A stretch of 64,000 nucleotides of DNA from Streptomyces sp. TSRI0281 (lineage in GTDB: Bacteria > Actinomycetota > Actinomycetes > Streptomycetales > Streptomycetaceae), in assembly GCF_001905125.1 (NCBI RefSeq), contig NZ_LWLE01000012.1:569918-633917 (forward strand), read 5' to 3'. The notes under the pieces were generated by a model. That model searched no databases, was not told the origin of the DNA, and was given only the letters and a program-made list of their open reading frames with translations. Shown piece after piece: positions 1 to 64,000 of the stretch. Position 1 is the stretch's first letter; each line of letters starts with the position of its first letter. The translations under genes were made by a program, and so were the position numbers.

Positions 1-1
1 C

Positions 2-1654
2 ATTGCCGCGGTACTTGTCGAGAAGGGGGTGCTGCCGGGCGATGTCGTGGCCGTCGCCTGCCCAAGGTCGTTCAACCTGATTGCCGGGATGCTGGGCATC
101 CTCAAGGCGGGTGCGGCGTACCTACCGATCGAGCAAGAACTTCCCGACGCCCGGGTGCGGGGAATGCTCCGTACATCCGGTGCCCGGGTGGTGCTGACCG
201 GCGGTGCGGGAGCCATGCGCGACTGGGCGGACCTCGGCGTGGTACAGGTGCCCGCAGGTGAGTGCACGCCTGGGCGGCAGGCGCCAGGAATTGCGGTCTC
301 TCCTACGGTTGCCGCCTATGTGCTGTTCACCTCCGGATCGACCGGGAAACCCAAGGGCGTTGTCTACCCCCATGCAGGCGCGGTGAACCGGCTGCGCTGG
401 CTCCAGGAGACGTACGGCCTCCGGCCGGGCGACCGGGTGATCCAGAAGACACCCTACGGATTCGACGTATCGTTCTGGGAGTTCTTCTGGCCGCTGTCCG
501 TGGGTGCCACCCTGGTTTTCGCCTCCGCGGGAGATCACCGGGATCCGGCCCGAGTGGCCGCACTGATCAGGGACGAGCGGATCACTGTCGCCCATTTCGT
601 TCCGTCGGTTCTGCGCATCTTCCTCGACCAGGAGGACGTGGCGGAGTTCACCTCCTCGCTCCGTCATCTGTTCGCCAGCGGAGAGGCACTCTCCCCCGAA
701 CTGGCGGAAGCTGTGCACCAGAAGCTGGGTATCCGGGTGGACAACCAGTACGGGCCCACGGAGTCGGGCGAGTGCACCTGGTGGACCTACCGGGAGAACC
801 ACGGCCATGCCTCGACACCCATCGGGGAAGCCATCCCGGGGTTCCGTACCTACGTCCTCGACGAGCACCTCGGGCGGGTTCCCGACGGTGAGGCCGGTGA
901 ACTCTTCCTGGGTGGCGACGGGAACCTCGCGCACGGCTACCTGGGGGAGCCTGCCCTCACGGCCCAGAAGTTTCTGCCGGACCCGTTCGGCCCACCCGGT
1001 GAGCGCATGTACCGGACCGGGGACCGGGTCAGGCACGACCCCGAGGCCGGGTTGTTGTACCTGGGCAGGACCGACAGTCAGCTGAAGCTGCACGGCAACC
1101 GCATCGAGACCGGGGAGGTGGAAGCCGCTCTCCGGAAGCTGCCGGGCGTCCGGGAGGCCGCCGTCAAGGTCGTGCCCGACGAGACCGGTGGACGGCTGGT
1201 CGGCTACGTGCTCACGGACTCGCCTTTCAGCCCCGGTGACGCACGGCGTCTTCTCGCCGAGACCCTCGTGGCGGCCGCCGTGCCCTCGCACTACGTGGTA
1301 CTGGACGAGTTCCCCGTGAACCGCAACGGCAAGCTGGACCGTGACGCCCTGCCCGTACACGCGCTCGATGCGGAGGCCGCGAACGGGTCCATGGACGGTG
1401 CCTCGGAGCTGCACGCCGCCGTCGCCGAAGTGTGGGCGGGAGTGACGGGCCGGTCACCGGTGTCGATCGATCAGGAATTCCTGGACTCGGGCGGCAATTC
1501 CCTCAAAGCGGTTCAACTCGTCGGTCGGCTACGCCGGCTGACCGGGCTCGACCTCACCGTGGAGGAGTTCTTCACGGCCGGCACCGTACGTTCCATCGCC
1601 ACAGTCCTCGAGCATCGGTTCGAGAACCTCGATTCCCCCGGGATACCGTCATGA
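2..1654 (+). CDS. NRPS, adenylation-PCP module (5' end outside window)
   Basis: Selects and activates an amino acid as its adenylate and loads it on the peptidyl carrier protein. The reading frame is open from base 2, so the gene begins upstream and any preceding domain is unseen. Adenylation motifs in order are TSGSTGKPKG (A3, about 310-365), FDVSFWE (A4), NQYGPTES (A5), YRTGD, and NGKLDR with the catalytic lysine. The carrier motif is DSGGNSLKAV (about 1485-1510). By alignment to the GrsA pocket I read the specificity positions as D-V-W-H-F-S-Q-E-C. The D-V-W-H-x-S part resembles serine codes, but Q322 and E330 do not, so I do not assign a substrate. Its stop overlaps the next start by ATGA, implying translational coupling. 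Confidence 0.93.
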   Translation: MAAVLVEKGVLPGDVVAVACPRSFNLIAGMLGILKAGAAYLPIEQELPDARVRGMLRTSGARVVLTGGAGAMRDWADLGVVQVPAGECTPGRQAPGIAVSPTVAAYVLFTSGSTGKPKGVVYPHAGAVNRLRWLQETYGLRPGDRVIQKTPYGFDVSFWEFFWPLSVGATLVFASAGDHRDPARVAALIRDERITVAHFVPSVLRIFLDQEDVAEFTSSLRHLFASGEALSPELAEAVHQKLGIRVDNQYGPTESGECTWWTYRENHGHASTPIGEAIPGFRTYVLDEHLGRVPDGEAGELFLGGDGNLAHGYLGEPALTAQKFLPDPFGPPGERMYRTGDRVRHDPEAGLLYLGRTDSQLKLHGNRIETGEVEAALRKLPGVREAAVKVVPDETGGRLVGYVLTDSPFSPGDARRLLAETLVAAAVPSHYVVLDEFPVNRNGKLDRDALPVHALDAEAANGSMDGASELHAAVAEVWAGVTGRSPVSIDQEFLDSGGNSLKAVQLVGRLRRLTGLDLTVEEFFTAGTVRSIATVLEHRFENLDSPGIPS

Positions 1655-4600
1655 GTGAGCCCCTGTCCCTGCTCGACCGGCTCCGGCAGGCACCACCCGC
1701 GGCCGGGTTCCCCAAGCGAAGGACGGCCGACCGGGCCCCGGCATCGGCGGCGCAGCGCCGGCTCTGGTTCCTCGCGGAAGCCGACGAGAGCACCGTTCCG
1801 TACCACGTGCCCGTGGCCTTCCACATCGACGGCCCATTGGATGCCGAGGCTTTGGAGCGCGGTGTCTCCCTGGTCGTCGAACGCCACGAGGCGCTCCGCA
1901 CAGCGCTGGTCGTCGACGCCGATGGCCTTCGCCAGGAGATATCCGAACCGTCGCCCGTTGTGGTTGAGCGCAGGAACGCGGAGTCCGTCGACGATTTCCT
2001 CGGTGCCGCGCACAAGGACGCCTGCGAGCCCGTCGACCTCTCCCGCGCGCCGCTGCTGCGGGTCCACCTCTACGCGCTTGCCGACGGCAGTCATGGGCTC
2101 TTGTTCGTCTTCCACCACACCGTGATCGACGCGTGGTCGCTCGACATCTTCTTCGGCGATCTCAACGCAGCGTGCGCCGACGTGGCCTTGCCGGCCGTAT
2201 CCCACCAGTATGGGGACTATGCCCAGTGGCAGGAGGGCTGGCTGTCCGGCGACGAGGCCCGGCGATCCCGGCAGTACTGGACAGGGGCGCTCGAAAAGGG
2301 GTACCCGCCCCTTTCCATCCATCCGCGTCGCAACCGTGCCGCCGGCGGCCCGCGTGGAGGTGCGATCCATCGGTTCGGTGTTCCCGCGGCACCGGTCGAG
2401 GAGGTCTCCTCCCAGGCTTCGGCGACGCCGTTCTCCGTCCTGTTGGCGGCCTTCCAGGCGCTGCTGCACCGCTACTCGCTGAATGATGTGGTGAGCACGG
2501 GGGTGCCGGTGGCCTGCCGGACGACCCCGGAGAGCGAGTCGATACTCGGCTACTTCGTCAACACCGTCGTCGTTCCCACCGAGTTCGACAAGGGAACCTC
2601 GCTCACGGATGTGGTCCGGAGTGTCGGGCAGCGCATGCGCGAGGCCCTGAGCCACCAGGAACTGCCCTTCGACGAGGTGGTGGGCGCCGTCGCACCACAT
2701 CGGAGCGCGGACGCGAACCCCCTGTTCGACTCCGTCTTCGTTATGCAGAACACGGAGTCGGCGACTACTCTCTCGCTGCCCGGCTGCAGGACGGAGCCGG
2801 TGCACGTCCACAACGGAACGGCGAAGTTCGACCTCACGCTATCCGTTGTCAGGGAATCGGACACGTTCACCTGCGAGCTCGAATACGCGACGGACACCTT
2901 CGACGCCGATTGGGCCGAGGAATTCGGCCTGGCATTCGGCGAAATGCTGCGCAGGGCGCCGGTTTCTCGTTCCCTTCCCGTCGGGGAAGCTCCGCTGCTC
3001 TCGGAGGAGACGAGGGCCGGAATCCTCCGGGACACCGCGCGGGGCGTGGAGCCCTACCGGATCGATGGGACCTTGCACGGCCTTGTCGTAGAACAGGCCG
3101 CCCGAACCCCTGACGCGACCGCGATCGTTGCGGACGGAGCGAACATCACCTATGCCGAACTGGACCGGCGATCCGACGCCCTGGCGGCTGTTATGGCCGA
3201 ACGAGGCATCGGCCGGGAGTCCGTCGTCGGTGTATGCATGCGGCGCTCGGTCGATCAGATTGTCTCGCTGCTGGCGATACTGAAGGCCGGCGGGGCGTTC
3301 GTGCCGCTCGACCCGCGCCTCCCGAGGGCACGTCTGGCGGGAATAGCCGATGACGCTTCACTCGCCCTCGTCGTGACCGACGAGCAGTGCCTCGACCTGC
3401 TCGACGGCCTGGCACCCCTGCTCGTCCCCGATGCGGAAACGGTTCCGGACGCTGTCCCGACTGCCCGCGCCACTGATCCGTCCGGCCTGGCCTACGTGTA
3501 CTACACGTCGGGTTCGACCGGTAAGCCCAAAGGCGTGGCCATCGATCATCTGTGCGCCGGGACCCGTCTGGAATGGCTGCGGCGCCGCTACGCGCTGGGC
3601 AGCGGGAAGGCGGTGCTCTACAAGACGCCGCTCATCTTCGACGTCGCGATCTGGGAGATCTTCCTCCCCCTCCTGACCGGTGCGACCGTCGTTATGGCGG
3701 ATGCCGAAGCCGAGTCCGACATCCAGCACATCGCGGACCTCCTGCGCGAACACCCCGTCGTGCTGGCGCACTTCGTGCCATCGATGCTGGAGGTCTATCT
3801 CGACGGAGTCGTCCCGCAGGAATACGCCCACCTCCAGTGGGTCGCGCTCAGCGGAGAGGCCGCTTCGGCCGCCCTGATCGAGCGGGCCGCGGAGCACTTC
3901 GGCGTGCCCGTGCACAATCAGTACGGCCAGACCGAGACCTCCGAGGTCGCTGTAGGGGAAGGCGACGGTGACTCCCTCCCCGAACTGTCGGTCATCGGCA
4001 CGCAGGTGGGTGCCTACCGGCTCTATGTGATGGACGCGTCGCAGGAACTGGTTCCCCACGATGTGCCGGGCGAGCTCTGCGTGGCCGGCCTGGACGGCCT
4101 GGCCCGCGGCTACGTGGGCAGGCCGAGCCTCACCGCGCAGAGCTTCGTTCCCCACCCGTACCCGGCGCGGCCGGGCGAACGCCTCTACCGCACCGGGGAC
4201 CTGGTCCGACGCCGAGCCACCGGTGAGATCGTCTATCTGGGCCGTGGCGACCACCTGGTGAAGATCCGGGGCTGCCGGGTGGAGACCGGTGAGGTCGAGA
4301 GCGTTCTCCTGGACCACCCTGCCCTCACCTCCTGCGTGGTGATCGCGCGTCCCGGACCGGGCGGTGACCTCTGCCTGGTGGCCTACACCGTCGGGCGGGA
4401 GGCCGGGCGCGCGGAGCTCGTCGGCCACGCCGCGTCCAGCTTGCCCTGGTACATGGTTCCGAGTGCGTTCGTCCACCTCGGCGAAATGCCACGCACGGCG
4501 AGCGGAAAGATCGATCGAAACCGGCTGCCCGAACCGCGGCTCTCCGATTTCGAGGAGGAGAGGCCCTGGGAGGAACCGCAGACGCCTCTGGAGACTCATC

Positions 4601-4842
4601 TCGCCGCTGTGTGGTCGGAGGTGCTGGGGATCCGGAAAGTCGGCCGCCGCGACGGCTTCTACGCCCTGGGCGGCAACTCGCTTCAGACCACGCGCGTGCT
4701 GGCGACGCTCAAGGCGTCATTCGAGATCCGGCTGTCGGTCCGGGACTTCATGCACGCCCCCACAGTGGAAGGGCAGGCACGGTTGGTGATGGCTGCCCTG
4801 GAGAAGAAGGCTGCCGCACTGCTGGAGGAGAACGGCGCATGA
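1651..4842 (+). CDS. NRPS, condensation-adenylation-PCP module
   Basis: An elongation module of 1063 residues. The condensation domain spans about residues 30-440, with active-site motif HHTVIDAW near 155 (the usual HHxxxDG has Ala in place of Gly). The adenylation domain spans about 470-960 with YTSGSTGKPKG, FDVAIWE, NQYGQTET, YRTGD and SGKIDR. The carrier domain near 1000-1060 carries LGGNSLQTTR. Specificity positions read as D-V-W-H-A-S-Q-E-V. They share H278, S301, Q322 and E330 with the upstream module, so the two pockets probably take related substrates. No epimerase or methyltransferase domain is seen. The start is the ATG inside the ATGA overlap with the upstream gene; an in-frame GTG far upstream lies within that gene's carrier domain and is rejected. 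Confidence 0.94.
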   Translation: MSEPLSLLDRLRQAPPAAGFPKRRTADRAPASAAQRRLWFLAEADESTVPYHVPVAFHIDGPLDAEALERGVSLVVERHEALRTALVVDADGLRQEISEPSPVVVERRNAESVDDFLGAAHKDACEPVDLSRAPLLRVHLYALADGSHGLLFVFHHTVIDAWSLDIFFGDLNAACADVALPAVSHQYGDYAQWQEGWLSGDEARRSRQYWTGALEKGYPPLSIHPRRNRAAGGPRGGAIHRFGVPAAPVEEVSSQASATPFSVLLAAFQALLHRYSLNDVVSTGVPVACRTTPESESILGYFVNTVVVPTEFDKGTSLTDVVRSVGQRMREALSHQELPFDEVVGAVAPHRSADANPLFDSVFVMQNTESATTLSLPGCRTEPVHVHNGTAKFDLTLSVVRESDTFTCELEYATDTFDADWAEEFGLAFGEMLRRAPVSRSLPVGEAPLLSEETRAGILRDTARGVEPYRIDGTLHGLVVEQAARTPDATAIVADGANITYAELDRRSDALAAVMAERGIGRESVVGVCMRRSVDQIVSLLAILKAGGAFVPLDPRLPRARLAGIADDASLALVVTDEQCLDLLDGLAPLLVPDAETVPDAVPTARATDPSGLAYVYYTSGSTGKPKGVAIDHLCAGTRLEWLRRRYALGSGKAVLYKTPLIFDVAIWEIFLPLLTGATVVMADAEAESDIQHIADLLREHPVVLAHFVPSMLEVYLDGVVPQEYAHLQWVALSGEAASAALIERAAEHFGVPVHNQYGQTETSEVAVGEGDGDSLPELSVIGTQVGAYRLYVMDASQELVPHDVPGELCVAGLDGLARGYVGRPSLTAQSFVPHPYPARPGERLYRTGDLVRRRATGEIVYLGRGDHLVKIRGCRVETGEVESVLLDHPALTSCVVIARPGPGGDLCLVAYTVGREAGRAELVGHAASSLPWYMVPSAFVHLGEMPRTASGKIDRNRLPEPRLSDFEEERPWEEPQTPLETHLAAVWSEVLGIRKVGRRDGFYALGGNSLQTTRVLATLKASFEIRLSVRDFMHAPTVEGQARLVMAALEKKAAALLEENGA

Positions 4843-7800
4843 GCGAGCACCTCACCGGGTCCGCCTCCCGCCAGGAGCAGCTGGTGGCCGAGCTGCTCGC
4901 GCAGGGGCTGGGCCGGACGACCACCGGAGCCGGAGCCGGAACGCACACCGTGGGGCCTCTGTCGGTCGCCCAGCGTCGGCTGTGGTTTCTCGAACAGCTG
5001 AAGCCAGGGACAGCCACCTACAACATTGCCCTGATGGCGGAGCTGCACGGGACGCCGTCCCAGAACGCCCTCCAGGACGCCCTGCACATCGTGCAGGACC
5101 GGCACACTGTCTTGCGCTGCCGCTTTACCGAGCAGGACGGTGAACCCCGGCAGGAGGTCGTGCAGGGCGAGGGCGTTCCCCTCGCCTGGCACGACCTGCG
5201 GGCCCCGTCCGCGGACACGGACCCCGACGAGACGGCACGCCGGATCGCCGCGGACTGCGCCAAGCGTCCCTTTCGGCTGGACGACGCACCACTCTTCCGG
5301 TGCGCGGCCGTCCTTCTTCCCGATGACCGCTGGCACCTCGTGCTGTGCTTCCATCACATCGTCGTGGACGGCTGGTCCGTTGGCGTCCTTCTCGATGACC
5401 TGGGCACCCTGCTGAGCGGCGGCAGCCTCGGCCCGGTTCCGTCCTTCCGGTTCCTCGACTGGGTGGCCGAGACCTCCGGGCAGTCGCTCGATCCCGAGGA
5501 CGAGGCGTACTGGGCCAAGAAGCTGTCCGGTGCCCCGGCCGTGCTGACTCCGTTCAACGACGCCCCGCGCCGGCCGTCGGAGCACGCCGCTGGCAAGCTC
5601 ATGAGTTTCGTCGTCCCGGCTCCCACGGTCTCCGCCGTGGAGCGGCTCGCCGAGTCGGCCGGTACGACCACCTTCGTGGTACTCCTGTCCGCGTTCAAGG
5701 TGCTGTTGCAACGGGTGGCCGGTGTGGACGATGTGGTGGTCGGCGCACCGTTCGCAGGACGCCCCGACCCTCGCCTCGACAACGTCGTCGGCTTCTTCGT
5801 CAACACACTTCCGTTGCGCACCGAGTTGGCCGGCGCCCGGGCCTTCCGAGACGTTCTGGAGCGGGTGCGCGTCACGGTCATGGAAGCGCAGGACCACCAG
5901 GACACGCCGTTCGACCGCATCGTCGAACTCCTCGGACTCAGCGGGGCCACATCGGAGAGCGCGTTGTTCCGCACCATGCTGGCCTGGCAGAACACTCCGG
6001 GCGGACAGCTGCGGTGGGAGGGGAGGACGGTCGCTCCCACGCATCTGGACACCGGCACGGCCAAATTTGACCTGACGCTCTCGCTGGAGCAGACGGACGG
6101 TGTGATCGAGGGGCAGGCCGAGTGGTTCCTCGGGTTGGCGGATACGGCGTTCGTGGAGGGGTTCGTCCACGCCTACCTCCAGTTGCTCCGCTCGCTCTCC
6201 GAGGGGCCGGACGCCCAGTTGGCCGAGCACGCGCTGACCGGTCCCCGTGACGAGGAATCGGTCGTCCCGCCTGCCGCCTCGCCCCGGCCGACGGTGCCGT
6301 ACCGGACCCTCAGCGAGCCCTTCGGAGAGCAGGCGCGGCGGACACCGGATGCCGTGGCGCTCCTCGGTGACGAGGGGACGCTCACCTACGCACAACTGTG
6401 GGAGAGAGTCGAGCGGTTCGCCGCCGGCCTGTATGGGTGCGGTGTGCGGCCCGGCGACAGGGTGGGCGTGCTCATGCAGCGCTCCTTCGACATGGTTGCC
6501 GCCCTGCATGCGGTGTGCGCGATCGGCGCGGCCTATGTCCCCCTGGACCCCTCGGCTCCGCGGGAACGTCTCCACGGCATGCTGTCGACGCTGGACATTT
6601 CCCACGTCACGGCCCATGGCGCGACCGCTGACAAGGTGCCCGACGGCCCTTGGGGTGTTGTGCGCACGGAGAGCCTGGCGGATCCGGACGCGGCAGTGGA
6701 TGTTCATCCGGACGCTGCCGCCGACGCGCTGTCGTCGGAGCGTACGGCCTACGTGCTGCATACCTCAGGGTCCACGGGACGGCCAAAGCCTGTTGCCTAT
6801 CCCACTGACGCGTCGTTGGCCTTTCTCGGCTGGCTCCAGGGCCTGATACCGGTGGGCCCGGGTGATCGCCTCCTCCTCAAGACGCCCTACGGCTTCGACG
6901 TGTCCGTGTGGGAGCTCTTCTGGCCCCTCCAGCATGGGGCCACGATCGTGGTGGCGGACCCTGACGGCCACCTGGACCCGAGCTATCTCGCGCGCTTCGT
7001 CCAGCGGCATGAAGTGAACGTGGTCAATTTCGTCCCTTCGATGCTGGAGAGCTTCCTGGGGCAACTCGACGCCGTCGGCTGCCCTTCACTGAGCCATGTG
7101 CTGTCTGCCGGTGAGGAGCTCAAGCCGGGGCTGGTGGCCCTGACCCACCGGAAGCTCAAAGCCGAACTGATCAATCTGTACGGGCCCACCGAGGCCGGCG
7201 CAGTGAGCTACCACCTCACCCGGCCCGGGGCCATGGGGACCGTACCCATCGGTCATCCGCTGCCTTACGTACGCCTGTACGTGCTCGACGCCGACTTGCG
7301 GCCGGTGCCTGTGGGTATGCCTGGAGAGCTGTACATAGCCGGCGAACTGGGGCTGGCCAACGGTTACGAGGGCAGTCCCGCTGCCACGGCGGAGAAGTTT
7401 CTCCCGGACCCCTACAGCAGAGTGCCGGGCGGCCGGATGTACCGCACCCAGGACATCTGCCGACAACTGCCGGGAGGCGAACTGGAGTACCTCGGCCGGA
7501 GCGACCGGCAGGTGAAGCTGAGAGGGATCCGTCTGGAACCTGCGGAGATCGAACAGGCGATGCTGGCGTCGGCCGAGGTCGCCGCCGCCCGCGTGCTGGC
7601 GACGGGGAGCGGATCCGAACAGAAACTGATCGGTTTCTATGTGCCGGTGGAGGGTGCCGCACCCGATCCGCGCGCTCTGCACAGTCATCTGGAGCACCGG
7701 CTGCCGCGGAACATCATCCCGTCCGCCCTGGTGGAGGTGGAGACCATCCCCACCACCCCGAACGGCAAGACGGACCAAGCCGCACTGACAGCTGTCTGGA

Positions 7801-8828
7801 AGGAAAGGCAGCAGACCGCAGGTTCTGGGCGACTGACGGGGGACACGGGCAGGAGGCCGAAGCCGGCCGACGGTTCGCTGGAGGCTCGGGTGTGTGCCGT
7901 CTTCGAGAACGTCCTGGAGATCCCGTCGGCCGATCCTGACACAGGCTTCTTCGCCATGGGCGGGCACTCCCTCCAAGTACTCAAGCTCACGGCTGCGTGC
8001 AAGGAGCGCCTGGGCATCAAGCCGTCCGTGGCGACGATCTTCGCCCACCCCACACCGCGAGAACTCGCCGCATGGATCAGCGAGACGGCGAGCAGTGAGC
8101 AGGACATGGTCGTTCCGCTGGCGCCACGGGAGGACGGGCCGCTGGTCATCGGCGTGCACGCGGCCACGGGTTCCGCACTGCCGTACCTTCCGCTCAGCCG
8201 CGCGCTGGCGGACCGCTGTTCCTTCCTCGGACTGCAGGCGCCCGGTCTGGAGTCGGATGCCAGGACTCCCCGTTCGGTGGAGGAGTTCATCGCGGTCTAC
8301 CTTCCGCTCGTCGAGCGACTGGCCGCCTCACGACAGCTGGTGCTGACGGGCTGGTCCTTCGGTGGCAACGTCGCCTACGAACTCGCCGCGGCGCTCGACC
8401 GCCGTGGACGTGCTCCTCTGGCCACGGTCCTCATCGACTCCTGGATCGGGGACAGCCTGGAGGACATCGCAGGGGATACCCCCGAGGAAGCGGTGGGCAC
8501 GCTGCGTCGGCACGGGCTGGTGCCGGACGGACTCCCCAGTGAGACGGAGACCGGGATGCTGCGGGTGCTGGCCGGGACCTTGAAAGCCTTTCATGCCTAC
8601 CGGCCGGCCCGGTCGGAACTGGTGGTCGACCTCGTCAGGGCCACGGCGGATGGAGCGGAGAGCCCCTACCCACGGCAGATACGGGAATCCGCCGACCGCG
8701 GAATCGGAGCCTTCGCCAAGGCGGTCCGTATCCACAACGTCGACGCGGACCACTACAGCGTGATGTCCGGAGACCATGAGGCAACGCTGGCTGCGATCTT
8801 CGAGAGCATTCTGTGCGAGCACACATGA
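4839..8828 (+). CDS. NRPS termination module, C-A-PCP-thioesterase
   Basis: The last module of the line, 1329 residues. The condensation domain has a canonical HHIVVDGW near residue 173. The carrier domain near 1045 has MGGHSLQVLK. The C-terminal type I thioesterase (about 1095-1329) has nucleophile GWSFGG and a late His in DADHYSV. It releases the peptide by hydrolysis or cyclisation. The adenylation domain departs from consensus: A3 reads SGSTGRPKPV (Gly to Pro), the usual YRTGD is YRTQD, and the GEIE-type motif is PAEIE. The A10 lysine (NGKTDQ) is kept. Specificity positions read D-V-W-N-L-A-L-A-V, unlike the other two modules. The start overlaps the upstream stop (ATGA), and its own stop overlaps the exporter start the same way. 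Confidence 0.94.
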   Translation: MSEHLTGSASRQEQLVAELLAQGLGRTTTGAGAGTHTVGPLSVAQRRLWFLEQLKPGTATYNIALMAELHGTPSQNALQDALHIVQDRHTVLRCRFTEQDGEPRQEVVQGEGVPLAWHDLRAPSADTDPDETARRIAADCAKRPFRLDDAPLFRCAAVLLPDDRWHLVLCFHHIVVDGWSVGVLLDDLGTLLSGGSLGPVPSFRFLDWVAETSGQSLDPEDEAYWAKKLSGAPAVLTPFNDAPRRPSEHAAGKLMSFVVPAPTVSAVERLAESAGTTTFVVLLSAFKVLLQRVAGVDDVVVGAPFAGRPDPRLDNVVGFFVNTLPLRTELAGARAFRDVLERVRVTVMEAQDHQDTPFDRIVELLGLSGATSESALFRTMLAWQNTPGGQLRWEGRTVAPTHLDTGTAKFDLTLSLEQTDGVIEGQAEWFLGLADTAFVEGFVHAYLQLLRSLSEGPDAQLAEHALTGPRDEESVVPPAASPRPTVPYRTLSEPFGEQARRTPDAVALLGDEGTLTYAQLWERVERFAAGLYGCGVRPGDRVGVLMQRSFDMVAALHAVCAIGAAYVPLDPSAPRERLHGMLSTLDISHVTAHGATADKVPDGPWGVVRTESLADPDAAVDVHPDAAADALSSERTAYVLHTSGSTGRPKPVAYPTDASLAFLGWLQGLIPVGPGDRLLLKTPYGFDVSVWELFWPLQHGATIVVADPDGHLDPSYLARFVQRHEVNVVNFVPSMLESFLGQLDAVGCPSLSHVLSAGEELKPGLVALTHRKLKAELINLYGPTEAGAVSYHLTRPGAMGTVPIGHPLPYVRLYVLDADLRPVPVGMPGELYIAGELGLANGYEGSPAATAEKFLPDPYSRVPGGRMYRTQDICRQLPGGELEYLGRSDRQVKLRGIRLEPAEIEQAMLASAEVAAARVLATGSGSEQKLIGFYVPVEGAAPDPRALHSHLEHRLPRNIIPSALVEVETIPTTPNGKTDQAALTAVWKERQQTAGSGRLTGDTGRRPKPADGSLEARVCAVFENVLEIPSADPDTGFFAMGGHSLQVLKLTAACKERLGIKPSVATIFAHPTPRELAAWISETASSEQDMVVPLAPREDGPLVIGVHAATGSALPYLPLSRALADRCSFLGLQAPGLESDARTPRSVEEFIAVYLPLVERLAASRQLVLTGWSFGGNVAYELAAALDRRGRAPLATVLIDSWIGDSLEDIAGDTPEEAVGTLRRHGLVPDGLPSETETGMLRVLAGTLKAFHAYRPARSELVVDLVRATADGAESPYPRQIRESADRGIGAFAKAVRIHNVDADHYSVMSGDHEATLAAIFESILCEHT

Positions 8829-10132
8829 AAGCGGGTGAGGAAGAACCGACCGCAGGGAGGAGGCGCTCACGACGACACCTATGGGTCAGGCCCGCCCCCC
8901 TGACTCTGGTGGTGGCCCTACAGCTCACCATGGGCACCGCCTGGTGGATGGCACTGGTCGCCAACCAGGCGCGGGCGACCTACGAACTGGGTGCGACGGA
9001 GCTGTACCTCGCCCTGGTGGCCACGGTCTGGGGCGCCCCCACCATCCTCCTGGGGCCGTGGATAGGACGTCTGGCCGATCTGTACAGTCCCGCCGTTGTG
9101 GGGGCGGCGAGCACTGCCGTCGGTATCGGCGGGGCGGTCGGCCTTGCCGTCGCGGACTCGGCGCAGTGGTTGCTCGTGGCGGCCTTGACCAGCGGAGTGG
9201 CCAGGGCGGTCACCCAGGTTGCCATCGACGCATTGCCCAGCAGGGTGCTGGGGAGCAACCAAGAAGTGAAATCGAGCATTCTGCTGGGCTTCGCCAGCAG
9301 CGTTCCCATCGTCGCCGGCCCCACCCTGTCGGCTGTCATGCTGGCGAACTGGGGCAGCAACAGCGCCCAGTGGGCGAACGCGGCCGTCCATCTGGTCGGA
9401 TTGGCGATCTTCTGCGTGCTGCGGGTTGATGTGCCCTCCCGCAGCAGGGACAGGGACCCTGATGCGGGCGGCCGTCACCGGAGCCTCATCAGAGACCCGT
9501 CGCTGCGTGAGGCACTGGTGTTGACGGGCATGGTCTGGGTATCCCTGGGCTGGATCGGCCCGTTGGAGATTCTCTTCGTCAGCGAGGTGTTGTCCGAGCC
9601 GGCCGAGACGTACGCGGCTCTCCAAGTAGCCTTCGGAGTCGCGCTCCTGGCGGCGACGTACGTGATGTCGAAGGGGCAGACTCTCGTCGTCCGCCGTTGG
9701 TTCTTCGTCATGACCGTGGTGCTCGTCGGCGCCGGGGAATCCCTGTTCGCCTCTTCCCACAGTGTGGGCATGGCATTCGCTGCCATCTCCCTCTGGGGAA
9801 TGGCAGCGGGTCTGTTCAACCCTGCGAGCAGGATCGCCTTCCTCAAGGCCGCTCCTGCGGAGATGCACGGACGCGCCATGGGGCTCTGGAGGGCAGTTCA
9901 GTCCTTCGGCAGCCTGGCCCCCCCGATTCTTGCCGGTGTCGTCGCACATGCCTACGGACTGCGGACGGCCATGCTCGGCATGGGTGTCTGCACTCTGTTG
10001 GCCGCAGCGGTGGTGCTCGGGATCTCCGCTCGGCGTGGGACACGCGGAGGGCGGTCGGCAGCACGGGCGGCGGGCGACGCGCGAGCGGATGAGGAGGGCA
10101 TCGGGTGCACCGACGAGCTTCAGAGCCGCTGA
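8825..10132 (+). CDS. MFS transporter, probable exporter of the NRPS product
   Basis: An integral membrane protein of 435 residues with about 12 hydrophobic segments, typical of major facilitator superfamily drug/metabolite exporters. A basic N-terminal tail (RRRSRR) precedes the first membrane helix. The conserved loop after helix 2 reads GRLADLYSP, the usual MFS loop 2-3 region. The start is the ATG at 8825 inside an ATGA overlap with the NRPS thioesterase gene. A GTG 12 bases upstream is in frame, but the overlap pattern of the three preceding genes favours the ATG. Tight coupling to the NRPS suggests export of, or self-resistance to, the peptide. That role is inferred from position. Confidence 0.87.
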   Translation: MKAGEEEPTAGRRRSRRHLWVRPAPLTLVVALQLTMGTAWWMALVANQARATYELGATELYLALVATVWGAPTILLGPWIGRLADLYSPAVVGAASTAVGIGGAVGLAVADSAQWLLVAALTSGVARAVTQVAIDALPSRVLGSNQEVKSSILLGFASSVPIVAGPTLSAVMLANWGSNSAQWANAAVHLVGLAIFCVLRVDVPSRSRDRDPDAGGRHRSLIRDPSLREALVLTGMVWVSLGWIGPLEILFVSEVLSEPAETYAALQVAFGVALLAATYVMSKGQTLVVRRWFFVMTVVLVGAGESLFASSHSVGMAFAAISLWGMAAGLFNPASRIAFLKAAPAEMHGRAMGLWRAVQSFGSLAPPILAGVVAHAYGLRTAMLGMGVCTLLAAAVVLGISARRGTRGGRSAARAAGDARADEEGIGCTDELQSR

Positions 10133-10169
10133 CAACCGCATTCAAATCAAGACGTATCGGAGGCGTTCG

Positions 10170-11021
10170 ATGCTGTCCCCTGTGGAAACCATGAATTCTA
10201 GATCGGAGCGGGGAATGTTCCGTACGGCCAAACCACACCGACTGCTGATGTGCCGCCCCCGGCACTTCGACGTCGTCTACTCGATCAACCCATGGATGGC
10301 ACCGGAGAAGCCGGTCGACAACGGCCTGGCGGTGCGTCAGTGGGAGGAGCTTCGCCAGCTCTACACGCACCTTGGGCACACCGTTGAGGTAGTGGAGCCC
10401 GTCCCCGGTCTCCCGGATATGGTCTTCGCTGCGAACGGTGCCACCGTCGTCGACGGAAAGGTCCTGGGCGCCCGATTCCGGCATGTCGAGCGCACGGCCG
10501 AAGGGCCCGCCTATCTGAACTGGTTTCTGCAGAACGGCTACGAGGACGTCTTGTGGCCGGAGTTCATCAATGAGGGAGAAGGCGACTATCTGACCGTCGG
10601 CCGCAGAATCCTGGCCGGCACGGGCTTCCGTACGGACTCCAGGTCGCACGCCGAAGCTCAGGAATTCTTCGGGCTTCCGGTCACGGGGCTGACCCTGGTC
10701 AACCCGAGGCATTACCACTTGGACACCGCCCTGGCCGTACTCTCCGATACCGAAATCATGTACTATCCGGCAGCGTTCACGACCGGCAGCCAGGCAGTTC
10801 TGAAGGAGATGTTCCCGGACGCCGTCATCGCGTCGGACGAAGACGCCGCGGTGTTCGGACTCAACGCCTTTTCGGACGGTCGGAACGTTCTTCTGCCCGA
10901 GGGTGCCACCGGTCTGACTCTGCAGTTGGAGAAACGGGGTTTCAGCCCCGTCGGAGTGGACGTATCGGAACTTCTCAAGGCCGGCGGCAGCGTCAAGTGC
11001 TGCACGCTGGTGCTTCGCTGA
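10170..11021 (+). CDS. Dimethylargininase / arginine-deiminase-like hydrolase
   Basis: A 283-residue member of the guanidino-group modifying (amidinotransferase/DDAH/deiminase) superfamily. Family members hydrolyse arginine or N-methylarginines to citrulline through a covalent Cys intermediate. Visible landmarks are MCRPRHFDVVYSINPWM near the N-terminus, the catalytic His in YHLDTAL, and the catalytic Cys near the C-terminus in GGSVKCCT. All parts of the active site appear intact. A CGGAGG ribosome binding site 6-7 bases upstream supports the ATG at 10170; a second in-frame ATG lies 21 bases downstream. It sits 37 bases after the exporter gene and is probably in the NRPS operon, where it could supply citrulline or another ureido amino acid. 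A housekeeping dimethylargininase is the alternative. Confidence 0.82.
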   Translation: MLSPVETMNSRSERGMFRTAKPHRLLMCRPRHFDVVYSINPWMAPEKPVDNGLAVRQWEELRQLYTHLGHTVEVVEPVPGLPDMVFAANGATVVDGKVLGARFRHVERTAEGPAYLNWFLQNGYEDVLWPEFINEGEGDYLTVGRRILAGTGFRTDSRSHAEAQEFFGLPVTGLTLVNPRHYHLDTALAVLSDTEIMYYPAAFTTGSQAVLKEMFPDAVIASDEDAAVFGLNAFSDGRNVLLPEGATGLTLQLEKRGFSPVGVDVSELLKAGGSVKCCTLVLR

Positions 11022-11048
11022 CCCACACGCCAATAGGGAGGCTAAATC

Positions 11049-11651
11049 ATGAGTACCAACCGCGAACTGCTCATGCTGGATTCCGTCCTGATGATCGACG
11101 GACCCGATGACGGGCCCTACTCCGCAGAGGAGATCGACAGGGTGGTTGAGCTCTGCGAGAAGCTGCCGCGCGATGTAGGAATCGGCGACAACAACAATGT
11201 CGAGGTCGGACGCATAGTCGTCGACTCCTTCGACATCGCCATGTCCGATTCCACCTCCGCACCGCATAAGGTGGCAGCGCCGGACATCGCCGAGGAGATC
11301 CTTCAGATCATTGCCAAGAGTGAGGCAATGGCCTATTGGGGCGAGCTGTGTGGCCACAAGGTGTCCGTGCGGCGGTCGCAGGTCAACTACATGCAGCGTG
11401 GCCAATACATAGGACGTCACACCGACTCGGAAGCGAACCCGGAGTACTGCGCCAACGTCGTCATCGGTCTCAGTGATGACTACACCGGGGGCGAGTTTGT
11501 GGCTCACATGGACAGCGAGCAGCCCAGACGGTTCGTCCTTCGCCGCGGCTCGATTCTCGTCGGCACCAACGACCTGCTGCACGAAGTGAGCGAAGTGAGT
11601 TCCGGTGTACGTGGTTCGCTGGTCATGTTCCTGGTACCCGAAGGCCAGTGA
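11049..11651 (+). CDS. 2-oxoglutarate/Fe(II)-dependent oxygenase
   Basis: A 200-residue protein of the prolyl-4-hydroxylase-like (PKHD-type) oxygenase fold, which couples decarboxylation of 2-oxoglutarate to C-H hydroxylation. The iron triad is visible: HxD in GRHTDSE near residue 120, and the distal His in LLHEVSE near 180. The Arg that binds the oxoglutarate carboxylate lies about ten residues later in GVRGSL. An AGGGAGG ribosome binding site sits 7 bases before the ATG. It directly follows the arginine-family hydrolase, so a role in hydroxylating an amino acid precursor or the carrier-bound residue is likely. The substrate is not visible from sequence. This is the last intact gene of the NRPS block; mobile-element debris starts just after it. 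Confidence 0.8.
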   Translation: MSTNRELLMLDSVLMIDGPDDGPYSAEEIDRVVELCEKLPRDVGIGDNNNVEVGRIVVDSFDIAMSDSTSAPHKVAAPDIAEEILQIIAKSEAMAYWGELCGHKVSVRRSQVNYMQRGQYIGRHTDSEANPEYCANVVIGLSDDYTGGEFVAHMDSEQPRRFVLRRGSILVGTNDLLHEVSEVSSGVRGSLVMFLVPEGQ

Positions 11652-11734
11652 CTCCTTCTCATCCTGGCCGGGGGCAATGACACGTTCGGCTGTTGGCGGA
11701 CTCACTCGTCGAGCAGAGGTGAGGCGTCCGTAGG

Positions 11735-11965
11735 GCGGGAGCCGGCGTCGGGCCGCTGATCGTGAAGCTCTGGCCGGGGTCGTCTTCGTGGCCACCTCGG
11801 GCTGTACATGGCGGCAGCTTCCGACAGTGTTTCGGTCCGGCCCGGCGGACGGTCTACCGGCGGATCGCGCAGTGGAGCCTGGACCGGGTTCGGGCTCGGC
11901 TCCACCGCGTGGTCCTGGACGAACGCGGTGCCCGGGGCGAGATGCGACTTCGTGCCCCGAGGGGC
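11735..11965 (+). pseudogene. IS5-type transposase, N-terminal fragment with frameshift
   Basis: Two adjoining frames reconstruct the start of an IS5-family transposase. One reads ATSGCTWRQLP; the next picks up RRTVYRRIAQW and LHRVVLDERGARG. In related transposases these motifs are continuous, so a frameshift lies near 11840. The DDE catalytic part is absent. The stretch 11652-11735 and the bases from 11965 to 12195 show no gene that I can support. Confidence 0.6.
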
Positions 11966-12194
11966 GCGGTTCGTGCGCGGGAACTGTTCCGCGCGAGCAA
12001 CGCGGCAACGTGAACGCCGACCTGGCCATGCGCGTTTCGAGCAGTCCGGCCGTGACGCCGTGACTGATCGGTCTGCTGACGGCGGAGGTCTGCGCGATTG
12101 AACGCGAAGGGCCAGTCAGTGTCGCCCGGATTCTCGCGCCTCGGGCGCAACGGCGGTCTTCGGGGCCGGTGATTGCCCAGTGACGTTGGGCGTA

Positions 12195-12530
12195 TCAGGC
12201 GCGGTCGTGGAGAGTGACTTGGTGGCCGTCGGGGTCGGCGAAGGTGAATGTCCGGCCGAAGGGGCCGTCAATCGGTGCGGAGACGATGGTGTGACCGTCG
12301 GCGACGAGAGCATCGTGGATGGCCTGGACGTCCGTGGCGTGGAGCCAGATCTCGGCACCGATGCCGGGCTGGGCAACGGATGCGAGATCGGTGCCGGGAA
12401 CGACGTCGCGGAGTGCGAACGCGATGGGCTTCGTCTCGAAGACGACGGCGTGCGGAGGTCCGGCCTGCGAGCGGACGAGGCCGAGGTACTGCTCGTACAG
12501 GTGCGGCGGGCGTCGGCGAGCTCGGCGAAG
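12195..12530 (-). pseudogene. VOC/glyoxalase-family protein, truncated at its N-terminus
   Basis: The frame ends with a typical vicinal-oxygen-chelate C-terminal half: YEQYLGLV, GAEIWLHATDVQAIHDAL, GPFGRTFTFADPDGHQVTL. VOC proteins are small metalloenzymes or drug-binding proteins. The open frame continues upstream, but into transposase sequence, so the first beta strands and the start codon of the VOC gene are missing. The junction lies near 12530, where the IS21 transposase motif AYNSFAELADA ends in a neighbouring frame. The first stretch of the VOC part has a run of unmatched residues, so further small damage is possible. Confidence 0.65.
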
Positions 12531-13300
12531 GAGTTGTAGGCGGGAGCAGATGTGCGTCCGTGGGCACCAGGTCGGCCTTCGCGATACGGACCGTTGCCTC
12601 CGCGCCGCCCTCTGATTCCGGGTCGTACGGCACGCAACTGACCACTTGGCAGCCGTAATGCCGGCCGGCGGCAACCCCTGCGTATGCCGCACTGGGGTTC
12701 CGGCGATGTGCTCGACGGTGACCGTCTTCGCGTTGTCGGTCAGCGCATAAGTCGGTGACCCGCCGATCCGGCGCAAGGTCGTGTCCAGAGAGGCCACCAG
12801 TGTGCCCAACGTGCCATCCCAGACCGGGATCACTACCCGGAACCGCGACCACGACAGCCACGCGCAGAACAGCCGGGTCCGACGCCTATCGATGCGGGGC
12901 CCTCTCCCCGGTCGAACTGCAGCCGGCGGCCCGGCTCGGGAACCCACGGCCGGTAGGTGCGGCGCTTGCCCGCCTTCCACGCCATCTTCGCCGAGTTCAC
13001 CGCCCGCCTCGTCGAGCGTGCGCTGCCCAGGTAGCCCATCGTCACTTGCTTCTCGTGGACCACATCGGCGCGGATCGTCGCCTTCGACTGCTCAACCCAT
13101 TCCTCGACCTTCTTCAGGAACGTGTCGATCATCTTCGGCCGCGGCTCTCGTTCATAGGGATCGCGCCCGCTGGCACGGGCTTCGACGAACCGCTTGACCG
13201 TCTTCGGGTCGTGTCTCGCCAAGGTCGCCGCTGACCGGACGGTCCCGGTCAGGTCGTACGCCTCAAGGATTTCCATGATCTCTTTGTCGGACTTCGTCAC
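12531..13300 (-). pseudogene. istA: IS21-family transposase istA, frameshifted and truncated
   Basis: The start is the GTG at 13300 with GGAGG four bases upstream; the protein opens TKSDKEIMEILEAYDLTG, a typical IstA beginning with helix-turn-helix. After about 145 residues the frame breaks. The following parts appear in other frames: WDGTLGTLVASLDTTLRRIG and YALTDNAKTVTVEH, then VSCVPYDPESEGGAEATV and ADLVPTDAHLL. The C-terminal part and the partner ATPase gene istB are missing. At least two frameshifts and a 3' deletion make it inactive. The deletion joins it to the VOC fragment. Confidence 0.8.
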
Positions 13301-13354
13301 ATGTCCTCCAGGCTTCACAGTTTCGCGATCACTCCTGCGTGATCATGAGCACCA

Positions 13355-13402
13355 TTACGGGTCTGCCGCGTAGACACTGGCGTCCACGCGGCAGACCCGT
13401 AA
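13355..13402. terminator. Perfect 17-bp inverted repeat upstream of istA
   Basis: The arms 13355-13371 and 13386-13402 (TTACGGGTCTGCCGCGT and its complement) are separated by 14 bases. The structure lies between the start of the istA remnant and an oxidoreductase tail. It could be a transcription terminator or part of the insertion-sequence end. No T-run follows on either side. Confidence 0.5.
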
Positions 13403-13462
13403 CCGTGAGAGCAGGGCGTCGTCGCGCGTGCACATGCACGGCACTTCACCGTTCGTGCGGTG

Positions 13463-13550
13463 TCAGTTGAAGTCGGCGCGGTGCTCCTCGCACCACTGGC
13501 GGAAGGTGCGCGGTGCGGTGAGCGGTTGGAACCCGTATGTGAACCCCTCT
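13463..13550 (-). pseudogene. C-terminal tail of an NmrA/NAD(P)-binding oxidoreductase
   Basis: A short frame ending PRTFRQWCEEHRADFN and a TGA matches the usual last residues of NmrA-type NAD(P)-binding reductases, which commonly end in a TPRTFxxWxxEH pattern. Nothing upstream on this strand matches the rest of such a protein, so this is a remnant left by rearrangement. Confidence 0.4.
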
Positions 13551-13773
13551 CACCGGGCTGCTGAAGCTGGATGAGGCTGGTGCCCCGTGGACGAAGACTC
13601 ATGTGCCACGTGTGGTGCCCGAGTGGGGGCGGCCTGCTTGACGAGGCGCCATGGAGATCGGCCCGCTCCGGACCGCCCGCTCGCCGGTACCGATCGAGGG
13701 CACGCTCGCCTCGCAGGCCCGCACGTTGCGAGTTACCTACCTCGTGGGCCTGTTCAGATACAGATCGGCCTGT

Positions 13774-14679
13774 TCAGATGGAGATCACGATCTTTCCTCG
13801 GGTGCGTCCGCGCTCGGCGTGCGCGTGGGCGTCGGCGATCCGCTCCAGGGGGTATGCCTGTTCGATACGGGGTGTGTAGCGGCCTTGCCGGCCCAGTTCC
13901 GCGGCCGCGGCCAGGAGGGGGGAATCGTTCTCCGCGTTGACCACATGCGTGCCCAGGCGCTGCCCGCCCGCATGGTCGGCGACCGTCGCGACGCACGTCG
14001 GGTCACCTGTGATCGCGACGAGGTCGTCCAGCGATCCGGAGGCCGCGGTGTCGAGCGCTGTGTCGACTCCGCGCGGGGCGAGGGTGGTGAGGCGCTGCGC
14101 GAGGCCGGGGCCGTAGGTGGTGGGAACGGCGCCGAGTGCGGTGAGGAACTCGTGGTTGCGTTCACTGGCTGTCCCGATCACAGTGGCACCTTGCGCTACC
14201 GCGATCTCGACCGCCGCGCTGCCCACGCCACCGGCGGCGCCCTCGACGAGAAGGGTGCGCCCCGCGAGGGAGCCGAGCGCGTTCAGGCCGCGCATCGCGG
14301 TCACGGACGCGAGACCGGCGCCCGCGGCCTGCTCGTCGCTCCACGTGCCGGGGGCGTGGGCCCAGGCCGAGAGGATGACCAGCTCCGCGGTCGCGCCGGT
14401 GACACCGCCCAGCCCGAAGACGCGGTCGCCGATGCTCACCCCCTGCACGCCGTCACCGATCTCGTCGACCACCCCGGCGGCGTCGCGCCCGGGAATGGCG
14501 GGTAGCTCCAGGGGAATCAGCTGCTGCAGGGCGCCGGCGCGCAGCTTCCAGTCGATGGGATTGACACTGGCCGCCGCGACGCGGACACGGACCTCACCGG
14601 GTCCGGGGTGGGGGTCGGGGGCCTGCTCGATCACCAGGCTCTCCGCTCCGCCGTATTCGTGGAACCGGGCTGCGCGCAT
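13774..14679 (-). CDS. NADP-dependent zinc-free quinone oxidoreductase (MDR superfamily)
   Basis: A 301-residue medium-chain dehydrogenase/reductase. The N-terminal catalytic domain begins MRAARFHEYGG and contains SVNPIDWKLRAG and GRDAAGVVDEIG. The Rossmann domain has the nucleotide-binding motif VEGAAGGVGSAAVE. It ends RGRTRGKIVIS, as quinone oxidoreductases do. Zinc ligands are absent. It probably reduces quinones or enals with NADPH. I start at the ATG at 14679 because conservation begins there; an ATG 42 bases upstream is in frame but adds a non-conserved tail. A MerR-type operator lies 63-82 bases upstream, and the same sequence precedes the divergent MerR gene. Confidence 0.88.
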   Translation of the reverse strand: MRAARFHEYGGAESLVIEQAPDPHPGPGEVRVRVAAASVNPIDWKLRAGALQQLIPLELPAIPGRDAAGVVDEIGDGVQGVSIGDRVFGLGGVTGATAELVILSAWAHAPGTWSDEQAAGAGLASVTAMRGLNALGSLAGRTLLVEGAAGGVGSAAVEIAVAQGATVIGTASERNHEFLTALGAVPTTYGPGLAQRLTTLAPRGVDTALDTAASGSLDDLVAITGDPTCVATVADHAGGQRLGTHVVNAENDSPLLAAAAELGRQGRYTPRIEQAYPLERIADAHAHAERGRTRGKIVISI

Positions 14680-14741
14680 AATGGTCTGCCTTACTTTGAC
14701 GGGCCGGAATGACGTGTTCATCCGACGCTCGTCACTCTAGA

Positions 14742-14761
14742 ACCTGACGTTGACGTGAGGT
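14742..14761. promoter_or_regulatory. MerR-type operator before the quinone oxidoreductase
   Basis: The 20-base site ACCTGACGTTGACGTGAGGT is an imperfect dyad of the kind bound by MerR/SoxR regulators. Read on the minus strand it is flanked by TTGCAC and TAGAGT at an overlong spacing of about 20 bases, the typical MerR-activated promoter layout. It shares 16 of 20 bases with the site at 15059-15078. Confidence 0.72.
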
Positions 14762-15058
14762 GCAAGCCGCAACTGCCGCCCGGCCGGAGGAGGGCAGGCG
14801 CGGGTGGGTGAGGTTGCCGAGCGGGCGGGGGCGAGCGTGGGGGCCTGTGCCACTACGAGGGATCACGCCGCCCGTCACGGTCGACACCCATGTGCCCTCG
14901 GGCGGGCTCGGCGATCCCGGCACGACGCGAGGACTGCCGTGCGTACGTGAACCGCGTGAACGCCCTCGGGTCCGCCGCTGGGTCATGATCAATCTCGGTG
15001 CCGGCAACGGTTCGATCGGCCCCCAGGGCTGCCCCCGGAGCCGGTACCGCTAGCCTAA

Positions 15059-15078
15059 ACCTGACATCAATGTGAGGT
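15059..15078. promoter_or_regulatory. MerR-type operator before the MerR gene
   Basis: ACCTGACATCAATGTGAGGT has the same half-sites (ACCTGAC and GTGAGGT) as the site before the oxidoreductase and ends 27 bases before the MerR start codon. Autoregulation is the likely role. The roughly 300 bases between the two operators contain no gene I can support. Confidence 0.72.
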
Positions 15079-15105
15079 ACGAGCGGGAAGGGAGTGACCT
15101 GCGTC

Positions 15106-15462
15106 ATGCGCATCGGACAGCTTGCCAGGCGGTCAGGGGTCAGCGTGCGGGCCCTGCGCTACTACGAGGAACAGCGGCTCCTGGAATCGGCGCGGACGCC
15201 CGGTGGGCAGCGTGACTATCCCGACGAAGCCCTGGAGCGGGTCCAGCTCATCCAGGACCTCTTCGCGGCCGGCCTCTCCAGCCGTACCGTCGTCGAACTC
15301 CTGCCGTGCGTGAGCACAGGCGTCGCGACCCCCGCCATGCTCGACCAGCTCATCATCGAACGCGACCGCATCGCCGCACGCATCCAGGACCTGACCCGGG
15401 CCAAGACCAAACTCGGCCGCGTGATCGAGAATGTGACCGCGGCGAACGCGGCGCAGGACTGA
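15106..15462 (+). CDS. MerR-family transcriptional regulator
   Basis: A 118-residue regulator. The winged-helix MerR domain opens MRIGQLARRSGVSVRALRYY, with recognition region PGGQRDYPDEALERV. A dimerisation helix follows (about residues 80-110). No C-terminal Cys cluster of the SoxR or metal-sensing type is present, so it may sense an organic ligand or a quinone-like stress signal. Start: the ATG at 15106 follows GAAGGGAG at 11 bases; a GTG at 15094 would leave no room for that site. Divergent from the quinone oxidoreductase, with which it shares near-identical operators, so it probably controls both genes. Confidence 0.88.
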   Translation: MRIGQLARRSGVSVRALRYYEEQRLLESARTPGGQRDYPDEALERVQLIQDLFAAGLSSRTVVELLPCVSTGVATPAMLDQLIIERDRIAARIQDLTRAKTKLGRVIENVTAANAAQD

Positions 15463-16122
15463 TCAACCCGTCGCGAGGGGTGGGGCCCCGACCTATCCGG
15501 CATCTACCTGGCACTGGCCGGCCACGGGAAGCCCCAGGCGTATCCGGAGGCCGTCGAAACAGCGTTCGTCGCTCTCGCTACCCCGGACACGCACCGGGCA
15601 GCGCTGAGTAGGTCAGGTCGCGGCTGACCACGATGCCGGCACACCGCAGGACCAGTCAGCCGCGACCTCTCCGACCGGACAACGTTCACGAGCGGATAGC
15701 AAGGGTCCGGGCGGCCTGCGGCTGGATCGGCCACGCCATCGATACCGGAGAGGTGGACATGCGACTTCCTGTGGCCATCAGTCTGGATTCGTATGGCCGC
15801 ATACCTGGACTTCGCCATGGCCACTCTCAGCTCCGTTGCCGGGTGTCGGCGGGTGCCTTCCGTTTTCGTAGACAGCGACATTCCGGCTCGGCAGCCATCT
15901 CCCGCGGCCTTCAACAACTGCTGTCGTGAGACGTCGATAAAGCCAGACTGGACGGTTGGTCTGTCGGGCGGCGCCCTCGACGTCGTTCTCGCCAGCGAGC
16001 GGGTGGAGTTCGGGTAAATAGCGCGATATCGTAGCAAGTGGGGCAATAGCGGATGTGTCTTTCGTGCGTTGCCACCTGCTGAACCTGGCGTATGTCCGTG
16101 TCCTCCAGGGTTGGAGACCGAG
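15463..16122. other. Stretch without a supportable gene
   Basis: About 660 bases after the MerR gene. Short open frames exist on both strands, but none has a ribosome binding site together with recognisable motifs. A frame at 15793-16017 (74 codons) is possible but unsupported. Confidence 0.4.
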
Positions 16123-16278
16123 ATGACTCAGCCTGATGAAACCTGGGCCGATCGAATGCAGGGCCTCACGGGCGCATCCGAAAAGGAAGGCGCCGAGCTC
16201 GTGCGCGACATCTACAAGACCGCTCAGGACGACCTGGACGCCCAGCGGGCCCAGGCCGAGTTGGAACGAGAGGAATAA
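16123..16278 (+). CDS. Small acidic protein of unknown function
   Basis: A 51-residue protein, MTQPDETWADRMQGL onward, ending in a charged helix (AQRAQAELEREE). It has no Cys and no membrane segment and is likely a single helical or partly disordered small protein. A TTGGAG ribosome binding site lies 6 bases before the ATG. Not recognised; intergenic on both sides. Confidence 0.55.
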   Translation: MTQPDETWADRMQGLTGASEKEGAELVRDIYKTAQDDLDAQRAQAELEREE

Positions 16279-16371
16279 CCGCCTACGGCTGACGGAACCC
16301 GTCCCGGCAGCACGGCCGGCCGGGGCCCTGGTGTGCCCTGCGGCCGCCGGGCGCCCACGGGCGCCCGACAC

Positions 16372-16506
16372 TCACGCGACGGGCGAGATACGCTCAAGTG
16401 CCGCTGGAGGTCCGGGCCCACGGCTCACGACTGTGTAGTCGCGGGTGATCCTGACGCGGGTCCCGGTGTGCCAGTAGCGCTGAGCGGTCAAGGTTTCGTG
16501 CTGCAT
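16372..16506 (-). CDS. Small protein of unknown function
   Basis: A 44-residue frame opening MQHETLTAQRYWHTGTRVRI. AGGAG lies 8 bases before this ATG (16506); another ATG six bases upstream would sit only 2 bases from that site, so the inner start is preferred. Basic residues and the TRVRITRDYTVV stretch suggest a small beta-rich protein. No family recognised. Confidence 0.45.
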   Translation of the reverse strand: MQHETLTAQRYWHTGTRVRITRDYTVVSRGPGPPAALERISPVA

Positions 16507-16772
16507 GGTCATTTCTCCTGCGGTCGGTCCGGGTTCTCTCTCCCTACAAGGGCGCCACCTCCGGCCGCAGGCCGGGGAGTGCCGAGCCATACGAATCTGT
16601 GGCTGGTTTGACGGGGTGGTCCGGGCGAGTCCCGCCCGGTGGGGTTTTCCATCGTGGGCGGGGTGCGGCGCGGGAGGGGGGAAGCGGTGCGGCGGACCGC
16701 ATCAGCCTCAGGGCCCGGAGCGTTGGCAGGGGGACCGGGCGTACGCCCCCACTCTCGCCAACAGGAGTCCCT

Positions 16773-17006
16773 AGGACCTTCCGTCTCCAGCGTGCGACCG
16801 TGCTGTTCGGTGCGGCGGCCACCGCCATCGCCCTGAGCGCGGGTGCCGCCTCGGCCACTGGTGAAGATCCTTCGCGCGTGGAGATCGCCCAGTCCCTGCC
16901 GACCGCTGTGGACAAACCCAGCCCCGGAGGGGGAACTGCACACCGGCAGCCTGGAGGACAGGCCCCGTTCCTCCAGGCCGTGGCGGAAGGGGGGCTGACG
17001 CTGTAA
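16773..17006 (+). pseudogene. Secreted-protein remnant with lost start codon
   Basis: The frame encodes a clear signal peptide, RLQRATVLFGAAATAIALSA then GAASA, followed by a short extracellular stretch. AGGAG at 16763-16767 is correctly placed, but the codon five bases later is AGG rather than ATG (16773-16775). An in-frame GTG at 16800 would cut into the signal peptide. Past about 16950 the frame overlaps the IS701 remnant on the other strand, so the C-terminus is probably not native. Confidence 0.4.
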
Positions 17007-17640
17007 CCCGCGTCGGCGACCACGACCGGGGCTTCTCAGCCCCCACCCGGACACGTTGTCCAGCAGACCGAGCGCGAGGCGCCATTTCTCCTGGTGGACG
17101 GTGCCGTCCGGGATACCGGCGCGGCGGCAGCGGCCCGGCTCGTCCGTCCACTCCCGGGGCAGATACAGCTGCCGGTCCAGTGGGCACGACGCGGTGTCGG
17201 TCGCCGCATGAACAGGTGACCGCGACCTGGCAGTTCGCCCGCTTCCCGAGTGCTCCGCAGTACTGGTGGGCCACCCCGGCCGAGGCCCGGCCGCACTGGG
17301 GAAACGACACATCGGCGATCACCCACACCTGTGGCGTGATCGCCTCGACCGGACGGCGGGCCATCCGCCGCCGCACCGGCAACGGATCCCACGGCGACTG
17401 ATTCACGAACTGCTGCAGGGCCGGCATGTTCCCGTCCGGCAGCCGCTCGGCCATCGGCTGGACCGACTTACGCCGACCGTCCAGCATCAGACCCCGCAGA
17501 CAGCACGCACCCCACCGCCGCTGATCCCGCCGCGGCAACGACCCGAACACATCACCCACGAACCCCGCCGACCCGCCCCGGAGCCGCTCGATATCCCCCC
17601 GCTTCACGCCCGGAAGATGCCCACCACCAGGCAAAATCAC
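16955..17640 (-). pseudogene. IS701-family transposase, frameshifted and truncated
   Basis: The reading begins DIERLRGG and FVGDVFGSLPRRDQRRWG, then MLDGRRKSVQPMAERLPDG, FVNQSPWDPLPVR and VWVIADVSFPQCGRAS, the N-terminal half of an IS701-type DDE transposase. Later parts lie in other frames: QLYLPREWTDEPGRC, EKWRLALGLLDN, then VADAGYSVS and FRHGLEERGL. At least two frameshifts occur, near 17200 and 17030. The rest of the catalytic domain is gone. In intact relatives IADVSFPQCG is the region with the first catalytic Asp, which is still visible here. Confidence 0.8.
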
Positions 17641-17753
17641 TCAAGGTAACGAAGCGCTACTAGGAAATGTCCGACCGATCATGTGACTACTCCGTGCCCG
17701 GGTCGCTATTGGACATGGGGCGTGGAGGACGAGCCCGCCTGTGGGCGGTGGCA

Positions 17754-17797
17754 GCGGAGGCGTCATGACCGCTTCGAAGCGGTCATGACGCCTCCGC
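17754..17797. repeat. 44-bp perfect palindrome
   Basis: Each arm is GCGGAGGCGTCATGACCGCTTC and its exact complement, with no central loop. Both strands therefore encode the same peptide stretch, HDRFEAVMTPP. It lies at the 5' edge of an IS5-type transposase fragment and looks like an inverted-duplication junction. Confidence 0.85.
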
Positions 17798-17800
17798 CAC

Positions 17801-17989
17801 GATGTCGGTTTCGTTCCGCAGGCCAAGCGGTGGGTGGTGGAGCAGATCAACGGCATCCCGATGTTGCAGCGTAGGCTCGTCCGGGACTACGAACACCTCA
17901 CTTCTTCCTCTGCATCACGGGTCTACCGGGCCATGAGCGCCATGATGACCCGCCGCCTGACCGGCGCCTCAACCCTGGCCTGGCGTTGA
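17801..17989 (+). pseudogene. IS5-type transposase, C-terminal fragment
   Basis: The frame reads GFVPQAKRWVVEQINGIP, RRLVRDYEHL, then MSAMMTRRLTG and a TGA. This matches the C-terminal end of IS5-family transposases, where the W-V-V-E-x-x-x-x catalytic Glu region (RWVVEQ) precedes a helical tail. The rest of the gene is replaced by the palindrome region. Confidence 0.65.
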
Positions 17990-18219
17990 GCATGAACAAC
18001 CACGACCCGGCTCTCGGTGCGGTCCCGGTCCGCCCGGACCAGCGCGAACCCGACCTCGCCACCCAGGCGAAAGCCGTGCGCGAGCAGGTGGTGACGCAGG
18101 CGTGCATCCTCTACCGCCCGGAGCGCCGCAACAGCCGCTGGGCATCGTCGCGCTCGACTGCGTCTACGAGCGCGACACCCTCGCTCGGCCAACGCCCACT
18201 CACCGAACGAAGCGAGGTC

Positions 18220-19728
18220 CTAATCCCTGACCTTGAGGAAGCGCATCCGGGTTGCGCCATTGCTGTCGGTGCCGCCGGCCTCGGCGTTGGAGATCTTGCC
18301 GCCGGTGAGGACGAACATCAGGTGCAGGCGGACCGTCCGAGGGCCGGAGGCGACCGTGTACTCGGTCATGATGTGTGTGGTTCCGCCTTGCTGCTCCTGG
18401 CTCGCTGCGTTGATCGCCGCGATCTGGGTGAAGCTCGTCAGGAGGGTGTTCGTGGTCTCGTCCCTGAGCCAGCCGATGATGTAGCCGCTGCCGCCGATGG
18501 CGGAACCGAGCGCGTACCGTACATCGCTGTCGATGTGGTATACCCCGGCTTCCGGGAGCACGATGTCGGACTCGGGGATCGGTACGTCGGTACCGGCCCG
18601 GGCCAGGAGGTTGGCGTGCTGCCGCTCGGAGTTGAGGAACGCGCTCACCGGCGTGAGGCGGGCGCCGATCTTCCACCTTTCGGGGCAGCCGGGCGTGCCG
18701 GTGACGTCGATGTCCACCGACCGTTCGATGCCGCTGTTGCCGCCAGGAGCGATACCCGTCAGGTCGATCCGCGGCACGAGTAGTCCACCGGTCGTGTTCC
18801 GTGCGGCATTGCACGGGGACGGGTCCAGAGCAGGCGTGTCGGGCGCGTACAGACACCCGTCGCTGCCCCGAGTGATGGCGTTGCCCCGGTCGGTGGAGAG
18901 GCACGGAGGGCGTGCGGTGGCGCATCCATCCTGGCAGGAGGCGACCGGGATGACCGGCGGGACCGCGGCGTAGGGAGTCGAGCCGTCGAGGGTGTCGGTC
19001 GTGCAGGTGATCGTGCCGTCGCAGTTACGGCAGGTCGTACGGAGGAACGGCCTGCCGCAGCCCGGGGCGGACGCCTGGACGGTGAGGACGAAGCTGTCGA
19101 CGGTCCACTGCTTGGGGCCGACTCGGCAGGTGTCGTCGTTGCCTGTTTCCAGGTTGAGCTCGACGGCGATCTTTCCCGCGAGGACGTCCGCGAGGGACAC
19201 GGTGGTCGGTGGGATGACGCCGTTGTCGTCACCACCCGCCGGCAGATCGGGTGGGCCCAGGAGATCGGCGCGGATCGGGGTCGTGCCGTTCCACAGGGCG
19301 AAGCGGCCGTAGAGCTGGCAGGCCGCGTTTCTGCCGTCGTTGTGGACATGGACCGAGGCGCTGATCGTGACGCTGGTGGGGTTGCCGCGCAGTGACGCAG
19401 GGTCGATGTGCACGACGCCGGCGAGCCAGGTGTGCTGGCCGTTGTGCGTCCCGTTGTCGGCCGGGAACGTGCCCGTGCCGCTGTTCAGGATGGTCTGGGC
19501 GACGACAGGGTCCAGTGCGGCATGGGTGTTGGCGATGGTGTAGTACGGCGTGGGGTCGGTGCTGCTCGCGGTCGCTGCGACCCGGTACGGCGCGGAGTCG
19601 CGCAGTGGGGTCGTCTCGCAGTGCTCGCACGGCTTGGAACCGGGACAAGCAACGGGGGGACAGGCCGGTTTGGAGGGCTGACAGCCGCCGATGGCGATGG
19701 GGGACTGCCCGCAGCCGCATCCACTCAT
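18220..19728 (-). CDS. Cys-rich protein with beta-rich C-terminal domain, unknown function
   Basis: A 502-residue protein with AAAGGAG eight bases before the ATG. The N-terminus is a Cys-rich tail (MSGCGCGQSP, then several CP and CxxC pairs to residue 40) with no signal peptide or membrane helix. The middle is rich in Thr, Asn and Gly, with further scattered CxxC pairs such as CRNCDG and CTTD. The last 150 residues (YHIDSDVRYALG to RMRFLKVRD) look like a compact beta-sandwich of the trimeric C1q or phage-fibre type. That likeness is by pattern only. No phage genes flank it. It stands alone between IS debris and a 700-base intergenic stretch. Confidence 0.6.
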   Translation of the reverse strand: MSGCGCGQSPIAIGGCQPSKPACPPVACPGSKPCEHCETTPLRDSAPYRVAATASSTDPTPYYTIANTHAALDPVVAQTILNSGTGTFPADNGTHNGQHTWLAGVVHIDPASLRGNPTSVTISASVHVHNDGRNAACQLYGRFALWNGTTPIRADLLGPPDLPAGGDDNGVIPPTTVSLADVLAGKIAVELNLETGNDDTCRVGPKQWTVDSFVLTVQASAPGCGRPFLRTTCRNCDGTITCTTDTLDGSTPYAAVPPVIPVASCQDGCATARPPCLSTDRGNAITRGSDGCLYAPDTPALDPSPCNAARNTTGGLLVPRIDLTGIAPGGNSGIERSVDIDVTGTPGCPERWKIGARLTPVSAFLNSERQHANLLARAGTDVPIPESDIVLPEAGVYHIDSDVRYALGSAIGGSGYIIGWLRDETTNTLLTSFTQIAAINAASQEQQGGTTHIMTEYTVASGPRTVRLHLMFVLTGGKISNAEAGGTDSNGATRMRFLKVRD

Positions 19729-20430
19729 GGGTCAACTCCTTTTGTGGGGTGGAGCGCTGGCAGTGGCGGTGTGCGCCATGCCGCTTTGGCGCCGTTGGTG
19801 CACGAGGGGGTGGTGCGTCGGCTCGTCTGCCGAAACGGATGAAAGTCGAGCTGGGGCAGTCGCGTTGAGGGGATGCCGGCGGACCTGAAGGCGGTCGCGC
19901 GACCGGGGAACGGAAGAAGACCGTTTGGCGTACCGCTCGCCGGGCCTTGGCTGACATGACGTCGATCGTCATCCAGCTACGTGTTCCCGCAGCCGGTCAT
20001 GTCCTTGGGGTGGGAGACAGAAGCGGCCGTGTCGGCCCCTCTTCGCGAATCTGCTGCTGGTACTGGGCAAACCGCGTTGGGCGCTCGGACACAGGGCCTG
20101 AAGCCCAGTCACTTGCCTTCTTCGTTGCCATCCCTAATGTACTATCCCGTGATCTGTCGGGCATTACCCCGTTAGGGTGGCTGCTTTCACCGTCGAGGGG
20201 GGCCGAGCGCCCACATTTCTGCCGGCGTACGAGCCGGGAGTGTATGGGCGACCGGGCGCCGCTACACCCGGACCTCCATACCGATGCCGAGGGGGGCGAC
20301 CGGAGGATTCCAGGTCCAGCAGGTTCCGTGCCTCGCCGTGCTGCGGCAAGCTCCCCGGGCCGGAAGGCATCCGTAGGTGTCGGGAACCAGCACCGGTAGA
20401 GTGACCGGCCGAACCACGGGGAGGGCACTG
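19729..20430. other. Intergenic stretch with divergent promoters
   Basis: About 700 bases between the divergent Cys-rich protein gene and the membrane protein pair. Apart from one small minus-strand frame (19997-20131) I see no gene. Confidence 0.4.
19997..20131 (-). CDS. Possible small protein
   Basis: A 44-residue frame, MATKKASDWASGPVSERP to LSPTPRT. It is preceded by TTAGGG and an A/T-rich stretch, but by no clear ribosome binding site, so it would need a weak or leaderless start. The amino-acid make-up (KK, QYQQQIREEG) is plausible for a short cytoplasmic protein. Not recognised. Confidence 0.3.
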   Translation of the reverse strand: MATKKASDWASGPVSERPTRFAQYQQQIREEGPTRPLLSPTPRT

Positions 20431-22662
20431 ATGCGGACGCTGACAGGGATACGGAGACGGACTGGGGCGTTCAGGGCCCGGGCGGGCGCGGCGCTGGCGG
20501 TCCTCGTGTTGCTCGGCAGCGCCGGAACGACGGTTGCGGCCGGCCCGAGCACCGTGTCGAGCGCCACGGCCACCACCGCTCCGACTGGTCGATTCGCCGA
20601 AGGCGCAACCCAGCCCGAGCGCCTGGCCGAGGAGCTGCGCAGGAATCCGGTCTACGTATCGGCCGACCGTCCCCGTAGGCTGCCGCGCTCGCTCGCCCCG
20701 GACATCGCCGCCCTCGCCGAACGCACCGGCGTGCCCACCTATGTGCTGGCGTTGCCTGCGGGCGACGCCACGCTGCTCGCCCTGGTGCGCGACCGGCTGG
20801 GCGAGGACGGACTGTACGTGCTGATCGGCGACCACAGCAGCATCTCCGCCTCCGCGTTCGGCGTCGACGTCCCGGACGAGGAGGCCTGCCGTATCGCCCT
20901 GTACGGGACCCCGTACGGGGCCGGTCCACTCGCCGCGTTCGAGTCCTTCGTCGACGCGATCGCCTCTGGCCGCGACCGGGCCGCAGCCAAGGCGGACGAG
21001 CTGTACGACCGTTATCACAAGAACGGCAAGCCCGACCTGTACATCAGTTCCACCGACCGGCAGAACCAGAACCTGCTGCTCGGCCTGGCCGTGGTGGTGA
21101 TCCCCGGCCTGGTACTGGCCCTCGGTATCCGGCTCTCCCGGCGCCGCTCGCAGTCGGCTGGGAAGAAGAAGTCCGCCGTCCCGACCAAGCCCCCGGCCGT
21201 CACCCTGGCCAAGGGTTCGGGAGAGGGCTCCGGCAAGGCAGCGGCGAAGCCGAAGGCTCCGGCCCGCACCACCTGGTTCCCTGCCCGCCGACGCGGTGTG
21301 CTGCCCGTGACGACGATGGCGGCGGTGGCTGCCGCGGTCGCCGTGGTGCTGGCCGCTCCCACCGTCTTCCCGCAGACCGTCGACAGGCCCGACCTCAGCG
21401 TCACCCAGGGCGACCTGGATGCCAGGGTGGAGGAGGTCGCTGCAGGGCTCGCCGCCGGACCGGTCTACCAGGACCCGTCCACCGCGGACCTGCTGACCGG
21501 CGCCGACCTGCCCGCGATCCGGCAGCGGATCGCCGATCTCGCGCCCAAGGGCCCGGTGCACGTACTGGTCACGCCGACAGACGGCGATGACGAGAGTGGG
21601 GGCGACAGGAGCATCCTGCTCGCCCGGGTGCATCAGCGCACCGGTCAGAACGGCGTCTATGTGCTGATCGACCCGGTGTCCGGCCGGATCGACCTGGACA
21701 CCTTCGGTACCGACCAGGACGCCGCGCGCCGCTTCAGGGGCCTGCCGTCCACCGTCCTGTATCCGGAGTACCGCAGCGACGGCGACCTTCGGGTGGTGCC
21801 GCGCCTCAACCGGACCCTGGACGCCGTTGCCGCAGCCCGGCCGAGCGAGGGCGACGACCCCGCGAACCGCGATGCCGGACTGCCCCCACTGCGCGACAAC
21901 CGGCTGCCCGGCCTGTTCACCAGCGACTTCGGGCCCGGAATCATGCTCGGCACGATGCTGCTGGGCACGCTGCTGCTGATCGCCTGGCTGGGGATCGTCA
22001 TCACACGGGCCGTGCTGCGCTCTCTCCGCACCCGCGCGGCCGACCCCTCGCCGTCGCCCGCCGGACCTCGGCATGCCACTGCGCTGCCGTCCGTCCGGCA
22101 GTTGCGCGCCTGGGCTGCCACCGATGTCCGCGAGCTCACCGGGAGGCTGGCCGCCGTCGGCCAGGAAGCGCCCGGCCGCGCCCGCGCCTGGGACTGCCTG
22201 GACGCCGCCGAGTTGCTGGCCGGCTCCGGCTCCGGCTCCGGTGACAGGTGTCCCGACGAGGCCGCCGAGGCTGGGCGCCTGGCCGCTGTCCTCGTGCTCG
22301 CCCAGGCCGGACTCGCCGCTCTTCAGGGACACCTCCATCCCACCCTCTGCCGGCTCAACCCGTTGCATGGCGAGGCCACCGGCGGCAGGGTCCCGGGGTG
22401 GCTCGTCGACCTCGGCGTCGGCCCTCGGTCCACGCGGTTGTGCCCCGCGTGTCGGGACGCCCTCCGTAGGAGCGGCGCCAACCGCAGCACCGCAGGCCCG
22501 GCCACCCGCGAACGGGAGGTCACCGAACGGCTGCTGCGCCTGCCCGCGGCGGACAGCCGCACCCGGACCGCCTGGGACGAGGCCGGACAGGTCCTGCCGG
22601 CTGCCCGTGAAGGGCTTGAAACACTCATCCTCAGGGCCAGGGAGTCCGCCAGTGTCCAGTGA
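20431..22662 (+). CDS. Membrane protein with two extracytoplasmic repeat domains, unknown function
   Basis: A 743-residue protein. A signal-anchor (about residues 15-40) is followed by an alpha/beta domain (LAEELRRNPVYVSADRP, then VPTYVLALP and LYVLIGDH). A membrane helix lies near 215-235 (LLLGLAVVVIPGLVLAL), then a Lys-rich cytoplasmic linker, a second helix near 290 and a second copy of the domain (GLAAGPVYQDPS, GPVHVLVTP, GVYVLIDP). A third helix lies near 510, and a cytoplasmic tail contains LCRLNPLHG and LCPACRD. The folded domains resemble TPM-type domains, but I cannot confirm this. GGGGAGG lies 6 bases before the ATG; an upstream in-frame GTG lacks such a site. It overlaps the next gene by 11 bases; the next protein has one copy of the same layout. 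Confidence 0.7.
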   Translation: MRTLTGIRRRTGAFRARAGAALAVLVLLGSAGTTVAAGPSTVSSATATTAPTGRFAEGATQPERLAEELRRNPVYVSADRPRRLPRSLAPDIAALAERTGVPTYVLALPAGDATLLALVRDRLGEDGLYVLIGDHSSISASAFGVDVPDEEACRIALYGTPYGAGPLAAFESFVDAIASGRDRAAAKADELYDRYHKNGKPDLYISSTDRQNQNLLLGLAVVVIPGLVLALGIRLSRRRSQSAGKKKSAVPTKPPAVTLAKGSGEGSGKAAAKPKAPARTTWFPARRRGVLPVTTMAAVAAAVAVVLAAPTVFPQTVDRPDLSVTQGDLDARVEEVAAGLAAGPVYQDPSTADLLTGADLPAIRQRIADLAPKGPVHVLVTPTDGDDESGGDRSILLARVHQRTGQNGVYVLIDPVSGRIDLDTFGTDQDAARRFRGLPSTVLYPEYRSDGDLRVVPRLNRTLDAVAAARPSEGDDPANRDAGLPPLRDNRLPGLFTSDFGPGIMLGTMLLGTLLLIAWLGIVITRAVLRSLRTRAADPSPSPAGPRHATALPSVRQLRAWAATDVRELTGRLAAVGQEAPGRARAWDCLDAAELLAGSGSGSGDRCPDEAAEAGRLAAVLVLAQAGLAALQGHLHPTLCRLNPLHGEATGGRVPGWLVDLGVGPRSTRLCPACRDALRRSGANRSTAGPATREREVTERLLRLPAADSRTRTAWDEAGQVLPAAREGLETLILRARESASVQ

Positions 22663-24013
22663 ACGTCTGACCTGTGACCGCCCGTCCGGTGCTTCCCGCG
22701 GCTTCACCGCCCGGCTGCTCACCGCCCTGTTGATGGCCTGCACGGCGCTGCTCGGCACCGGCGCCGCAGCCTGGGCGGAGACTGCGGAGACTGCGGAGAC
22801 TGCGGAGACTGCGGGGACCGGGCCGACCGCGTCGATGATCGCCGAGGCGCTGGCCGGTAGCCCGGTTTACGTCGACCCCTCCTACGAGGCCGCTGTCAAC
22901 TCTGCCCAGCAGCAGGCCCTGGTCGACCGGATCGCCACGACCGGCCTTCCGATCAAGGTGGTGCTGGTGCCGTTGAAGAAGGGCGATGCGTTCGACGGCA
23001 GCGACCGCGCGCTCGCCTCGGTGATCAAGGAACGGCTGGGGCAGCAACAGCTGATCCTGATCACCACCGACGAGTACGGGAAGTGGCTCAACGGCACCGA
23101 GTGGCCCACTGACGCGCACCAGACCCGCGACGCCGCCGCCGCCGTCGGTTTCCTCAAGGAGCTCAACGACGCCGGACTGGCCGCCCGGGTCGGCAAGGCC
23201 GTGGAACTGATCGACGCCGGCAACGGCACCGAGGTCTACAAGGCTGAGACCGCCAGGATCGACAAGGAGTACTCAGCCCGGCCCAAGGTCGAGGAGGACC
23301 CCTCCGGTTCCTCTTCCGGCGGCGGTTCGGGCACATGGCTCGCGGTCGCCGCAGTACTGATACTCGCCGTCGTCGGTACTGCCTTCCTGGTGCGCCGCCG
23401 CTCGCCCCGGCACACCGCCTTCACCTTCCCTGACGCCGTCTTCGCCGCCGAGCAGGCTGCCGACGAGGCGGGGCTGCGCCGACAGGCCTCCGCCGGGATA
23501 CTCGCTCTCGGCGAGGCCGTGGAGCACGCCGACGGCGCCGCCACTCCGGGCCTGAGCCGGGCCCTGGATGCCTACGATGCGGCCGGCCGGGTGCTGGACG
23601 CTGCACAGGACATGCCCGATCTGGTCGGAGTACTGGCCCTGGTCGCCGAGGGACGCTCCGCCCTGGCCCCGGACCCCGGACTTCCGTTGTGCTTCTTCGA
23701 CCCTCGGCACGGCCGCGCCGTTCGCCGGACCAGCTGGCGCCCGCTCGGCCGCCGGGAGCGGGCCGACGTCGCGGTCTGCGAGGACTGCGGTCAGGCCCTG
23801 CACGCCCGCCGCTCGCCGCAGGTGCTGGCGGTCCGCGACCAGGGCCGCACCATTCCCTACTTCGAGGTGGCCACCGAGCGCAGCCTGTGGGCGGCCACCG
23901 GTTACGGATCCCTGCTGTCCGGCCCCGACGATACGCTTGCCGCCCGAGTCGGCACTGGTGAGTTCAGCCGCGCCCGGCAGCGGTCCGGGGGCCGGGGCGC
24001 GGCCGGGAACTGA
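22652..24013 (+). CDS. Membrane protein, single-repeat paralogue of the upstream gene product
   Basis: A 453-residue protein starting at GTG, with GGGAG nine bases upstream, inside the 3' end of the upstream gene. A signal peptide (about 20-45) is followed by a short Ala-Glu-Thr repeat, then one extracytoplasmic domain (LAGSPVYVDPSYEAAVN, then IKVVLVPLKKG and QLILITTDEYG). A Gly/Ser linker and a membrane helix come near 235 (WLAVAAVLILAVVGTAFLV). The cytoplasmic tail has LCFFDPRHG and VCEDCGQ. The tail motifs (LC-x2-[DN]P-x-HG, then C-x2-C) match those in the upstream protein, so the two are diverged paralogues that may act together in the membrane. A metal site from the Cys/His pairs is possible. 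Function unknown. Confidence 0.7.
   Translation: MSSERLTCDRPSGASRGFTARLLTALLMACTALLGTGAAAWAETAETAETAETAGTGPTASMIAEALAGSPVYVDPSYEAAVNSAQQQALVDRIATTGLPIKVVLVPLKKGDAFDGSDRALASVIKERLGQQQLILITTDEYGKWLNGTEWPTDAHQTRDAAAAVGFLKELNDAGLAARVGKAVELIDAGNGTEVYKAETARIDKEYSARPKVEEDPSGSSSGGGSGTWLAVAAVLILAVVGTAFLVRRRSPRHTAFTFPDAVFAAEQAADEAGLRRQASAGILALGEAVEHADGAATPGLSRALDAYDAAGRVLDAAQDMPDLVGVLALVAEGRSALAPDPGLPLCFFDPRHGRAVRRTSWRPLGRRERADVAVCEDCGQALHARRSPQVLAVRDQGRTIPYFEVATERSLWAATGYGSLLSGPDDTLAARVGTGEFSRARQRSGGRGAAGN
22775..22810 (+). repeat. Four tandem copies of a 9-bp unit
   Basis: GCGGAGACT is repeated four times, then once imperfectly. It encodes Ala-Glu-Thr units just after the signal peptide of the membrane protein, at a position tolerant of length change. 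Confidence 0.9.
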
Positions 24014-24616
24014 GCCCGGCATGCCGCTCTGCTGGCGGTACAGGCGGTACACCCTTCTGACCAGCCAGGATGTCGGTCCGGCCCTTTCGATGGGGGAGTT
24101 GGTCCGCGTATGGTCCAGGTCTTGGTTGGGACTGGGGCTGTGTCGTACCGCGATGGTTCGGTTGGCAGCCGAGGAGAGACGACGAGCGCGATGACGCATG
24201 ATGCGTCGGTGCGCACCGCCCACTTTCGCGCGAGTCGATAGGGGCGCTGGTGGTGGCTGACCCGGCGAAGCCGGGGACTGATCACTGGGCGGGGGACTGT
24301 GATGCGGCGGCCCTGGACGCCGATGATGGTCGCGGCGGCCTGCTCGTGGTTCTTCTCGTCGCGCGCGGTGTTCCAGACGCCGGTGACGGGTTATCACGCG
24401 GAGACTGGTGCCGGGACATCATGATCGCCGGGGACGCGGCGGAGGCCGAGAGGAGTACGTGCGCGGCCATCTCGCGCATGTGCGGACCCTGTGGTCGGTG
24501 CGGAAGCGGGAAGCCGGCCATGTGTCCTCGGCCCTCTGGCGCGGAACCCGCTGACACGGGGCCCGTCCGGCACGACCGGCTGTCTCGACCGGTTCGGGCG
24601 CCTACGGACCGGACAG
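24014..24616. other. Stretch without a supportable gene
   Basis: About 600 bases between the membrane protein pair and the broken ornithine cyclodeaminase gene. A minus-strand frame around 24290-24380 reads WNTARDEKNHEQAAATIIG and looks protein-like. It lacks a start, and I could not place it in a family, so it may be a remnant. Confidence 0.35.
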
Positions 24617-25560
24617 TCAGGACCGTTCCCCCGGCGTTCCCCCCTTCCGCCGGTAGGCCGCGACGGCGACCACCAGGTCCTGCCAGGCCATCCCGCACGT
24701 CTTCACGACCAGCGGGCAGTCGGCCGGGGCAACGGCCCGCGAGGCGATCAGGTCCGTCATGGTCACCAGCGAGTCCGGGAGGAGCGAGCCCCCGTGCACC
24801 GCCATCACGACATCGCCCGCCTCGCGGAGGGCGCTCTCCCGGCTCTCCACGACGACCCGTCGCGCGGCCCATCAGCGCGCCGTCGAGTTCCCGCACGTCC
24901 GGTTCGTGCGAGCCGATCGCCAGCACCACCGCACCGTCGCGCACCAGACGTCCGTCGACCACCGGTTCGCGGGCGGAGGTCGCGGTGACGACGACATCCG
25001 CGCGAGACACCGAAGCTGCCGTTTCCACGCCGTCCGCCGTCGTATGCCGGTCCGCCCAGCCGGGAACGGGTCCCCCGCGCCGGGTGACGACCGTGACGTC
25101 GGCCACCGGGACGTGGGCCCGGACAGTGGCGACGTGCCCCTCTCCCCGGGGGCTCACACCGAAGACCACCAGACGAAGTCCTCCGCGGGCGTCCGCGAGC
25201 GCGCGCAGCCGGTCCAGGCAGGCCGCGACCGAGACGGCCGGGGTCCGCAGGGTCGTCAGCGCCACCCCGTCCAGGATCGCCACCAGGGTCAGGGTCTCGC
25301 TGTCGTGCGGCAGATACGTGGCGTTGATGCGCCGCAGCCCGCGCGCGGCGTTGCCCGGCGCGACGGTCGCGATCTTCACACCGAACCAGTCGCCGGATTC
25401 CGAGGGCATGAGCAGCCCCTGACCACGTGCCAGCGGAATGATCGCACGCGGGCACGCCGCCGTCCGGGTCGAGCCCCCCGACCAGCGCTTCCCGGACTGC
25501 GGCGACCGCGCCGACCGGACCGAGCGCGAGCACGTCCTCCTCGTCGAGCATCGTCGTCAT
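24617..25560 (-). pseudogene. Ornithine cyclodeaminase / mu-crystallin family gene with two frameshifts
   Basis: The family reduces delta-1-pyrroline-2-carboxylate or cyclises ornithine. The gene starts at the ATG at 25560, overlapping the stop of the racemase remnant (ATGA). It reads MTTMLDEEDVLALGP to about residue 45. The frame then shifts near 25435 to IPLARGQGLLMPSESGDWFG and continues through VKIATVAPGN, LDGVALTTLRTPAVS, LRLVVFGVSPRGEGH and VVTATSAREPVV. A second shift near 24870 leads to ALREAGDVVMAVHGG and VVKTCGMAWQDLVVA. All family parts are present across three frames, so the decay is recent. It probably worked with the neighbouring racemase homologue. Confidence 0.82.
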
Positions 25561-26325
25561 CGCAGCACGAACCCCGGCAGGAGGGTGTCGTCGGGGTCGA
25601 CGGTGAAACGGCAGGTCCCGATGGCGTACGCCGTGCCCGTCACGGCCGGTGCGACTGCGGGGAGGCCGTGGGCAGTGGTCAGACGGGCGATCCTGGCGTG
25701 GAAGACCGATCCCACCACCGACTCGTGCAGAAGCTCGTCGCCGGGATGCAGTTCCCTGGCATCGGCCAGCAGCGCGACCCGTGCGGCGGTGCCCGAGCCG
25801 CACAGGGAGCGGTCGACCTCACCGTCCGCGAACACGGTGACATTGCGGTGGTGCAACCGCCGGGTGCCGTCGGGCCGGTGGGCCGGTGGGCCGGCCTCCT
25901 CGGTGAACACCGTCCCGTAGACGCCGGACAGCCGCGGGTCCTCCGGATGTCCGGCCGCGCCGGCCGCGTTCGGCGCGTCGCGGATCTCGCGGCCCGCCGC
26001 GATGAGCGGGGGAATGTCCTCCGGCCGGACCCGCAGCCCCAACCGCTCGGCCGGAAGCACCGCGTACATGGCGCCACCGAAGGCGATGTCGACGGCGACG
26101 GTTCCGTGCGAGGTCGGCACCTCGACGCCGCGCGCGTGGACGTAGCCGGGGACGTTGATGAACGTCACATCCGCGACCCGGCCGCCGACGGTGCGCACGC
26201 TCGCCGTGACGCGACCGGAGGGTACGTCGATCACGACGTCCGTCGTTCCGTCGGCGGACGCCGGGACCAGGCCCGAGGCGACCGCCCATGCTCCGAGGGC
26301 GATCGTGCCGTGGCCGCAGGCCGTG
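25557..26325 (-). pseudogene. Proline racemase / hydroxyproline epimerase family gene, 5' end lost
   Basis: The family uses two Cys residues to racemise or epimerise proline and hydroxyproline, or to dehydrate 3-hydroxyproline. Both Cys motifs remain: TACGHGTIALGAW at the broken 5' end, and DRSLCGSGTAARVA near the 3' end. Other landmarks are VDIAFGGAMYAVLPA and HRNVTVFADGEV. About the first 85 residues, including the start codon, are replaced by IS3 transposase sequence, joined near 26325. The 3' end is intact and overlaps the next gene by ATGA. Together the two genes resemble a hydroxyproline utilisation unit. Confidence 0.82.
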
Positions 26326-26787
26326 GACGGTCGCCAGGTAGCAGAACTTCCCGCCGTCGAGGGGCAGGTAGGTGATGTCGCCGGCGTACTTCGTGTTCGG
26401 GACCGTGGCGGTGAAGTCGCGGCCGATCAGGTCCGGCGCCCGGGCCGCGGCCGGATCGGGGACGGTCGTGCGGTGTCGTCGGCGCAACCGGACTCCCTCG
26501 ATCCCGGACGCCCGCATGATCCTGGCGATCCGCTTGTGGTTGACCGCCTCACCGCTCGTCTCGCGGAGCCCGGCGGTGATTCTCGGGGCTCCGTAGGTGC
26601 TGTCCGATTCCTGGTGCACGGCCCGTATCCGGGCGGCCGGCTTCGCGTCGGCCGCCTGCCGGGCGGCCCGGTCCGCGGCTGTCCGGCGCCAGTAGCAGAA
26701 GCACGAGCGGCTGACGCCGAGGATGCTGCACAGCCGCTTCACGCCGTAACGGCGCTGATGGTCGGCGACGCACTGGAAGCGGTTCAC
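26326..26787 (-). pseudogene. IS3-family transposase orfB, 3' end lost
   Basis: It starts at GTG (26787), overlapping the orfA stop. The reading is NRFQCVADHQRRYGVKRLC, then GVSRSCFCYWRR and STYGAPRITAGLRE. It ends in the first part of the DDE domain, GDITYLPLDGGKFCYLATV. The D of GDITYL is the first catalytic Asp; the second Asp and the Glu are lost at the junction with the racemase gene. Confidence 0.85.
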
Positions 26788-27084
26788 CAGCGCGTCTCCC
26801 CGGCGAAATACTTCGCCGCTTTCCGCAAGATCTCGCGTTCCTCCTCGAGCTCGCGGACCTTCTTCCGCAGAGCCGCGTTCTCCGCCTGCAACGGGGCTGG
26901 CGGTTGGGCCGGGTTCCTGCGTGCGGCGCTCTCGTGGACGACTCGCTCCAGCCGCCCGGACCCAGTTCCGCAGCGTCTCCGGATTGATCCCCGGATCGGC
27001 GGCGACCGACCTGATCGTCGCTTCGGGCCGCGACTCGTACAGCGCGACCGCGTCCGCCTTGAACTGCGGCGGGTAGTTCTTCAT
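26784..27084 (-). pseudogene. IS3-family transposase orfA with frameshift
   Basis: It starts MKNYPPQFKADAVALYES, a helix-turn-helix typical of IS3 orfA. After NWVRAAGAS the frame shifts by one base near 26940. The rest (ARRNPAQPPAPLQAENAA, KKVRELEEEREILRKAAKYF) lies in the next frame and ends AGETRW. The leucine-zipper segment is intact. The IS end should lie in the bases just after 27084. Confidence 0.78.
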
Positions 27085-27395
27085 GACCGCGAGATGTCCG
27101 TCCTCAGATTCTCAGGATCCAGTGTCTCGTGTGTCCGACATCAGGGGGCAAGGCCCAGTTACGCAGGATTCAACTCCGGCCCCGTCTCATCGACGGCTGT
27201 CTTACCGCCACAAGACTGGCCATCAACCCACCGACCCCGCCTTGAAAACCTCAGTAATCACAAACGGAAGGGGTCGACCGTTTAGCGGGTTAGCGTGACC
27301 TGGTGCCGCGGTGCCCGCGGTCAGCTCTCTGCCGCAGAGGTGAGCGGCTGCGAGTTCTCTTGCTGAACGACGTGCCATGTGTACGGAGATTGTCC

Positions 27396-27796
27396 GTGTT
27401 TGCCGTGCAATACCACTGCTGTGGCGGTTCCGAGGTCCTTTGCGTCGAGGAGGTCGAAGAGCCGCACCCGGGGCCCGGTCAGGTCCGCATCGCGGTGCGT
27501 GCCACCGGCGTCACCCCTGCTGACTGGTACCTGCGCTCAGGGAAGCTGCGGGACATCGCCACCGTGGACTTCCCCCATATACCTGGCATGGGGGCCGGCA
27601 CGGAGTGCGGTTCTCCCGCTCCGAAGCCGGAGGGTCGCCGGGCTGGGCAGGACTACCGCTGGCGGCCGACCTCGTCGACCACGGCCGCCTCGCGGTCCCG
27701 CTGCACGCCGTGTTCCCGCTGAAGGAGGCCGCCAGAGCTCATGACGCCAGCACCACAGGCCACGCGCGCGGCAAGATCGTCATCACCGTGCCCTGA
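27396..27796 (+). pseudogene. Quinone oxidoreductase with internal deletion
   Basis: The 5' part (GTG at 27396, GGAG upstream) reads FAVQYHCCGGSEVLCVEE and GVTPADWYLRSGKL, up to IPGMGAGTE. This is the first 70 residues of a medium-chain quinone oxidoreductase. It then joins in another frame to the C-terminal 50 residues (LVDHGRLAVPLHAVFPLKEA, ending HARGKIVITVP). The whole Rossmann domain is missing. Confidence 0.75.
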
Positions 27797-28059
27797 CACG
27801 CGGACCCTGCGGCCCGCGACCGGCGGCCCGCAGCAGGGCGGCCACGGCCACGGTGGCCTTCGTCGGCGCGGACCCGGGCCGGACCGCACGCCGGCACCGG
27901 CCGCCACCGGCGTACCGACCCGAACTGCCATAGCCCGCACCGACCGGTGCCCGCCACCGGCCACTGATTCGTCGTCGGCGGCGTCCTTGTCGCGCAGGGC
28001 CGCAGGCCGCCGGGCAGGTCGGGAAGCTGGAAGGAGGAGCGGCCTGGACCCCGGCGACG
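27797..28059. other. Intergenic stretch
   Basis: About 260 bases of very GC-rich sequence between the deleted oxidoreductase and the Tn3 fragment. No gene or site can be supported. Confidence 0.35.
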
Positions 28060-28405
28060 TCCCGCCGACCCCCGTCTCCCGGATCTCCCCGGCTGCGTAC
28101 GGGCTATCCCGTCACGTTCGCCGTACTGCTCGAAGTACGACGGATCCGTGATCTCCAATCGCTCCGCCGGATACCCGGCGACCTCCTCCTGCGCCTGCCG
28201 CAGGTCCGGCAGAAACCGGCCCAGCCACCGCACGCTCGTCCGCTGGACCGCGACCACCGGCCGGTTGTGCGCGCCGCTTGGCCTGCACCGCATCCCGGTT
28301 CACGTCGTCCAGGAAGGAGTACCTCTCCAACTCCGTACGGGAGGGCGCCCCGTAGAACGCTCCGTACCTGGCTACCTGGCTATCCGACAGGAACTCGACC
28401 ACCAC
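28060..28405 (-). pseudogene. Tn3-family transposase, N-terminal fragment
   Basis: The frame reads VEFLSDSQVARYGAFYGAPS, then ELERYSFLDDVNRDAVQAKR. After a shift near 28275 it continues HNRPVVAVQRTSVRWLGRFL and ITDPSYFEQYGERDGIA. This matches the N-terminal DNA-binding domain of Tn3-type transposases. The catalytic domain is absent and no Tn3 terminal repeat was recognised. Confidence 0.68.
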
Positions 28406-28467
28406 AAGAACTTTCAGCGGCCCGGTCTCCGGAAGAAGATGAGCGACCCGCCACTCGCGCAAGGACG

Positions 28468-28708
28468 TCACGTCGCCGACGGCTTGCCGGAGATCGTCAG
28501 CTGTTCGACCATCTCGTTCAACTCGGCGAGCGAGGAGACCTGGCGCTCTGCGACGACTCCGCAAAGATCTGTGCCAGAACCGAGAAAAGAGACGGCACAT
28601 CACGGGGCAGTCGCTGCGGGTGAACGCCGGAGAGTTGATGAAGTAGACCCGTTGCGACCGCCACCCGTTCCAGTGACTCTGTGTATCGATTTCATATGCG
28701 TGGGGCAT
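28468..28708 (-). pseudogene. Broken small gene of unknown function
   Basis: It opens MPHAYEIDTQSHWNGWRSQR after an AAGG site. Protein-like sequence then runs through two other frames: GVHPQRLPRDVPSLFSVLAQ and GVVAERQVSSLAELNEMVEQ. It ends at TGA 28468. Family not recognised. The three-frame pattern suggests frameshifts, as in neighbouring remnants. Confidence 0.3.
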
Positions 28709-28750
28709 GTCTACCTTGACATTCTCGCCCAATGATCACCTGGAGTCACC

Positions 28751-29578
28751 GTGAGCCGTCTTCGACTGGCCGCGTTCGGCACCGTCGCCGCTCTGTGCGC
28801 CACCGCCCTCTGCACCGGTGCGTCCCCCGTCGGCCCCGAATCCGCCCCCGCCCAGGTGCGGGCCCCGCACACCATCGTCGTGGGCGCGCCCTCGACCGTG
28901 GCCCCGCACTCGGCGAGCACGACCAACGTCCCCTGCCAGGGAGGCCAGGTCCCCTCCGGAGGGGGCGTGCGCACCACGAGCAACGGGGTGTTTCTGACCG
29001 CCACGTGGCCCAGCGGAATCAGCTGGGTCGGTGACGTCTACAACGAGACCAACACCCCGCAGACCTTTACGCCCGTGGCGATCTGCACCTCCCAGAACCA
29101 CACGACCCGGACCGGCACCTTTGTGAGCGTGGGGTCGGGGCAGACGGCGATCGTCCGCGCGGTCTGCGATCCGGGACAGGTGGCCACCGGCGGCGGACCG
29201 AACGCCGGCTCCCGCGGTACGGGGTCCGACAGCGGGCAGGCCTACATCAGCCAGTCGTCCGACATCGGCCAGGAGTGGGTCGGCCGGGTCACCAACCACG
29301 GCCCCCGCGCCACGGTCCTGCAGACCTATGTGCGGTGCACCGGCACGCCCCACACCGCCCATGCCAGCGCCCCGACCAGCCTGGCACAGGGCGCCACGGG
29401 CACCGCGCACGCCGAGTGCGGGGCCGGTGAGGTGCCGACCGGAGGCGGCGGGCTGGGCAACCCGGCGGTCGACTTCAACGAGTCGTTCCCGACGGCCACG
29501 GGGTGGACCATGCGCGCCACCAACCACGGATCCAGCCCGCTGGACCTGTTCGCCCGGGTGACCTGCACAAGCCCCTGA
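28751..29578 (+). CDS. Secreted protein with three tandem Cys-bounded repeats
   Basis: A 275-residue protein starting at GTG with GGAG six bases upstream. A signal peptide (residues 1-25) is followed by three repeats of about 75 residues. Each opens C-x-x-G-[QE]-V-x-[ST]-G-G-G, has a central aromatic (SWVG, EWVG, GWTM) then N-x-[TG]-x2-[TPS], and closes with a single Cys. Examples are CQGGQVPSGGG, CDPGQVATGGG and CGAGEVPTGGG. Each repeat probably forms one disulfide-linked beta domain. It is likely extracellular and possibly surface- or matrix-associated. I do not recognise a named function. Confidence 0.78.
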   Translation: MSRLRLAAFGTVAALCATALCTGASPVGPESAPAQVRAPHTIVVGAPSTVAPHSASTTNVPCQGGQVPSGGGVRTTSNGVFLTATWPSGISWVGDVYNETNTPQTFTPVAICTSQNHTTRTGTFVSVGSGQTAIVRAVCDPGQVATGGGPNAGSRGTGSDSGQAYISQSSDIGQEWVGRVTNHGPRATVLQTYVRCTGTPHTAHASAPTSLAQGATGTAHAECGAGEVPTGGGGLGNPAVDFNESFPTATGWTMRATNHGSSPLDLFARVTCTSP

Positions 29579-30263
29579 TCCGAGGGCAGAAAAACCTGGA
29601 GCAGATACGTGGCCGGCGACCACAGGCGACGTCACTACTGGCTTCTGGCACAGGCCGGCCTTGGGGAGCCATTGCGGAGCGCCCCCCGACGTTCGATTGC
29701 GAGGGGCTGGCTCGGGGTGGGCGGCGTACGCCTTGTCGTTGGACAGTCGGAAGTGACGCTCCCTCCGGCCGCTGCCGCGGCCGGTTGCGAGTGGTGATGG
29801 TGCTGGTCAGGCAGACCGGTGCTGTTCTGGGACTCGCTGGTGTGAGAGGGGACCGGCGACGTGGACGTCGAGGCGGTTACGGCTGAGTTCGACTCGGTCG
29901 AGGTGGAGGTGAGAGGCCCCGCGGCCCGGGTGGTGTGTCCGGTCTGACGGCGCTTTATGGAGCGAGTCCACGACCGTTTTCAGCGCAGGCTGAAGGACCG
30001 TTCGCGCAGCGGGCCACCCGCCACCGGGCGACGGCCCAGGGGCCATACCGCGGACGCGGGGAGCAGGGCTTCGCCACCACCGAGTACGGGCGCAGCGTAC
30101 CGATGGCGTAGCACGCCCAGTGACGCTGAGCATCGCGCTCCGTTGGACTTGACGCACTCCAAGAGAACAGCGTTCACGGCAACATGATGATCTACTGCAT
30201 AAAGCGACCATGTGCCTGGCTGGTCTGTATGAGGGCTCCCGGCGGCGAGCGAATGAGGCGGTA
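29579..30263. other. Intergenic stretch without a supportable gene
   Basis: About 685 bases between the secreted repeat protein and the FKBP gene. Open frames on both strands are short and lack start signals. Nothing else was recognised. Confidence 0.4.
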
Positions 30264-30644
30264 ATGAGTGAACTGACGAAGCCCGAGATCGACCTTCCGG
30301 AGGGTGACGCTCCCACCGAGCTGACATTCCGCGACCTCGTCGTCGGGGACGGGCTTGAGGCGAAGCCGGGCAGGGTTGTCCAGGTTCACTACGTCGGGGT
30401 CACCTTCGAGTCCGGAAAGGAATTCGACGCCTCCTGGGACCGGGGCAAGACGTTCAAGTTCGCCGTGGGCGGTGGCAAGGTCATCAAGGGCTGGGACCGC
30501 GGGGTCAGAGGGATGAAGGTCGGCGGCCGGCGCGAGATCATCGTTCCCCCGCGCCTCGGCTACGGTAAGCAGTCACCCTCGCCGTTGATCCCGGCGGGCT
30601 CGACACTCGTCTTCGTGGTGGACCTGCTCTCCGTCGCAGTCTGA
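30264..30644 (+). CDS. FKBP-type peptidyl-prolyl cis-trans isomerase
   Basis: A 126-residue protein that catalyses cis-trans isomerisation of proline peptide bonds, probably cytoplasmic as no signal peptide is seen. FKBP landmarks are VQVHYVGVTFESGKEFDAS, VIKGWDRGVRGMKVGG, PPRLGYG and LVFVVDLL. The full single-domain length is present. The ATG at 30264 begins the conserved MSELTKPEIDLPEG opening; an ATG 54 bases earlier adds an unlikely tail. Its gene is isolated and followed by a hairpin terminator. Confidence 0.93.
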   Translation: MSELTKPEIDLPEGDAPTELTFRDLVVGDGLEAKPGRVVQVHYVGVTFESGKEFDASWDRGKTFKFAVGGGKVIKGWDRGVRGMKVGGRREIIVPPRLGYGKQSPSPLIPAGSTLVFVVDLLSVAV

Positions 30645-30656
30645 GGCCTTCTGCTA

Positions 30657-30687
30657 CCCGGCCTCTCCGCCCGGAACCAAGGCCGGG
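30657..30687 (+). terminator. Hairpin terminator after the FKBP gene
   Basis: CCCGGCCT and AGGCCGGG form an 8-bp stem with a 15-base loop, starting 12 bases after the FKBP stop codon. No T-run follows, as is common in Streptomyces. Confidence 0.55.
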
Positions 30688-31079
30688 CAACACCTGCCGG
30701 CCGACCGCGACACCACACCCGTGCCAGGACAAGCAACTCTTCACCCGCAGCCACGGAGAGAGGCACGCGCCGGCAACAACACGCATCGGCGCCCGTGATC
30801 CACAAACGGCAGATACCCCAGTAGCGGGCCTGAATCCCCGCCCGGACCGCTGGCGACGGCCGGGGCCGCTTTTGACCGTCAGGACTACAAGGCGCGGCAC
30901 GTGGCTGTGACCCCGCCCGCCTTCCTGCGGTTGTCCTGGCGGAGGGCGGACCGATCGTTACGGGGAAGGGTTGCTTGTCCTGGCACGGGTGCCGGGCGGA
31001 GCGACTCGGGTTGCACCTTCCGTAGCGGTATGTGGTCCGGTGGACTCATCTCCCGACCCACTGAGGAAGGCCCCTGCTC

Positions 31080-31985
31080 ATGTATTCGCCCTTCATCCCG
31101 CCGCGCCAGGTCAAGATCGGTGACGCGGCGGCCTTCGTCGGCACCACACCGCGGGCGATCCGCCACTACCACGAGATCGGCCTGCTCCCCGAGCCCGTGC
31201 GGGGCGGCGACGACCGCCGCCGCTACGGCTACGAAGACATGATCCGGCTGCTGTGGATCCGCAGCACGGCCGACGCGGGGATCGCCCTGGACGACATCCG
31301 TGACGCCTTCGCCGACACGGCTTCCGCCGGTGCCGACAGCGACGACGGCATCGGGAGCATCCTGGAACGGCTGGAGGAATCCCTCGTCGCCCAGGAAGCA
31401 GAACTGCGGCGGCAGCGGACTGCTGTGCAGCGCATGCGTACCGAGGGCAGCAGGATGGGTCTGCTCTCCGACTTCGTCACCAGCCGCCTCAAGAGCCTGC
31501 CCGAGGGCTCCCTGCGCCAGGCGGACCTGGACAGCCTGCTGGTCACCGAGCGGATCTTCGGCCCGCTCGGTGCGGCCGTCCAGGCCACCCGTTTCATCGC
31601 CCTGGCCACTCACCCGGATCTGCGGGAGGACTCCGACCGTATTGATGCCGCCGAGGAGGCACTCGATGACACGATCGCTGTCGATGACCCCCGTGTGGCC
31701 CGGGTGGCTACCGAACGGCACGCCTTCGAACAGGCGCTGCAAGCCGTGATCGAGGATTCCGGCCTGGCGGAGAGCGACGACGCGCTCTTCGACTCCTGGG
31801 ACACTTTGCACCCCGCTACCGCTGATGAGGGTGAGGACGAGGCCGGCCAAAGCTCTGGCAGGGGGCAAGAGTCCATGAGCGCATTCGAAGCCACAGGGAA
31901 GATGCCCTACGACTTCTCCCCGGCCCGCCTGCGCTGCATGGAATTGGCCGAAGAACTCGCCGCCCACGAGTCACCCGCTTCCTGA
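31080..31985 (+). CDS. MerR-family regulator with large C-terminal domain
   Basis: A 301-residue regulator. The MerR winged helix opens VKIGDAAAFVGTTPRAIRHY, followed by DRRRYGYEDMIRLLWI. The C-terminal 200 residues are mainly helical and acidic, with many Glu-Arg pairs, and contain no Cys-based metal site. This is longer than typical MerR sensors, so the ligand is probably organic. GAGGAAGG lies 9 bases before the ATG. The gene is isolated; transposase debris begins right after its stop codon, but the C-terminus appears complete. Confidence 0.83.
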   Translation: MYSPFIPPRQVKIGDAAAFVGTTPRAIRHYHEIGLLPEPVRGGDDRRRYGYEDMIRLLWIRSTADAGIALDDIRDAFADTASAGADSDDGIGSILERLEESLVAQEAELRRQRTAVQRMRTEGSRMGLLSDFVTSRLKSLPEGSLRQADLDSLLVTERIFGPLGAAVQATRFIALATHPDLREDSDRIDAAEEALDDTIAVDDPRVARVATERHAFEQALQAVIEDSGLAESDDALFDSWDTLHPATADEGEDEAGQSSGRGQESMSAFEATGKMPYDFSPARLRCMELAEELAAHESPAS

Positions 31986-31989
31986 AACA

Positions 31990-32386
31990 CGGCCTGGATA
32001 GGGTCGGCCTCCACGGTGTCGGTGATCCGGTCAGTCGGCGGCAGCGTGCCGTCCAGGATCACGCACGCCTCCGTCCGTACGGTACTTATTGCTTCGGCCG
32101 GAGTAGGAGCGAGGTGTGGCCAGAGTGGCGAAGGCTTCACCCGTGTAGCGGTAGGCCGTCGTGGCACCGATGCGGAACCCGGCCGCGAGCTGCGCATGGT
32201 GTCACCGCATGACAGGTGGGGGCCAGGGCGATCAGGGCCCGCTGGCCCACTGGCAGCCGTGACCATCGCGTGACGATTTCCGTTACCGGGTGCGGAGTTG
32301 TCCCTTCAGCGGTCCGCTCGTCCGCGAGGTCGTCGGAGGCTTCCGCGCTGTTGTTGGTGCCTTCGGTGCTGAGGCTCCCGGTCATA
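31990..32386 (-). pseudogene. IS5-type transposase fragment with frameshifts
   Basis: Parts in three frames rebuild the N-terminal third of an IS5-type transposase: VTEIVTRWSRLPVGQRALIA, then QLAAGFRIGATTAYRYTGEA, then LAPTPAEAISTV and ACVILDGTLPPTDRI. In relatives ILDGTLLPIDRI holds the first catalytic Asp. The element is cut at the edge of the preceding MerR gene. Confidence 0.68.
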
Positions 32387-32759
32387 ATCCCACCCCGGTA
32401 CGAAGACCTGCGGATCCTGCCGAACCTCAGTGCCGGGGGAGAGGGCCGCCGTGGTGGGGCACGCGGACATCCTGAATGCCGGGCAACTGGTCGCTGACAT
32501 CCTGCCCGTTGGTGCCGTTCCACTGCTCGACAGCGGTGCGATTCTTGCCAGGATGTGCTGGGCAGCAGCACGGGATGGGTTTCAACTTGGCTGCCGGGTG
32601 AGGTGGTTGGCTCTACAGTGACGGGGCTCCCTGATGGTGGGCGACCACTCCACTGGGGCGCTTTTTTGGGTCCGGCATCGTGGTGGCCGAGGGCATCGCG
32701 GCGGTGGGGGTGCGTACCAGTGGGCTGTCCGGTTTCGCACCCGTGAAGGGGGAGCACCA

Positions 32760-34169
32760 GTGGCACATGGTCAGGACGGCAGCGGAGACGGTGTTCTCGC
32801 GCGCCGGGAGGTACAGGAGAAGAGGGAACGGCTGAGGGTCGAGTTCGGCAGCCGGCTGCGGGTGCTGTTCGATCTGGCGGGTCTGAGTTCGCGTGAGTTC
32901 GCTCTGCGCTATCCCGCCTACAAGGACTCCGCGATCCGCTTCACGTACCTCCCGGGCAAGAGCCTGCCTCCCTGGGATTTTCTCCACGACCTGCTCACCG
33001 AAGTCACCCGCCGTACCGACGACCCCGCCGCACCGCAGCGCAGGACCGAGCTCTTCACCGCCTACCGCCAGGTCCTGGTCGACATCGGCGCCGACGCCCG
33101 GGGCAGCGACCAGAACTCTCTCCTGCTGCGCCTCCTGGACGGCGAGGAGGCGCTGCGCCGGCTCGGGGAGGAGCTGGCCGAGGTCCGTGTGCGGGAGAAC
33201 CGGCTCCGCACGGACCTGGAGGAGGAGAGCCGACGGGCGCGGCCTTCGCTGAGCACCGGCAGCCAGGACAGGAAGCACCAGCTCGAAGAGGCGAGCCGGC
33301 TCCTGGCGGAACGCCGTAACGAGCTGGTCCACCGCCGTGGTGACCTGCTCACCGAACTGGACGGCTGCCGTGCGCGCCTGGTCGTACTCGAAGAAGCAGA
33401 CGGGCAGGGCGACCTGGTCCCGGCCGGGAGCGGCACCGGTCTGCACCACACGTCCCCCGTGCCTCACGATCCGCCCAAGCACCCGACGGCGGATCCCAAG
33501 AAGCCCGGCATCCGCCCCGGTGTCCTGCTGATCGGCGGGGCGGTGGCCGTCCTGCTGCTGGCCGGCGGGGGCGCCGCGGTCGGCATCTGGGCGACCGGGG
33601 CGCACGACACGACCGACCAGGCCGTCCCTTCGCCTACGTCCGTCCCCTCGCAGCCGTCCGCCGCCTCGACGCCGGCCACACCCACCCCCATCCCCACCCC
33701 CACCGTCTCACCTCCACTCCCATCCCCATCCCCATCTCCCTCACCGTCAGCGGTTCCTTCCGACGAAGCGCCCGATCCGCCTCCGGCGGCCGTACCTGTG
33801 CGCTGGCACGGAACGCTGACCCTGGACGACGGGAGCAGCACCGGGATCGTGACAGCGGCCTGGTCTCTGGACACCGTTCCGCCGCAGCGGGCACTCGCGG
33901 GGGATGTCGGCATGACCTGCCGGCTCAGTTGTGATGGGAGCCAGTTCACCGGCAACGCGATCGTGCTCTGGGACGGCGCGTCACCGCCCCGGCGTGAGCA
34001 GTGCGTCGGCCTCCTCAACGCCAATCCGGCCCAGCGGAGCGTCAACGTCCCCGCAGGCTCCACCGCCTGCTTCGGAACCGCCGCCGGACGGGTCGGCTAC
34101 TTCACACCCAGCGGTGCGGCGGCCAACGGCCAGGGAAGGCTGGAGGCCACCGTTTGGGAACTGCCCTGA
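32760..34169 (+). CDS. Membrane protein with cytoplasmic helical region and extracellular domain
   Basis: A 469-residue protein starting at GTG with GGGGGAG seven bases upstream. A helical N-terminal region (LRVLFDLAGLSSREFALRYP) resembles the start of XRE-like helix-turn-helix domains. A long charged coiled coil follows (about residues 120-225), then one membrane helix near 265 (VLLIGGAVAVLLLAGGGAAV). Next come a Ser/Pro/Thr-rich cell-wall-spanning linker (about 295-345) and an extracellular beta domain with four Cys (TCRLSC, QCVG, ACFG). The layout suggests signalling between surface and cytoplasm without a kinase. Function is not known. Confidence 0.7.
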   Translation: MAHGQDGSGDGVLARREVQEKRERLRVEFGSRLRVLFDLAGLSSREFALRYPAYKDSAIRFTYLPGKSLPPWDFLHDLLTEVTRRTDDPAAPQRRTELFTAYRQVLVDIGADARGSDQNSLLLRLLDGEEALRRLGEELAEVRVRENRLRTDLEEESRRARPSLSTGSQDRKHQLEEASRLLAERRNELVHRRGDLLTELDGCRARLVVLEEADGQGDLVPAGSGTGLHHTSPVPHDPPKHPTADPKKPGIRPGVLLIGGAVAVLLLAGGGAAVGIWATGAHDTTDQAVPSPTSVPSQPSAASTPATPTPIPTPTVSPPLPSPSPSPSPSAVPSDEAPDPPPAAVPVRWHGTLTLDDGSSTGIVTAAWSLDTVPPQRALAGDVGMTCRLSCDGSQFTGNAIVLWDGASPPRREQCVGLLNANPAQRSVNVPAGSTACFGTAAGRVGYFTPSGAAANGQGRLEATVWELP

Positions 34170-34317
34170 CCCCAGTGGCGGCGTGCGCGCCCGGCCGACC
34201 TCGCCGACGTGCCCGACGGATGCGCGGCAGCTGAGCAGGTTGTGGATGGGACGTGGTGCCAGCCCGATCGCGGCTGCACCGTAGCGGCTGCGGGGAACAT
34301 GCTCTATTCCTGTCTCC

Positions 34318-35178
34318 ATGAATGGTGTGGTGTGGCTCGTGGTGAGTACGAGTGGGGTCCTGGCGGTCCTGAACCTGGGCATCGGGGGACTGGCCCTGTC
34401 GAGTTACCGGGCCGGGTCGCGGACCGCGGACCGGCTGATCGCGTCGGGCGATTTGGACGAGTACCACGCGGCATGGCTGCTCGGGCCCGGATTCCGACGG
34501 TCGGATCCCAGGGAACGGGAGTGGGCGGCGGCCGAGATGGCCGTGCGGTCGCTGATCGCGGCAGGGCTGGCGAGCCTCGACCCGGAGGGACGGACCAGCC
34601 CTGAGATACGGCTCGACCCGGCCGTATGGCTCGACCCGAAGCAACCACTCCTTCCCCTGGCCGGGTTGGACCAGGAGGTCGCGGTTCCTCCGGAGCATCC
34701 CCTGGTCCTGGAGGCGTGGCGGTTCGCCCGCGATTCGTGGTCCGCCGGACGTCCTGTGTCGGTGAAGGCACTCACCGACCACCCCGCTTTCAAGGTGGCC
34801 TGCAGGGCCCACGCGGAGCTGGTGTCCGGATATCTGCCGCTTCACCGCACGCGGCGTGACAACCGTGCCGACCGCGCACCGTGGGCCGCGGGGCTGATCG
34901 CCGCGGGATGGATCACGGTCAACACCTGCGTACTGCTGGCACGCAAGGCCTCAGGTACACACGGCGTCGGGGCCGAAGGGGGCTTCGAAAAGATCGACAA
35001 AGTGGTAGCCGCGACGCTGGGCACCGCAGCGCTCTCCGGGTTCCTCCTGGTGGTGTTCCACGTCCTCGTCTGGCGGGCGTGGCAGGATCGGTGGCCCCAA
35101 CGGCTGCGCACCCACTGCCAGGCCATGATCCGGCAGGGCTCCGGGAATCGGTCATCTCTGTCACGGCCCCCACGCTGA
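34318..35178 (+). CDS. TIGR04222-like membrane protein
   Basis: A 286-residue protein with an N-terminal membrane helix (VWLVVSTSGVLAVLNLGIGG), a cytoplasmic helical region (YHAAWLLGPGF, then EMAVRSLIAAGLASLD), and two membrane helices near residues 180-200 and 225-250. The order helix, winged-helix-like region, helix pair resembles the TIGR04222 family of actinobacterial membrane proteins. The match is moderate because the usual family signature (GGPxR) is weak here. Function unknown. The tail after residue 265 is basic. Confidence 0.55.
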   Translation: MNGVVWLVVSTSGVLAVLNLGIGGLALSSYRAGSRTADRLIASGDLDEYHAAWLLGPGFRRSDPREREWAAAEMAVRSLIAAGLASLDPEGRTSPEIRLDPAVWLDPKQPLLPLAGLDQEVAVPPEHPLVLEAWRFARDSWSAGRPVSVKALTDHPAFKVACRAHAELVSGYLPLHRTRRDNRADRAPWAAGLIAAGWITVNTCVLLARKASGTHGVGAEGGFEKIDKVVAATLGTAALSGFLLVVFHVLVWRAWQDRWPQRLRTHCQAMIRQGSGNRSSLSRPPR

Positions 35179-35677
35179 TCCTTCCCACGGATGGCCTTCG
35201 CCCTCGACTTCCCGCAGATTCTCGCAGAGCGATCACGGTTTCACGAGGCGGTGTGCTCCGCAGCGCTTCTCCCTGCCGCAACGACCATGCCGCTGGGGCG
35301 CCGGCCATCGTGGTCGTCGCCACGGTCCCGGTACAGGGACGGTGGCGCCGGGGTGGCCATGCCGCCCGCCGCAGGTACGGCATTGACGCGTCAACCACCT
35401 GCGTACGCGAGCGGGTGGTCCGCCGTGCACGTTGACTGAGCACCCGCATGGCAGCAACCGCCCCTGGAACTGGGCATCGGCCCGGGGCATTCCTGTCGGC
35501 GGCGACCGGGCCGGTGGGCCGGACCCGGGCCCGATGGTGGGGGCCGACCGGTGAAGAGTGTCCAAGGTCGCGGGAAAGCTGAGGGAGGGACCCGAAGTGG
35601 TCCGCCCGTCGCCGGGAGGCAACCCGGTGAACTGTGCGGTCGTCCTCAACGACGGGTCATCTCAAGGAGGTCATACG
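35179..35677. other. Upstream region of the PKS gene
   Basis: About 500 bases without a supportable gene. The PKS ribosome binding site AAGGAGG (35664-35670) is at its end. No clear promoter was recognised. Confidence 0.45.
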
Positions 35678-38600
35678 GTGGGTACGCACGCCGACGTCGT
35701 CACATCACTGCCGGAACTGCTCAAGAACCACGCCCGGCGCCTGGGGGACAAGGTCTGTTTTCAGGACCGGCTCAGGCATGTGACCTACCGGGAGCTGGAA
35801 CGGAGGACCGCGCGGCTGGCCGGTCACCTTGCAGACCTCGGCCTGGCGCGCGGCGACCGGGTGGCCGTACTGCTCGGCAACCGCGTCGAGGCGGTCGAGA
35901 GCCTGCTCGCCGTCACCCGGGCAGGCGGCGTGGGCGTACCTCTGGACATCGGGAACTCGGAGGCGGAGCTGACCCGCTTGCTGGATGACAGCGGGGCGCG
36001 GGTGCTCATCACCGATGGCGTCTGCCTGACGCGGCGGCCGACGCCGGCAGTGCGACCCGGACTGACCGTGGTGGTGGCCGAAGGCGGAGACGAGGACGGG
36101 GCCGAGGACGGGTCCAGGGCCGAGGACGGGGCCGGGGACCGGCTCGCCACGGGTGCGGAAGGTGTTCTGCGGTACGAGGAGTTGGCGGGCACGGAGCCGC
36201 AATCGCCGGCCCGGGACGATCTCGGACTGGACGAAGTGGCCTGGCTGCTCTACACCTCGGGCTCCTCCGGCGTACCCAAGGGCGTCCTGTCCACTCAGCG
36301 CAACCGCCTCTCGACGGTCGCGACGGGGCTCGTCGGCGTCCTGGGACTGTCCGAACGGGACCGTGTGCTGTGGCCGTTGCCCCTCCACCACGCGATGAGT
36401 CAGGTGGTGTGTTTCCTCGGGGTGACCGCGGTGGGGGCGAGCGCGGTGCTGCTGCCCCGGTTCTCGGTGGCGGAGGTGCTCGGCGAACTGCGCGAGGAGG
36501 ATGCCTCGTTCACCTTGCTCGGCGGGGTCCCCACGACGTATTCGGCGTTGCTCGACGCGGTCCGGGGCGAGCGGAGCGGCATCGACGGCGGCAAGGCCGG
36601 CGGCGGTCTCGGCGCCCCCGCGCTGCGGGGTTGCGTCAGCGCCGGCGCCGCGGCGGGGCCCGGGTTCCGCGAGTCCTTCGAGGCCATCTGCGGTGTCCCC
36701 TATCTGGAGCACTACGGCAGCACGGAGGCGGGCCCGGTCACCATGCCGGCGCCGGGCGAGGCGATCGTGTCCGGGGCGTCCCGGGCGTGGGGCCGGGTGC
36801 TGCCCGGCACCCGGGTCCGGGTCGGCGGAGGCCCCGACGGCCGGGACACGGGTGAGGGCGAGCTGTGGGTCAACGGGCCCGGGGTCATGGTCGGATACCA
36901 CGGCAGGCCGGAAGCGACCGCGGAGGTACTGCGCGACGGCTGGTTCCGCACGGGTGACCTGGCCAGGATCGATGCCTTCGGTGGGCTGGCCATCACCGGC
37001 CGGGCGAGTGATCTGATCATTCGAGGCGGGGTGAACATCCACCCTTCCGAGGTGGAGGCGGTGTTGCGGCGGCTGCCGGGGGTGGCGGACGCAGCTGTGG
37101 CCGGGCGCCCGCACTCCGTCTTCGGCGAGGTGCCGATCGGCTATCTGGTCCCCGAGCCCGGTGGCGCCGTGCTGGACAGGGGACGCGTCCTCGCCGCCTG
37201 CCGTGCGGAGCTGTCCGGCTTCAAGGTCCCCGTCGAGCTGTTCGAGGTGGCGGAGATTCCCCGTACCGCCTCCGGGAAGACCCTGCGGCGCAACCTCGCG
37301 GACCTGCCCGCGCGGGCGCTGGTCGCGGCGGCCACCGGAAAGCCGTCGGAGGACCTGCTGGCCCTGGTGCGGAACGAAGTGGCGGCCGTGCTCGGCTGTG
37401 CGCCCCAGGCGGTGGAGCCGAGCACGGCACTGCGGGACCTGGGCATGGACTCCCTGACGGCGACAGTGCTGCGGGAGCGGCTGTCGGCCGTCACCGGCCT
37501 GCCGCTCTCCGAGGCCGTCGCCTTCGACTTTCCCACGGCTGCCGCACTTGCCGACCACCTCGGTTCACAGAACGCCGCCGCGCCGTCCGGCACCGGGCCC
37601 GTGAACCGGAGCGCGGCCCGGCCGGACGGCGACCCCGTGGTGATCGTGGGGATGGCATGCCGCTATCCCGGAGGCGTGACCTCTCCCGAGGAACTGTGGC
37701 GGTTGGTGGCCGACGGGAGGGACGCCATCGGTCCCTTCCCCACCGACCGGGGCTGGGACGCCGAGGCGCTGTACGACCCGGATCCGGGGCGGCCCGGACG
37801 GACGTACGTGCGCGAAGGCGGTTTCCTCTCCGGTGCGGACCGCTTCGACCCCGGCTTCTTCGGAATCTCTCCCCGCGAGGCGCTGGCCATGGACCCGCAG
37901 CACCGGCTGCTGCTCGAAGTGGCGTGGGAGGCCTTCGAGCACGCCGGTCTCGTCCCCGACGCCCTGCGCGGTTCGGCGACCGGGGTGTACGTCGGGCTGA
38001 TGTACAGCGACTACGCCCGCCATCTGACAAGGACGCCCGAGCATGTCGAGGGCTACCTCGGCCTCGGCAACGCCGGAAGCGTCGCCTCCGGTCGTATCGC
38101 CTACACCTTCGGTCTCGAAGGCCCGGCCCTCACCGTGGACACGGCGTGTTCCTCGTCCCTGGTGGCGCTGCACCTGGCGGCCCAGGCGCTGCGCCGGGGC
38201 GAGTGTGCCTACGCGTTGGCCGGTGGCGCCACGGTGATGTCGGGACCCTCATCGTTCGTGGAGTTCAGCCGCCAGCGGGCGCTGTCCCCGGACGGCCGCT
38301 GCAAGGCGTTCGGCGCGTCGGCCGACGGCACCGGGTGGGCCGAGGGGGCCGGAATGCTGCTGCTGAGCCGGTTGTCCGAGGCACGCCGCGCCGGACTTCC
38401 GGTACTGGCCGTGGTGCGCGGCTCGGCGGTGAACCAGGACGGGGCGAGCAACGGGCTGACCGCACCGCACGGACCGGCGCAGCAGCGGGTGATCCGGCAG
38501 GCCCTCGTCGACGCGGGCCTGAATGCCGGAGACATCGACGCGGTGGAGGCGCACGGCACCGGCACCCGGCTGGGGGACGTCATCGAGGCGGAGGCCTTCT

Positions 38601-41600
38601 TCGCGACGTACGGGGGGCAGGCGCGGCAGCGTCCCCTCCGGCTGGGTTCGGTGAAGTCGAACATCGGTCACACCCAGGCCGCTGCCGGAGTGGCCGGCGT
38701 GATCAAGATGGTGCAGGCGATGCGGCACGGCGTGCTGCCGCGCACCCTGCACGCCGACGAACCGACCCCCCGTGTCGACTGGTCCACGGGGCGGATCGCG
38801 CTGCTGAGCCGGGCGGAGGAGTGGCCCGCGACGGACCGTCCGCGCCGGGCGGGGGTGTCCTCGTTCGGCATCAGTGGCACCAACGCCCATGTGCTGCTCG
38901 AAGAGACTCCGGACGACGAGGAGGCCGCGCTGTCGCATGCGGCAGCGGACGGCGGGGTCGCGAGCGGCCACGTCGGGCCCGGGGCGGTGCTGGAAGGTGC
39001 GACACACCCCGGACCGGCCGCGGTGGCCTTTCCGGTGTCGGCCAGGAGCGTGCCGGGGCTGCGGGCCCAGGCGCGACGGCTGTACGACCAGGTGGTCGCC
39101 ACGCCCGACGTGTCCCTGGTGGACATCGGGTACTCACTCGCCACCACGCGTGCGGCCTTCGAGCACCGGGCCGTGCCGGTGGCCCGGGACCGTGACGGGC
39201 TGCTCGGCTCCCTGCGGGCCGTGGCGGAGGACGGCGGCGGGCGCGGAGCGCACACGAGCACGTCCCGCCACCGGGGCCCGCTGGCCCTGCTGTTCACCGG
39301 CCAGGGCAGCCAGCGCGTCGGTATGGGCCGTGAACTGTACGAGTCACGGGATCGGTATCCGGCCTTCGCCGCTTCGTTGGACGAGTGCTGTGCCCTGCTC
39401 GACACGCTGCTGCCGATGCCCCTGCGGGACGTCATGTTCGCCGAGCCCGGTACGGAGAGGGGCGCGCTGCTGGACACGACCCGGTTCACGCAGCCGGCGC
39501 TCTTCGTCCTGGAGACGGCCCTGTTCCGGCAGTTCGAGGCCTGGGGGGTACGCCCCGACCTGGTGGCAGGGCACTCGGTGGGCGAGGTGACGGCCGCACA
39601 TGTCGCTGGGGTGTTGTCCCTCGCTGACGCGTGCACACTGGTGGCGGCCCGTGGCCGGCTGATGGACGCGCTGCCTCCGGGCGGCGCGATGGCGGCGGTG
39701 GCCGCCGGCGCGGACGAGGTGGCCGCCCACCTCGCCGATACCGGGTGTGCGGTGGAGATCGCCGCGGTCAACGGCCCCGCCTCGGTGGTCGTCTCGGGCG
39801 ACGGGGCCGCGGTGGGGGAAGCTGCCGCGTACTTCCGGAAGCTGGGCCGTTCGGTGACGCCGCTGCGGGTCGGTCATGCCTTCCACTCCGCTCGGATGGA
39901 GCCCGTGCTGGCCGATTTCGCGGACGTGGTCCGGCGGCTTTCCTTCGCCGCGCCGCGGCTGCCTCTGATCACCGCCGTGCACGGCCGGGCGGCCACCGAC
40001 GAGGAGCTGTGCACACCGGAGTTCTGGGTGGACCACGTCCGCCGTCCGGTCCTCTTCGCCGATTCGGTGGCGCACCTGGGCGACCGAGGCGCGGCACACT
40101 ACGTCGAACTGGGGCCGGACGGGGTGCTCACCGGCCTGGTACGAGACTGCCTCGCCTCCACCGGGCCAATCTCCACCGGACCGGCCTCGACCGGCCTGGC
40201 CCCCTCCGGACCGGCCTCGACCGGCCTGGCCCCCTCCGGACCGGCCTCGACCGGCCTGGTCCCCTCCGGACCGGCCTCGACCGGCCTGGTCTCCTCCGGA
40301 CCGGCCCCGACCGGCCTGCTCTCCTCCGGACCGGCCCCGACCGACCCGGACACGGGCGAGGCGGACGGCGGCAAGCGGGGTCCGGCACCGCTGGTCCTGC
40401 CGACACTGCGCGGCACGCGGCCGGAGGCGGACGCCCTGCTCGACACGCTGGCCACGCTGCACGCCCACGGCGTGCCCGTCGACTGGCAGGCCGTCTTCGC
40501 CGGGCGCGGTGGCCGCCGCGTCGCACTGCCCACGTACACGTTCCAGCGCCGCCGGTACTGGCTGGAGGCCGCCCCGGAACTTACGCCCGTGTCCCCGACG
40601 GCCGAGACCACCCACCCGTTCCTGCAGTCGGCCACCCGCACGGCCGACGACGACGGATTGCTGCTGAGCGGGGTGCTTTCGGTGCGCGAACAGCCGTGGC
40701 TCGCCGACCATGTGGTGGCCGGACAGATCTTGCTACCGGCGACCGCCTTCGTCGAAATGGCCCTTCACGCAGGTGAGTTGGCGGGTACGACCATTCTGGA
40801 CGAGCTCGTCCTGACCGCGCCGCTGCCCTTGCCCCCGGACGGCGCAGTGGCCTTGCAGGTGAAGGTGGCGGGGGCGGACGAAGCGGGACGGCGGACCGTG
40901 CTCTTCCACTCCCGGCCGCACACTCCGGCGGGTGACCGGCCCTGGCTCCGGAACGCCGCCGGAACTCTTTCGACGGCACAGCCGCCCCTGGACGGGGGAG
41001 CGACCGCCACCGAAACCGGCGGCGCGTCCGGCCAGGACGCGCCCCGGCCGGACGCGTCCTGGCCGCCGGAGGAGACGGTGCCGCTGCATGCCGACGGGCC
41101 GGGGACCGGACCGTACGAGCGGCTGGCCGCCGACGGGTTGCGCTACGGCCCCGCCTTCCAGGGTATGCGTGCTGCCTGGAGGCACGGGGAGGAGCTGTAC
41201 GCCGACGTCGTGCTGCCCGAAGCGGCCCGGACCCCGCGCCCGGAGGCGGGCGGCCCCGACTTCGGCCTGCATCCCGCGCTGCTCGACGCGGCGCTGCACG
41301 CCCTGGCCCTGGACAGCCTTGTCACGAACGGTTCCGGGACAGGCAGCCCCGCGGCCGGTGGGCTGTCCCTGCCGTTCGCCTTCAGCGGAGTGCGCGTGCA
41401 CACCACCCGGGCACAGCGCGTGCGGGTCCGGCTGACCCCAGGGCCCGACGGCCAGGCCGGGGTGGAGCTGACCGACGAGACAGGCGCACCGGTGGCGACG
41501 GTCCGATCGCTGACGCTGCGGCCTCTTCCGCGTACCGGCTCGGCGACGGCGGAGGCCGCCACCGCTGCTCTCCACCGGACGGACTGGGTGCCGCTGACCG

Positions 41601-44269
41601 AGCCGCCCGCACCCGTGACGATGCCCCGCTGGGGGGTTCTGGGCCCGGCGGGCACACCGCTGGTGGACGCCCTCGCGCCCCCGGGTTCCGGCGTTCCGGT
41701 GTACCCGGGCCCGGCGGCGTCCGATGCGTCGTCGGCCGTCGTCGTGGCACCGTGCCCGCTGCCGGACACGACCGGCGACGCGCAGGACCAAGCTGCCGGG
41801 ATGCTGCGCGCAGCGGGCTGGGCGCTGAAGCTCGTGCAGGAGTGGCTGGCCGAACCGCACCTGTCCCGCTCCCGCCTGGTCCTCGTGACGTCCGGCGCCG
41901 TCACTTCGGCAGACGACGGTTTCCCGGCGGACGGCACCGCTCGCGGGAATGACGACCGGTCCGGTGAAGCAGCGTCCGTACCGTTGCACGCTCCGGTGTG
42001 GGGACTGGTCCGCTCCGCCCTGCGGGAGAATCCGGGCCGCTTCGCCCTGATCGATGTGGACGAACACCCCGGCTCCTGGAGCGCCCTGCCCGCCCTGCTG
42101 GCCGCCCCGGTACCGGAGGCGGCCGTACGCCGAGGGGCGGCATACGTACCGAAACTGGTGCCGGTGGCCGAGGCGGCACCGAAGCCGACGAAGCGGCGGC
42201 CGCTCGACCCGGAAGGCACCGTCCTGGTCACCGGCGGCACAGGTTCCCTGGGCATGCTGGTGGCGCGGCACCTGGTCACCGCTCACGGAGTCCGGCATCT
42301 GCTGCTCGTCGGCCGCCGCGGGCCGGATGCCCCGGGGGCCCGGGAACTCGTCGCGGAGCTGCGGGAGGCGGGCGCCCAGGCGACCGTTCACGCCTGTGAC
42401 GTCGCGGACCGGACCGCGCTCGCCGCGCTGCTCGACACGGTACCGGCGGCCCACCCGCTGACCGGTGTGGTGCACAGCGCCGGAGTGCTCGACGACGGAG
42501 TCGTCACGGCGCTCACCACCGACCGTCTGAGGCAGGTGCTGCGCCCCAAGGCGGACGCCGCCCTGGCTCTGCACGAACTGACCCGGGGACACGACCTGGC
42601 CGTGTTCGCGCTGTTCTCCTCGGTGGCGGGCACCTTCGGCTCCGCCGGCCAGGCCAACTACGCCGCGGCCAACTGCGCGCTGGACGCCTTGGCACGACAC
42701 CGCGGGCGGCTCGGACTGCCCGGTACGTCGATCGTCTGGGGCCCCTGGCGGCAGAACGAAGGAATGATGGAGCACCTCGGCGACGCGGATCGGCAGCGGA
42801 TGGACCGCGCCGGGTTCGGCCCGCTCGGGCCGGAGGAAGGCCTGGCGCTGTTCGACGCCGCCGTGGCCGGGGACGAACCCGTGGTGGTGGCCGCCCGCCT
42901 CGCCCCGGCCGCCCTCCGCGGCTCCGAACCGGCGGCGAACCGGCTCCGCACACCTGCCGCCGACGCCGACGAGGGAGGCGGGGACCGACTCGGCCGGGCG
43001 CCGACGACTGCTCGACCCGGCGAGCAGGGCGGGGCGCTGCTCACGAAGGTCCGGACCCTCGCCGCCCGCGTCCTGGGCCATGGGGAGGGGGCGAGCGAGA
43101 TCGACGAGGACACCCTGCTGGCAGACCTGGGGCTGGACTCCCTGGCCGCGGTCGATCTGCGCAATGAGCTCGCGGCGTGGACGGGGCTGGCACTGCCGTC
43201 GACGCTCCTGTTCGACTTCCCGACACCGCGCGCGCTCGCCGCCGAGCTGACGCGGCGATTTGCCGCCGAGGCGCCTCCTGCGGGCGCCGCGCCCGACGGC
43301 CCGGGGAGCCCGCAGGCCCGGCCTGAGGCCGCCGGACTTGCGGGCTCCCCGGGCCTACCGGCGGACGACGGCACGGGAGGCGGTCCGGCGGGCAGTCCGG
43401 CGGCGGGCACTGGACCGGACGCCCGGATGCGGGCCGCCGACGCACCGCACAGCGGCGGAGCTCCGGACTCCCTGGGCGCACTCTTTCGTACCGCCTGCGC
43501 CCGGGGACGGAGCTGGGACGGCATGGTGCTCCTCACCATCGCCGCGCGCCTGCGCCCGGTCTTCGACGGGACCGGGGCGCCCGGTGCGACCCACGAACCC
43601 GTCATGCTCACGGCGGGCGGTACAGGCGCCCGGCTGGTCTGTTCCCCCGCGCTCAGCGCCCTGTCCGGACCGCAGGAGTACGCGCGCCTCGGTGCCGGAC
43701 TGCGAGGGCTGCGCCCGGTTTCCGCGGTGCGGCACCCGGGGTTCGAGCCCCGAGAGGCTCTGCCCGCCACACTGGACGCCCTCGTCACCGCCCAGGCCGA
43801 CGCCGTCCGCGCAGCCGCGGCCGGAGGTCCGGCGGTACTGCTGGGGCGGTCGGCCGGTGGCTGGGTGGCCCATGCCGTGGCCGAGCGTCTGGAGTCCGAG
43901 GGTGCCGCTCCGGCGGCCGTCGTCCTGGTGGACACCTATCCCCCCGGTCACGGTGACCGGGGTCAGGCGCTCTCCGCGATGACCTCGGACATGCTGCGCC
44001 GGGCGGGGGAGTTCGCCGCGGCCGAGACCGACCGACTCACCGCCATGGCCGGATACTTCGAGCTCTTCAGTGACTGGAAACCCGCGCCGCTCGCCTGTCC
44101 CACCCTGTACGTCCGGGCCCGGGACCTGCTGCCCGGCGCCGAACCCGCCCCGGACTGGATCCTGCCGCACGCCGAGGTCACCGTGCCCGGGGACCACTTC
44201 ACCATGCTGGAGGAACACGCCCGTACCACCGCACTCGCCATCCACCGGTGGCTCGGCGACCGGGCCTGA
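35678..44269 (+). CDS. Type I PKS: AMP ligase-ACP-KS-AT-DH-KR-ACP-TE
   Basis: A 2863-residue protein holding a whole assembly line. Residue positions are approximate. An AMP ligase (1-550: [28 protein letters not shown]) activates a carboxylic acid starter and passes it to ACP1 (DLGMDSLT, 592). KS (650-1075) has TACSSSL, EAHGTGT and KSNIGH. AT (1200-1480) has GHSVGE and HAFH, the malonyl-CoA signature. DH (1645-1900) has [10 protein letters not shown] and LLDAALH. KR (2180-2400) has GGTGSLG, catalytic NYAAAN and the B-type LDD. ACP2 has DLGLDSL (2488). TE (2600-2860) has GRSAGG and a late GDHF. ER is absent, so one extension would give an alpha,beta-unsaturated acid. AAGGAGG seven bases before the GTG fixes the start. 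No tailoring gene is adjacent. Confidence 0.92.
40171..40350 (+). repeat. Six tandem copies of a 30-bp unit in the PKS gene
   Basis: The units CYCCWCCGGACCGGCCYCGA plus CCGRCC(T/C)GG(N) are repeated in six 30-base blocks. They encode a flexible [10 protein letters not shown]-type linker between the AT and the post-AT region. The later copies have diverged slightly. Confidence 0.92.
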
Positions 44270-44284
44270 GGACGTCCGGGGAAC

Positions 44285-44352
44285 GGTACGGGTGCGGGTG
44301 TGCGGAACGGCTACGTCGCACACACCCGTACCCGTACCCGTACCCGTACCCG
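44285..44352 (+). terminator. Long hairpin with CCCGTA repeats after the PKS gene
   Basis: The arm 44285-44304 pairs almost fully with 44317-44338 around a 12-base loop. The distal arm runs into four tandem CCCGTA hexamers (44325-44348). It begins 15 bases after the PKS stop codon and is probably its terminator. Confidence 0.7.
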
Positions 44353-44459
44353 CGACCAATGCTGTTCGCTGCGGATCGTCATGTGCCCTTGGGCTAGGGG
44401 CCGTCCATCGCCGCCGGAAACCAGGTGGCCTCGGCGAACCACCTGGCTATGGTTGGGCC

Positions 44460-45011
44460 ATGCCCGAGCTGAAGCGGCTGCATGTCAGCCATGCCCCGGC
44501 GGTCTTGGCCTTCGAGTTGTCGAATCGCGCCTACTTCGCTGCCTCGGTCTCCGACCGCGGCGACGACTTCTTCGCCCAGTTCACCGACAGGTACAACGCC
44601 TTGCTGGCTGAGCAGGAGACGGGCATCTGCGCCTTCTACGTGCTCGTTGCCGAGGACAGCTCGGTCCTCGGCAGGTTCAACCTGGTCGACATCGAGGACC
44701 GCGCCGCGGAGCTCGGCTACCGGGTCGCGCAGCACGTGGCCGGCCGCGGCGTGGCGACCGCGACCGTCCGGGACGTGTGCCGACTGGCGGCGGCCCAGCA
44801 CGGGCTGCGCACCTTGCGAGCGGCCACGGCCTGCCAGAATGTCGCGTCCCAAAAGGTGCTGACCAACGCCGGGTTCGTCCCCGTCGGCCGCGTCGACCCC
44901 GCCCACATCGGCGGTAAGCCGGGCACCTGGTATCAGCGTGACCTGGTGCTCCAGCCATCCAGCACGATCTTGCCTGGGCACCGGCTGCGGGAAGGCCCCG
45001 GCCACCGTTGA
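44460..45011 (+). CDS. GNAT-family N-acetyltransferase
   Basis: A 183-residue acetyltransferase of the RimJ/RimL type, using acetyl-CoA to acetylate an N-terminal or small-molecule amine. The motif A region reads AELGYRVAQHVAGRGVATAT, with the acetyl-CoA loop RVAQHVAGRGVA, followed by the motif B helix NVASQKVLTNAGF. Full family length. It follows the PKS but is separated from it by a strong hairpin, so joint function is doubtful. The start ATG lies at 44460; no strong ribosome binding site was seen. Confidence 0.87.
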   Translation: MPELKRLHVSHAPAVLAFELSNRAYFAASVSDRGDDFFAQFTDRYNALLAEQETGICAFYVLVAEDSSVLGRFNLVDIEDRAAELGYRVAQHVAGRGVATATVRDVCRLAAAQHGLRTLRAATACQNVASQKVLTNAGFVPVGRVDPAHIGGKPGTWYQRDLVLQPSSTILPGHRLREGPGHR

Positions 45012-45295
45012 TCATCGGTGTGTGAAGACCAACGGTCTTGTGCCGACCGCGGGTGACTGCGTAGACCCTGCCTGCTGGCATGAGGTGTCCGAGGGCCTGA
45101 TCGGCCTGATCGGCCGGGTCGCGAGGGGACACCGGCGCCGTTCGCGAAGAATGTCGCGTCCATGCCGTTGGGGCCATAGATGCCGGTGAACGGCGTGCAC
45201 CATATGCGCCTCTGAGCACTCCGGGGGCGACCGTTCACCGTACGTCCGACGCGCCGCTTCGGGAGTCGTGTGCTCCTGGCGGATACGGTGATCCG
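45012..45295. other. Intergenic stretch
   Basis: About 280 bases. A minus-strand frame reads WCTPFTGIYGPNGMDATFFA, protein-like but without start or family. It may be a remnant. Confidence 0.3.
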
Positions 45296-46138
45296 ATGAC
45301 CACTGTCAACGCCCATGAGGTCGTCCTGGGCATCGAGTCCTTCGGTGACGACGCCGCACCACTCGTCCTGCTCGCGGGCGGGACGACGATGCTCTCCTGG
45401 CCCGACGCGCTCTGCGAGCGCCTCGCCGCGGGCGGGCGCCGCGTGGTGCGCTACGACCTGCGCGACAGCGGCGAGTCGACGACGGCGGACCCGGAGGCGC
45501 CCGCCTACGACCTGCGCGACCTCGCCGCCGACGCGGCGGCTCTTGTCGACACGCTCGGCGGAGGGCCCGCGCACCTCGCGGGGATCGGCGTCGGTGGAAT
45601 GGTCGCCCAGGTGGCCGTGCTCGACCATCCGGGCGCGTTCTCGGCGCTCACCCTGGCCGGCACCCGCGCGGTCGCGCCCGGCCCGCCCGACGACGACCTC
45701 CCCGACCATGACCAGGCGACGATGGGCCGGCTGTTCGCGCATCCGATGCCCGACTGGACCGACCGCGAGGCGGTGGGGGAGTTCGCTGCCGCCGGTGCGG
45801 AGATCCTCGGCGACGACCCCGTCGCCGCGCGCGCGATCGCCGAGCGCATCTGGGACCGCACGCCCGGCACCGTACCCCCGGTCCAGATGGCCAACCAGAT
45901 GGGCATGGTGTTCTCCAAGCTCGACTGCAAACCCCGCTGGCGCGAGCGCCTGCCCGAGGTCGAGGTGCCCACGCTCGTCGTTCACGGCCGCCGCGACCGG
46001 TTCTTCCCGGTCGGCAATGGCGAGGCGATCGCGCGCGAGATCCCTGGGGCGCGGCTGCTCGTCCTCGAAGAGGCCGCCACCGCGATCCCCGATGCGGCGG
46101 CACGGGAGGTCGCCGAGGCGATGCTCGCGCTCGGGTAG
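45296..46138 (+). CDS. Alpha/beta-hydrolase-fold protein lacking nucleophile and catalytic His
   Basis: A 280-residue protein with the alpha/beta-hydrolase layout: LVLLAGGTTMLSWP (oxyanion loop), VVRYDLRDSGES, and the acid residue region LVVHGRRDRFFP. The nucleophile elbow reads GIGVGG where hydrolases have GxSxGG, so Ser is replaced by Gly. The C-terminal motif where the catalytic His belongs (GHAxP in relatives) reads ATAIP. Two of three catalytic residues are therefore missing while the fold landmarks and the Asp remain. It is probably a non-hydrolytic binding protein or uses another chemistry. The gene is isolated, with a full-length, unbroken frame. Confidence 0.82.
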   Translation: MTTVNAHEVVLGIESFGDDAAPLVLLAGGTTMLSWPDALCERLAAGGRRVVRYDLRDSGESTTADPEAPAYDLRDLAADAAALVDTLGGGPAHLAGIGVGGMVAQVAVLDHPGAFSALTLAGTRAVAPGPPDDDLPDHDQATMGRLFAHPMPDWTDREAVGEFAAAGAEILGDDPVAARAIAERIWDRTPGTVPPVQMANQMGMVFSKLDCKPRWRERLPEVEVPTLVVHGRRDRFFPVGNGEAIAREIPGARLLVLEEAATAIPDAAAREVAEAMLALG

Positions 46139-46870
46139 AGGACGGCGTGTGCCGCGCGGGTACGGCATCCGCGCGGCAGTGGATGTCGGGGGCCCGGCAC
46201 GGCCGTGCGCCCGCGCCTGCGGAACTCGCGATGAACTGGGTGCGGTCGTTTCTGTACCCGCCGTCAGAACGGACACCGGCGGACGGCCGGCACGGTACTG
46301 GAGTCGACCGACACCAGCCGCTGGTGGAGACTCACCCGCGATTCGTAGCGTTCAGGTGCATCCCGCCGCGCGACCGCGGTCCGGAACCACCGCACCATCC
46401 CGTTGAGGACCGTCCGGTCGTCCAGCCGAGACCGCCCCGACGAGGTCCGGGGCAACAGTGGTTGCACCGGCGCCCACTCGGCCGCGATGCCGGACCGCCG
46501 TGATTCGGCCACGGATGCACCAGCGGCAACGGCCGACCGCCTGCTGCTCCCACGGGCGAGAAGACCGCCCCGGATGGCGACGGCTGACAGACTGGACGAC
46601 GTACTCCTCGAAACTGGTGGTTGCCTGCGCGGGTCCTGTCTGGCCGAGCCCTCGCCGAAGCGCTCAACGGCCGTCCTGCAGTGCACTTGCGCGCAAAGTC
46701 CAGGGTTCTCGCGCTGGTTGCCCATGACGGCCCGCACGCGTGAAGGACAGAATCCAGAGGTGCCGGAGTGGATGACGACCTCCTCCCCTCGACCTGCCGC
46801 AAGGCCACTCGTCGGCGTGCATGAGGCGATCGCACTCCGGCCACTCGTACTCACCAAAGGAGCTTTGGCT
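46139..46870. other. Intergenic region holding an IS remnant
   Basis: About 730 bases before the small secreted protein. The part 46275-46505 holds a minus-strand IS5-type fragment. The remainder contains no supportable gene. Confidence 0.4.
46275..46505 (-). pseudogene. IS5-type transposase fragment
   Basis: The frame reads EWAPVQPLLPRTSSGRSRLD, then RTVLNGMVRWFRTAVARRDA and PERYESRVSLHQRL, matching the N-terminal domain of IS5-family transposases (EWxxLxPLLP, GxxWRDxPERYG). It runs straight into SVDSSTVPA, which resembles a later catalytic segment, so an internal deletion has joined two parts. Confidence 0.6.
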
Positions 46871-47248
46871 ATGCGCAAGACTTTCGCCGGCATCGCAGGG
46901 GGCGTTCTGGCGCTCTCCGGTTTCCTGGCAACTCCCGCAGGTGCCTCCGCGCAATCCGAGGTGGCAGTGCGGTCTGCGGCTCCTTCCGCTGACTGCACGC
47001 ACTTCTATCGAGAGAGGGCCGAAGGCGCCACGGAGGGATACATCTGTGGGAATGTGGCCACGGGCTGGGTGCGGGACGACAGCGCGGACGGGCGGTGTCC
47101 CTTCACCCGATTCTGGGACCGGTGGACCAACGAGGCGGTCGACGGCCCGCAGGTTGGACCCAAGGGCGCGCAGATCGATTTCCGGGTGGCCACGACGACC
47201 AACAACCCCCTTCTCGGCTATGCCTCGATCGAATGGCGCAGTTGCTGA
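46871..47248 (+). CDS. Small secreted protein with four cysteines
   Basis: A 125-residue protein. AAAGGAG lies 7-8 bases before the ATG. A signal peptide (MRKTFAGIAGGVLALSGFLA, then cleavage near ASA) is followed by a mature domain of about 95 residues with four Cys (ADCTHF, YICGN, RCPF, and the terminal RSC), giving two likely disulfides. It is rich in Asp, Arg, Thr and aromatic residues. Not recognised; extracellular. Convergent with the AraC regulator gene, with only about 20 bases between. Confidence 0.7.
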   Translation: MRKTFAGIAGGVLALSGFLATPAGASAQSEVAVRSAAPSADCTHFYRERAEGATEGYICGNVATGWVRDDSADGRCPFTRFWDRWTNEAVDGPQVGPKGAQIDFRVATTTNNPLLGYASIEWRSC

Positions 47249-47269
47249 CGCTGAACCGCAGTCGGCATT

Positions 47270-48271
47270 TCAGGATGCAGACGGTCGGCCATCGGCAGGG
47301 AGTGCCACTCCGTGGCGGTGATCCTGGGGCGTGATCCCGTAAGCCACGCGGAAGGTGCGGCTGAACAAGGTCGCGTCGGTGAAGCCCCATTGTGCGGCGA
47401 TGGCGCGGATCGGCAGCGTACGTAGGCGCGGATTGCTGAGCGCGGCTCGCGCGCCCTCCAACCGCCGATGGCGGATCGTCGCGGAGACGGTCCGCTCCCG
47501 CTGCCGGAACAGGGCGTGGAGTGTGCGGACGGATATGTGGTGGTGTGCGGCAATGTCCGAGGGAGACAGCGTCTGATCCGTGAGGTTGGCGTCGATGAAG
47601 TGGTCGATACGCGCCAGCAGCACTCGGGTGCGGGACTCCGGCTGTACCCGGTCGAGCAGGCCGAGCCGACGCGCGAGGAAGGCGGTGGCCAGGTCCAGGG
47701 TTGCGGGCCCGAGCGCTCTGCAGTCCTGCTCGGTGAGTGTGGGGCCCTGGTCCATGATGCTGCACAGGTGGCGGGCCAGGACAACGCCCATGCCGTCGGC
47801 GGCCGGGAGATTCCGGACGAGCAGGTGATCGATCTTGGCGTGTGGCAGCGGGAGGAGCGCTCGCGGGAGGTGCACGATGACGGCGCGCGGGGCGTCCATC
47901 GGACTGCCGCTGACGGCTCGGCCGACGTAGGGGAGTGAGGAGCTCCACATGAGGAACTCGCCGACGGTTGCCCGGACATCCTCGCGCGCCTGGGACACCC
48001 ACATCTGGCCGCTGAGAACCAGGGTCAACTCGTATGTCTCCGGATCCGACTGGCGGATCAGCTCCGTAGTCCGTTGTGACCGTATGGGAGGAAAAGCCAG
48101 GGTGCTGGTTTGCACCGGTCCCATCGTCAAAGAGGCAAAGCTGCCCGTGAATTCGGCCGCGTGACTACTGGCATTCCGGGTGGGCGCCACGCCGCGGTTG
48201 ACAGTCTCGCACCACCAGTCGAACCTGTCCTCGGGTGGCAACGCGCTGCTGTCGAAGTACACGTACGCCAT
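47270..48271 (-). CDS. AraC-family transcriptional regulator
   Basis: A 333-residue protein. The N-terminal two thirds (MAYVYFDSSALPPEDRFDWW, then TYELTLVLSGQMWVSQ) matches the AraC-binding-like domain of the NphR/FeaR type, which often binds aromatic or amine ligands. The C-terminal pair of helix-turn-helices reads IDHFIDANLTDQTLSPSDIA and VRTLHALFRQ, then IRAIAAQWGFTDATLFSRTF. GGGAGAGG six bases before the ATG at 48271 supports this start. It diverges from a small hypothetical gene; the 275 bases between hold their promoters. Confidence 0.88.
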   Translation of the reverse strand: MAYVYFDSSALPPEDRFDWWCETVNRGVAPTRNASSHAAEFTGSFASLTMGPVQTSTLAFPPIRSQRTTELIRQSDPETYELTLVLSGQMWVSQAREDVRATVGEFLMWSSSLPYVGRAVSGSPMDAPRAVIVHLPRALLPLPHAKIDHLLVRNLPAADGMGVVLARHLCSIMDQGPTLTEQDCRALGPATLDLATAFLARRLGLLDRVQPESRTRVLLARIDHFIDANLTDQTLSPSDIAAHHHISVRTLHALFRQRERTVSATIRHRRLEGARAALSNPRLRTLPIRAIAAQWGFTDATLFSRTFRVAYGITPQDHRHGVALPADGRPSAS

Positions 48272-48546
48272 CGTTCGCCTCTCCCGGATCCCATGGTCCT
48301 TTCCACTGTCGGTGGTGGTCGCGTACAACACAACGCACCCGCCAGCCATGCGCTCCGCGCGGCGGACACGGCTGAGAACAGGTGATCGCGCCGACGTAGC
48401 CGGGCGTCGGGCCGTACGAGGTCCGCCGGCCGGACACGCGCCGGCGCGGTGGCAGACCACCCGGCCCGCACACGCCACCGGAAGATGTCGTGTGCTCGCC
48501 ATGGGCACCGGTCGATCGTCACCCTGTGTCGGTGGTGTGCGGCAGG

Positions 48547-48945
48547 ATGGCCGCCGTGGATACCGAGATACTGATAGATGTCTGGCAGCGGCTTCTCGCC
48601 GACCCTCGCAAGTCGTGGGTGCTGTTCGAGCACGGCACTTGTGTCGTGCTGACCGCCCCGAATGGAGAGCTTGCTGAACAGGCCACCGAGATCCTGAAGA
48701 AGTTCGGCCCGGCGCATGCCGGATCTTCGGCAGGAGACTTTGGGGTGATCGACCTCAAAGACGCCGAGGGATGGGTCGTCACCGGGCACCACAATGACGT
48801 CCTTACCTATGTCGGCCCTGATGAGCCTCAAGGTCAGTCAGAGGTCGCTGTCGGGCTGTTCGGACGTTCCAAGCGCCATCGGGATGGCGCCGAACTTCAC
48901 ATCGTCCATGTCGAGGACAAGCGAGGCTCAGCGGACCCGGCGTGA
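48547..48945 (+). CDS. Conserved-looking small protein, unknown function
   Basis: A 132-residue soluble protein. It opens MAAVDTEILIDVWQRLLADP and has a beta-rich centre (WVLFEHGTCVVLTAPNGELA, then GWVVTGHHNDVLTYVG) with alternating strands and helices. It resembles small immunity or stress-response proteins in shape, but no family was recognised. The start is uncertain between ATG 48547 and GTG 48556; neither has a strong ribosome binding site. Confidence 0.6.
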   Translation: MAAVDTEILIDVWQRLLADPRKSWVLFEHGTCVVLTAPNGELAEQATEILKKFGPAHAGSSAGDFGVIDLKDAEGWVVTGHHNDVLTYVGPDEPQGQSEVAVGLFGRSKRHRDGAELHIVHVEDKRGSADPA

Positions 48946-49039
48946 GTAGCTGCGCCTCACCGTCGGTGGTCGCGGGGGCATTTGGCCTTCATGAGTCAGC
49001 ACGACGAAGCATGTCCGGGTCCGTCGGGGAGGAGCGAAG

Positions 49040-50062
49040 ATGAGCATGTCCCACGAGAATCCTGCTGAGGCGGCCGCCGCCATTCTGGGGGAAGTCGGTG
49101 TGCGGGGACGGGAGTCGGCCCAGTACGCCGCGCTGACCGGTGGAACGTACAACACCGTTCTCCGGATCACTCTGGACCGGGGAAGCGACTGGGTGCTGAA
49201 GCTTCCACCGCGTTCGGCTGAAGGGCTGGCGTATGAGCGTGGGCTGTTGACGGGCGAGGTCACTTTTTACGAGTCCGCCGTGACGGTCGATGACGCCGGC
49301 ATCGTGCCTCGGGTGGTCCACAGCGATACCGGGGCCGCCGCGGACACCGGCCCCTACCTGATCATGACGGCCTGCCCCGGTAGTCCCTGGCACGAGGTCG
49401 CCGATTCTCTGGAGGACGGCGAACAGGGGCGGCTGCGGGAGGAGTTGGGGCAACTGGTGGCGCGCCTGCACGCGGTGACCGGGCCGGGATTCGGCTACCC
49501 CGCGCAGCCGCTGGGGCCGTTGACACCGACCTGGCGGGAGGCGTTCACCACGATGACCGGTGCCGTGCTGGACGACGCGGAGCGGTACGCCGCGCGGCTT
49601 CCGCGTTCCACCACCGCCATCCGGGAGGTGTTCGCCGCCGCGTCCGGCGTGCTGGACGAGGTGACCCGGCCCGCGCTGGTGCACTTCGACCTCTGGCAGG
49701 GAAACCTGCTGCTCTCCGGGCCGCCCGGCGCCGTCCGGCTGAGCGGGCTGATCGACGGCGAGCGGATGTTCTGGGGCGATCCGGTGGCCGATTTCGTCTC
49801 GCTGGCGCTCTTCGCCGACATGGAACAGGACAAGGAGTTCCTGACCGGCTATGCGAGGGCCGGTGGGGAGGTCGTCTTCGACGACTCGGTACGGCTGCGT
49901 CTCGCGCTCTACCGGGCGTACCTCTACCTGATCATGCTGGTGGAGGTGGAGCCCCGCAAGGCTGCGCCTGCCGACCGGGAGTGGGCGTGGAGCCATGTGG
50001 CCCCCCAGCTCCTCTCGGCCCTGGACGACGTGGAATCGGGGCTGCACGGTGGCCGCCAGTGA
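49040..50062 (+). CDS. Aminoglycoside-phosphotransferase-like kinase
   Basis: A 340-residue protein of the APH/choline-kinase fold, transferring phosphate from ATP to a small molecule. The N-lobe has LTGGTYNTVLRITL and the lysine in DWVLKLP. The catalytic loop is LVHFDLWQGNLL (HxDxxxxN), and the metal-binding segment is LIDGERMFWGDPVADF. The length fits the family. It may be a resistance enzyme or a kinase for another hydroxylated metabolite; the substrate cannot be read. GAGGAG lies 6 bases before the ATG. It ends before a strong bidirectional terminator. Confidence 0.86.
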   Translation: MSMSHENPAEAAAAILGEVGVRGRESAQYAALTGGTYNTVLRITLDRGSDWVLKLPPRSAEGLAYERGLLTGEVTFYESAVTVDDAGIVPRVVHSDTGAAADTGPYLIMTACPGSPWHEVADSLEDGEQGRLREELGQLVARLHAVTGPGFGYPAQPLGPLTPTWREAFTTMTGAVLDDAERYAARLPRSTTAIREVFAAASGVLDEVTRPALVHFDLWQGNLLLSGPPGAVRLSGLIDGERMFWGDPVADFVSLALFADMEQDKEFLTGYARAGGEVVFDDSVRLRLALYRAYLYLIMLVEVEPRKAAPADREWAWSHVAPQLLSALDDVESGLHGGRQ

Positions 50063-50420
50063 TCGCGATACTCACTTCGAGGGTTGCCCGGGGAGTTGCG
50101 CGTATTGAGGTTGCTGCCCGCGTTCCGGCTACGGGAGCGAGTCGCACCTGTCGCGGATGAGGTGCTGGACCGCTGCTGCCCGCGACCGGCTCGCGGCCGT
50201 GACCGGGCCGACACCGCGGTGCCCGGGAGTTCCCGGCTACTCGGGAGCCAGTCGGACCGACCGCCGGATTGGCTGCTGCCAGTGGGCCTACCTGCCAGGC
50301 GGCGCGGTGTACTCCTACTGCGAACGGCGACGGGGCGACATCACACCGACCAGAACCTCCGTGCCCTGCCGACGCGGCAGGGCACGGAGGTTCTGCCCCC
50401 ATTTTCGGCAAGGCAATGGG
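50063..50420. other. Intergenic stretch with terminator
   Basis: About 360 bases between convergent genes. Apart from the hairpin at 50351-50395 no gene or site was recognised. Confidence 0.4.
50351..50395. terminator. 21-bp perfect stem terminator between convergent genes
   Basis: CAGAACCTCCGTGCCCTGCCG (50351-50371) and its exact complement (50375-50395) enclose a three-base loop. The structure can end transcription from both the phosphotransferase gene and the convergent membrane protein gene. Confidence 0.88.
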
Positions 50421-51245
50421 TCAGCCGACAGCGTTGAGGATCGGTGCCCAGGTGGGGCCGGTGAGTGCGGCCACCGCCTGCTTCTGGGTGAGCGGGGGAG
50501 CGTCGCGGGTCGGTTTCGGCCTTCCGTTGCCGGAGTCGCCGGTGGTGTTCCACTGCACCATCTGAAGCTGGGCGCCGGTCGATTTCAGGGTCACCGTCGT
50601 CGTCCAGCGGTGAGCGATCTCGGAGTCGGGGACGGGGTCTGCACCGATCGGCTGCCTTTCCGCGATCTTCTCCGACATCACCAGGGCTCCGCCGGGAAGC
50701 GCGGCGCTGCTGGGCAGTTCGCTCAGCTCGCAGGTGTCGCCGGCCTCGGCACGCCCGGCCGTGCCGTCGCAGTTCAGCCCTTCGCCGTCCCCGAGCGGCA
50801 GCCTGAGCCGCTGGGCCGAGACACCGACAGCGGCGGCGCCGTGCCCGTCGTTCACGTCCGTCCCGCCGTTGGCGACCCACCCGCCGGACGGGTCCGAGGG
50901 GTCGTTGCTCTGCCCATTGTCCTGGCCGAACCGGCTCCCGGGGAACGTCTTCTTCACCGCGTCGATCATCTGAGTACCGGTGATCGCGGAACGCGGCATC
51001 GCCAGCGCCACCGTCTCCATACCGGACTCCGCCGGGCGACTCCCGGCAAGCACACCAGGAAGCACCAGACCGGCTGCCGCGACCGCCGCGCAGGCCCCGA
51101 CCCCGGCCATGACAACCACGTTACGCCGGCGCCGGCTGCGGCTCCGCCCACGCTCCACGGCTCCGCCCGTGAGCGCGGTGAGATCGGGTTCGAGGGACTC
51201 GGTCGTACGGTCCAGGGCACGTGCGAGATCTGTTTCGAACGGCAT
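50421..51245 (-). CDS. Membrane-anchored protein paired with the SigE-family sigma factor
   Basis: A 274-residue protein. A short cytoplasmic N-terminus (MPFETDLARALDRTTESLEP) is followed by a very basic stretch (RGRSRSRRRRN), one membrane helix (VVVMAGVGACAAVAAAGLVL) and an extracytoplasmic domain of about 200 residues with two Cys. Its start lies 66 bases after the sigma gene on the same strand, so the two are probably one operon. Location and topology suggest an anti-sigma or sensor role. The zinc-binding HxxxCxxC motif of ZAS anti-sigma factors is absent. Start chosen at ATG 51245 after a GAAGGTG site. Confidence 0.68.
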   Translation of the reverse strand: MPFETDLARALDRTTESLEPDLTALTGGAVERGRSRSRRRRNVVVMAGVGACAAVAAAGLVLPGVLAGSRPAESGMETVALAMPRSAITGTQMIDAVKKTFPGSRFGQDNGQSNDPSDPSGGWVANGGTDVNDGHGAAAVGVSAQRLRLPLGDGEGLNCDGTAGRAEAGDTCELSELPSSAALPGGALVMSEKIAERQPIGADPVPDSEIAHRWTTTVTLKSTGAQLQMVQWNTTGDSGNGRPKPTRDAPPLTQKQAVAALTGPTWAPILNAVG

Positions 51246-51311
51246 ACTGACATCACCTTCTCTGTCATTGACGGGAATTCTGCGACGGGTCCGACCCGTG
51301 GGTACCGGCAC

Positions 51312-51818
51312 TCAGTGCACAACCAGGTCCGACAGACTGTCACCGAGCAACGCACGCACCCGGTTCAGTGCCCGGGTGCCCTGCGAACGGACCGCGCCGC
51401 TGCTCAGCCTGAGCATCCCGGCGGTCTCCTCGACACTGCGGTCCTCCCAGTAACGCAGCAGCAGCACCGCCCGGTCCCGGGGCGGCAGCTGACCGAGCGC
51501 GTCCAGCAGAGTGACCCGCAAAGCCGCATCCGGGCCCGCCGCCGCACTGTCGGGCACACTCCCGACGGGACGCTCCCCGGTGCTCCGCCGACGCCGCAGA
51601 CTGAGGAAAGTACGGACCAGAACCGTCTGGGCATAAGCCGCCGGACTGTCCGCCCCCGCCACCCGCTTCCAGTGCACATACACCCGCCCGAGAGTCTCCT
51701 GCACCAGATCCTCGGCTAGATGCGTGTCCCCCGCCGCCAGCACATACGCCGACCGGTACAACGCCTTCGCCCTCACCGCCACGAACTCCAAGTACTCATC
51801 CTCCTGTGCTGATTTCAC
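51312..51818 (-). CDS. SigE-family ECF RNA polymerase sigma factor
   Basis: A 168-residue group 4 sigma factor. Region 2 reads FVAVRAKALYRSAYVLAAGD, then AEDLVQETLGRVYVHW (the -10 recognition helix). Region 4 reads LLDALGQLPPRDRAVLLLRY, then SVEETAGMLRLSSGAVRSQG (the -35 recognition helix-turn-helix). The actinobacterial SigE-family pattern (short, no C-terminal extension) fits. It directs transcription of a small regulon. The next gene on the strand encodes a one-helix membrane protein, its probable partner. Confidence 0.9.
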   Translation of the reverse strand: MKSAQEDEYLEFVAVRAKALYRSAYVLAAGDTHLAEDLVQETLGRVYVHWKRVAGADSPAAYAQTVLVRTFLSLRRRRSTGERPVGSVPDSAAAGPDAALRVTLLDALGQLPPRDRAVLLLRYWEDRSVEETAGMLRLSSGAVRSQGTRALNRVRALLGDSLSDLVVH

Positions 51819-51879
51819 TCGACCCCGCCTGTTCTCTTGTTCCGTGATCCCCGCGCATACCCCCTTTGACTACGCGACA

Positions 51880-52815
51880 CGGCAGGATGTCACGCAGCTC
51901 GAACACGTTCTTTCCCCCGGCCGGGCACGGCCGACGGTCGGCGGGGCGGCCGGTACCGCACTCAATCCGATCAACAACTATCTGGGAATCCCTGCGGGGA
52001 CCAGGCCCTGGACCTGGCGCACACCTGGATGGGGCAGATCAACGCGGCCGGGGTCGAGTGGCTTCCGGGGTGCAGGGCCACCGCGATCACACAGATCGAG
52101 GATCCCAGGAAGACCGGGACCGAGGACTCGTCCCTCTATCCCACGTACAAGCTCGCCATCCAGAGGACCGACGGCAAAGGTCCCGTCGACCTCTACGCGG
52201 GGATGGTGCTGATCGCCGCGGGCCTCAAGCCCAACCGGCTCGGATGTACAGGCGAAGAGCAGTACTTGGGCCGAGGTGTGTACTACGGCACGCTGCCGAC
52301 CGACATCGCCAGGGCAAGGAAAGAACGAGTCATCGGGATCGTGGGCGCTGGAGACACCGCCTCCGTAGCCGCGATCCTGCTCGCCGAGGAGAAGGAGAAG
52401 GAGAAGGCGAAGGACCCGGCGCAGAAGCTGCAGGTGGCCATGTTCGTCCGGGGCGAATTCGGCAAGGACACGATCCCCGGCAATGTGGACAGGGTGAGGG
52501 AATACATGGACTGGCAGTTCATCACGGTCTACGAAGGGACGGAGGTTTTCAGCTGCGTGGGGAAAGACAGGAAACTGACCGGCGTCGAGTTCGGGAAGAC
52601 CGGGCTCGCTCACGACGACGGGGGTGGACGCCATCTTCGCCGCAGGGGACGTGCGCGAGGGCGCGGTACGACGCATCGCGGCCGCCGTGGGAGAAGGTGG
52701 GGCGGCCTCCCTGGACATGAACGCCTATGCGGTCACGGACGGCACATGGCAGACGGCCATCAAGGAGGGGACAGCGCTCTACAAGTACTACGAGGCCACA
52801 GCACCCAGGAACTAG
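51880..52815 (+). pseudogene. Thioredoxin-reductase-like flavoprotein, truncated and frameshifted
   Basis: Parts in three frames rebuild the later two thirds of a pyridine-nucleotide-disulfide oxidoreductase: GGAAGTALNPINNYLGIP, then (after a shift near 52005) MGQINAAGVEWLPGCRATAI and VLIAAGLKPNRLG. The NADPH motif is IVGAGDTASVAAILLAEE. A second shift near 52615 leads to MDAIFAAGDVREGAVRRIAA, the FAD-binding end. The first FAD GxGxxG segment and start are missing. It is inactive. Confidence 0.8.
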
Positions 52816-52828
52816 CCGGACACCGGGC

Positions 52829-53323
52829 ATGCTCGACGACGGTGCGGTCTGGGTACAGACGGGCTTCTGGCGCCATGCCCCATTGGCGCCGGACAGGCTG
52901 CCGATCACCAAGGGCGCGGCGGCGTCCAGCAGTGCCACGGACCTCTGTCAGAACAGCCCCTCCGTGGGGCAGCGCGCCGCAGACCTCGGGGGAGCGCTGC
53001 CCTGGCTGCTGTTCGGTTCCCTCGCGCTGCTGCTCTTCTCCCGGCTGCTGAGGACGACCGTGCTCCAGGGGCCGTTCACCGAGGCGGTGTCGCGACGGCT
53101 CTCCGTTCTCGGCTGGTTCGTCGCCGTGGGTACGCCGCTGACTGGCCTCGTCGTCGGCTGGTCGCAGTCCTGGCTCGTCGGAAGCATGGTGCCGGTCGCG
53201 GATTCCGGGCCGGCGGTCTCCGGGTCGCAGGTGCTCGTCCTCGCAGGCCTCGCCGCAGTGATCATGGGAAGGATCATGCGCGAGGGCGTGCGCACGCGAA
53301 AGGACCTCGAAGGGACCATGTGA
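52829..53323 (+). CDS. DUF2975-like membrane protein, possibly N-terminally truncated
   Basis: A 164-residue protein with three membrane helices (PWLLFGSLALLLFSRLL, VLGWFVAVGTPLTGLVVGW, VLVLAGLAAVIMGRI) and the family-like motif QGPFTEAVSRRL, then MREGVRTRKDLEGT at the end. DUF2975 proteins of usual length have about four helices, and the first is not visible, so a rearrangement next to the broken flavoprotein gene may have removed it. The stop overlaps the regulator start (TGATG), the usual DUF2975-XRE gene pair. Confidence 0.62.
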   Translation: MLDDGAVWVQTGFWRHAPLAPDRLPITKGAAASSSATDLCQNSPSVGQRAADLGGALPWLLFGSLALLLFSRLLRTTVLQGPFTEAVSRRLSVLGWFVAVGTPLTGLVVGWSQSWLVGSMVPVADSGPAVSGSQVLVLAGLAAVIMGRIMREGVRTRKDLEGTM

Positions 53324-53916
53324 TGCCTGAAGAGGAGCTCCACGCGATCCGGATCCACCTCGACCGGCTTCTCGCCGAGCGTGGCATGACGCTCACCGAA
53401 CTGTCCGCGCAGGTGGGCATCACCATGGTCAACCTGTCTGTGCTCAAGTACGGGCGGGCCAAGGCCATCCGCTTCTCGACCCTGTCGAGGATCTGCGATG
53501 TCCTGGGGCCAACGGATGGACAGATTTTTTCCCGACCTACGGGGTGCCTAGCCTCGGGGTGTACGGGGTGTACGGGGTGTACGGGGCGGAGGTGCGGCCG
53601 GTGTCGGGAATGCTGGACCACTCAGCGGAGCAGCATGCAGTCGGTCAGCCGCTGCACAGAGGCCGCCTGCTTCCTGATCCGTCGTTCCCGACCTCATCAC
53701 CACCGTGGACGCAACCTGCGCTTCACGCATCGCCATCCGTGGACCGAGCTCCTCGCCCCGCGTTTCTGCGAGGTCCTGTCGGGCTGGGGATCCCCGCAGC
53801 CCGGATCGCCTCGCAGTTCCGGGCGTCCGTCGCGGAGAACCTCGCGCCCAGCGACACGACGCAGGCCACCGGCTTTCAGGCGCCGGACATGTGTGCGCCC
53901 TTCCCGAACGCGGTGA
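53323..53916 (+). CDS. XRE-family regulator, tail probably not native
   Basis: The first 65 residues form a Cro/C1-type helix-turn-helix: RLLAERGMTLTELSAQVGIT, then MVNLSVLKYGRAKAIRFS and LSRICDVLG. Relatives in the DUF2975-XRE pair end about 10 residues later. Here the frame continues for another 130 residues of Cys/Arg-rich, low-quality sequence that overlaps the terpene synthase region. The native C-terminus is therefore probably lost at about 53510. It could still bind DNA. The start ATG overlaps the upstream stop codon. Confidence 0.62.
   Translation: MPEEELHAIRIHLDRLLAERGMTLTELSAQVGITMVNLSVLKYGRAKAIRFSTLSRICDVLGPTDGQIFSRPTGCLASGCTGCTGCTGRRCGRCRECWTTQRSSMQSVSRCTEAACFLIRRSRPHHHRGRNLRFTHRHPWTELLAPRFCEVLSGWGSPQPGSPRSSGRPSRRTSRPATRRRPPAFRRRTCVRPSRTR
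53556..53582 (+). repeat. Three tandem copies of a 9-bp unit
   Basis: GGGGTGTAC occurs three times in tandem, just past the probable break point of the XRE gene. It may mark the rearrangement. Confidence 0.85.
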
Positions 53917-54922
53917 ACCCGCACGTCCCCTGGGTCGCGGACATCGTGGCCGGGTGGATCGAAACCGCCGGACTCACACCCACCGACGGGGCGCGCGAGC
54001 GGATGCGCCGCACCGACCCTGACGGTGCGGCGGCCTACACCTGGTCGCATGCCGGTTTCCAGGATCTGATCCTGGAAACCCGGTGGCTCGCCACGGTCTT
54101 CCGCCTCGAAGACCAGCTCGACGAAGGGGCCATCGGCTCCCGGCCCGACACATGCGCCAAGGTCATCAGTGCATTGTGCGACGTGCTCGACGCAACGCCC
54201 CCGCGTTCCGCAGCCCTGTCCTCAACGCCTCCGCCGACCTGTGGAACGAGACCTGCCCCCGGTTCCCCGGCCCGTGGGGCGCGGGGCTCGCGGCCAATCT
54301 GAAGAAGTGGCTGTGGACCTACCATGAGGACGCTGTCCTGGCCTCCTCCGGGCTCCCGCTCGACCTTCCCTTGTACCTCCGGAGGCGCGAATACTCGGTG
54401 GGGATGCCTTGGCTCCATGACCTCGCCGCCCTCGACCTGCACCCCCTGCTTCCGGCGGCCTCACTGGCCAGCCCCGCGATGCGGGCCCTGCGGCGCGCGG
54501 CAAGTCTGCACTCCGGCCTTGTCAACGATCTCTATTCGGCCAACCGCGAAGCCGGGACCGGGTATCCCGCCAACGCCGTCCTCATCATCGAGCAAAGCAT
54601 CAGGCGTACCCGGCAGGAAGCCGCTGACGCTGTCAACGGCATGATCACCGAGCTCGCCCACGACCTCAATACCGCCCGGGCCGCCCTGCCCGCCGAACTC
54701 AGCGCCCTCGCCACGCCGCCCCACCCATGGATACCCCGAGGACCTCCTTTCCTCCACAGGATGAGGAGAGGCTCCATACCCGGAGCCCCGGTAGCGGCGG
54801 GCAGTTGCTGTTCGTCATGCGCAGGCTCCGCGATCACCACTGGCTCCCGTTACACGGCGCTGCCTGTCGTTCTGCGGCAGCTTCGGGAGCGTAGGGCCGG
54901 GACGATCCTCGGGGGTGCTTGA
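53820..54922 (+). pseudogene. Class I terpene synthase, frameshifted and 3'-damaged
   Basis: The N-terminal signature FQAPDMCAPFPNAVNPHVPW leads to FRLEDQLDEG, the metal-binding Asp-rich motif (first Asp replaced by Glu). A frameshift near 54195 follows. The next frame carries WTYHEDAVLASSGLPLDLPL, EYSVGMPWLHDLAAL and the NSE motif LVNDLYSANREAGTG. The usual final RY pair is not seen; after about 54720 the frame turns into low-complexity sequence. The start is unclear. Related synthases cyclise farnesyl or geranyl diphosphate. It is unlikely to be functional. Confidence 0.78.
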
Positions 54923-55035
54923 CCGCGCGAGGCAGGGCGCGGAGAGGCGGAACGATTCTGACGCTGCCTGCGGGGCGGGGTCGGCCAACGGTGTCCGGGT
55001 GGCGGTGGGCCGGGCATTGGGTTTGACCGAGGGTG

Positions 55036-55056
55036 TAGTTAGCTGCCATATTACTT
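55036..55056. promoter_or_regulatory. Probable MarR operator before the marR gene
   Basis: TAGTTAGCTGCCATATTACTT lies immediately before the MarR start codon, downstream of TTGACC. The first 11 bases recur exactly at 55696 before the NmrA gene. Confidence 0.65.
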
Positions 55057-55058
55057 GC

Positions 55059-55577
55059 ATGGCAACGGACGAGACCAACCATGAGTCACCCACGCTGGAT
55101 CAGGCTCGGCGGCAGTTGGAGCACTACGGTCTCGGGGTCGACCCGCAGGCGGTGCTCGTCGCGGTGCGGCTGATCTCGGCGGGGGCGCGGCTCGGTCGGG
55201 CGACGGAGGTGCACTTCGCGAGGTATGGGTTGTCGACCGGGCGATACCGGCTGCTCGCGGATCTGGAGGATCACGACGGGGAGAAGTCCCCCTCGCGTCT
55301 GGCCGCCGATCTCGGCGTCTCGCGGGCCACGGTTACCGGCCTGGTCGACGGTCTGGAGCGGGAGGGGCTGGTCGCTCGGCGTCCGTCTGCCGAGGACGGG
55401 CGGGGCGCTGTGGTGGTCCTGACCGCTCGTGGTGCGCAGCGGTTGCGCGACATGGCGCCCGAGCATTTCGCTCGCCTTCAGGAAATGGTGGGCGAGCTCA
55501 CTGTCGACGAGCGTGCGGTGTTTCTGGATCTGCTCTCGCGGGTCGTTCGTGGAATCGGCGCCCTGACCGCGGAGTAG
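55059..55577 (+). CDS. MarR-family transcriptional regulator
   Basis: A 172-residue winged-helix regulator. The N-terminal dimerisation helices precede LSTGRYRLLADLEDHDGEKS. The DNA-binding helices are PSRLAADLGVSRATVTGLVD, with the wing LVARRPSAEDGRGAVVVLTA. No conserved sensing Cys is present, so it is not of the OhrR peroxide type. The start ATG at 55059 sits right behind a probable operator with almost no leader, so the transcript may be leaderless or very short. The identical operator core before the NmrA gene implies that it controls that gene. Confidence 0.9.
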   Translation: MATDETNHESPTLDQARRQLEHYGLGVDPQAVLVAVRLISAGARLGRATEVHFARYGLSTGRYRLLADLEDHDGEKSPSRLAADLGVSRATVTGLVDGLEREGLVARRPSAEDGRGAVVVLTARGAQRLRDMAPEHFARLQEMVGELTVDERAVFLDLLSRVVRGIGALTAE

Positions 55578-56055
55578 TTCGCCCGGCCGTGCGCCCGGTT
55601 GCGTGTCCCTTGCGTAGCGATCCGAAAGGTCGGCCCGGCCCGAATCGCGCGCTGCGGCGCCCGCCGGTGCGGGAGGTTGCCCTTTTGTGCCCCAATAGTT
55701 AGCTGCTTAATTATAATCGGGAAGCTGGTCCCCTACCGCGCCCCGCCCTGATGGTCAGCGTCGGCGGGGTCGCCGGTGGTCAGGCCGAGTTGGCGGTGGC
55801 GGCCTGTGCGTCCACCGTCGGCACCTCGGTCGTGGTGGCGCCGCTTGACCGACACCTGGGCGCAGGACCCAGCGAGCACAGCCACGACAGCCGCAGCCGC
55901 ACCGCAGCCCGCACCGCCTGCACTCCCCGTACCCCTGTTCCGCCCCTGCCCCGTACTACTCACACCGCCCATGCCGGGAGCAGACCCACCGGCCGGCCTA
56001 CGCATCGCCAGACACCCCCCCCGCGATTGCCCCGGGGAAGACCGAAAGGCACACG
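55578..56055. other. Intergenic stretch between marR and nmrA-like genes
   Basis: About 480 bases. It holds the second operator (55696-55717). No gene can be supported in the rest. Confidence 0.4.
55696..55717. promoter_or_regulatory. Probable MarR operator before the NmrA-like gene
   Basis: TAGTTAGCTGC is followed by TTAATTATAAT, an A/T-rich patch rare in this DNA that probably includes a -10 element. The first 11 bases equal those before the marR gene. Confidence 0.65.
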
Positions 56056-56922
56056 ATGATCGTCATCATGGGAGCGTCCGGAACCACCGGCGGCGCGTTG
56101 CTGCGCAGCCTCGCCGCGACGGGCGTGCCGAGCAGGGCGCTGACCCGCGACCCTGACCGGCTCCGGGCCCACCTCGGCGACGCGGTCGGCGACGTGGTCG
56201 AGGTCGTGCCCGCCGACGCTTCGGACAACGCCTCGCTGCGCGCGGCGTTCAAGGGCGCCCGACAACTCTTCCTCGCCATGGCCAACAGCCCGGCGCAGGT
56301 CGAGCTCGAAACGCGTGTCATCGACACGGCCGCCGACAGCGGTATCGAGCACATCGTCAAGATCTCCGATCCGTCCGCCGAAGCGGACTCTCCCGTCGCC
56401 ATCTCCCGCGGCCACCACGCCGTCGAGGAACACCTGCGCGCGTCCGGCCTCACCCACACCGTGCTCCGCCCCTACGCGTTCATGCAGAACCTGCTGCTCC
56501 TGGCTCCGGCCGTGGCCGCGCAGGGGGTCGTCCTGGGCGCGATGCGGGACGCCCCGTGCAACTGGGTCGACTGCCGCGACATCGGTGACGTCGCCGCCGC
56601 GGCGCTGACGCGCGCCGAGCTCGCGGGCGGTACCTACGTGCTCACCGGGAGCGAGGCGGTCGGCTACGGCGGACTCGCCGAAACCCTGACCCGCCTGCTC
56701 GGCCGTCCGGTGCGCTACGTGGACCTGGCCCCGCACGAACTGAGGGAAAGCCTCGTCCATCACGCGCACATGCCCCCGTGGCTCGCCGAGCACGTGGTGG
56801 ATGTCCAGCGACTGGCCGTGTCCCACCCGGAGTCACCCACCGACACGGTAGCCCGCGTCCTGGGCCGGGAGCCCCGCACCCTGGACGCGTTCCTGCGCGA
56901 ACACGTGGGCCGCTTCCGCTGA
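56056..56922 (+). CDS. NmrA-like NAD(P)-binding oxidoreductase or redox sensor
   Basis: A 288-residue atypical short-chain dehydrogenase. The N-terminal nucleotide motif reads MIVIMGASGTTGGALLRSLA, followed by RALTRDPDRLRAHLG. YAFMQNLLL is in the usual place, and the catalytic YxxxK is replaced, as in NmrA proteins, which bind NAD(P) as redox sensors or act as quinone reductases. It ends REPRTLDAFLREHVGRF. A GAAAGG site precedes the ATG. It probably belongs to the MarR regulon, given the shared operator. Confidence 0.85.
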   Translation: MIVIMGASGTTGGALLRSLAATGVPSRALTRDPDRLRAHLGDAVGDVVEVVPADASDNASLRAAFKGARQLFLAMANSPAQVELETRVIDTAADSGIEHIVKISDPSAEADSPVAISRGHHAVEEHLRASGLTHTVLRPYAFMQNLLLLAPAVAAQGVVLGAMRDAPCNWVDCRDIGDVAAAALTRAELAGGTYVLTGSEAVGYGGLAETLTRLLGRPVRYVDLAPHELRESLVHHAHMPPWLAEHVVDVQRLAVSHPESPTDTVARVLGREPRTLDAFLREHVGRFR

Positions 56923-57332
56923 TCCCATCCGCACCGCTCCGAAGCCATGATCCGCCTCGTGATGATCGACCTGATGAGCCGCAGGCTCACCCGGTCGCCG
57001 ACCTCGAACTGGAAGGACTCATAGCCCCCGGGCCACACTGACCCGCGCGCCGAAGATCCCGAAGGTGTGGGAGACACCCGCGGGAAGGCCATCCGCGACG
57101 GCTCTCTCCCAGCGCATCCCCAGGCGTACGGGAATAGCCCCGCAAACCGGTCGTTGACATGCTGGAGCCCTTGCGGCTCCCGGTGACCGGGCCCGTGCAG
57201 AATTTGCCGGGTGGGCCAGAACTTCGACTCTTCGTCGACGATGTACGTACATCGCGGGGCCGATGTCGTACGACGGGACTCCTGCCGCGTACCGCTCAGC
57301 AACCCGCGCTGCGGGAAAGCCGGGCGATCAGT
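56923..57332. other. Intergenic stretch
   Basis: About 410 bases. A minus-strand frame (TYIVDEESKFWPTRQILHGP) looks protein-like, but I could not place it. No supportable gene. Confidence 0.35.
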
Positions 57333-57729
57333 GTGATCCATTTCGTTCTGCTCGTCGTGTGCGCGGTGGCGATCCATCTCTCGTGCGAGTGGTTCGTCAA
57401 CGCGGTGGAGTGGTTGGGCCGGCGCCTCCATATCGCGAAGATGGCGGTCGGCACGATCCTGGCCGCGTTCGGGACGGCACTGCCCGAGTCCGTGGTGACC
57501 CTGGTCGCGGTCACCACAGGCGCCACCGAGGAGGCTCAAGAGCATCGGTGTCGGCGCGGCAATGGGCGGTCCGTCGGCGCTGGCCACGGTGGCCTACGGT
57601 GTGACGGGCGGAATGCTGCTTCTCAAGCGCCGCAGGGCAAGACCAAGCTCCCTGGCGAACATCTCCGGCGCCACTATGATCCAGGTGACCGTCCCCAGCG
57701 GCCTGGGACTCATCCCGATCCTGACCTGA
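57333..57729 (+). pseudogene. Na+/Ca2+ antiporter (CaCA family) with internal deletion
   Basis: The first part (GTG 57333) reads IHFVLLVVCAVAIHLSCEWF, then VGTILAAFGTALPESVVTLV, the alpha-1 repeat with its GTALPE ion motif. A frame shift near 57540 leads to SIGVGAAMGGPSALATVAYG and ANISGATMIQVTVPSGLGL in the next frame. The middle half of the protein and the alpha-2 repeat are missing. Confidence 0.78.
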
Positions 57730-57890
57730 CGCCCGCACCGTCGGCTCCGTCGGCGGTCGGGCAGCACCAACACCTTGAACGGCAAAGTACTCGGCCACCA
57801 CTACCGCCCGGTGAACCGCATGTATGGGAGAACGCTGTCGCGGTCCGAACCGGCCGCAGCGGAAAAGCCGGTCTTCTCCCGGGCGGGCGC

Positions 57891-58529
57891 TCAGGTCGAG
57901 GAAAAGCCCGGGACCGAGTCACCGTTGAGGTTCCAGAGGGCTGCGGTGTACCAGAGGAGAGCCACGCCGAGCACGAGGAGCGAGCCCATCGCCGGGAGCA
58001 GCCAGCCGGGCAGGCGTCGGCTGCGTACGACGATCACCTTGGCCACGAACGCACCGTAGAGGGCGCACCCGGCGAAGGAGTGGATCGCGACCCGCGGGGT
58101 CGTCGTCTCGATCCCGTAGGCCATGAGGCAGTGGTACGCGATCGGCAGGGAGAAGAGGAAGGTGAGGAATCCGAGCGTACGGTGCACCGACCGTACGGAC
58201 CTGGGCGCCGACCGGGTGCCGGGCACACGACCGTACATCCACAGGGCGAGGCCGAGCTGGATGAGAGCGAGGCAGAGCAGTGCGCTGCCGAGCCTGGCCT
58301 TGAGGTCCACCGCGGCGGTGCCGTGCTGCCCGTAGAGTCCGCTGGTGTAGTCAGGGGTGTGCTGCGTGCCGAAGACATAGATTCCGACGCCGACCGCGAT
58401 GGGCACCAGGACGGCGAGCACGGCGCGGACCGCCCGGCCGTTGCCGCCGACTCCGCCGCGCTGGGCGCTCGCGCCGCTCTCCCGGCTCAGCTCCCGACCT
58501 TCTTGCCTTTGGCGTTCAGGACGTACCAC
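57891..58529 (-). CDS. DUF6529-like integral membrane protein
   Basis: A protein of about 212 residues with five membrane helices (VLAVLVPIAVGVGIYVFGT, LLCLALIQLGLALWMYG, FLTFLFSLPIAYHCLMAYG, GCALYGAFVAKVIVV, GSLLVLGVALLWYTAALW). His residues lie in helix 3 and in HSFAGC before helix 4, placed as in heme-binding membrane proteins. This is suggestive only. Start uncertain: the ATG at 58529 overlaps the upstream lipoprotein gene by 43 bases and lacks a ribosome binding site. It probably forms an operon with that gene. Confidence 0.72.
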   Translation of the reverse strand: MVRPERQRQEGRELSRESGASAQRGGVGGNGRAVRAVLAVLVPIAVGVGIYVFGTQHTPDYTSGLYGQHGTAAVDLKARLGSALLCLALIQLGLALWMYGRVPGTRSAPRSVRSVHRTLGFLTFLFSLPIAYHCLMAYGIETTTPRVAIHSFAGCALYGAFVAKVIVVRSRRLPGWLLPAMGSLLVLGVALLWYTAALWNLNGDSVPGFSST

Positions 58530-58996
58530 GCGGCACCGAACTGGTTGAGGTCCTGTCCGTTGGTCTGGCCGGGCTTGGAGTCACCGGCGTAGTAGTAGAG
58601 GGGGTGGCCGTTGTAGGTGACCTGTTCGGCGCCACCGGAGCGTTTGGTGATGTCGAGCAGCTTCTTGTCCACGCCCTTGCCGGCCTTGGCGGCGCCCTTG
58701 CTGAGCAGCGGTGGCCAGGCTTTCGCGCAGTCGCCGGTGCAGGTCGACTTGTTCTTCTCCTTGTCGGCGAGAAAGAGGTAGAGGGTGCGGCCCTTTTCGT
58801 CGACGAGGATGGTGCCGAGTTTGCCCGCGGACTTCGTGGCGACGGTGGCCTGCTCGACCTTCGTGGGAGTGGGGCTGGAGACGGCGGGGCCGTGGCCTTC
58901 CTCGGCGGAGTTGCCGGTGCTGTCGGAGCAGCCGGTCAGGACGGTGGCGAGCAGGACTGCGGCGGCACAGATGGCCGCTGTGGCAGTGCGTTTCAT
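58487..58996 (-). CDS. Lipoprotein with COG4315 repeats
   Basis: A 169-residue secreted lipoprotein. The signal peptide ends in LLATVLTGC, a lipobox with the lipidated Cys. Two beta-type repeats of the COG4315 family follow: TLYLFLADKEKNKSTCTGDC with AWPPL, then HPLYYYAGDSKPGQTNGQDL with WYVL. These proteins sit on the outer face of the membrane, and their role is not settled. GGAGCC lies before the ATG at 58996. The downstream membrane gene overlaps its 3' end, suggesting that they act together, perhaps in electron transfer. Confidence 0.85.
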   Translation of the reverse strand: MKRTATAAICAAAVLLATVLTGCSDSTGNSAEEGHGPAVSSPTPTKVEQATVATKSAGKLGTILVDEKGRTLYLFLADKEKNKSTCTGDCAKAWPPLLSKGAAKAGKGVDKKLLDITKRSGGAEQVTYNGHPLYYYAGDSKPGQTNGQDLNQFGAAWYVLNAKGKKVGS

Positions 58997-59278
58997 CAGG
59001 GGCTCCATGGGTCGTGGTGGGGGCCCACTCTCTTTCCCCGCTTCCACCTGCCCGCGTACAGAGCCATCGTCAAGTCCACTCGCCCGGCTCATTCGATGGT
59101 TCGGCCGCCCTGTGCGCCCAGGGCAGCTCGAACGCACCCGTACCGACACCCACGTACTGGTGACTCGTCTGTGGCCGTCCTGAAACATTCCTCGCGAGGG
59201 AGGACGGGCAGGAATCGTGCTGACCATGGTTCTGAAGGTGAACGCCCGAAGGGCCATTGAGCAAGGCAAGGAGTGTTC
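58997..59278. other. Divergent promoter region
   Basis: About 280 bases between the lipoprotein gene and the small secreted protein gene. No gene or distinct site recognised. Confidence 0.4.
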
Positions 59279-59788
59279 ATGATGCGTACCAACCGGAAGA
59301 TTGCTGTCACCCTCGCCGCCACTGTGCTGGCGGGCGCCGCTGGTGCGGGATTCGCGCAGGCTTCACCGACAACGGGCAGGAGCGTTGCCCCCTCCGCCTG
59401 CCGTCCGGCCAACCACACCGCGAAGATCATCGATGCGCCCAGCAGCGCGGGGCACCGTCATTACCGGGTCACCCTGACCGCGCCGCGCGGGTACGAGCCG
59501 TGCGAGCTGGCCGGTTCGCCCACGGACGTGCGGTTCTCGGACCACGGCTCGGACAGCGGGGTCACTGCCGGGCGCTACGGCAGCCAGAAGACCGCGGTGA
59601 CCTTCGGCCCGGGGCACCCGGTCCACTTCGACATTCAGGTTCCGAACACCGGCCGCGTTACCCCCGCGGACGAGGCGTCATTCACGCTCCAGGCTCCGGG
59701 CGGGCAGATCCCCGGTACCTCTTTCGCCGAGGGCGGGTTCACCGTGGCCACCGGCACCCTCATCGGTCCGGTCCAGAGCGGCGTCTGA
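59279..59788 (+). CDS. Secreted DUF4232-like protein
   Basis: A 169-residue exported protein. The signal peptide (MMRTNRKIAVTLAATVLAGA, cleavage near QAS) is followed by a beta-rich domain with two Cys (SACRPANH, YEPCEL) that are probably linked. The pattern of SACRPANHTAKI with GYEPCELAGSPTDVRF resembles the DUF4232 family of Streptomyces secreted proteins. AAGGAG lies 5 bases before the first ATG or 8 before the second, so translation may begin at 59282. A T-tailed terminator follows the stop codon. Confidence 0.76.
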   Translation: MMRTNRKIAVTLAATVLAGAAGAGFAQASPTTGRSVAPSACRPANHTAKIIDAPSSAGHRHYRVTLTAPRGYEPCELAGSPTDVRFSDHGSDSGVTAGRYGSQKTAVTFGPGHPVHFDIQVPNTGRVTPADEASFTLQAPGGQIPGTSFAEGGFTVATGTLIGPVQSGV

Positions 59789-59801
59789 CCACCGTCCACA
59801 C

Positions 59802-59856
59802 CTCGGTGGCGTTACGCGGCAGTCTCTCTGCCGCCGAACGCCACCGAGTTTTTTTG
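59802..59856 (+). terminator. Rho-independent terminator
   Basis: CTCGGTGGCGTT (59802-59813) pairs with AACGCCACCGAG (59837-59848), and inner bases pair further (GCGGCAG with CTGCCGC). A run of seven T follows. It starts 13 bases after the stop codon of the secreted protein gene. Confidence 0.93.
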
Positions 59857-60351
59857 GCGTGGGCGTACCTTCGTGTGTCTCATGAGGCAGACACCGACCG
59901 GGGGAGCGGCGCCTCACACATGCCTGAACCAGGCATGGGGTGACAACACCGAACAACCCACCGGTGTCGGCCCCGGCCCTGGACGACGTGTTACCTGACG
60001 GTCAGCAGACAGAGCCACCTGAGCCACCTGCGCTGCCTGCGCCACCGGTGCCGTTCGCGGGGGTCCTTGCTGCGGGCGAGTGTGAGTCCGCGCTCGCCAG
60101 GAACTCTCGACGAGGGCCTTGTCGCCCGTGGCGAGCTTCCAGCAGGCTCGGTGGCGAACCGGTCGGCACCTTAGGCGATGTACCGCGCGTCGGACGGGCC
60201 CCGGCTCGGTGTTCACTCATTCCGGTTGATTGGTGCGGACCCGGCCGGTCCGCCTGCGCCCGTGCGCCATTGTCGCCACGGGAGCGGCTTGCTCCTTGGC
60301 CGATGCCGCTACGGCAGGATCGGCCCGACAACGCAACGCAGGGAACCCGAT
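59857..60351. other. Upstream region of the ferritin-like gene
   Basis: About 495 bases without a gene I can support. Long frames here continue into or shadow the ferritin-like gene. Confidence 0.4.
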
Positions 60352-61362
60352 ATGACCAGCGCAGTCGCCGAAACGTCCGAGATCGTCCGGCTCATGACGA
60401 CCCCCACTCCGGAACGGGACCTGCAGTGGCTCAAGGACGGTTTGCAGGCGGCCGTCGCACTGGAACTGTCGACGCTCCCGCCGTACTTGTGCGGCTACTG
60501 GTCGGTCAAGTCGTCGTCGTCCGAAGCCGCTCGGCTCATTTCCCATATCGCGGTCGACGAGATGTTCCACATGGGACTGGTCTCCAACATGCTCACCGCG
60601 ATCGGCGGTACACCGCGCATCGTCGAGGCCGCGACGAAGATCTCCTACCCCGGTCATCTCCCGGGCGGGGTACGGCCCCAGCTGAGCGTGTACCTGTCCG
60701 GCCTCACGAAGAACTACGTGAAGGAGGTGTTCATGGAGATCGAGATGCCGGAACACCCCCTGGCCTTCACCGACGAGGGTGTGCCGACGATCGGAGCGTT
60801 CTACGACGCCCTCCTCGACGCCTTCAAGGATGTCAACCCCACCATCGATCCCGCCAGGCAGTTGACCAGCAACGTCGGTGCGGCGAACAAGCTCGTGCCG
60901 ATGACCGGCCTCGGCGTCATCGAGGAGAGCATCGCCCTGATCAAGGAGCAGGGCGAAGGCACAGCGGATTCACCGAGCAGCGGGGACGCCCCGGCCCACT
61001 ACTACCGCTTCGGCGAGCTCTACCACGGTCACAAGCTGCGGTGGACGGGTACCGACTGGAAGTTCGACGGCGCCCCCGTCGCGTTCCCCGACGCCTACCC
61101 CATGGGCCGGCTCACGACCGCCTCGTGGCCGGACCCCGCCCCGGACGTGGCCGCACTGCTCACGACGTTCAACCAGACCTACACCACCATGCTCGGACAC
61201 CTCGACAAGGCGTGGGAGACCGGGTCCGCCAGCGAGCTGGGTGCGTCGGTCGGCAAGATGTACCAGCTCGCTTCCCCCGCGCGTTCACTCATGCAGAAGC
61301 CGCTGCCGGACAGCGACGGCACGCAGACCTACGGACCCGAGTTCCTCGTCGTGCCGACCTGA
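60352..61362 (+). CDS. Ferritin-like protein of the VioB/iminophenylpyruvate synthase type
   Basis: A 336-residue protein. The N-terminal half forms a ferritin-like four-helix domain: LQAAVALELSTLPPYLCGYW, with Glu as first metal ligand, then ISHIAVDEMFHMGLVSNMLT with the ExxH pair. The C-terminal half has YYRFGELYHGHKLRW. This two-part layout is that of the 'ferritin-like' family (PF12902 type), which includes parts of VioB and RebD-like enzymes and many single proteins of unknown role. The metal ligands are intact. AGGGA lies before the ATG at 60352; an earlier GTG adds a non-conserved tail. It is convergent with ureD. Confidence 0.8.
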   Translation: MTSAVAETSEIVRLMTTPTPERDLQWLKDGLQAAVALELSTLPPYLCGYWSVKSSSSEAARLISHIAVDEMFHMGLVSNMLTAIGGTPRIVEAATKISYPGHLPGGVRPQLSVYLSGLTKNYVKEVFMEIEMPEHPLAFTDEGVPTIGAFYDALLDAFKDVNPTIDPARQLTSNVGAANKLVPMTGLGVIEESIALIKEQGEGTADSPSSGDAPAHYYRFGELYHGHKLRWTGTDWKFDGAPVAFPDAYPMGRLTTASWPDPAPDVAALLTTFNQTYTTMLGHLDKAWETGSASELGASVGKMYQLASPARSLMQKPLPDSDGTQTYGPEFLVVPT

Positions 61363-61441
61363 ATCGACACGGCAGGTGCCGACCGTCGATCCGCCAGACC
61401 CGACGTCGGCTCCGCCCCGTCGACGGGGGCTCGAACGCGAT

Positions 61442-61488
61442 CGCCCCTCGGGCCGAACGGCGGTGTGGTCCGCGCTCTCCGAGGGGCG
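61442..61488. terminator. Possible terminator between convergent genes
   Basis: CGCCCCTCGG (61442-61451) and CCGAGGGGCG (61479-61488) can pair around a 27-base loop, between the ferritin-like gene and ureD. The loop is long, so the call is weak. Confidence 0.4.
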
Positions 61489-61502
61489 GTGTGCTCGGCG
61501 CC

Positions 61503-62353
61503 CTACCTTCCGAGGGCGTGTCCGAGCGCTTCGTCGAGCAGTTCCCGCAGAGCCGAGGAGTTCGGTGCGACGGCGGTGGCGAGGAGTGCCGGGCCGCCGG
61601 CCAGAGGTGCGAGGACGGCAGCCCCGTTCCTGGTCCCGTCGCGGAGCAGGACGGGGCCGCGGCTGACGTCCAGCGCCGGATCCACCAGCAGGAGTTGGCC
61701 GACAGCGCGGTGTCCGTCCAGGACCGCGGGACTGTCCCATCCGGGCTCCGGGTCCCCGTACGCGGTGCGCTGGTCGAGCAGCGGGCGGCCCGCGTGGTGG
61801 ACCCGGATGCGGCTGACGAGGCGGCCCGGCTCCTCGTCGGCCCTGCCCAGGAGTTGTTCCTCCCGCAGCAGCAGTCGTGAGGTGGCGGCGAGGTTCACGG
61901 TGCAGGTCTGCCGCAGGTTGCTGCCGGCGGCGCTGATCAGCGGTTGTGGCAGCCAACGCAGGCGGGCGTGCTCCCCGGCGGTCAGTCGTACGTCGTAGGT
62001 GGCCGGGGCGGTGGTGGGGCCGCGCAGTGCGAGCGTGGCGGCGGCCGTGGTGACTTCCAGTTCGGCCCGGTCTTCGGCGGTGATGTCGATGGCGAGCCGG
62101 TCGCCGCCGAGCGGGGCGCTCATCGCACCGATGATTCCCACCGTCGCGCCCCTGCCGCCGACCCGCATACGGCGTAGATGGAACGGGCCGTCGCTGCGCA
62201 GTTGCGGGAGCGTGGTGACGCGTCCGTTGTACGTCGCGCGGATCCGGGCGGCGGCACGCACACCGTCCGGGTGCCCGGAGGGTTCACCGATGCCGGACAC
62301 GGGGCCGGCGGGTCCGGGCGAATCCCTGCGGGTGGCGAGATGGGCAGCGGTGC

Positions 62354-62357
<4 letters not shown>
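61503..62357 (-). CDS. ureD: Urease accessory protein UreD
   Basis: A 284-residue protein. UreD binds the urease apoenzyme with UreF and UreG to load nickel at the active site. Sequence landmarks are [20 protein letters not shown], then [20 protein letters not shown] and [10 protein letters not shown] (the conserved LPQPxI region), and [16 protein letters not shown]. Length and order fit UreD. The start ATG at 62357 overlaps the ureG stop (ATGA). It is the last gene of the visible urease unit. Confidence 0.93.
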
Positions 62358-63049
<692 letters not shown>

Positions 63050-63075
63050 GAAAACTCCAACGGGGAGGGACGGGG

Positions 63076-63750
63076 TCAGGAGGCGAAGAGCCGCACGGTC
63101 CAGGCGGCGTGCTGCTCCGCGGTGATGTCCAGCAGTGGGGCGGACGCCGACGGCAGGGCGTCAAGGCCCTCGGTCGTCGCACGGGCCCCTGCGTCGGCGG
63201 CGGCAGCGGCGACGGTGTCGATCTCCGCACTGAGGTGCACCAGCAGCCGCGAGGCGTCGAGTGGATTGAGGCTGAGCAGGCGCACCGCCGCGGTGGCCGG
63301 ACCGCCGACGCTCTCGTACGCCGTGGCAAGGGCGGTTTCCACCGGGGTGAGCCCGGCCGACCGGGCGGCGAGGCCCTGGACGACGCACTGGTGGGCGCCC
63401 TGGGGGAGCTCGGCGGCCAGGCGGTCGAGTTCGGCGGACGGGAAGGTGGCGCGCGCCGCCCGCATCATCTGCCGTCCGAGTCTGCGGGCCACGGCGCGCA
63501 GCGCGGGGACGGGGGTGCGTGCGTCGGCGGCGCCGTCCAGCCGCAGCGGGTCGCATCCGGCGGCGGCCGCGGCAGCGAGTCCGGCTGTAGTCAGGCCGGT
63601 GGTGTGCAGGCGCCCGCGGCAGAAGGCTTCGAGGCTGTCGATGTCGTGTACGGCTGTGTGGGCGATCGCGGATTCGACGCCGCCGGAGTGGGCGTACCCG
63701 CCGGCGGGGAAGCGGCCGTCGGCCAGCAGGAGCAGTGCGGCTCGGCTCAT
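63076..63750 (-). CDS. ureF: Urease accessory protein UreF
   Basis: A 224-residue helical protein that assists UreG. Landmarks are [20 protein letters not shown], near-identical to the UreF opening, and [20 protein letters not shown]. The last 60 residues include [12 protein letters not shown]. The start ATG at 63750 is chosen because conservation begins there; a GAAAGG site lies 14 bases upstream, which is far, so translation may be weak or use another signal. A 38-bp palindrome separates it from ureC. Confidence 0.93.
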
Positions 63751-63787
63751 GGCGAGCGGCTGCCTTTCGCAGGGTCGGATGGTGTGT

Positions 63788-63825
63788 GCTGTGTCCGGGT
63801 CGGGGTACCCCGACCCGGACACAGC
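63788..63825. repeat. 38-bp perfect palindrome between ureC and ureF
   Basis: It is centred on GGTACC: arm GCTGTGTCCGGGTCGGGGT and its exact complement. It can form a 19-bp stem in RNA and lies in the 112-base gap between ureC and ureF. It is either an attenuator that lowers accessory-gene transcription or an RNA stability element. Confidence 0.85.
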
Positions 63826-63862
63826 GGCAGTGACGGCGTTCGGCAGGGCGGGCCCGGCCCAG

Positions 63863-64000
63863 TCAGAAGAGGAAGTACCGTTGTGCCATGGGCACTTCAG
63901 TGACATAGGCGCGTGGCACGGTCGCCCCGTTGAGTTCCGTCCGGGCGTCCCCCGTGGTCGCTCCGCCGATGGTGACCTCGAAGCTGTTGTGGTCGACCTC
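63863..64000 (-). CDS. ureC: Urease alpha subunit, C-terminal end (rest outside window)
   Basis: The last 45 residues of the nickel-containing catalytic subunit, ending VTEVPMAQRYFLF and TGA, the typical urease alpha C-terminus. Before that the frame reads VDHNSFEVTIGG. The gene continues beyond the window edge. Its active-site ligands are not visible here. Confidence 0.88.
   Translation of the reverse strand, partial: EVDHNSFEVTIGGATTGDARTELNGATVPRAYVTEVPMAQRYFLF

Follow-up and report, generated by a model that had tools for sequence, protein, structure and literature searches.

An eight-gene Streptomyces NRPS unit with an N-monooxygenase fused to an FMN_bind_2 domain

Gene content and borders of the unit

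The window analysed here is a 64,000-nucleotide stretch of Streptomyces sp. TSRI0281 (C12:569918-633917; genome of 9.6 Mb in 38 contigs). Its left edge falls within a series of eight genes that lie on one strand in the order fusion, MbtH, NRPS1, NRPS2, NRPS3, MFS, hydrolase and 2OG oxygenase:

C12:567654-569537, outside the window, + strand: N-monooxygenase/FMN_bind_2 fusion, 627 aa (Pfam)
C12:569581-569760, outside the window, + strand: MbtH gene (Pfam)
Window 1..1654, 5′ end cut by the window edge, + strand: NRPS1, A-T loading module (Pfam)
Window ORF 1432-4842, likely ATG 1651, + strand: NRPS2, C-A-T (Pfam)
Window ORF 4611-8828, likely ATG 4839, + strand: NRPS3, C-A-T-TE (Pfam)
Window 8813-10132, + strand: putative MFS exporter (PF07690, 94 bits)
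Window ORF 9762-11021, start at 10170, 10191 or 10215, + strand: dimethylargininase/arginine-dihydrolase-like hydrolase (NF045659)
Window 11049-11651, + strand: 2OG-Fe(II) oxygenase, 200 aa (2OG-FeII_Oxy_3, PF13640)
Window 11652..11917: right border; DNA similarity to the copy in a second species (G149) stops at 11917

The named domains in the first 11.65 kb of the window score above their Pfam cut-offs at the places listed and the genes are intact, which bears out the head-to-tail arrangement of A-T, C-A-T, C-A-T-TE, MFS, arginine-family hydrolase and 2OG oxygenase described in the initial annotation. The left end of the unit, at C12:567654, lies 2,264 bases left of window base 1. The longest frame of NRPS1 (C12:569703-571571) begins 215 bases to the left of base 1; an alternative ATG at C12:569760 overlaps the MbtH stop. 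The initial annotation had recommended including the sequence left of base 1 in comparisons, and the MbtH gene and the fusion were found there; its own frame was too short on the left, and its interpretation was incomplete because the window edge hid both genes.

All eight genes are collinear in two further genomes, with an overall protein identity of 89.5-95.7%. One of these, G019, belongs to the same species by genome search (91.5-95.7%), and the other, G149, to a second species (89.5-93.7%). The G149 copy gives a single DNA match of 14,846 bases at 92.4% identity (C12:567036-581834; window −2881 to 11917), and its flanks, of which about 2.5-2.7 kb were fetched on each side, are unlike ours except for one short piece. 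Because the eight genes are syntenic in a second species with other flanks, we take them as a putative transferable unit, mainly from this synteny. In 1-kb steps, G+C is 0.58-0.70 in the unit, against 0.67-0.77 over 10 kb on the left and 0.66-0.71 on the right, so that composition sets the unit off on the left only. The fusion gene is also carried by the plasmid record NZ_CP108509.1 (Streptomyces sp. NBC_01237; linear, 1,601,525 bases), and in that strain the unit sits on a megaplasmid.

Synthetase modules, 2OG oxygenase and a related cluster

The synthetases have intact motifs: each of the three T domains has GGxSL, the two C domains have HHxxxD and the TE has GWSFG. Their pocket codes are DVWHFSQECK (A1), DVWHASQEVK (A2) and DVWNLALAVK (A3), read from a 45-row alignment (44 different A domains, all from the own genome) that was anchored on a serine-type A domain, and this alignment confirms the earlier observation that modules 1 and 2 have H278, S301, Q322 and E330 in common. 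The 44 A domains, all over the TIGR01733 cut-off, comprise 30 loci (A2 being L114), 12 others, and A1 and A3; a poorer pattern/alignment reading placed a gap in A1 that moved the glutamate to position 331, and missed 5 of the 30 own-genome A loci. Among these 44 domains, A1, A2 and A3 are each nearest to three with the code DVWH[FIL]SLVDK (41.8-46.4% identity), which we take to be a serine code, and the Asp331 of that code is absent from all three. The pockets of A1 and A2 would extend the A-domain code. Among the papers listed in a literature search for the codes of the unit, in part, together with the serine and piperazate codes, there was no publication for those of the unit. The available excerpt of PMC3943440 gives the piperazate-loading code as DVFS[VI][AG][APS]YAK, from PlyF-A1, PlyG-A1, KtzH-A1 and HmtL-A1; these four domains are the expected readers of a piperazate monomer, whereas none of A1-A3 matches their code. 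Since no epimerase domain was found in the three modules, the product would be an all-L tripeptide, linear or cyclised.

The 2OG enzyme scores 35 bits against PF13640 (cut-off 27), with a second model, PF13532, under its cut-off. It has the HxD...H...R motif (HTD at 124, H178 and R188), and its nearest solved relative is 6n1f. A search of 199 genus genomes at 1e-12 gave homologues in four of them (G000, G019, G149 and G046). The last of these, G046 (L190, Streptomyces), has homologues of MbtH (46%), NRPS2 (44%), NRPS3 (44%) and the 2OG enzyme (48%), plus an MFS gene, and its 2OG gene lies directly after NRPS3. Read by eye from an alignment, its A2 and A3 codes are DIWHISQEVK and DVWNLALAVK; A2 therefore keeps H278, S301, Q322, E330 and V331, and the A3 code is identical to ours. 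Over the initial 20 kb of its contig, which is 30.3 kb long, no fusion, N-oxygenase, A-T loading gene or hydrolase was seen, and no N-oxygenase match at 1e-50 was found for this genome among the matches listed. Unlike ours, the G046 cluster has PhyH, LeuA-like and lone A-domain genes.

Judged by this comparison, modules 2 and 3 and the 2OG enzyme look like a core to which the fusion, NRPS1 and the hydrolase look like an addition, although the resemblance of the two pockets, A1 and A2, makes so neat a separation somewhat less likely. By the same comparison, the N-oxygenated residue would be residue 1, that of A1, and E330 in A2 would not mark the presence of an arginine enzyme. The tie between the E330 pockets and the adjoining arginine enzyme, as drawn in the initial annotation, is weakened, because G046 keeps the A2 pocket and shows no hydrolase hit in those 20 kb.

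The fusion protein and the position of its C-terminal domain

Within one 627-aa frame, the fusion scores 305 bits for Lys_Orn_oxgnase (PF13434), over model positions 2-338 of 339 and hence the full domain, and 140 bits for FMN_bind_2, which has the fold of PaiB and piperazate synthase. The nearest solved relatives of its N-terminal half are MbtG (319 bits), KtzI (296 bits) and PvdA (284 bits); MbtG, the best match, is a lysine enzyme, and KtzI and PvdA are ornithine enzymes. The fusion is full-length in at least 5 of 392 genus genomes, with three candidates scored per genome (G000, G019, G149, G245 and G204), and tblastn finds it over 3-621 in a sixth (G005). It is present in 2 of 394 class genomes at 1e-100 (G000 and G643), a sample that overlaps the genus sample. 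A scan of named genomes located it in S. spinosus, S. sp. SolWspMP-5a-2, Amycolatopsis coloradensis and Micromonospora tulbaghiae, and also in S. clavifer (the same sequence as G245) and S. murinus. In all six, NRPS matches lie near the fusion in the fetched stretch, and neither our hydrolase nor our 2OG gene has a match at 1e-5 beside it. The A codes beside other fusions were read at L051, L052, L054, L055 and L060 only and are partial: DIQFAAH (L051, L052 and L060), presumably Pro-like, and DVFWLGG (L054 and L055), presumably Val-like. The L050 copy (G204) has a degenerate domain in which the heme His is lost.

Among the matches listed for the 392 genus and 394 class genomes, no other type of in-frame N-oxygenase fusion was found, and none of the PipS-like hits with frames long enough for an N-oxygenase half is fused outside our fusion family. 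In two PipS-like proteins (G212 and G262), an A domain follows in frame. In a Mycetohabitans record, one of 7 such records among the matches, the two halves are overlapping separate genes, and no gene annotated as NRPS lies in the 32 kb shown. Hu et al. 2019 are said, in their abstract, to describe fused KtzI-KtzT chimeras that make piperazate. These chimeras resemble our protein in combining an ornithine N-monooxygenase and an FMN_bind_2-fold domain in one chain, and they are probably of the same family, because no other N-oxygenase fusion type was met among the matches listed. The C-terminal domain would then be a convergent piperazate synthase: the second half of our fusion lies outside the known piperazate-synthase clade.

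The nearest solved relatives of the C-terminal half are PaiB (121 bits), 9qlk (90.5 bits), NohD (87.2 bits) and the piperazate synthase PipS (85.5 bits). The entry 9qlk is printed as an FMN-binding regulator and takes a place inside the PipS clade in the tree. A PipS search found matches in 69 of 392 genus genomes at 1e-12 (own genome included) and in 16 of 394 class genomes at 1e-35. In a 75-row tree, PipS falls into a single clade with 40 other rows, to which NohD is sister (99/93). The fusions stand across a 100/99 branch from the piperazate synthases, where they group with three marine stand-alone PaiB-like proteins (Marinobacter, Croceitalea and Allomuricauda). Identification as a piperazate synthase from similarity alone was rejected after this tree, in which the fusions fall outside the clade. 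A 35-row tree, its rows chosen from those of the earlier tree and searches with the long Mycetohabitans row added, gives the same split (89/93); the Mycetohabitans row has a long branch and its place is unsure. The fusions are not one strict clade: the marine stand-alone proteins are nested among them, so that the fusion label needs two changes, and one change is allowed in 32% of the bootstrap trees of the 35-row set. Neither tblastn with our proteins nor inspection of ORF lists by eye found an NRPS or N-oxygenase for the three marine PaiB-like neighbours.

Marker residues of piperazate synthases were taken from the available excerpts of PMC13274692 and PMC10888640. The heme-ligand His and the neighbouring Asn (His61 and Asn66 of SbPZS) are kept, with FGHLDAGN aligned with LGHMNRAN, and so are Thr102 (PTWN) and Lys173 (FKLSQ). 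According to the excerpt of PMC13274692, however, PaiB has the same His, Asn, Thr and Lys, binds heme, and is without N-N bond-forming activity; His and Asn are thus non-discriminating for piperazate synthase, because PaiB has both. At the place of Tyr150, as set by our alignment, the fusions have Arg, in common with NohD. Our fused domain has Arg for Met before FKLSQ and Asp for Glu after it; in two other fusions, this Glu place varies only between D and E. Lys178 is replaced by Arg in the fused domain, and PipS itself is without Lys178. In the part of PMC12150314 available, two distant homologues (34% and 25% to KtzT) are reported to have rejected N5-hydroxyornithine as a substrate.

Possible product and competing readings

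The hydrolase passes the dimethylargininase model NF045659 (Mtb DdaH type; 445 bits; cut-off 300) and fails the arginine-dihydrolase model NF052232 (188 bits; cut-off 450). Its nearest solved relative is the cyanobacterial ArgZ (Sll1336, 6jv0; 155-158 bits), and the Asn, His and Cys of ArgZ are found at the aligned catalytic places in the hydrolase and in its 61% own-genome paralogue. ArgZ is an arginine dihydrolase, whereas our hydrolase, with about 268-283 residues, stands alone and scores above the cut-off of the dimethylargininase model only. Zhuang et al. 2020 reportedly found that the Asn decides for dihydrolase activity. It is precisely at this Asn and at the Cys that two of the ArgZ structures depart from the rest. 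An enzyme of this sequence may convert arginine either to ornithine or to citrulline, and a second hydrolase gene besides the paralogue fits precursor supply. With a fused ornithine/lysine N-monooxygenase in the unit, the hydrolase would have a natural alternative to supplying the pockets with citrulline, namely the conversion of arginine to ornithine. The initial annotation had grouped the hydrolase and the 2OG enzyme with the modules, and this part of its claim is retained, as they form one unit kept together in three genomes; the citrulline-for-pockets role is improbable.

Our preferred reading, which we hold tentatively and with a confidence a little short of even, is that the eight-gene unit makes a tripeptide with an N-oxygenated, ornithine-derived residue, perhaps L-piperazate. 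The dimethylargininase/arginine-dihydrolase-like enzyme would convert arginine to ornithine, and the N-terminal half of the fusion, whose family is evident from its domain, would hydroxylate the side-chain nitrogen of what is presumably ornithine. The FMN_bind_2 half, probably heme-binding, would act on N-hydroxyornithine; formation of the N-N bond of L-piperazate is its most likely reaction and also the weakest step of the reading. From their domains, NRPS1 would load residue 1, NRPS2 and NRPS3 would add two more, and the TE would release the tripeptide. The 2OG oxygenase may hydroxylate the residue of module 2 or 3, because its gene travels with those modules, and the MFS protein would export the product. 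The modified cationic or hydroxylated residue proposed from the window is plausible on this account; on the ureido residue proposed with it, the analysis yielded evidence neither for nor against. A simple piperazate story is opposed by the clade position of the fused domain, its changed marker residues and the lack of a piperazate code in A1-A3, and the proximity of the N-oxygenase half to MbtG, the failure of the two distant KtzT homologues with N5-hydroxyornithine and the score of the hydrolase below the dihydrolase cut-off all appear to count against the preferred reading.

A more far-reaching proposal, which we regard as somewhat more doubtful, is that N-N bond formation (or another N-O conversion) evolved independently a second time in the fused domain, as a heme enzyme recruited from PaiB-like proteins by fusion to an ornithine N-oxygenase. 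It would here help to turn arginine-derived ornithine into a hydroxylated tripeptide that contains a hydrazine, with Q322/E330 pockets new to the specificity codes as the readers. If the fusion forms an N-N bond, this reaction would have been invented at least twice on the same fold, which would allow a residue-by-residue comparison of the two solutions; any other activity would amount to a novel fate of N-hydroxyornithine.

We place the cluster among NRPS clusters of the N-oxygenated-ornithine/piperazate type, as a new form of them, and no description of it was recognised among the papers listed in literature searches. In the available excerpt of PMC10888640, the diperamycin (dpn) cluster is likewise an NRPS cluster with an ornithine N-oxygenase and a KtzT-like enzyme, and an amidinotransferase is proposed as its supplier of ornithine from arginine. 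It extends over 66.5 kb, with a PKS and six NRPS modules, and its N-oxygenase and synthase are separate genes, whereas ours has eight genes, three modules and a fusion. Being so small and on one strand, our unit is practical for expression. The graminine/diazeniumdiolate pathway (GrbD/GrbE) was considered and rejected: GrbD is a heme-oxygenase-like and cupin protein and GrbE is related to arginine hydroxylases, according to the excerpt of PMC11705231, and neither type is among the eight genes by Pfam.

An alternative that we consider unlikely, yet the least unlikely of four rivals, is that N5-hydroxyornithine serves as the monomer and remains a hydroxylamine, a hydroxamate or a cyclic hydroxamate; the PaiB-like half would protect against the hydroxylamine or tune it, and the peptide would act as a metal ligand. 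N-oxygenases of this family (PvdA and MbtG) serve siderophores, and ours is near both; however, acyl- and formyltransferases are absent from the eight genes, as are genes for siderophore uptake, and no A code of the unit resembles DMENLGLINK of L196, another own-genome NRPS, which we take to be a hydroxyornithine-type code. PaiB offers a precedent for a domain that binds heme and forms no N-N bonds, as the excerpt of PMC13274692 states, whereas the existence of a fusion suggests that both halves share one substrate.

A scheme along the lines of the initial annotation is improbable as a whole: the hydrolase would make citrulline (or act on a methylarginine), modules 1 and 2 would take up a ureido or cationic residue through their E330 pockets, and the 2OG enzyme would hydroxylate that residue. 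The presence in the unit of a hydrolase with the catalytic residues of its family and the acidic E330 in both A1 and A2 would suit this scheme, and citrulline hydroxylation by a 2OG enzyme is known from GE81112. Yet it leaves the ornithine/lysine N-oxygenase without work, and in G046 an E330 pocket occurs together with the 2OG gene although the 20 kb covered there gave no hit for the hydrolase.

About equally improbable is a C-terminal half that acts as a dehydratase, converting N-hydroxyornithine to an imine or cyclic imine used by the line. NohD, which we take from its PDB name alone to be an N-hydroxylamine dehydratase, is about as near (87.2 bits) as PipS (85.5 bits), and like the fusions it has Arg where the synthases have Tyr150. 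In the 75-row tree, however, NohD is sister to the synthases and not to the fusions, and none of the papers listed in a literature search named NohD. PipS itself has dehydratase activity on other substrates, according to the excerpt of PMC11705231, which is in favour of a dehydratase.

Finally, it is very improbable that the fusion serves another own-genome assembly line in trans, its place beside NRPS1-3 being incidental: it is the sole FMN_bind_2 match in the genome at 0.001, and other A domains (L095 and L110) begin with DVFS and so share part of the piperazate code, but in a second species, where the flanks differ, the fusion is again accompanied by MbtH and NRPS1-3, and similar fusions elsewhere also adjoin NRPS genes.

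Partly piperazate-like adenylation codes in the genome

Two adenylation (A) domains of Streptomyces sp. TSRI0281 have specificity codes that begin with DVFS and partially resemble the published piperazate code:

C12:546037-547233, A domain (L095), code DVFSVGITYK
C31:7118-8365, A domain (L110), code DVFSLAVVYK

In a search of the genome, the 627-residue N-monooxygenase/FMN_bind_2 fusion of the tripeptide cluster was the sole FMN_bind_2 match that might supply these two domains.

Fused and split versions in other genomes

The fusion-family protein of another genome (L050:9895-11736, G204) has a C-terminal domain without the heme His and PTWN; ORFs near it appear, by eye, carbamoyltransferase-like and ABC-transporter-like. 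Loci L146 (G212) and L147 (G262) encode a fusion of a different type, in which a piperazate-synthase-clade domain precedes an A domain in a single open frame; the frames are 745 and 826 residues long. On a Mycetohabitans endofungorum plasmid (L188:10907-18451), the N-oxygenase and FMN_bind_2 genes are separate and overlap, in a gene run that also holds a 4-hydroxyphenylacetate 3-hydroxylase, an aromatic-ring dioxygenase and a diaminobutyrate transaminase. The 32 kb viewed there contain no annotated NRPS, and a pathway toward another N–N or N–O compound is possible.

Surroundings of the cluster and other synthase genes

Two further open frames lie in the window:

12833-13318 (-), immediately right of the cluster, resembling by eye the N-terminal part of an IS21-type transposase; no Pfam match
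35558-44269 (+), 2,903-residue open frame with an adenylation-type domain (TIGR01733, 181 bits, under the cut-off)

The latter is a further large, synthase-like gene inside the window. Left of the window, ORFs resembling APS kinase and sulfate adenylyltransferase by eye (C12:541923-544752) adjoin other NRPS genes, whose product is perhaps sulfated. Another contig of the genome carries, at C15:74914-91891, a further ornithine/lysine N-oxygenase gene adjoining a long NRPS gene with the A code DMENLGLINK, a code of the hydroxyornithine type; this locus is perhaps a hydroxamate siderophore cluster.
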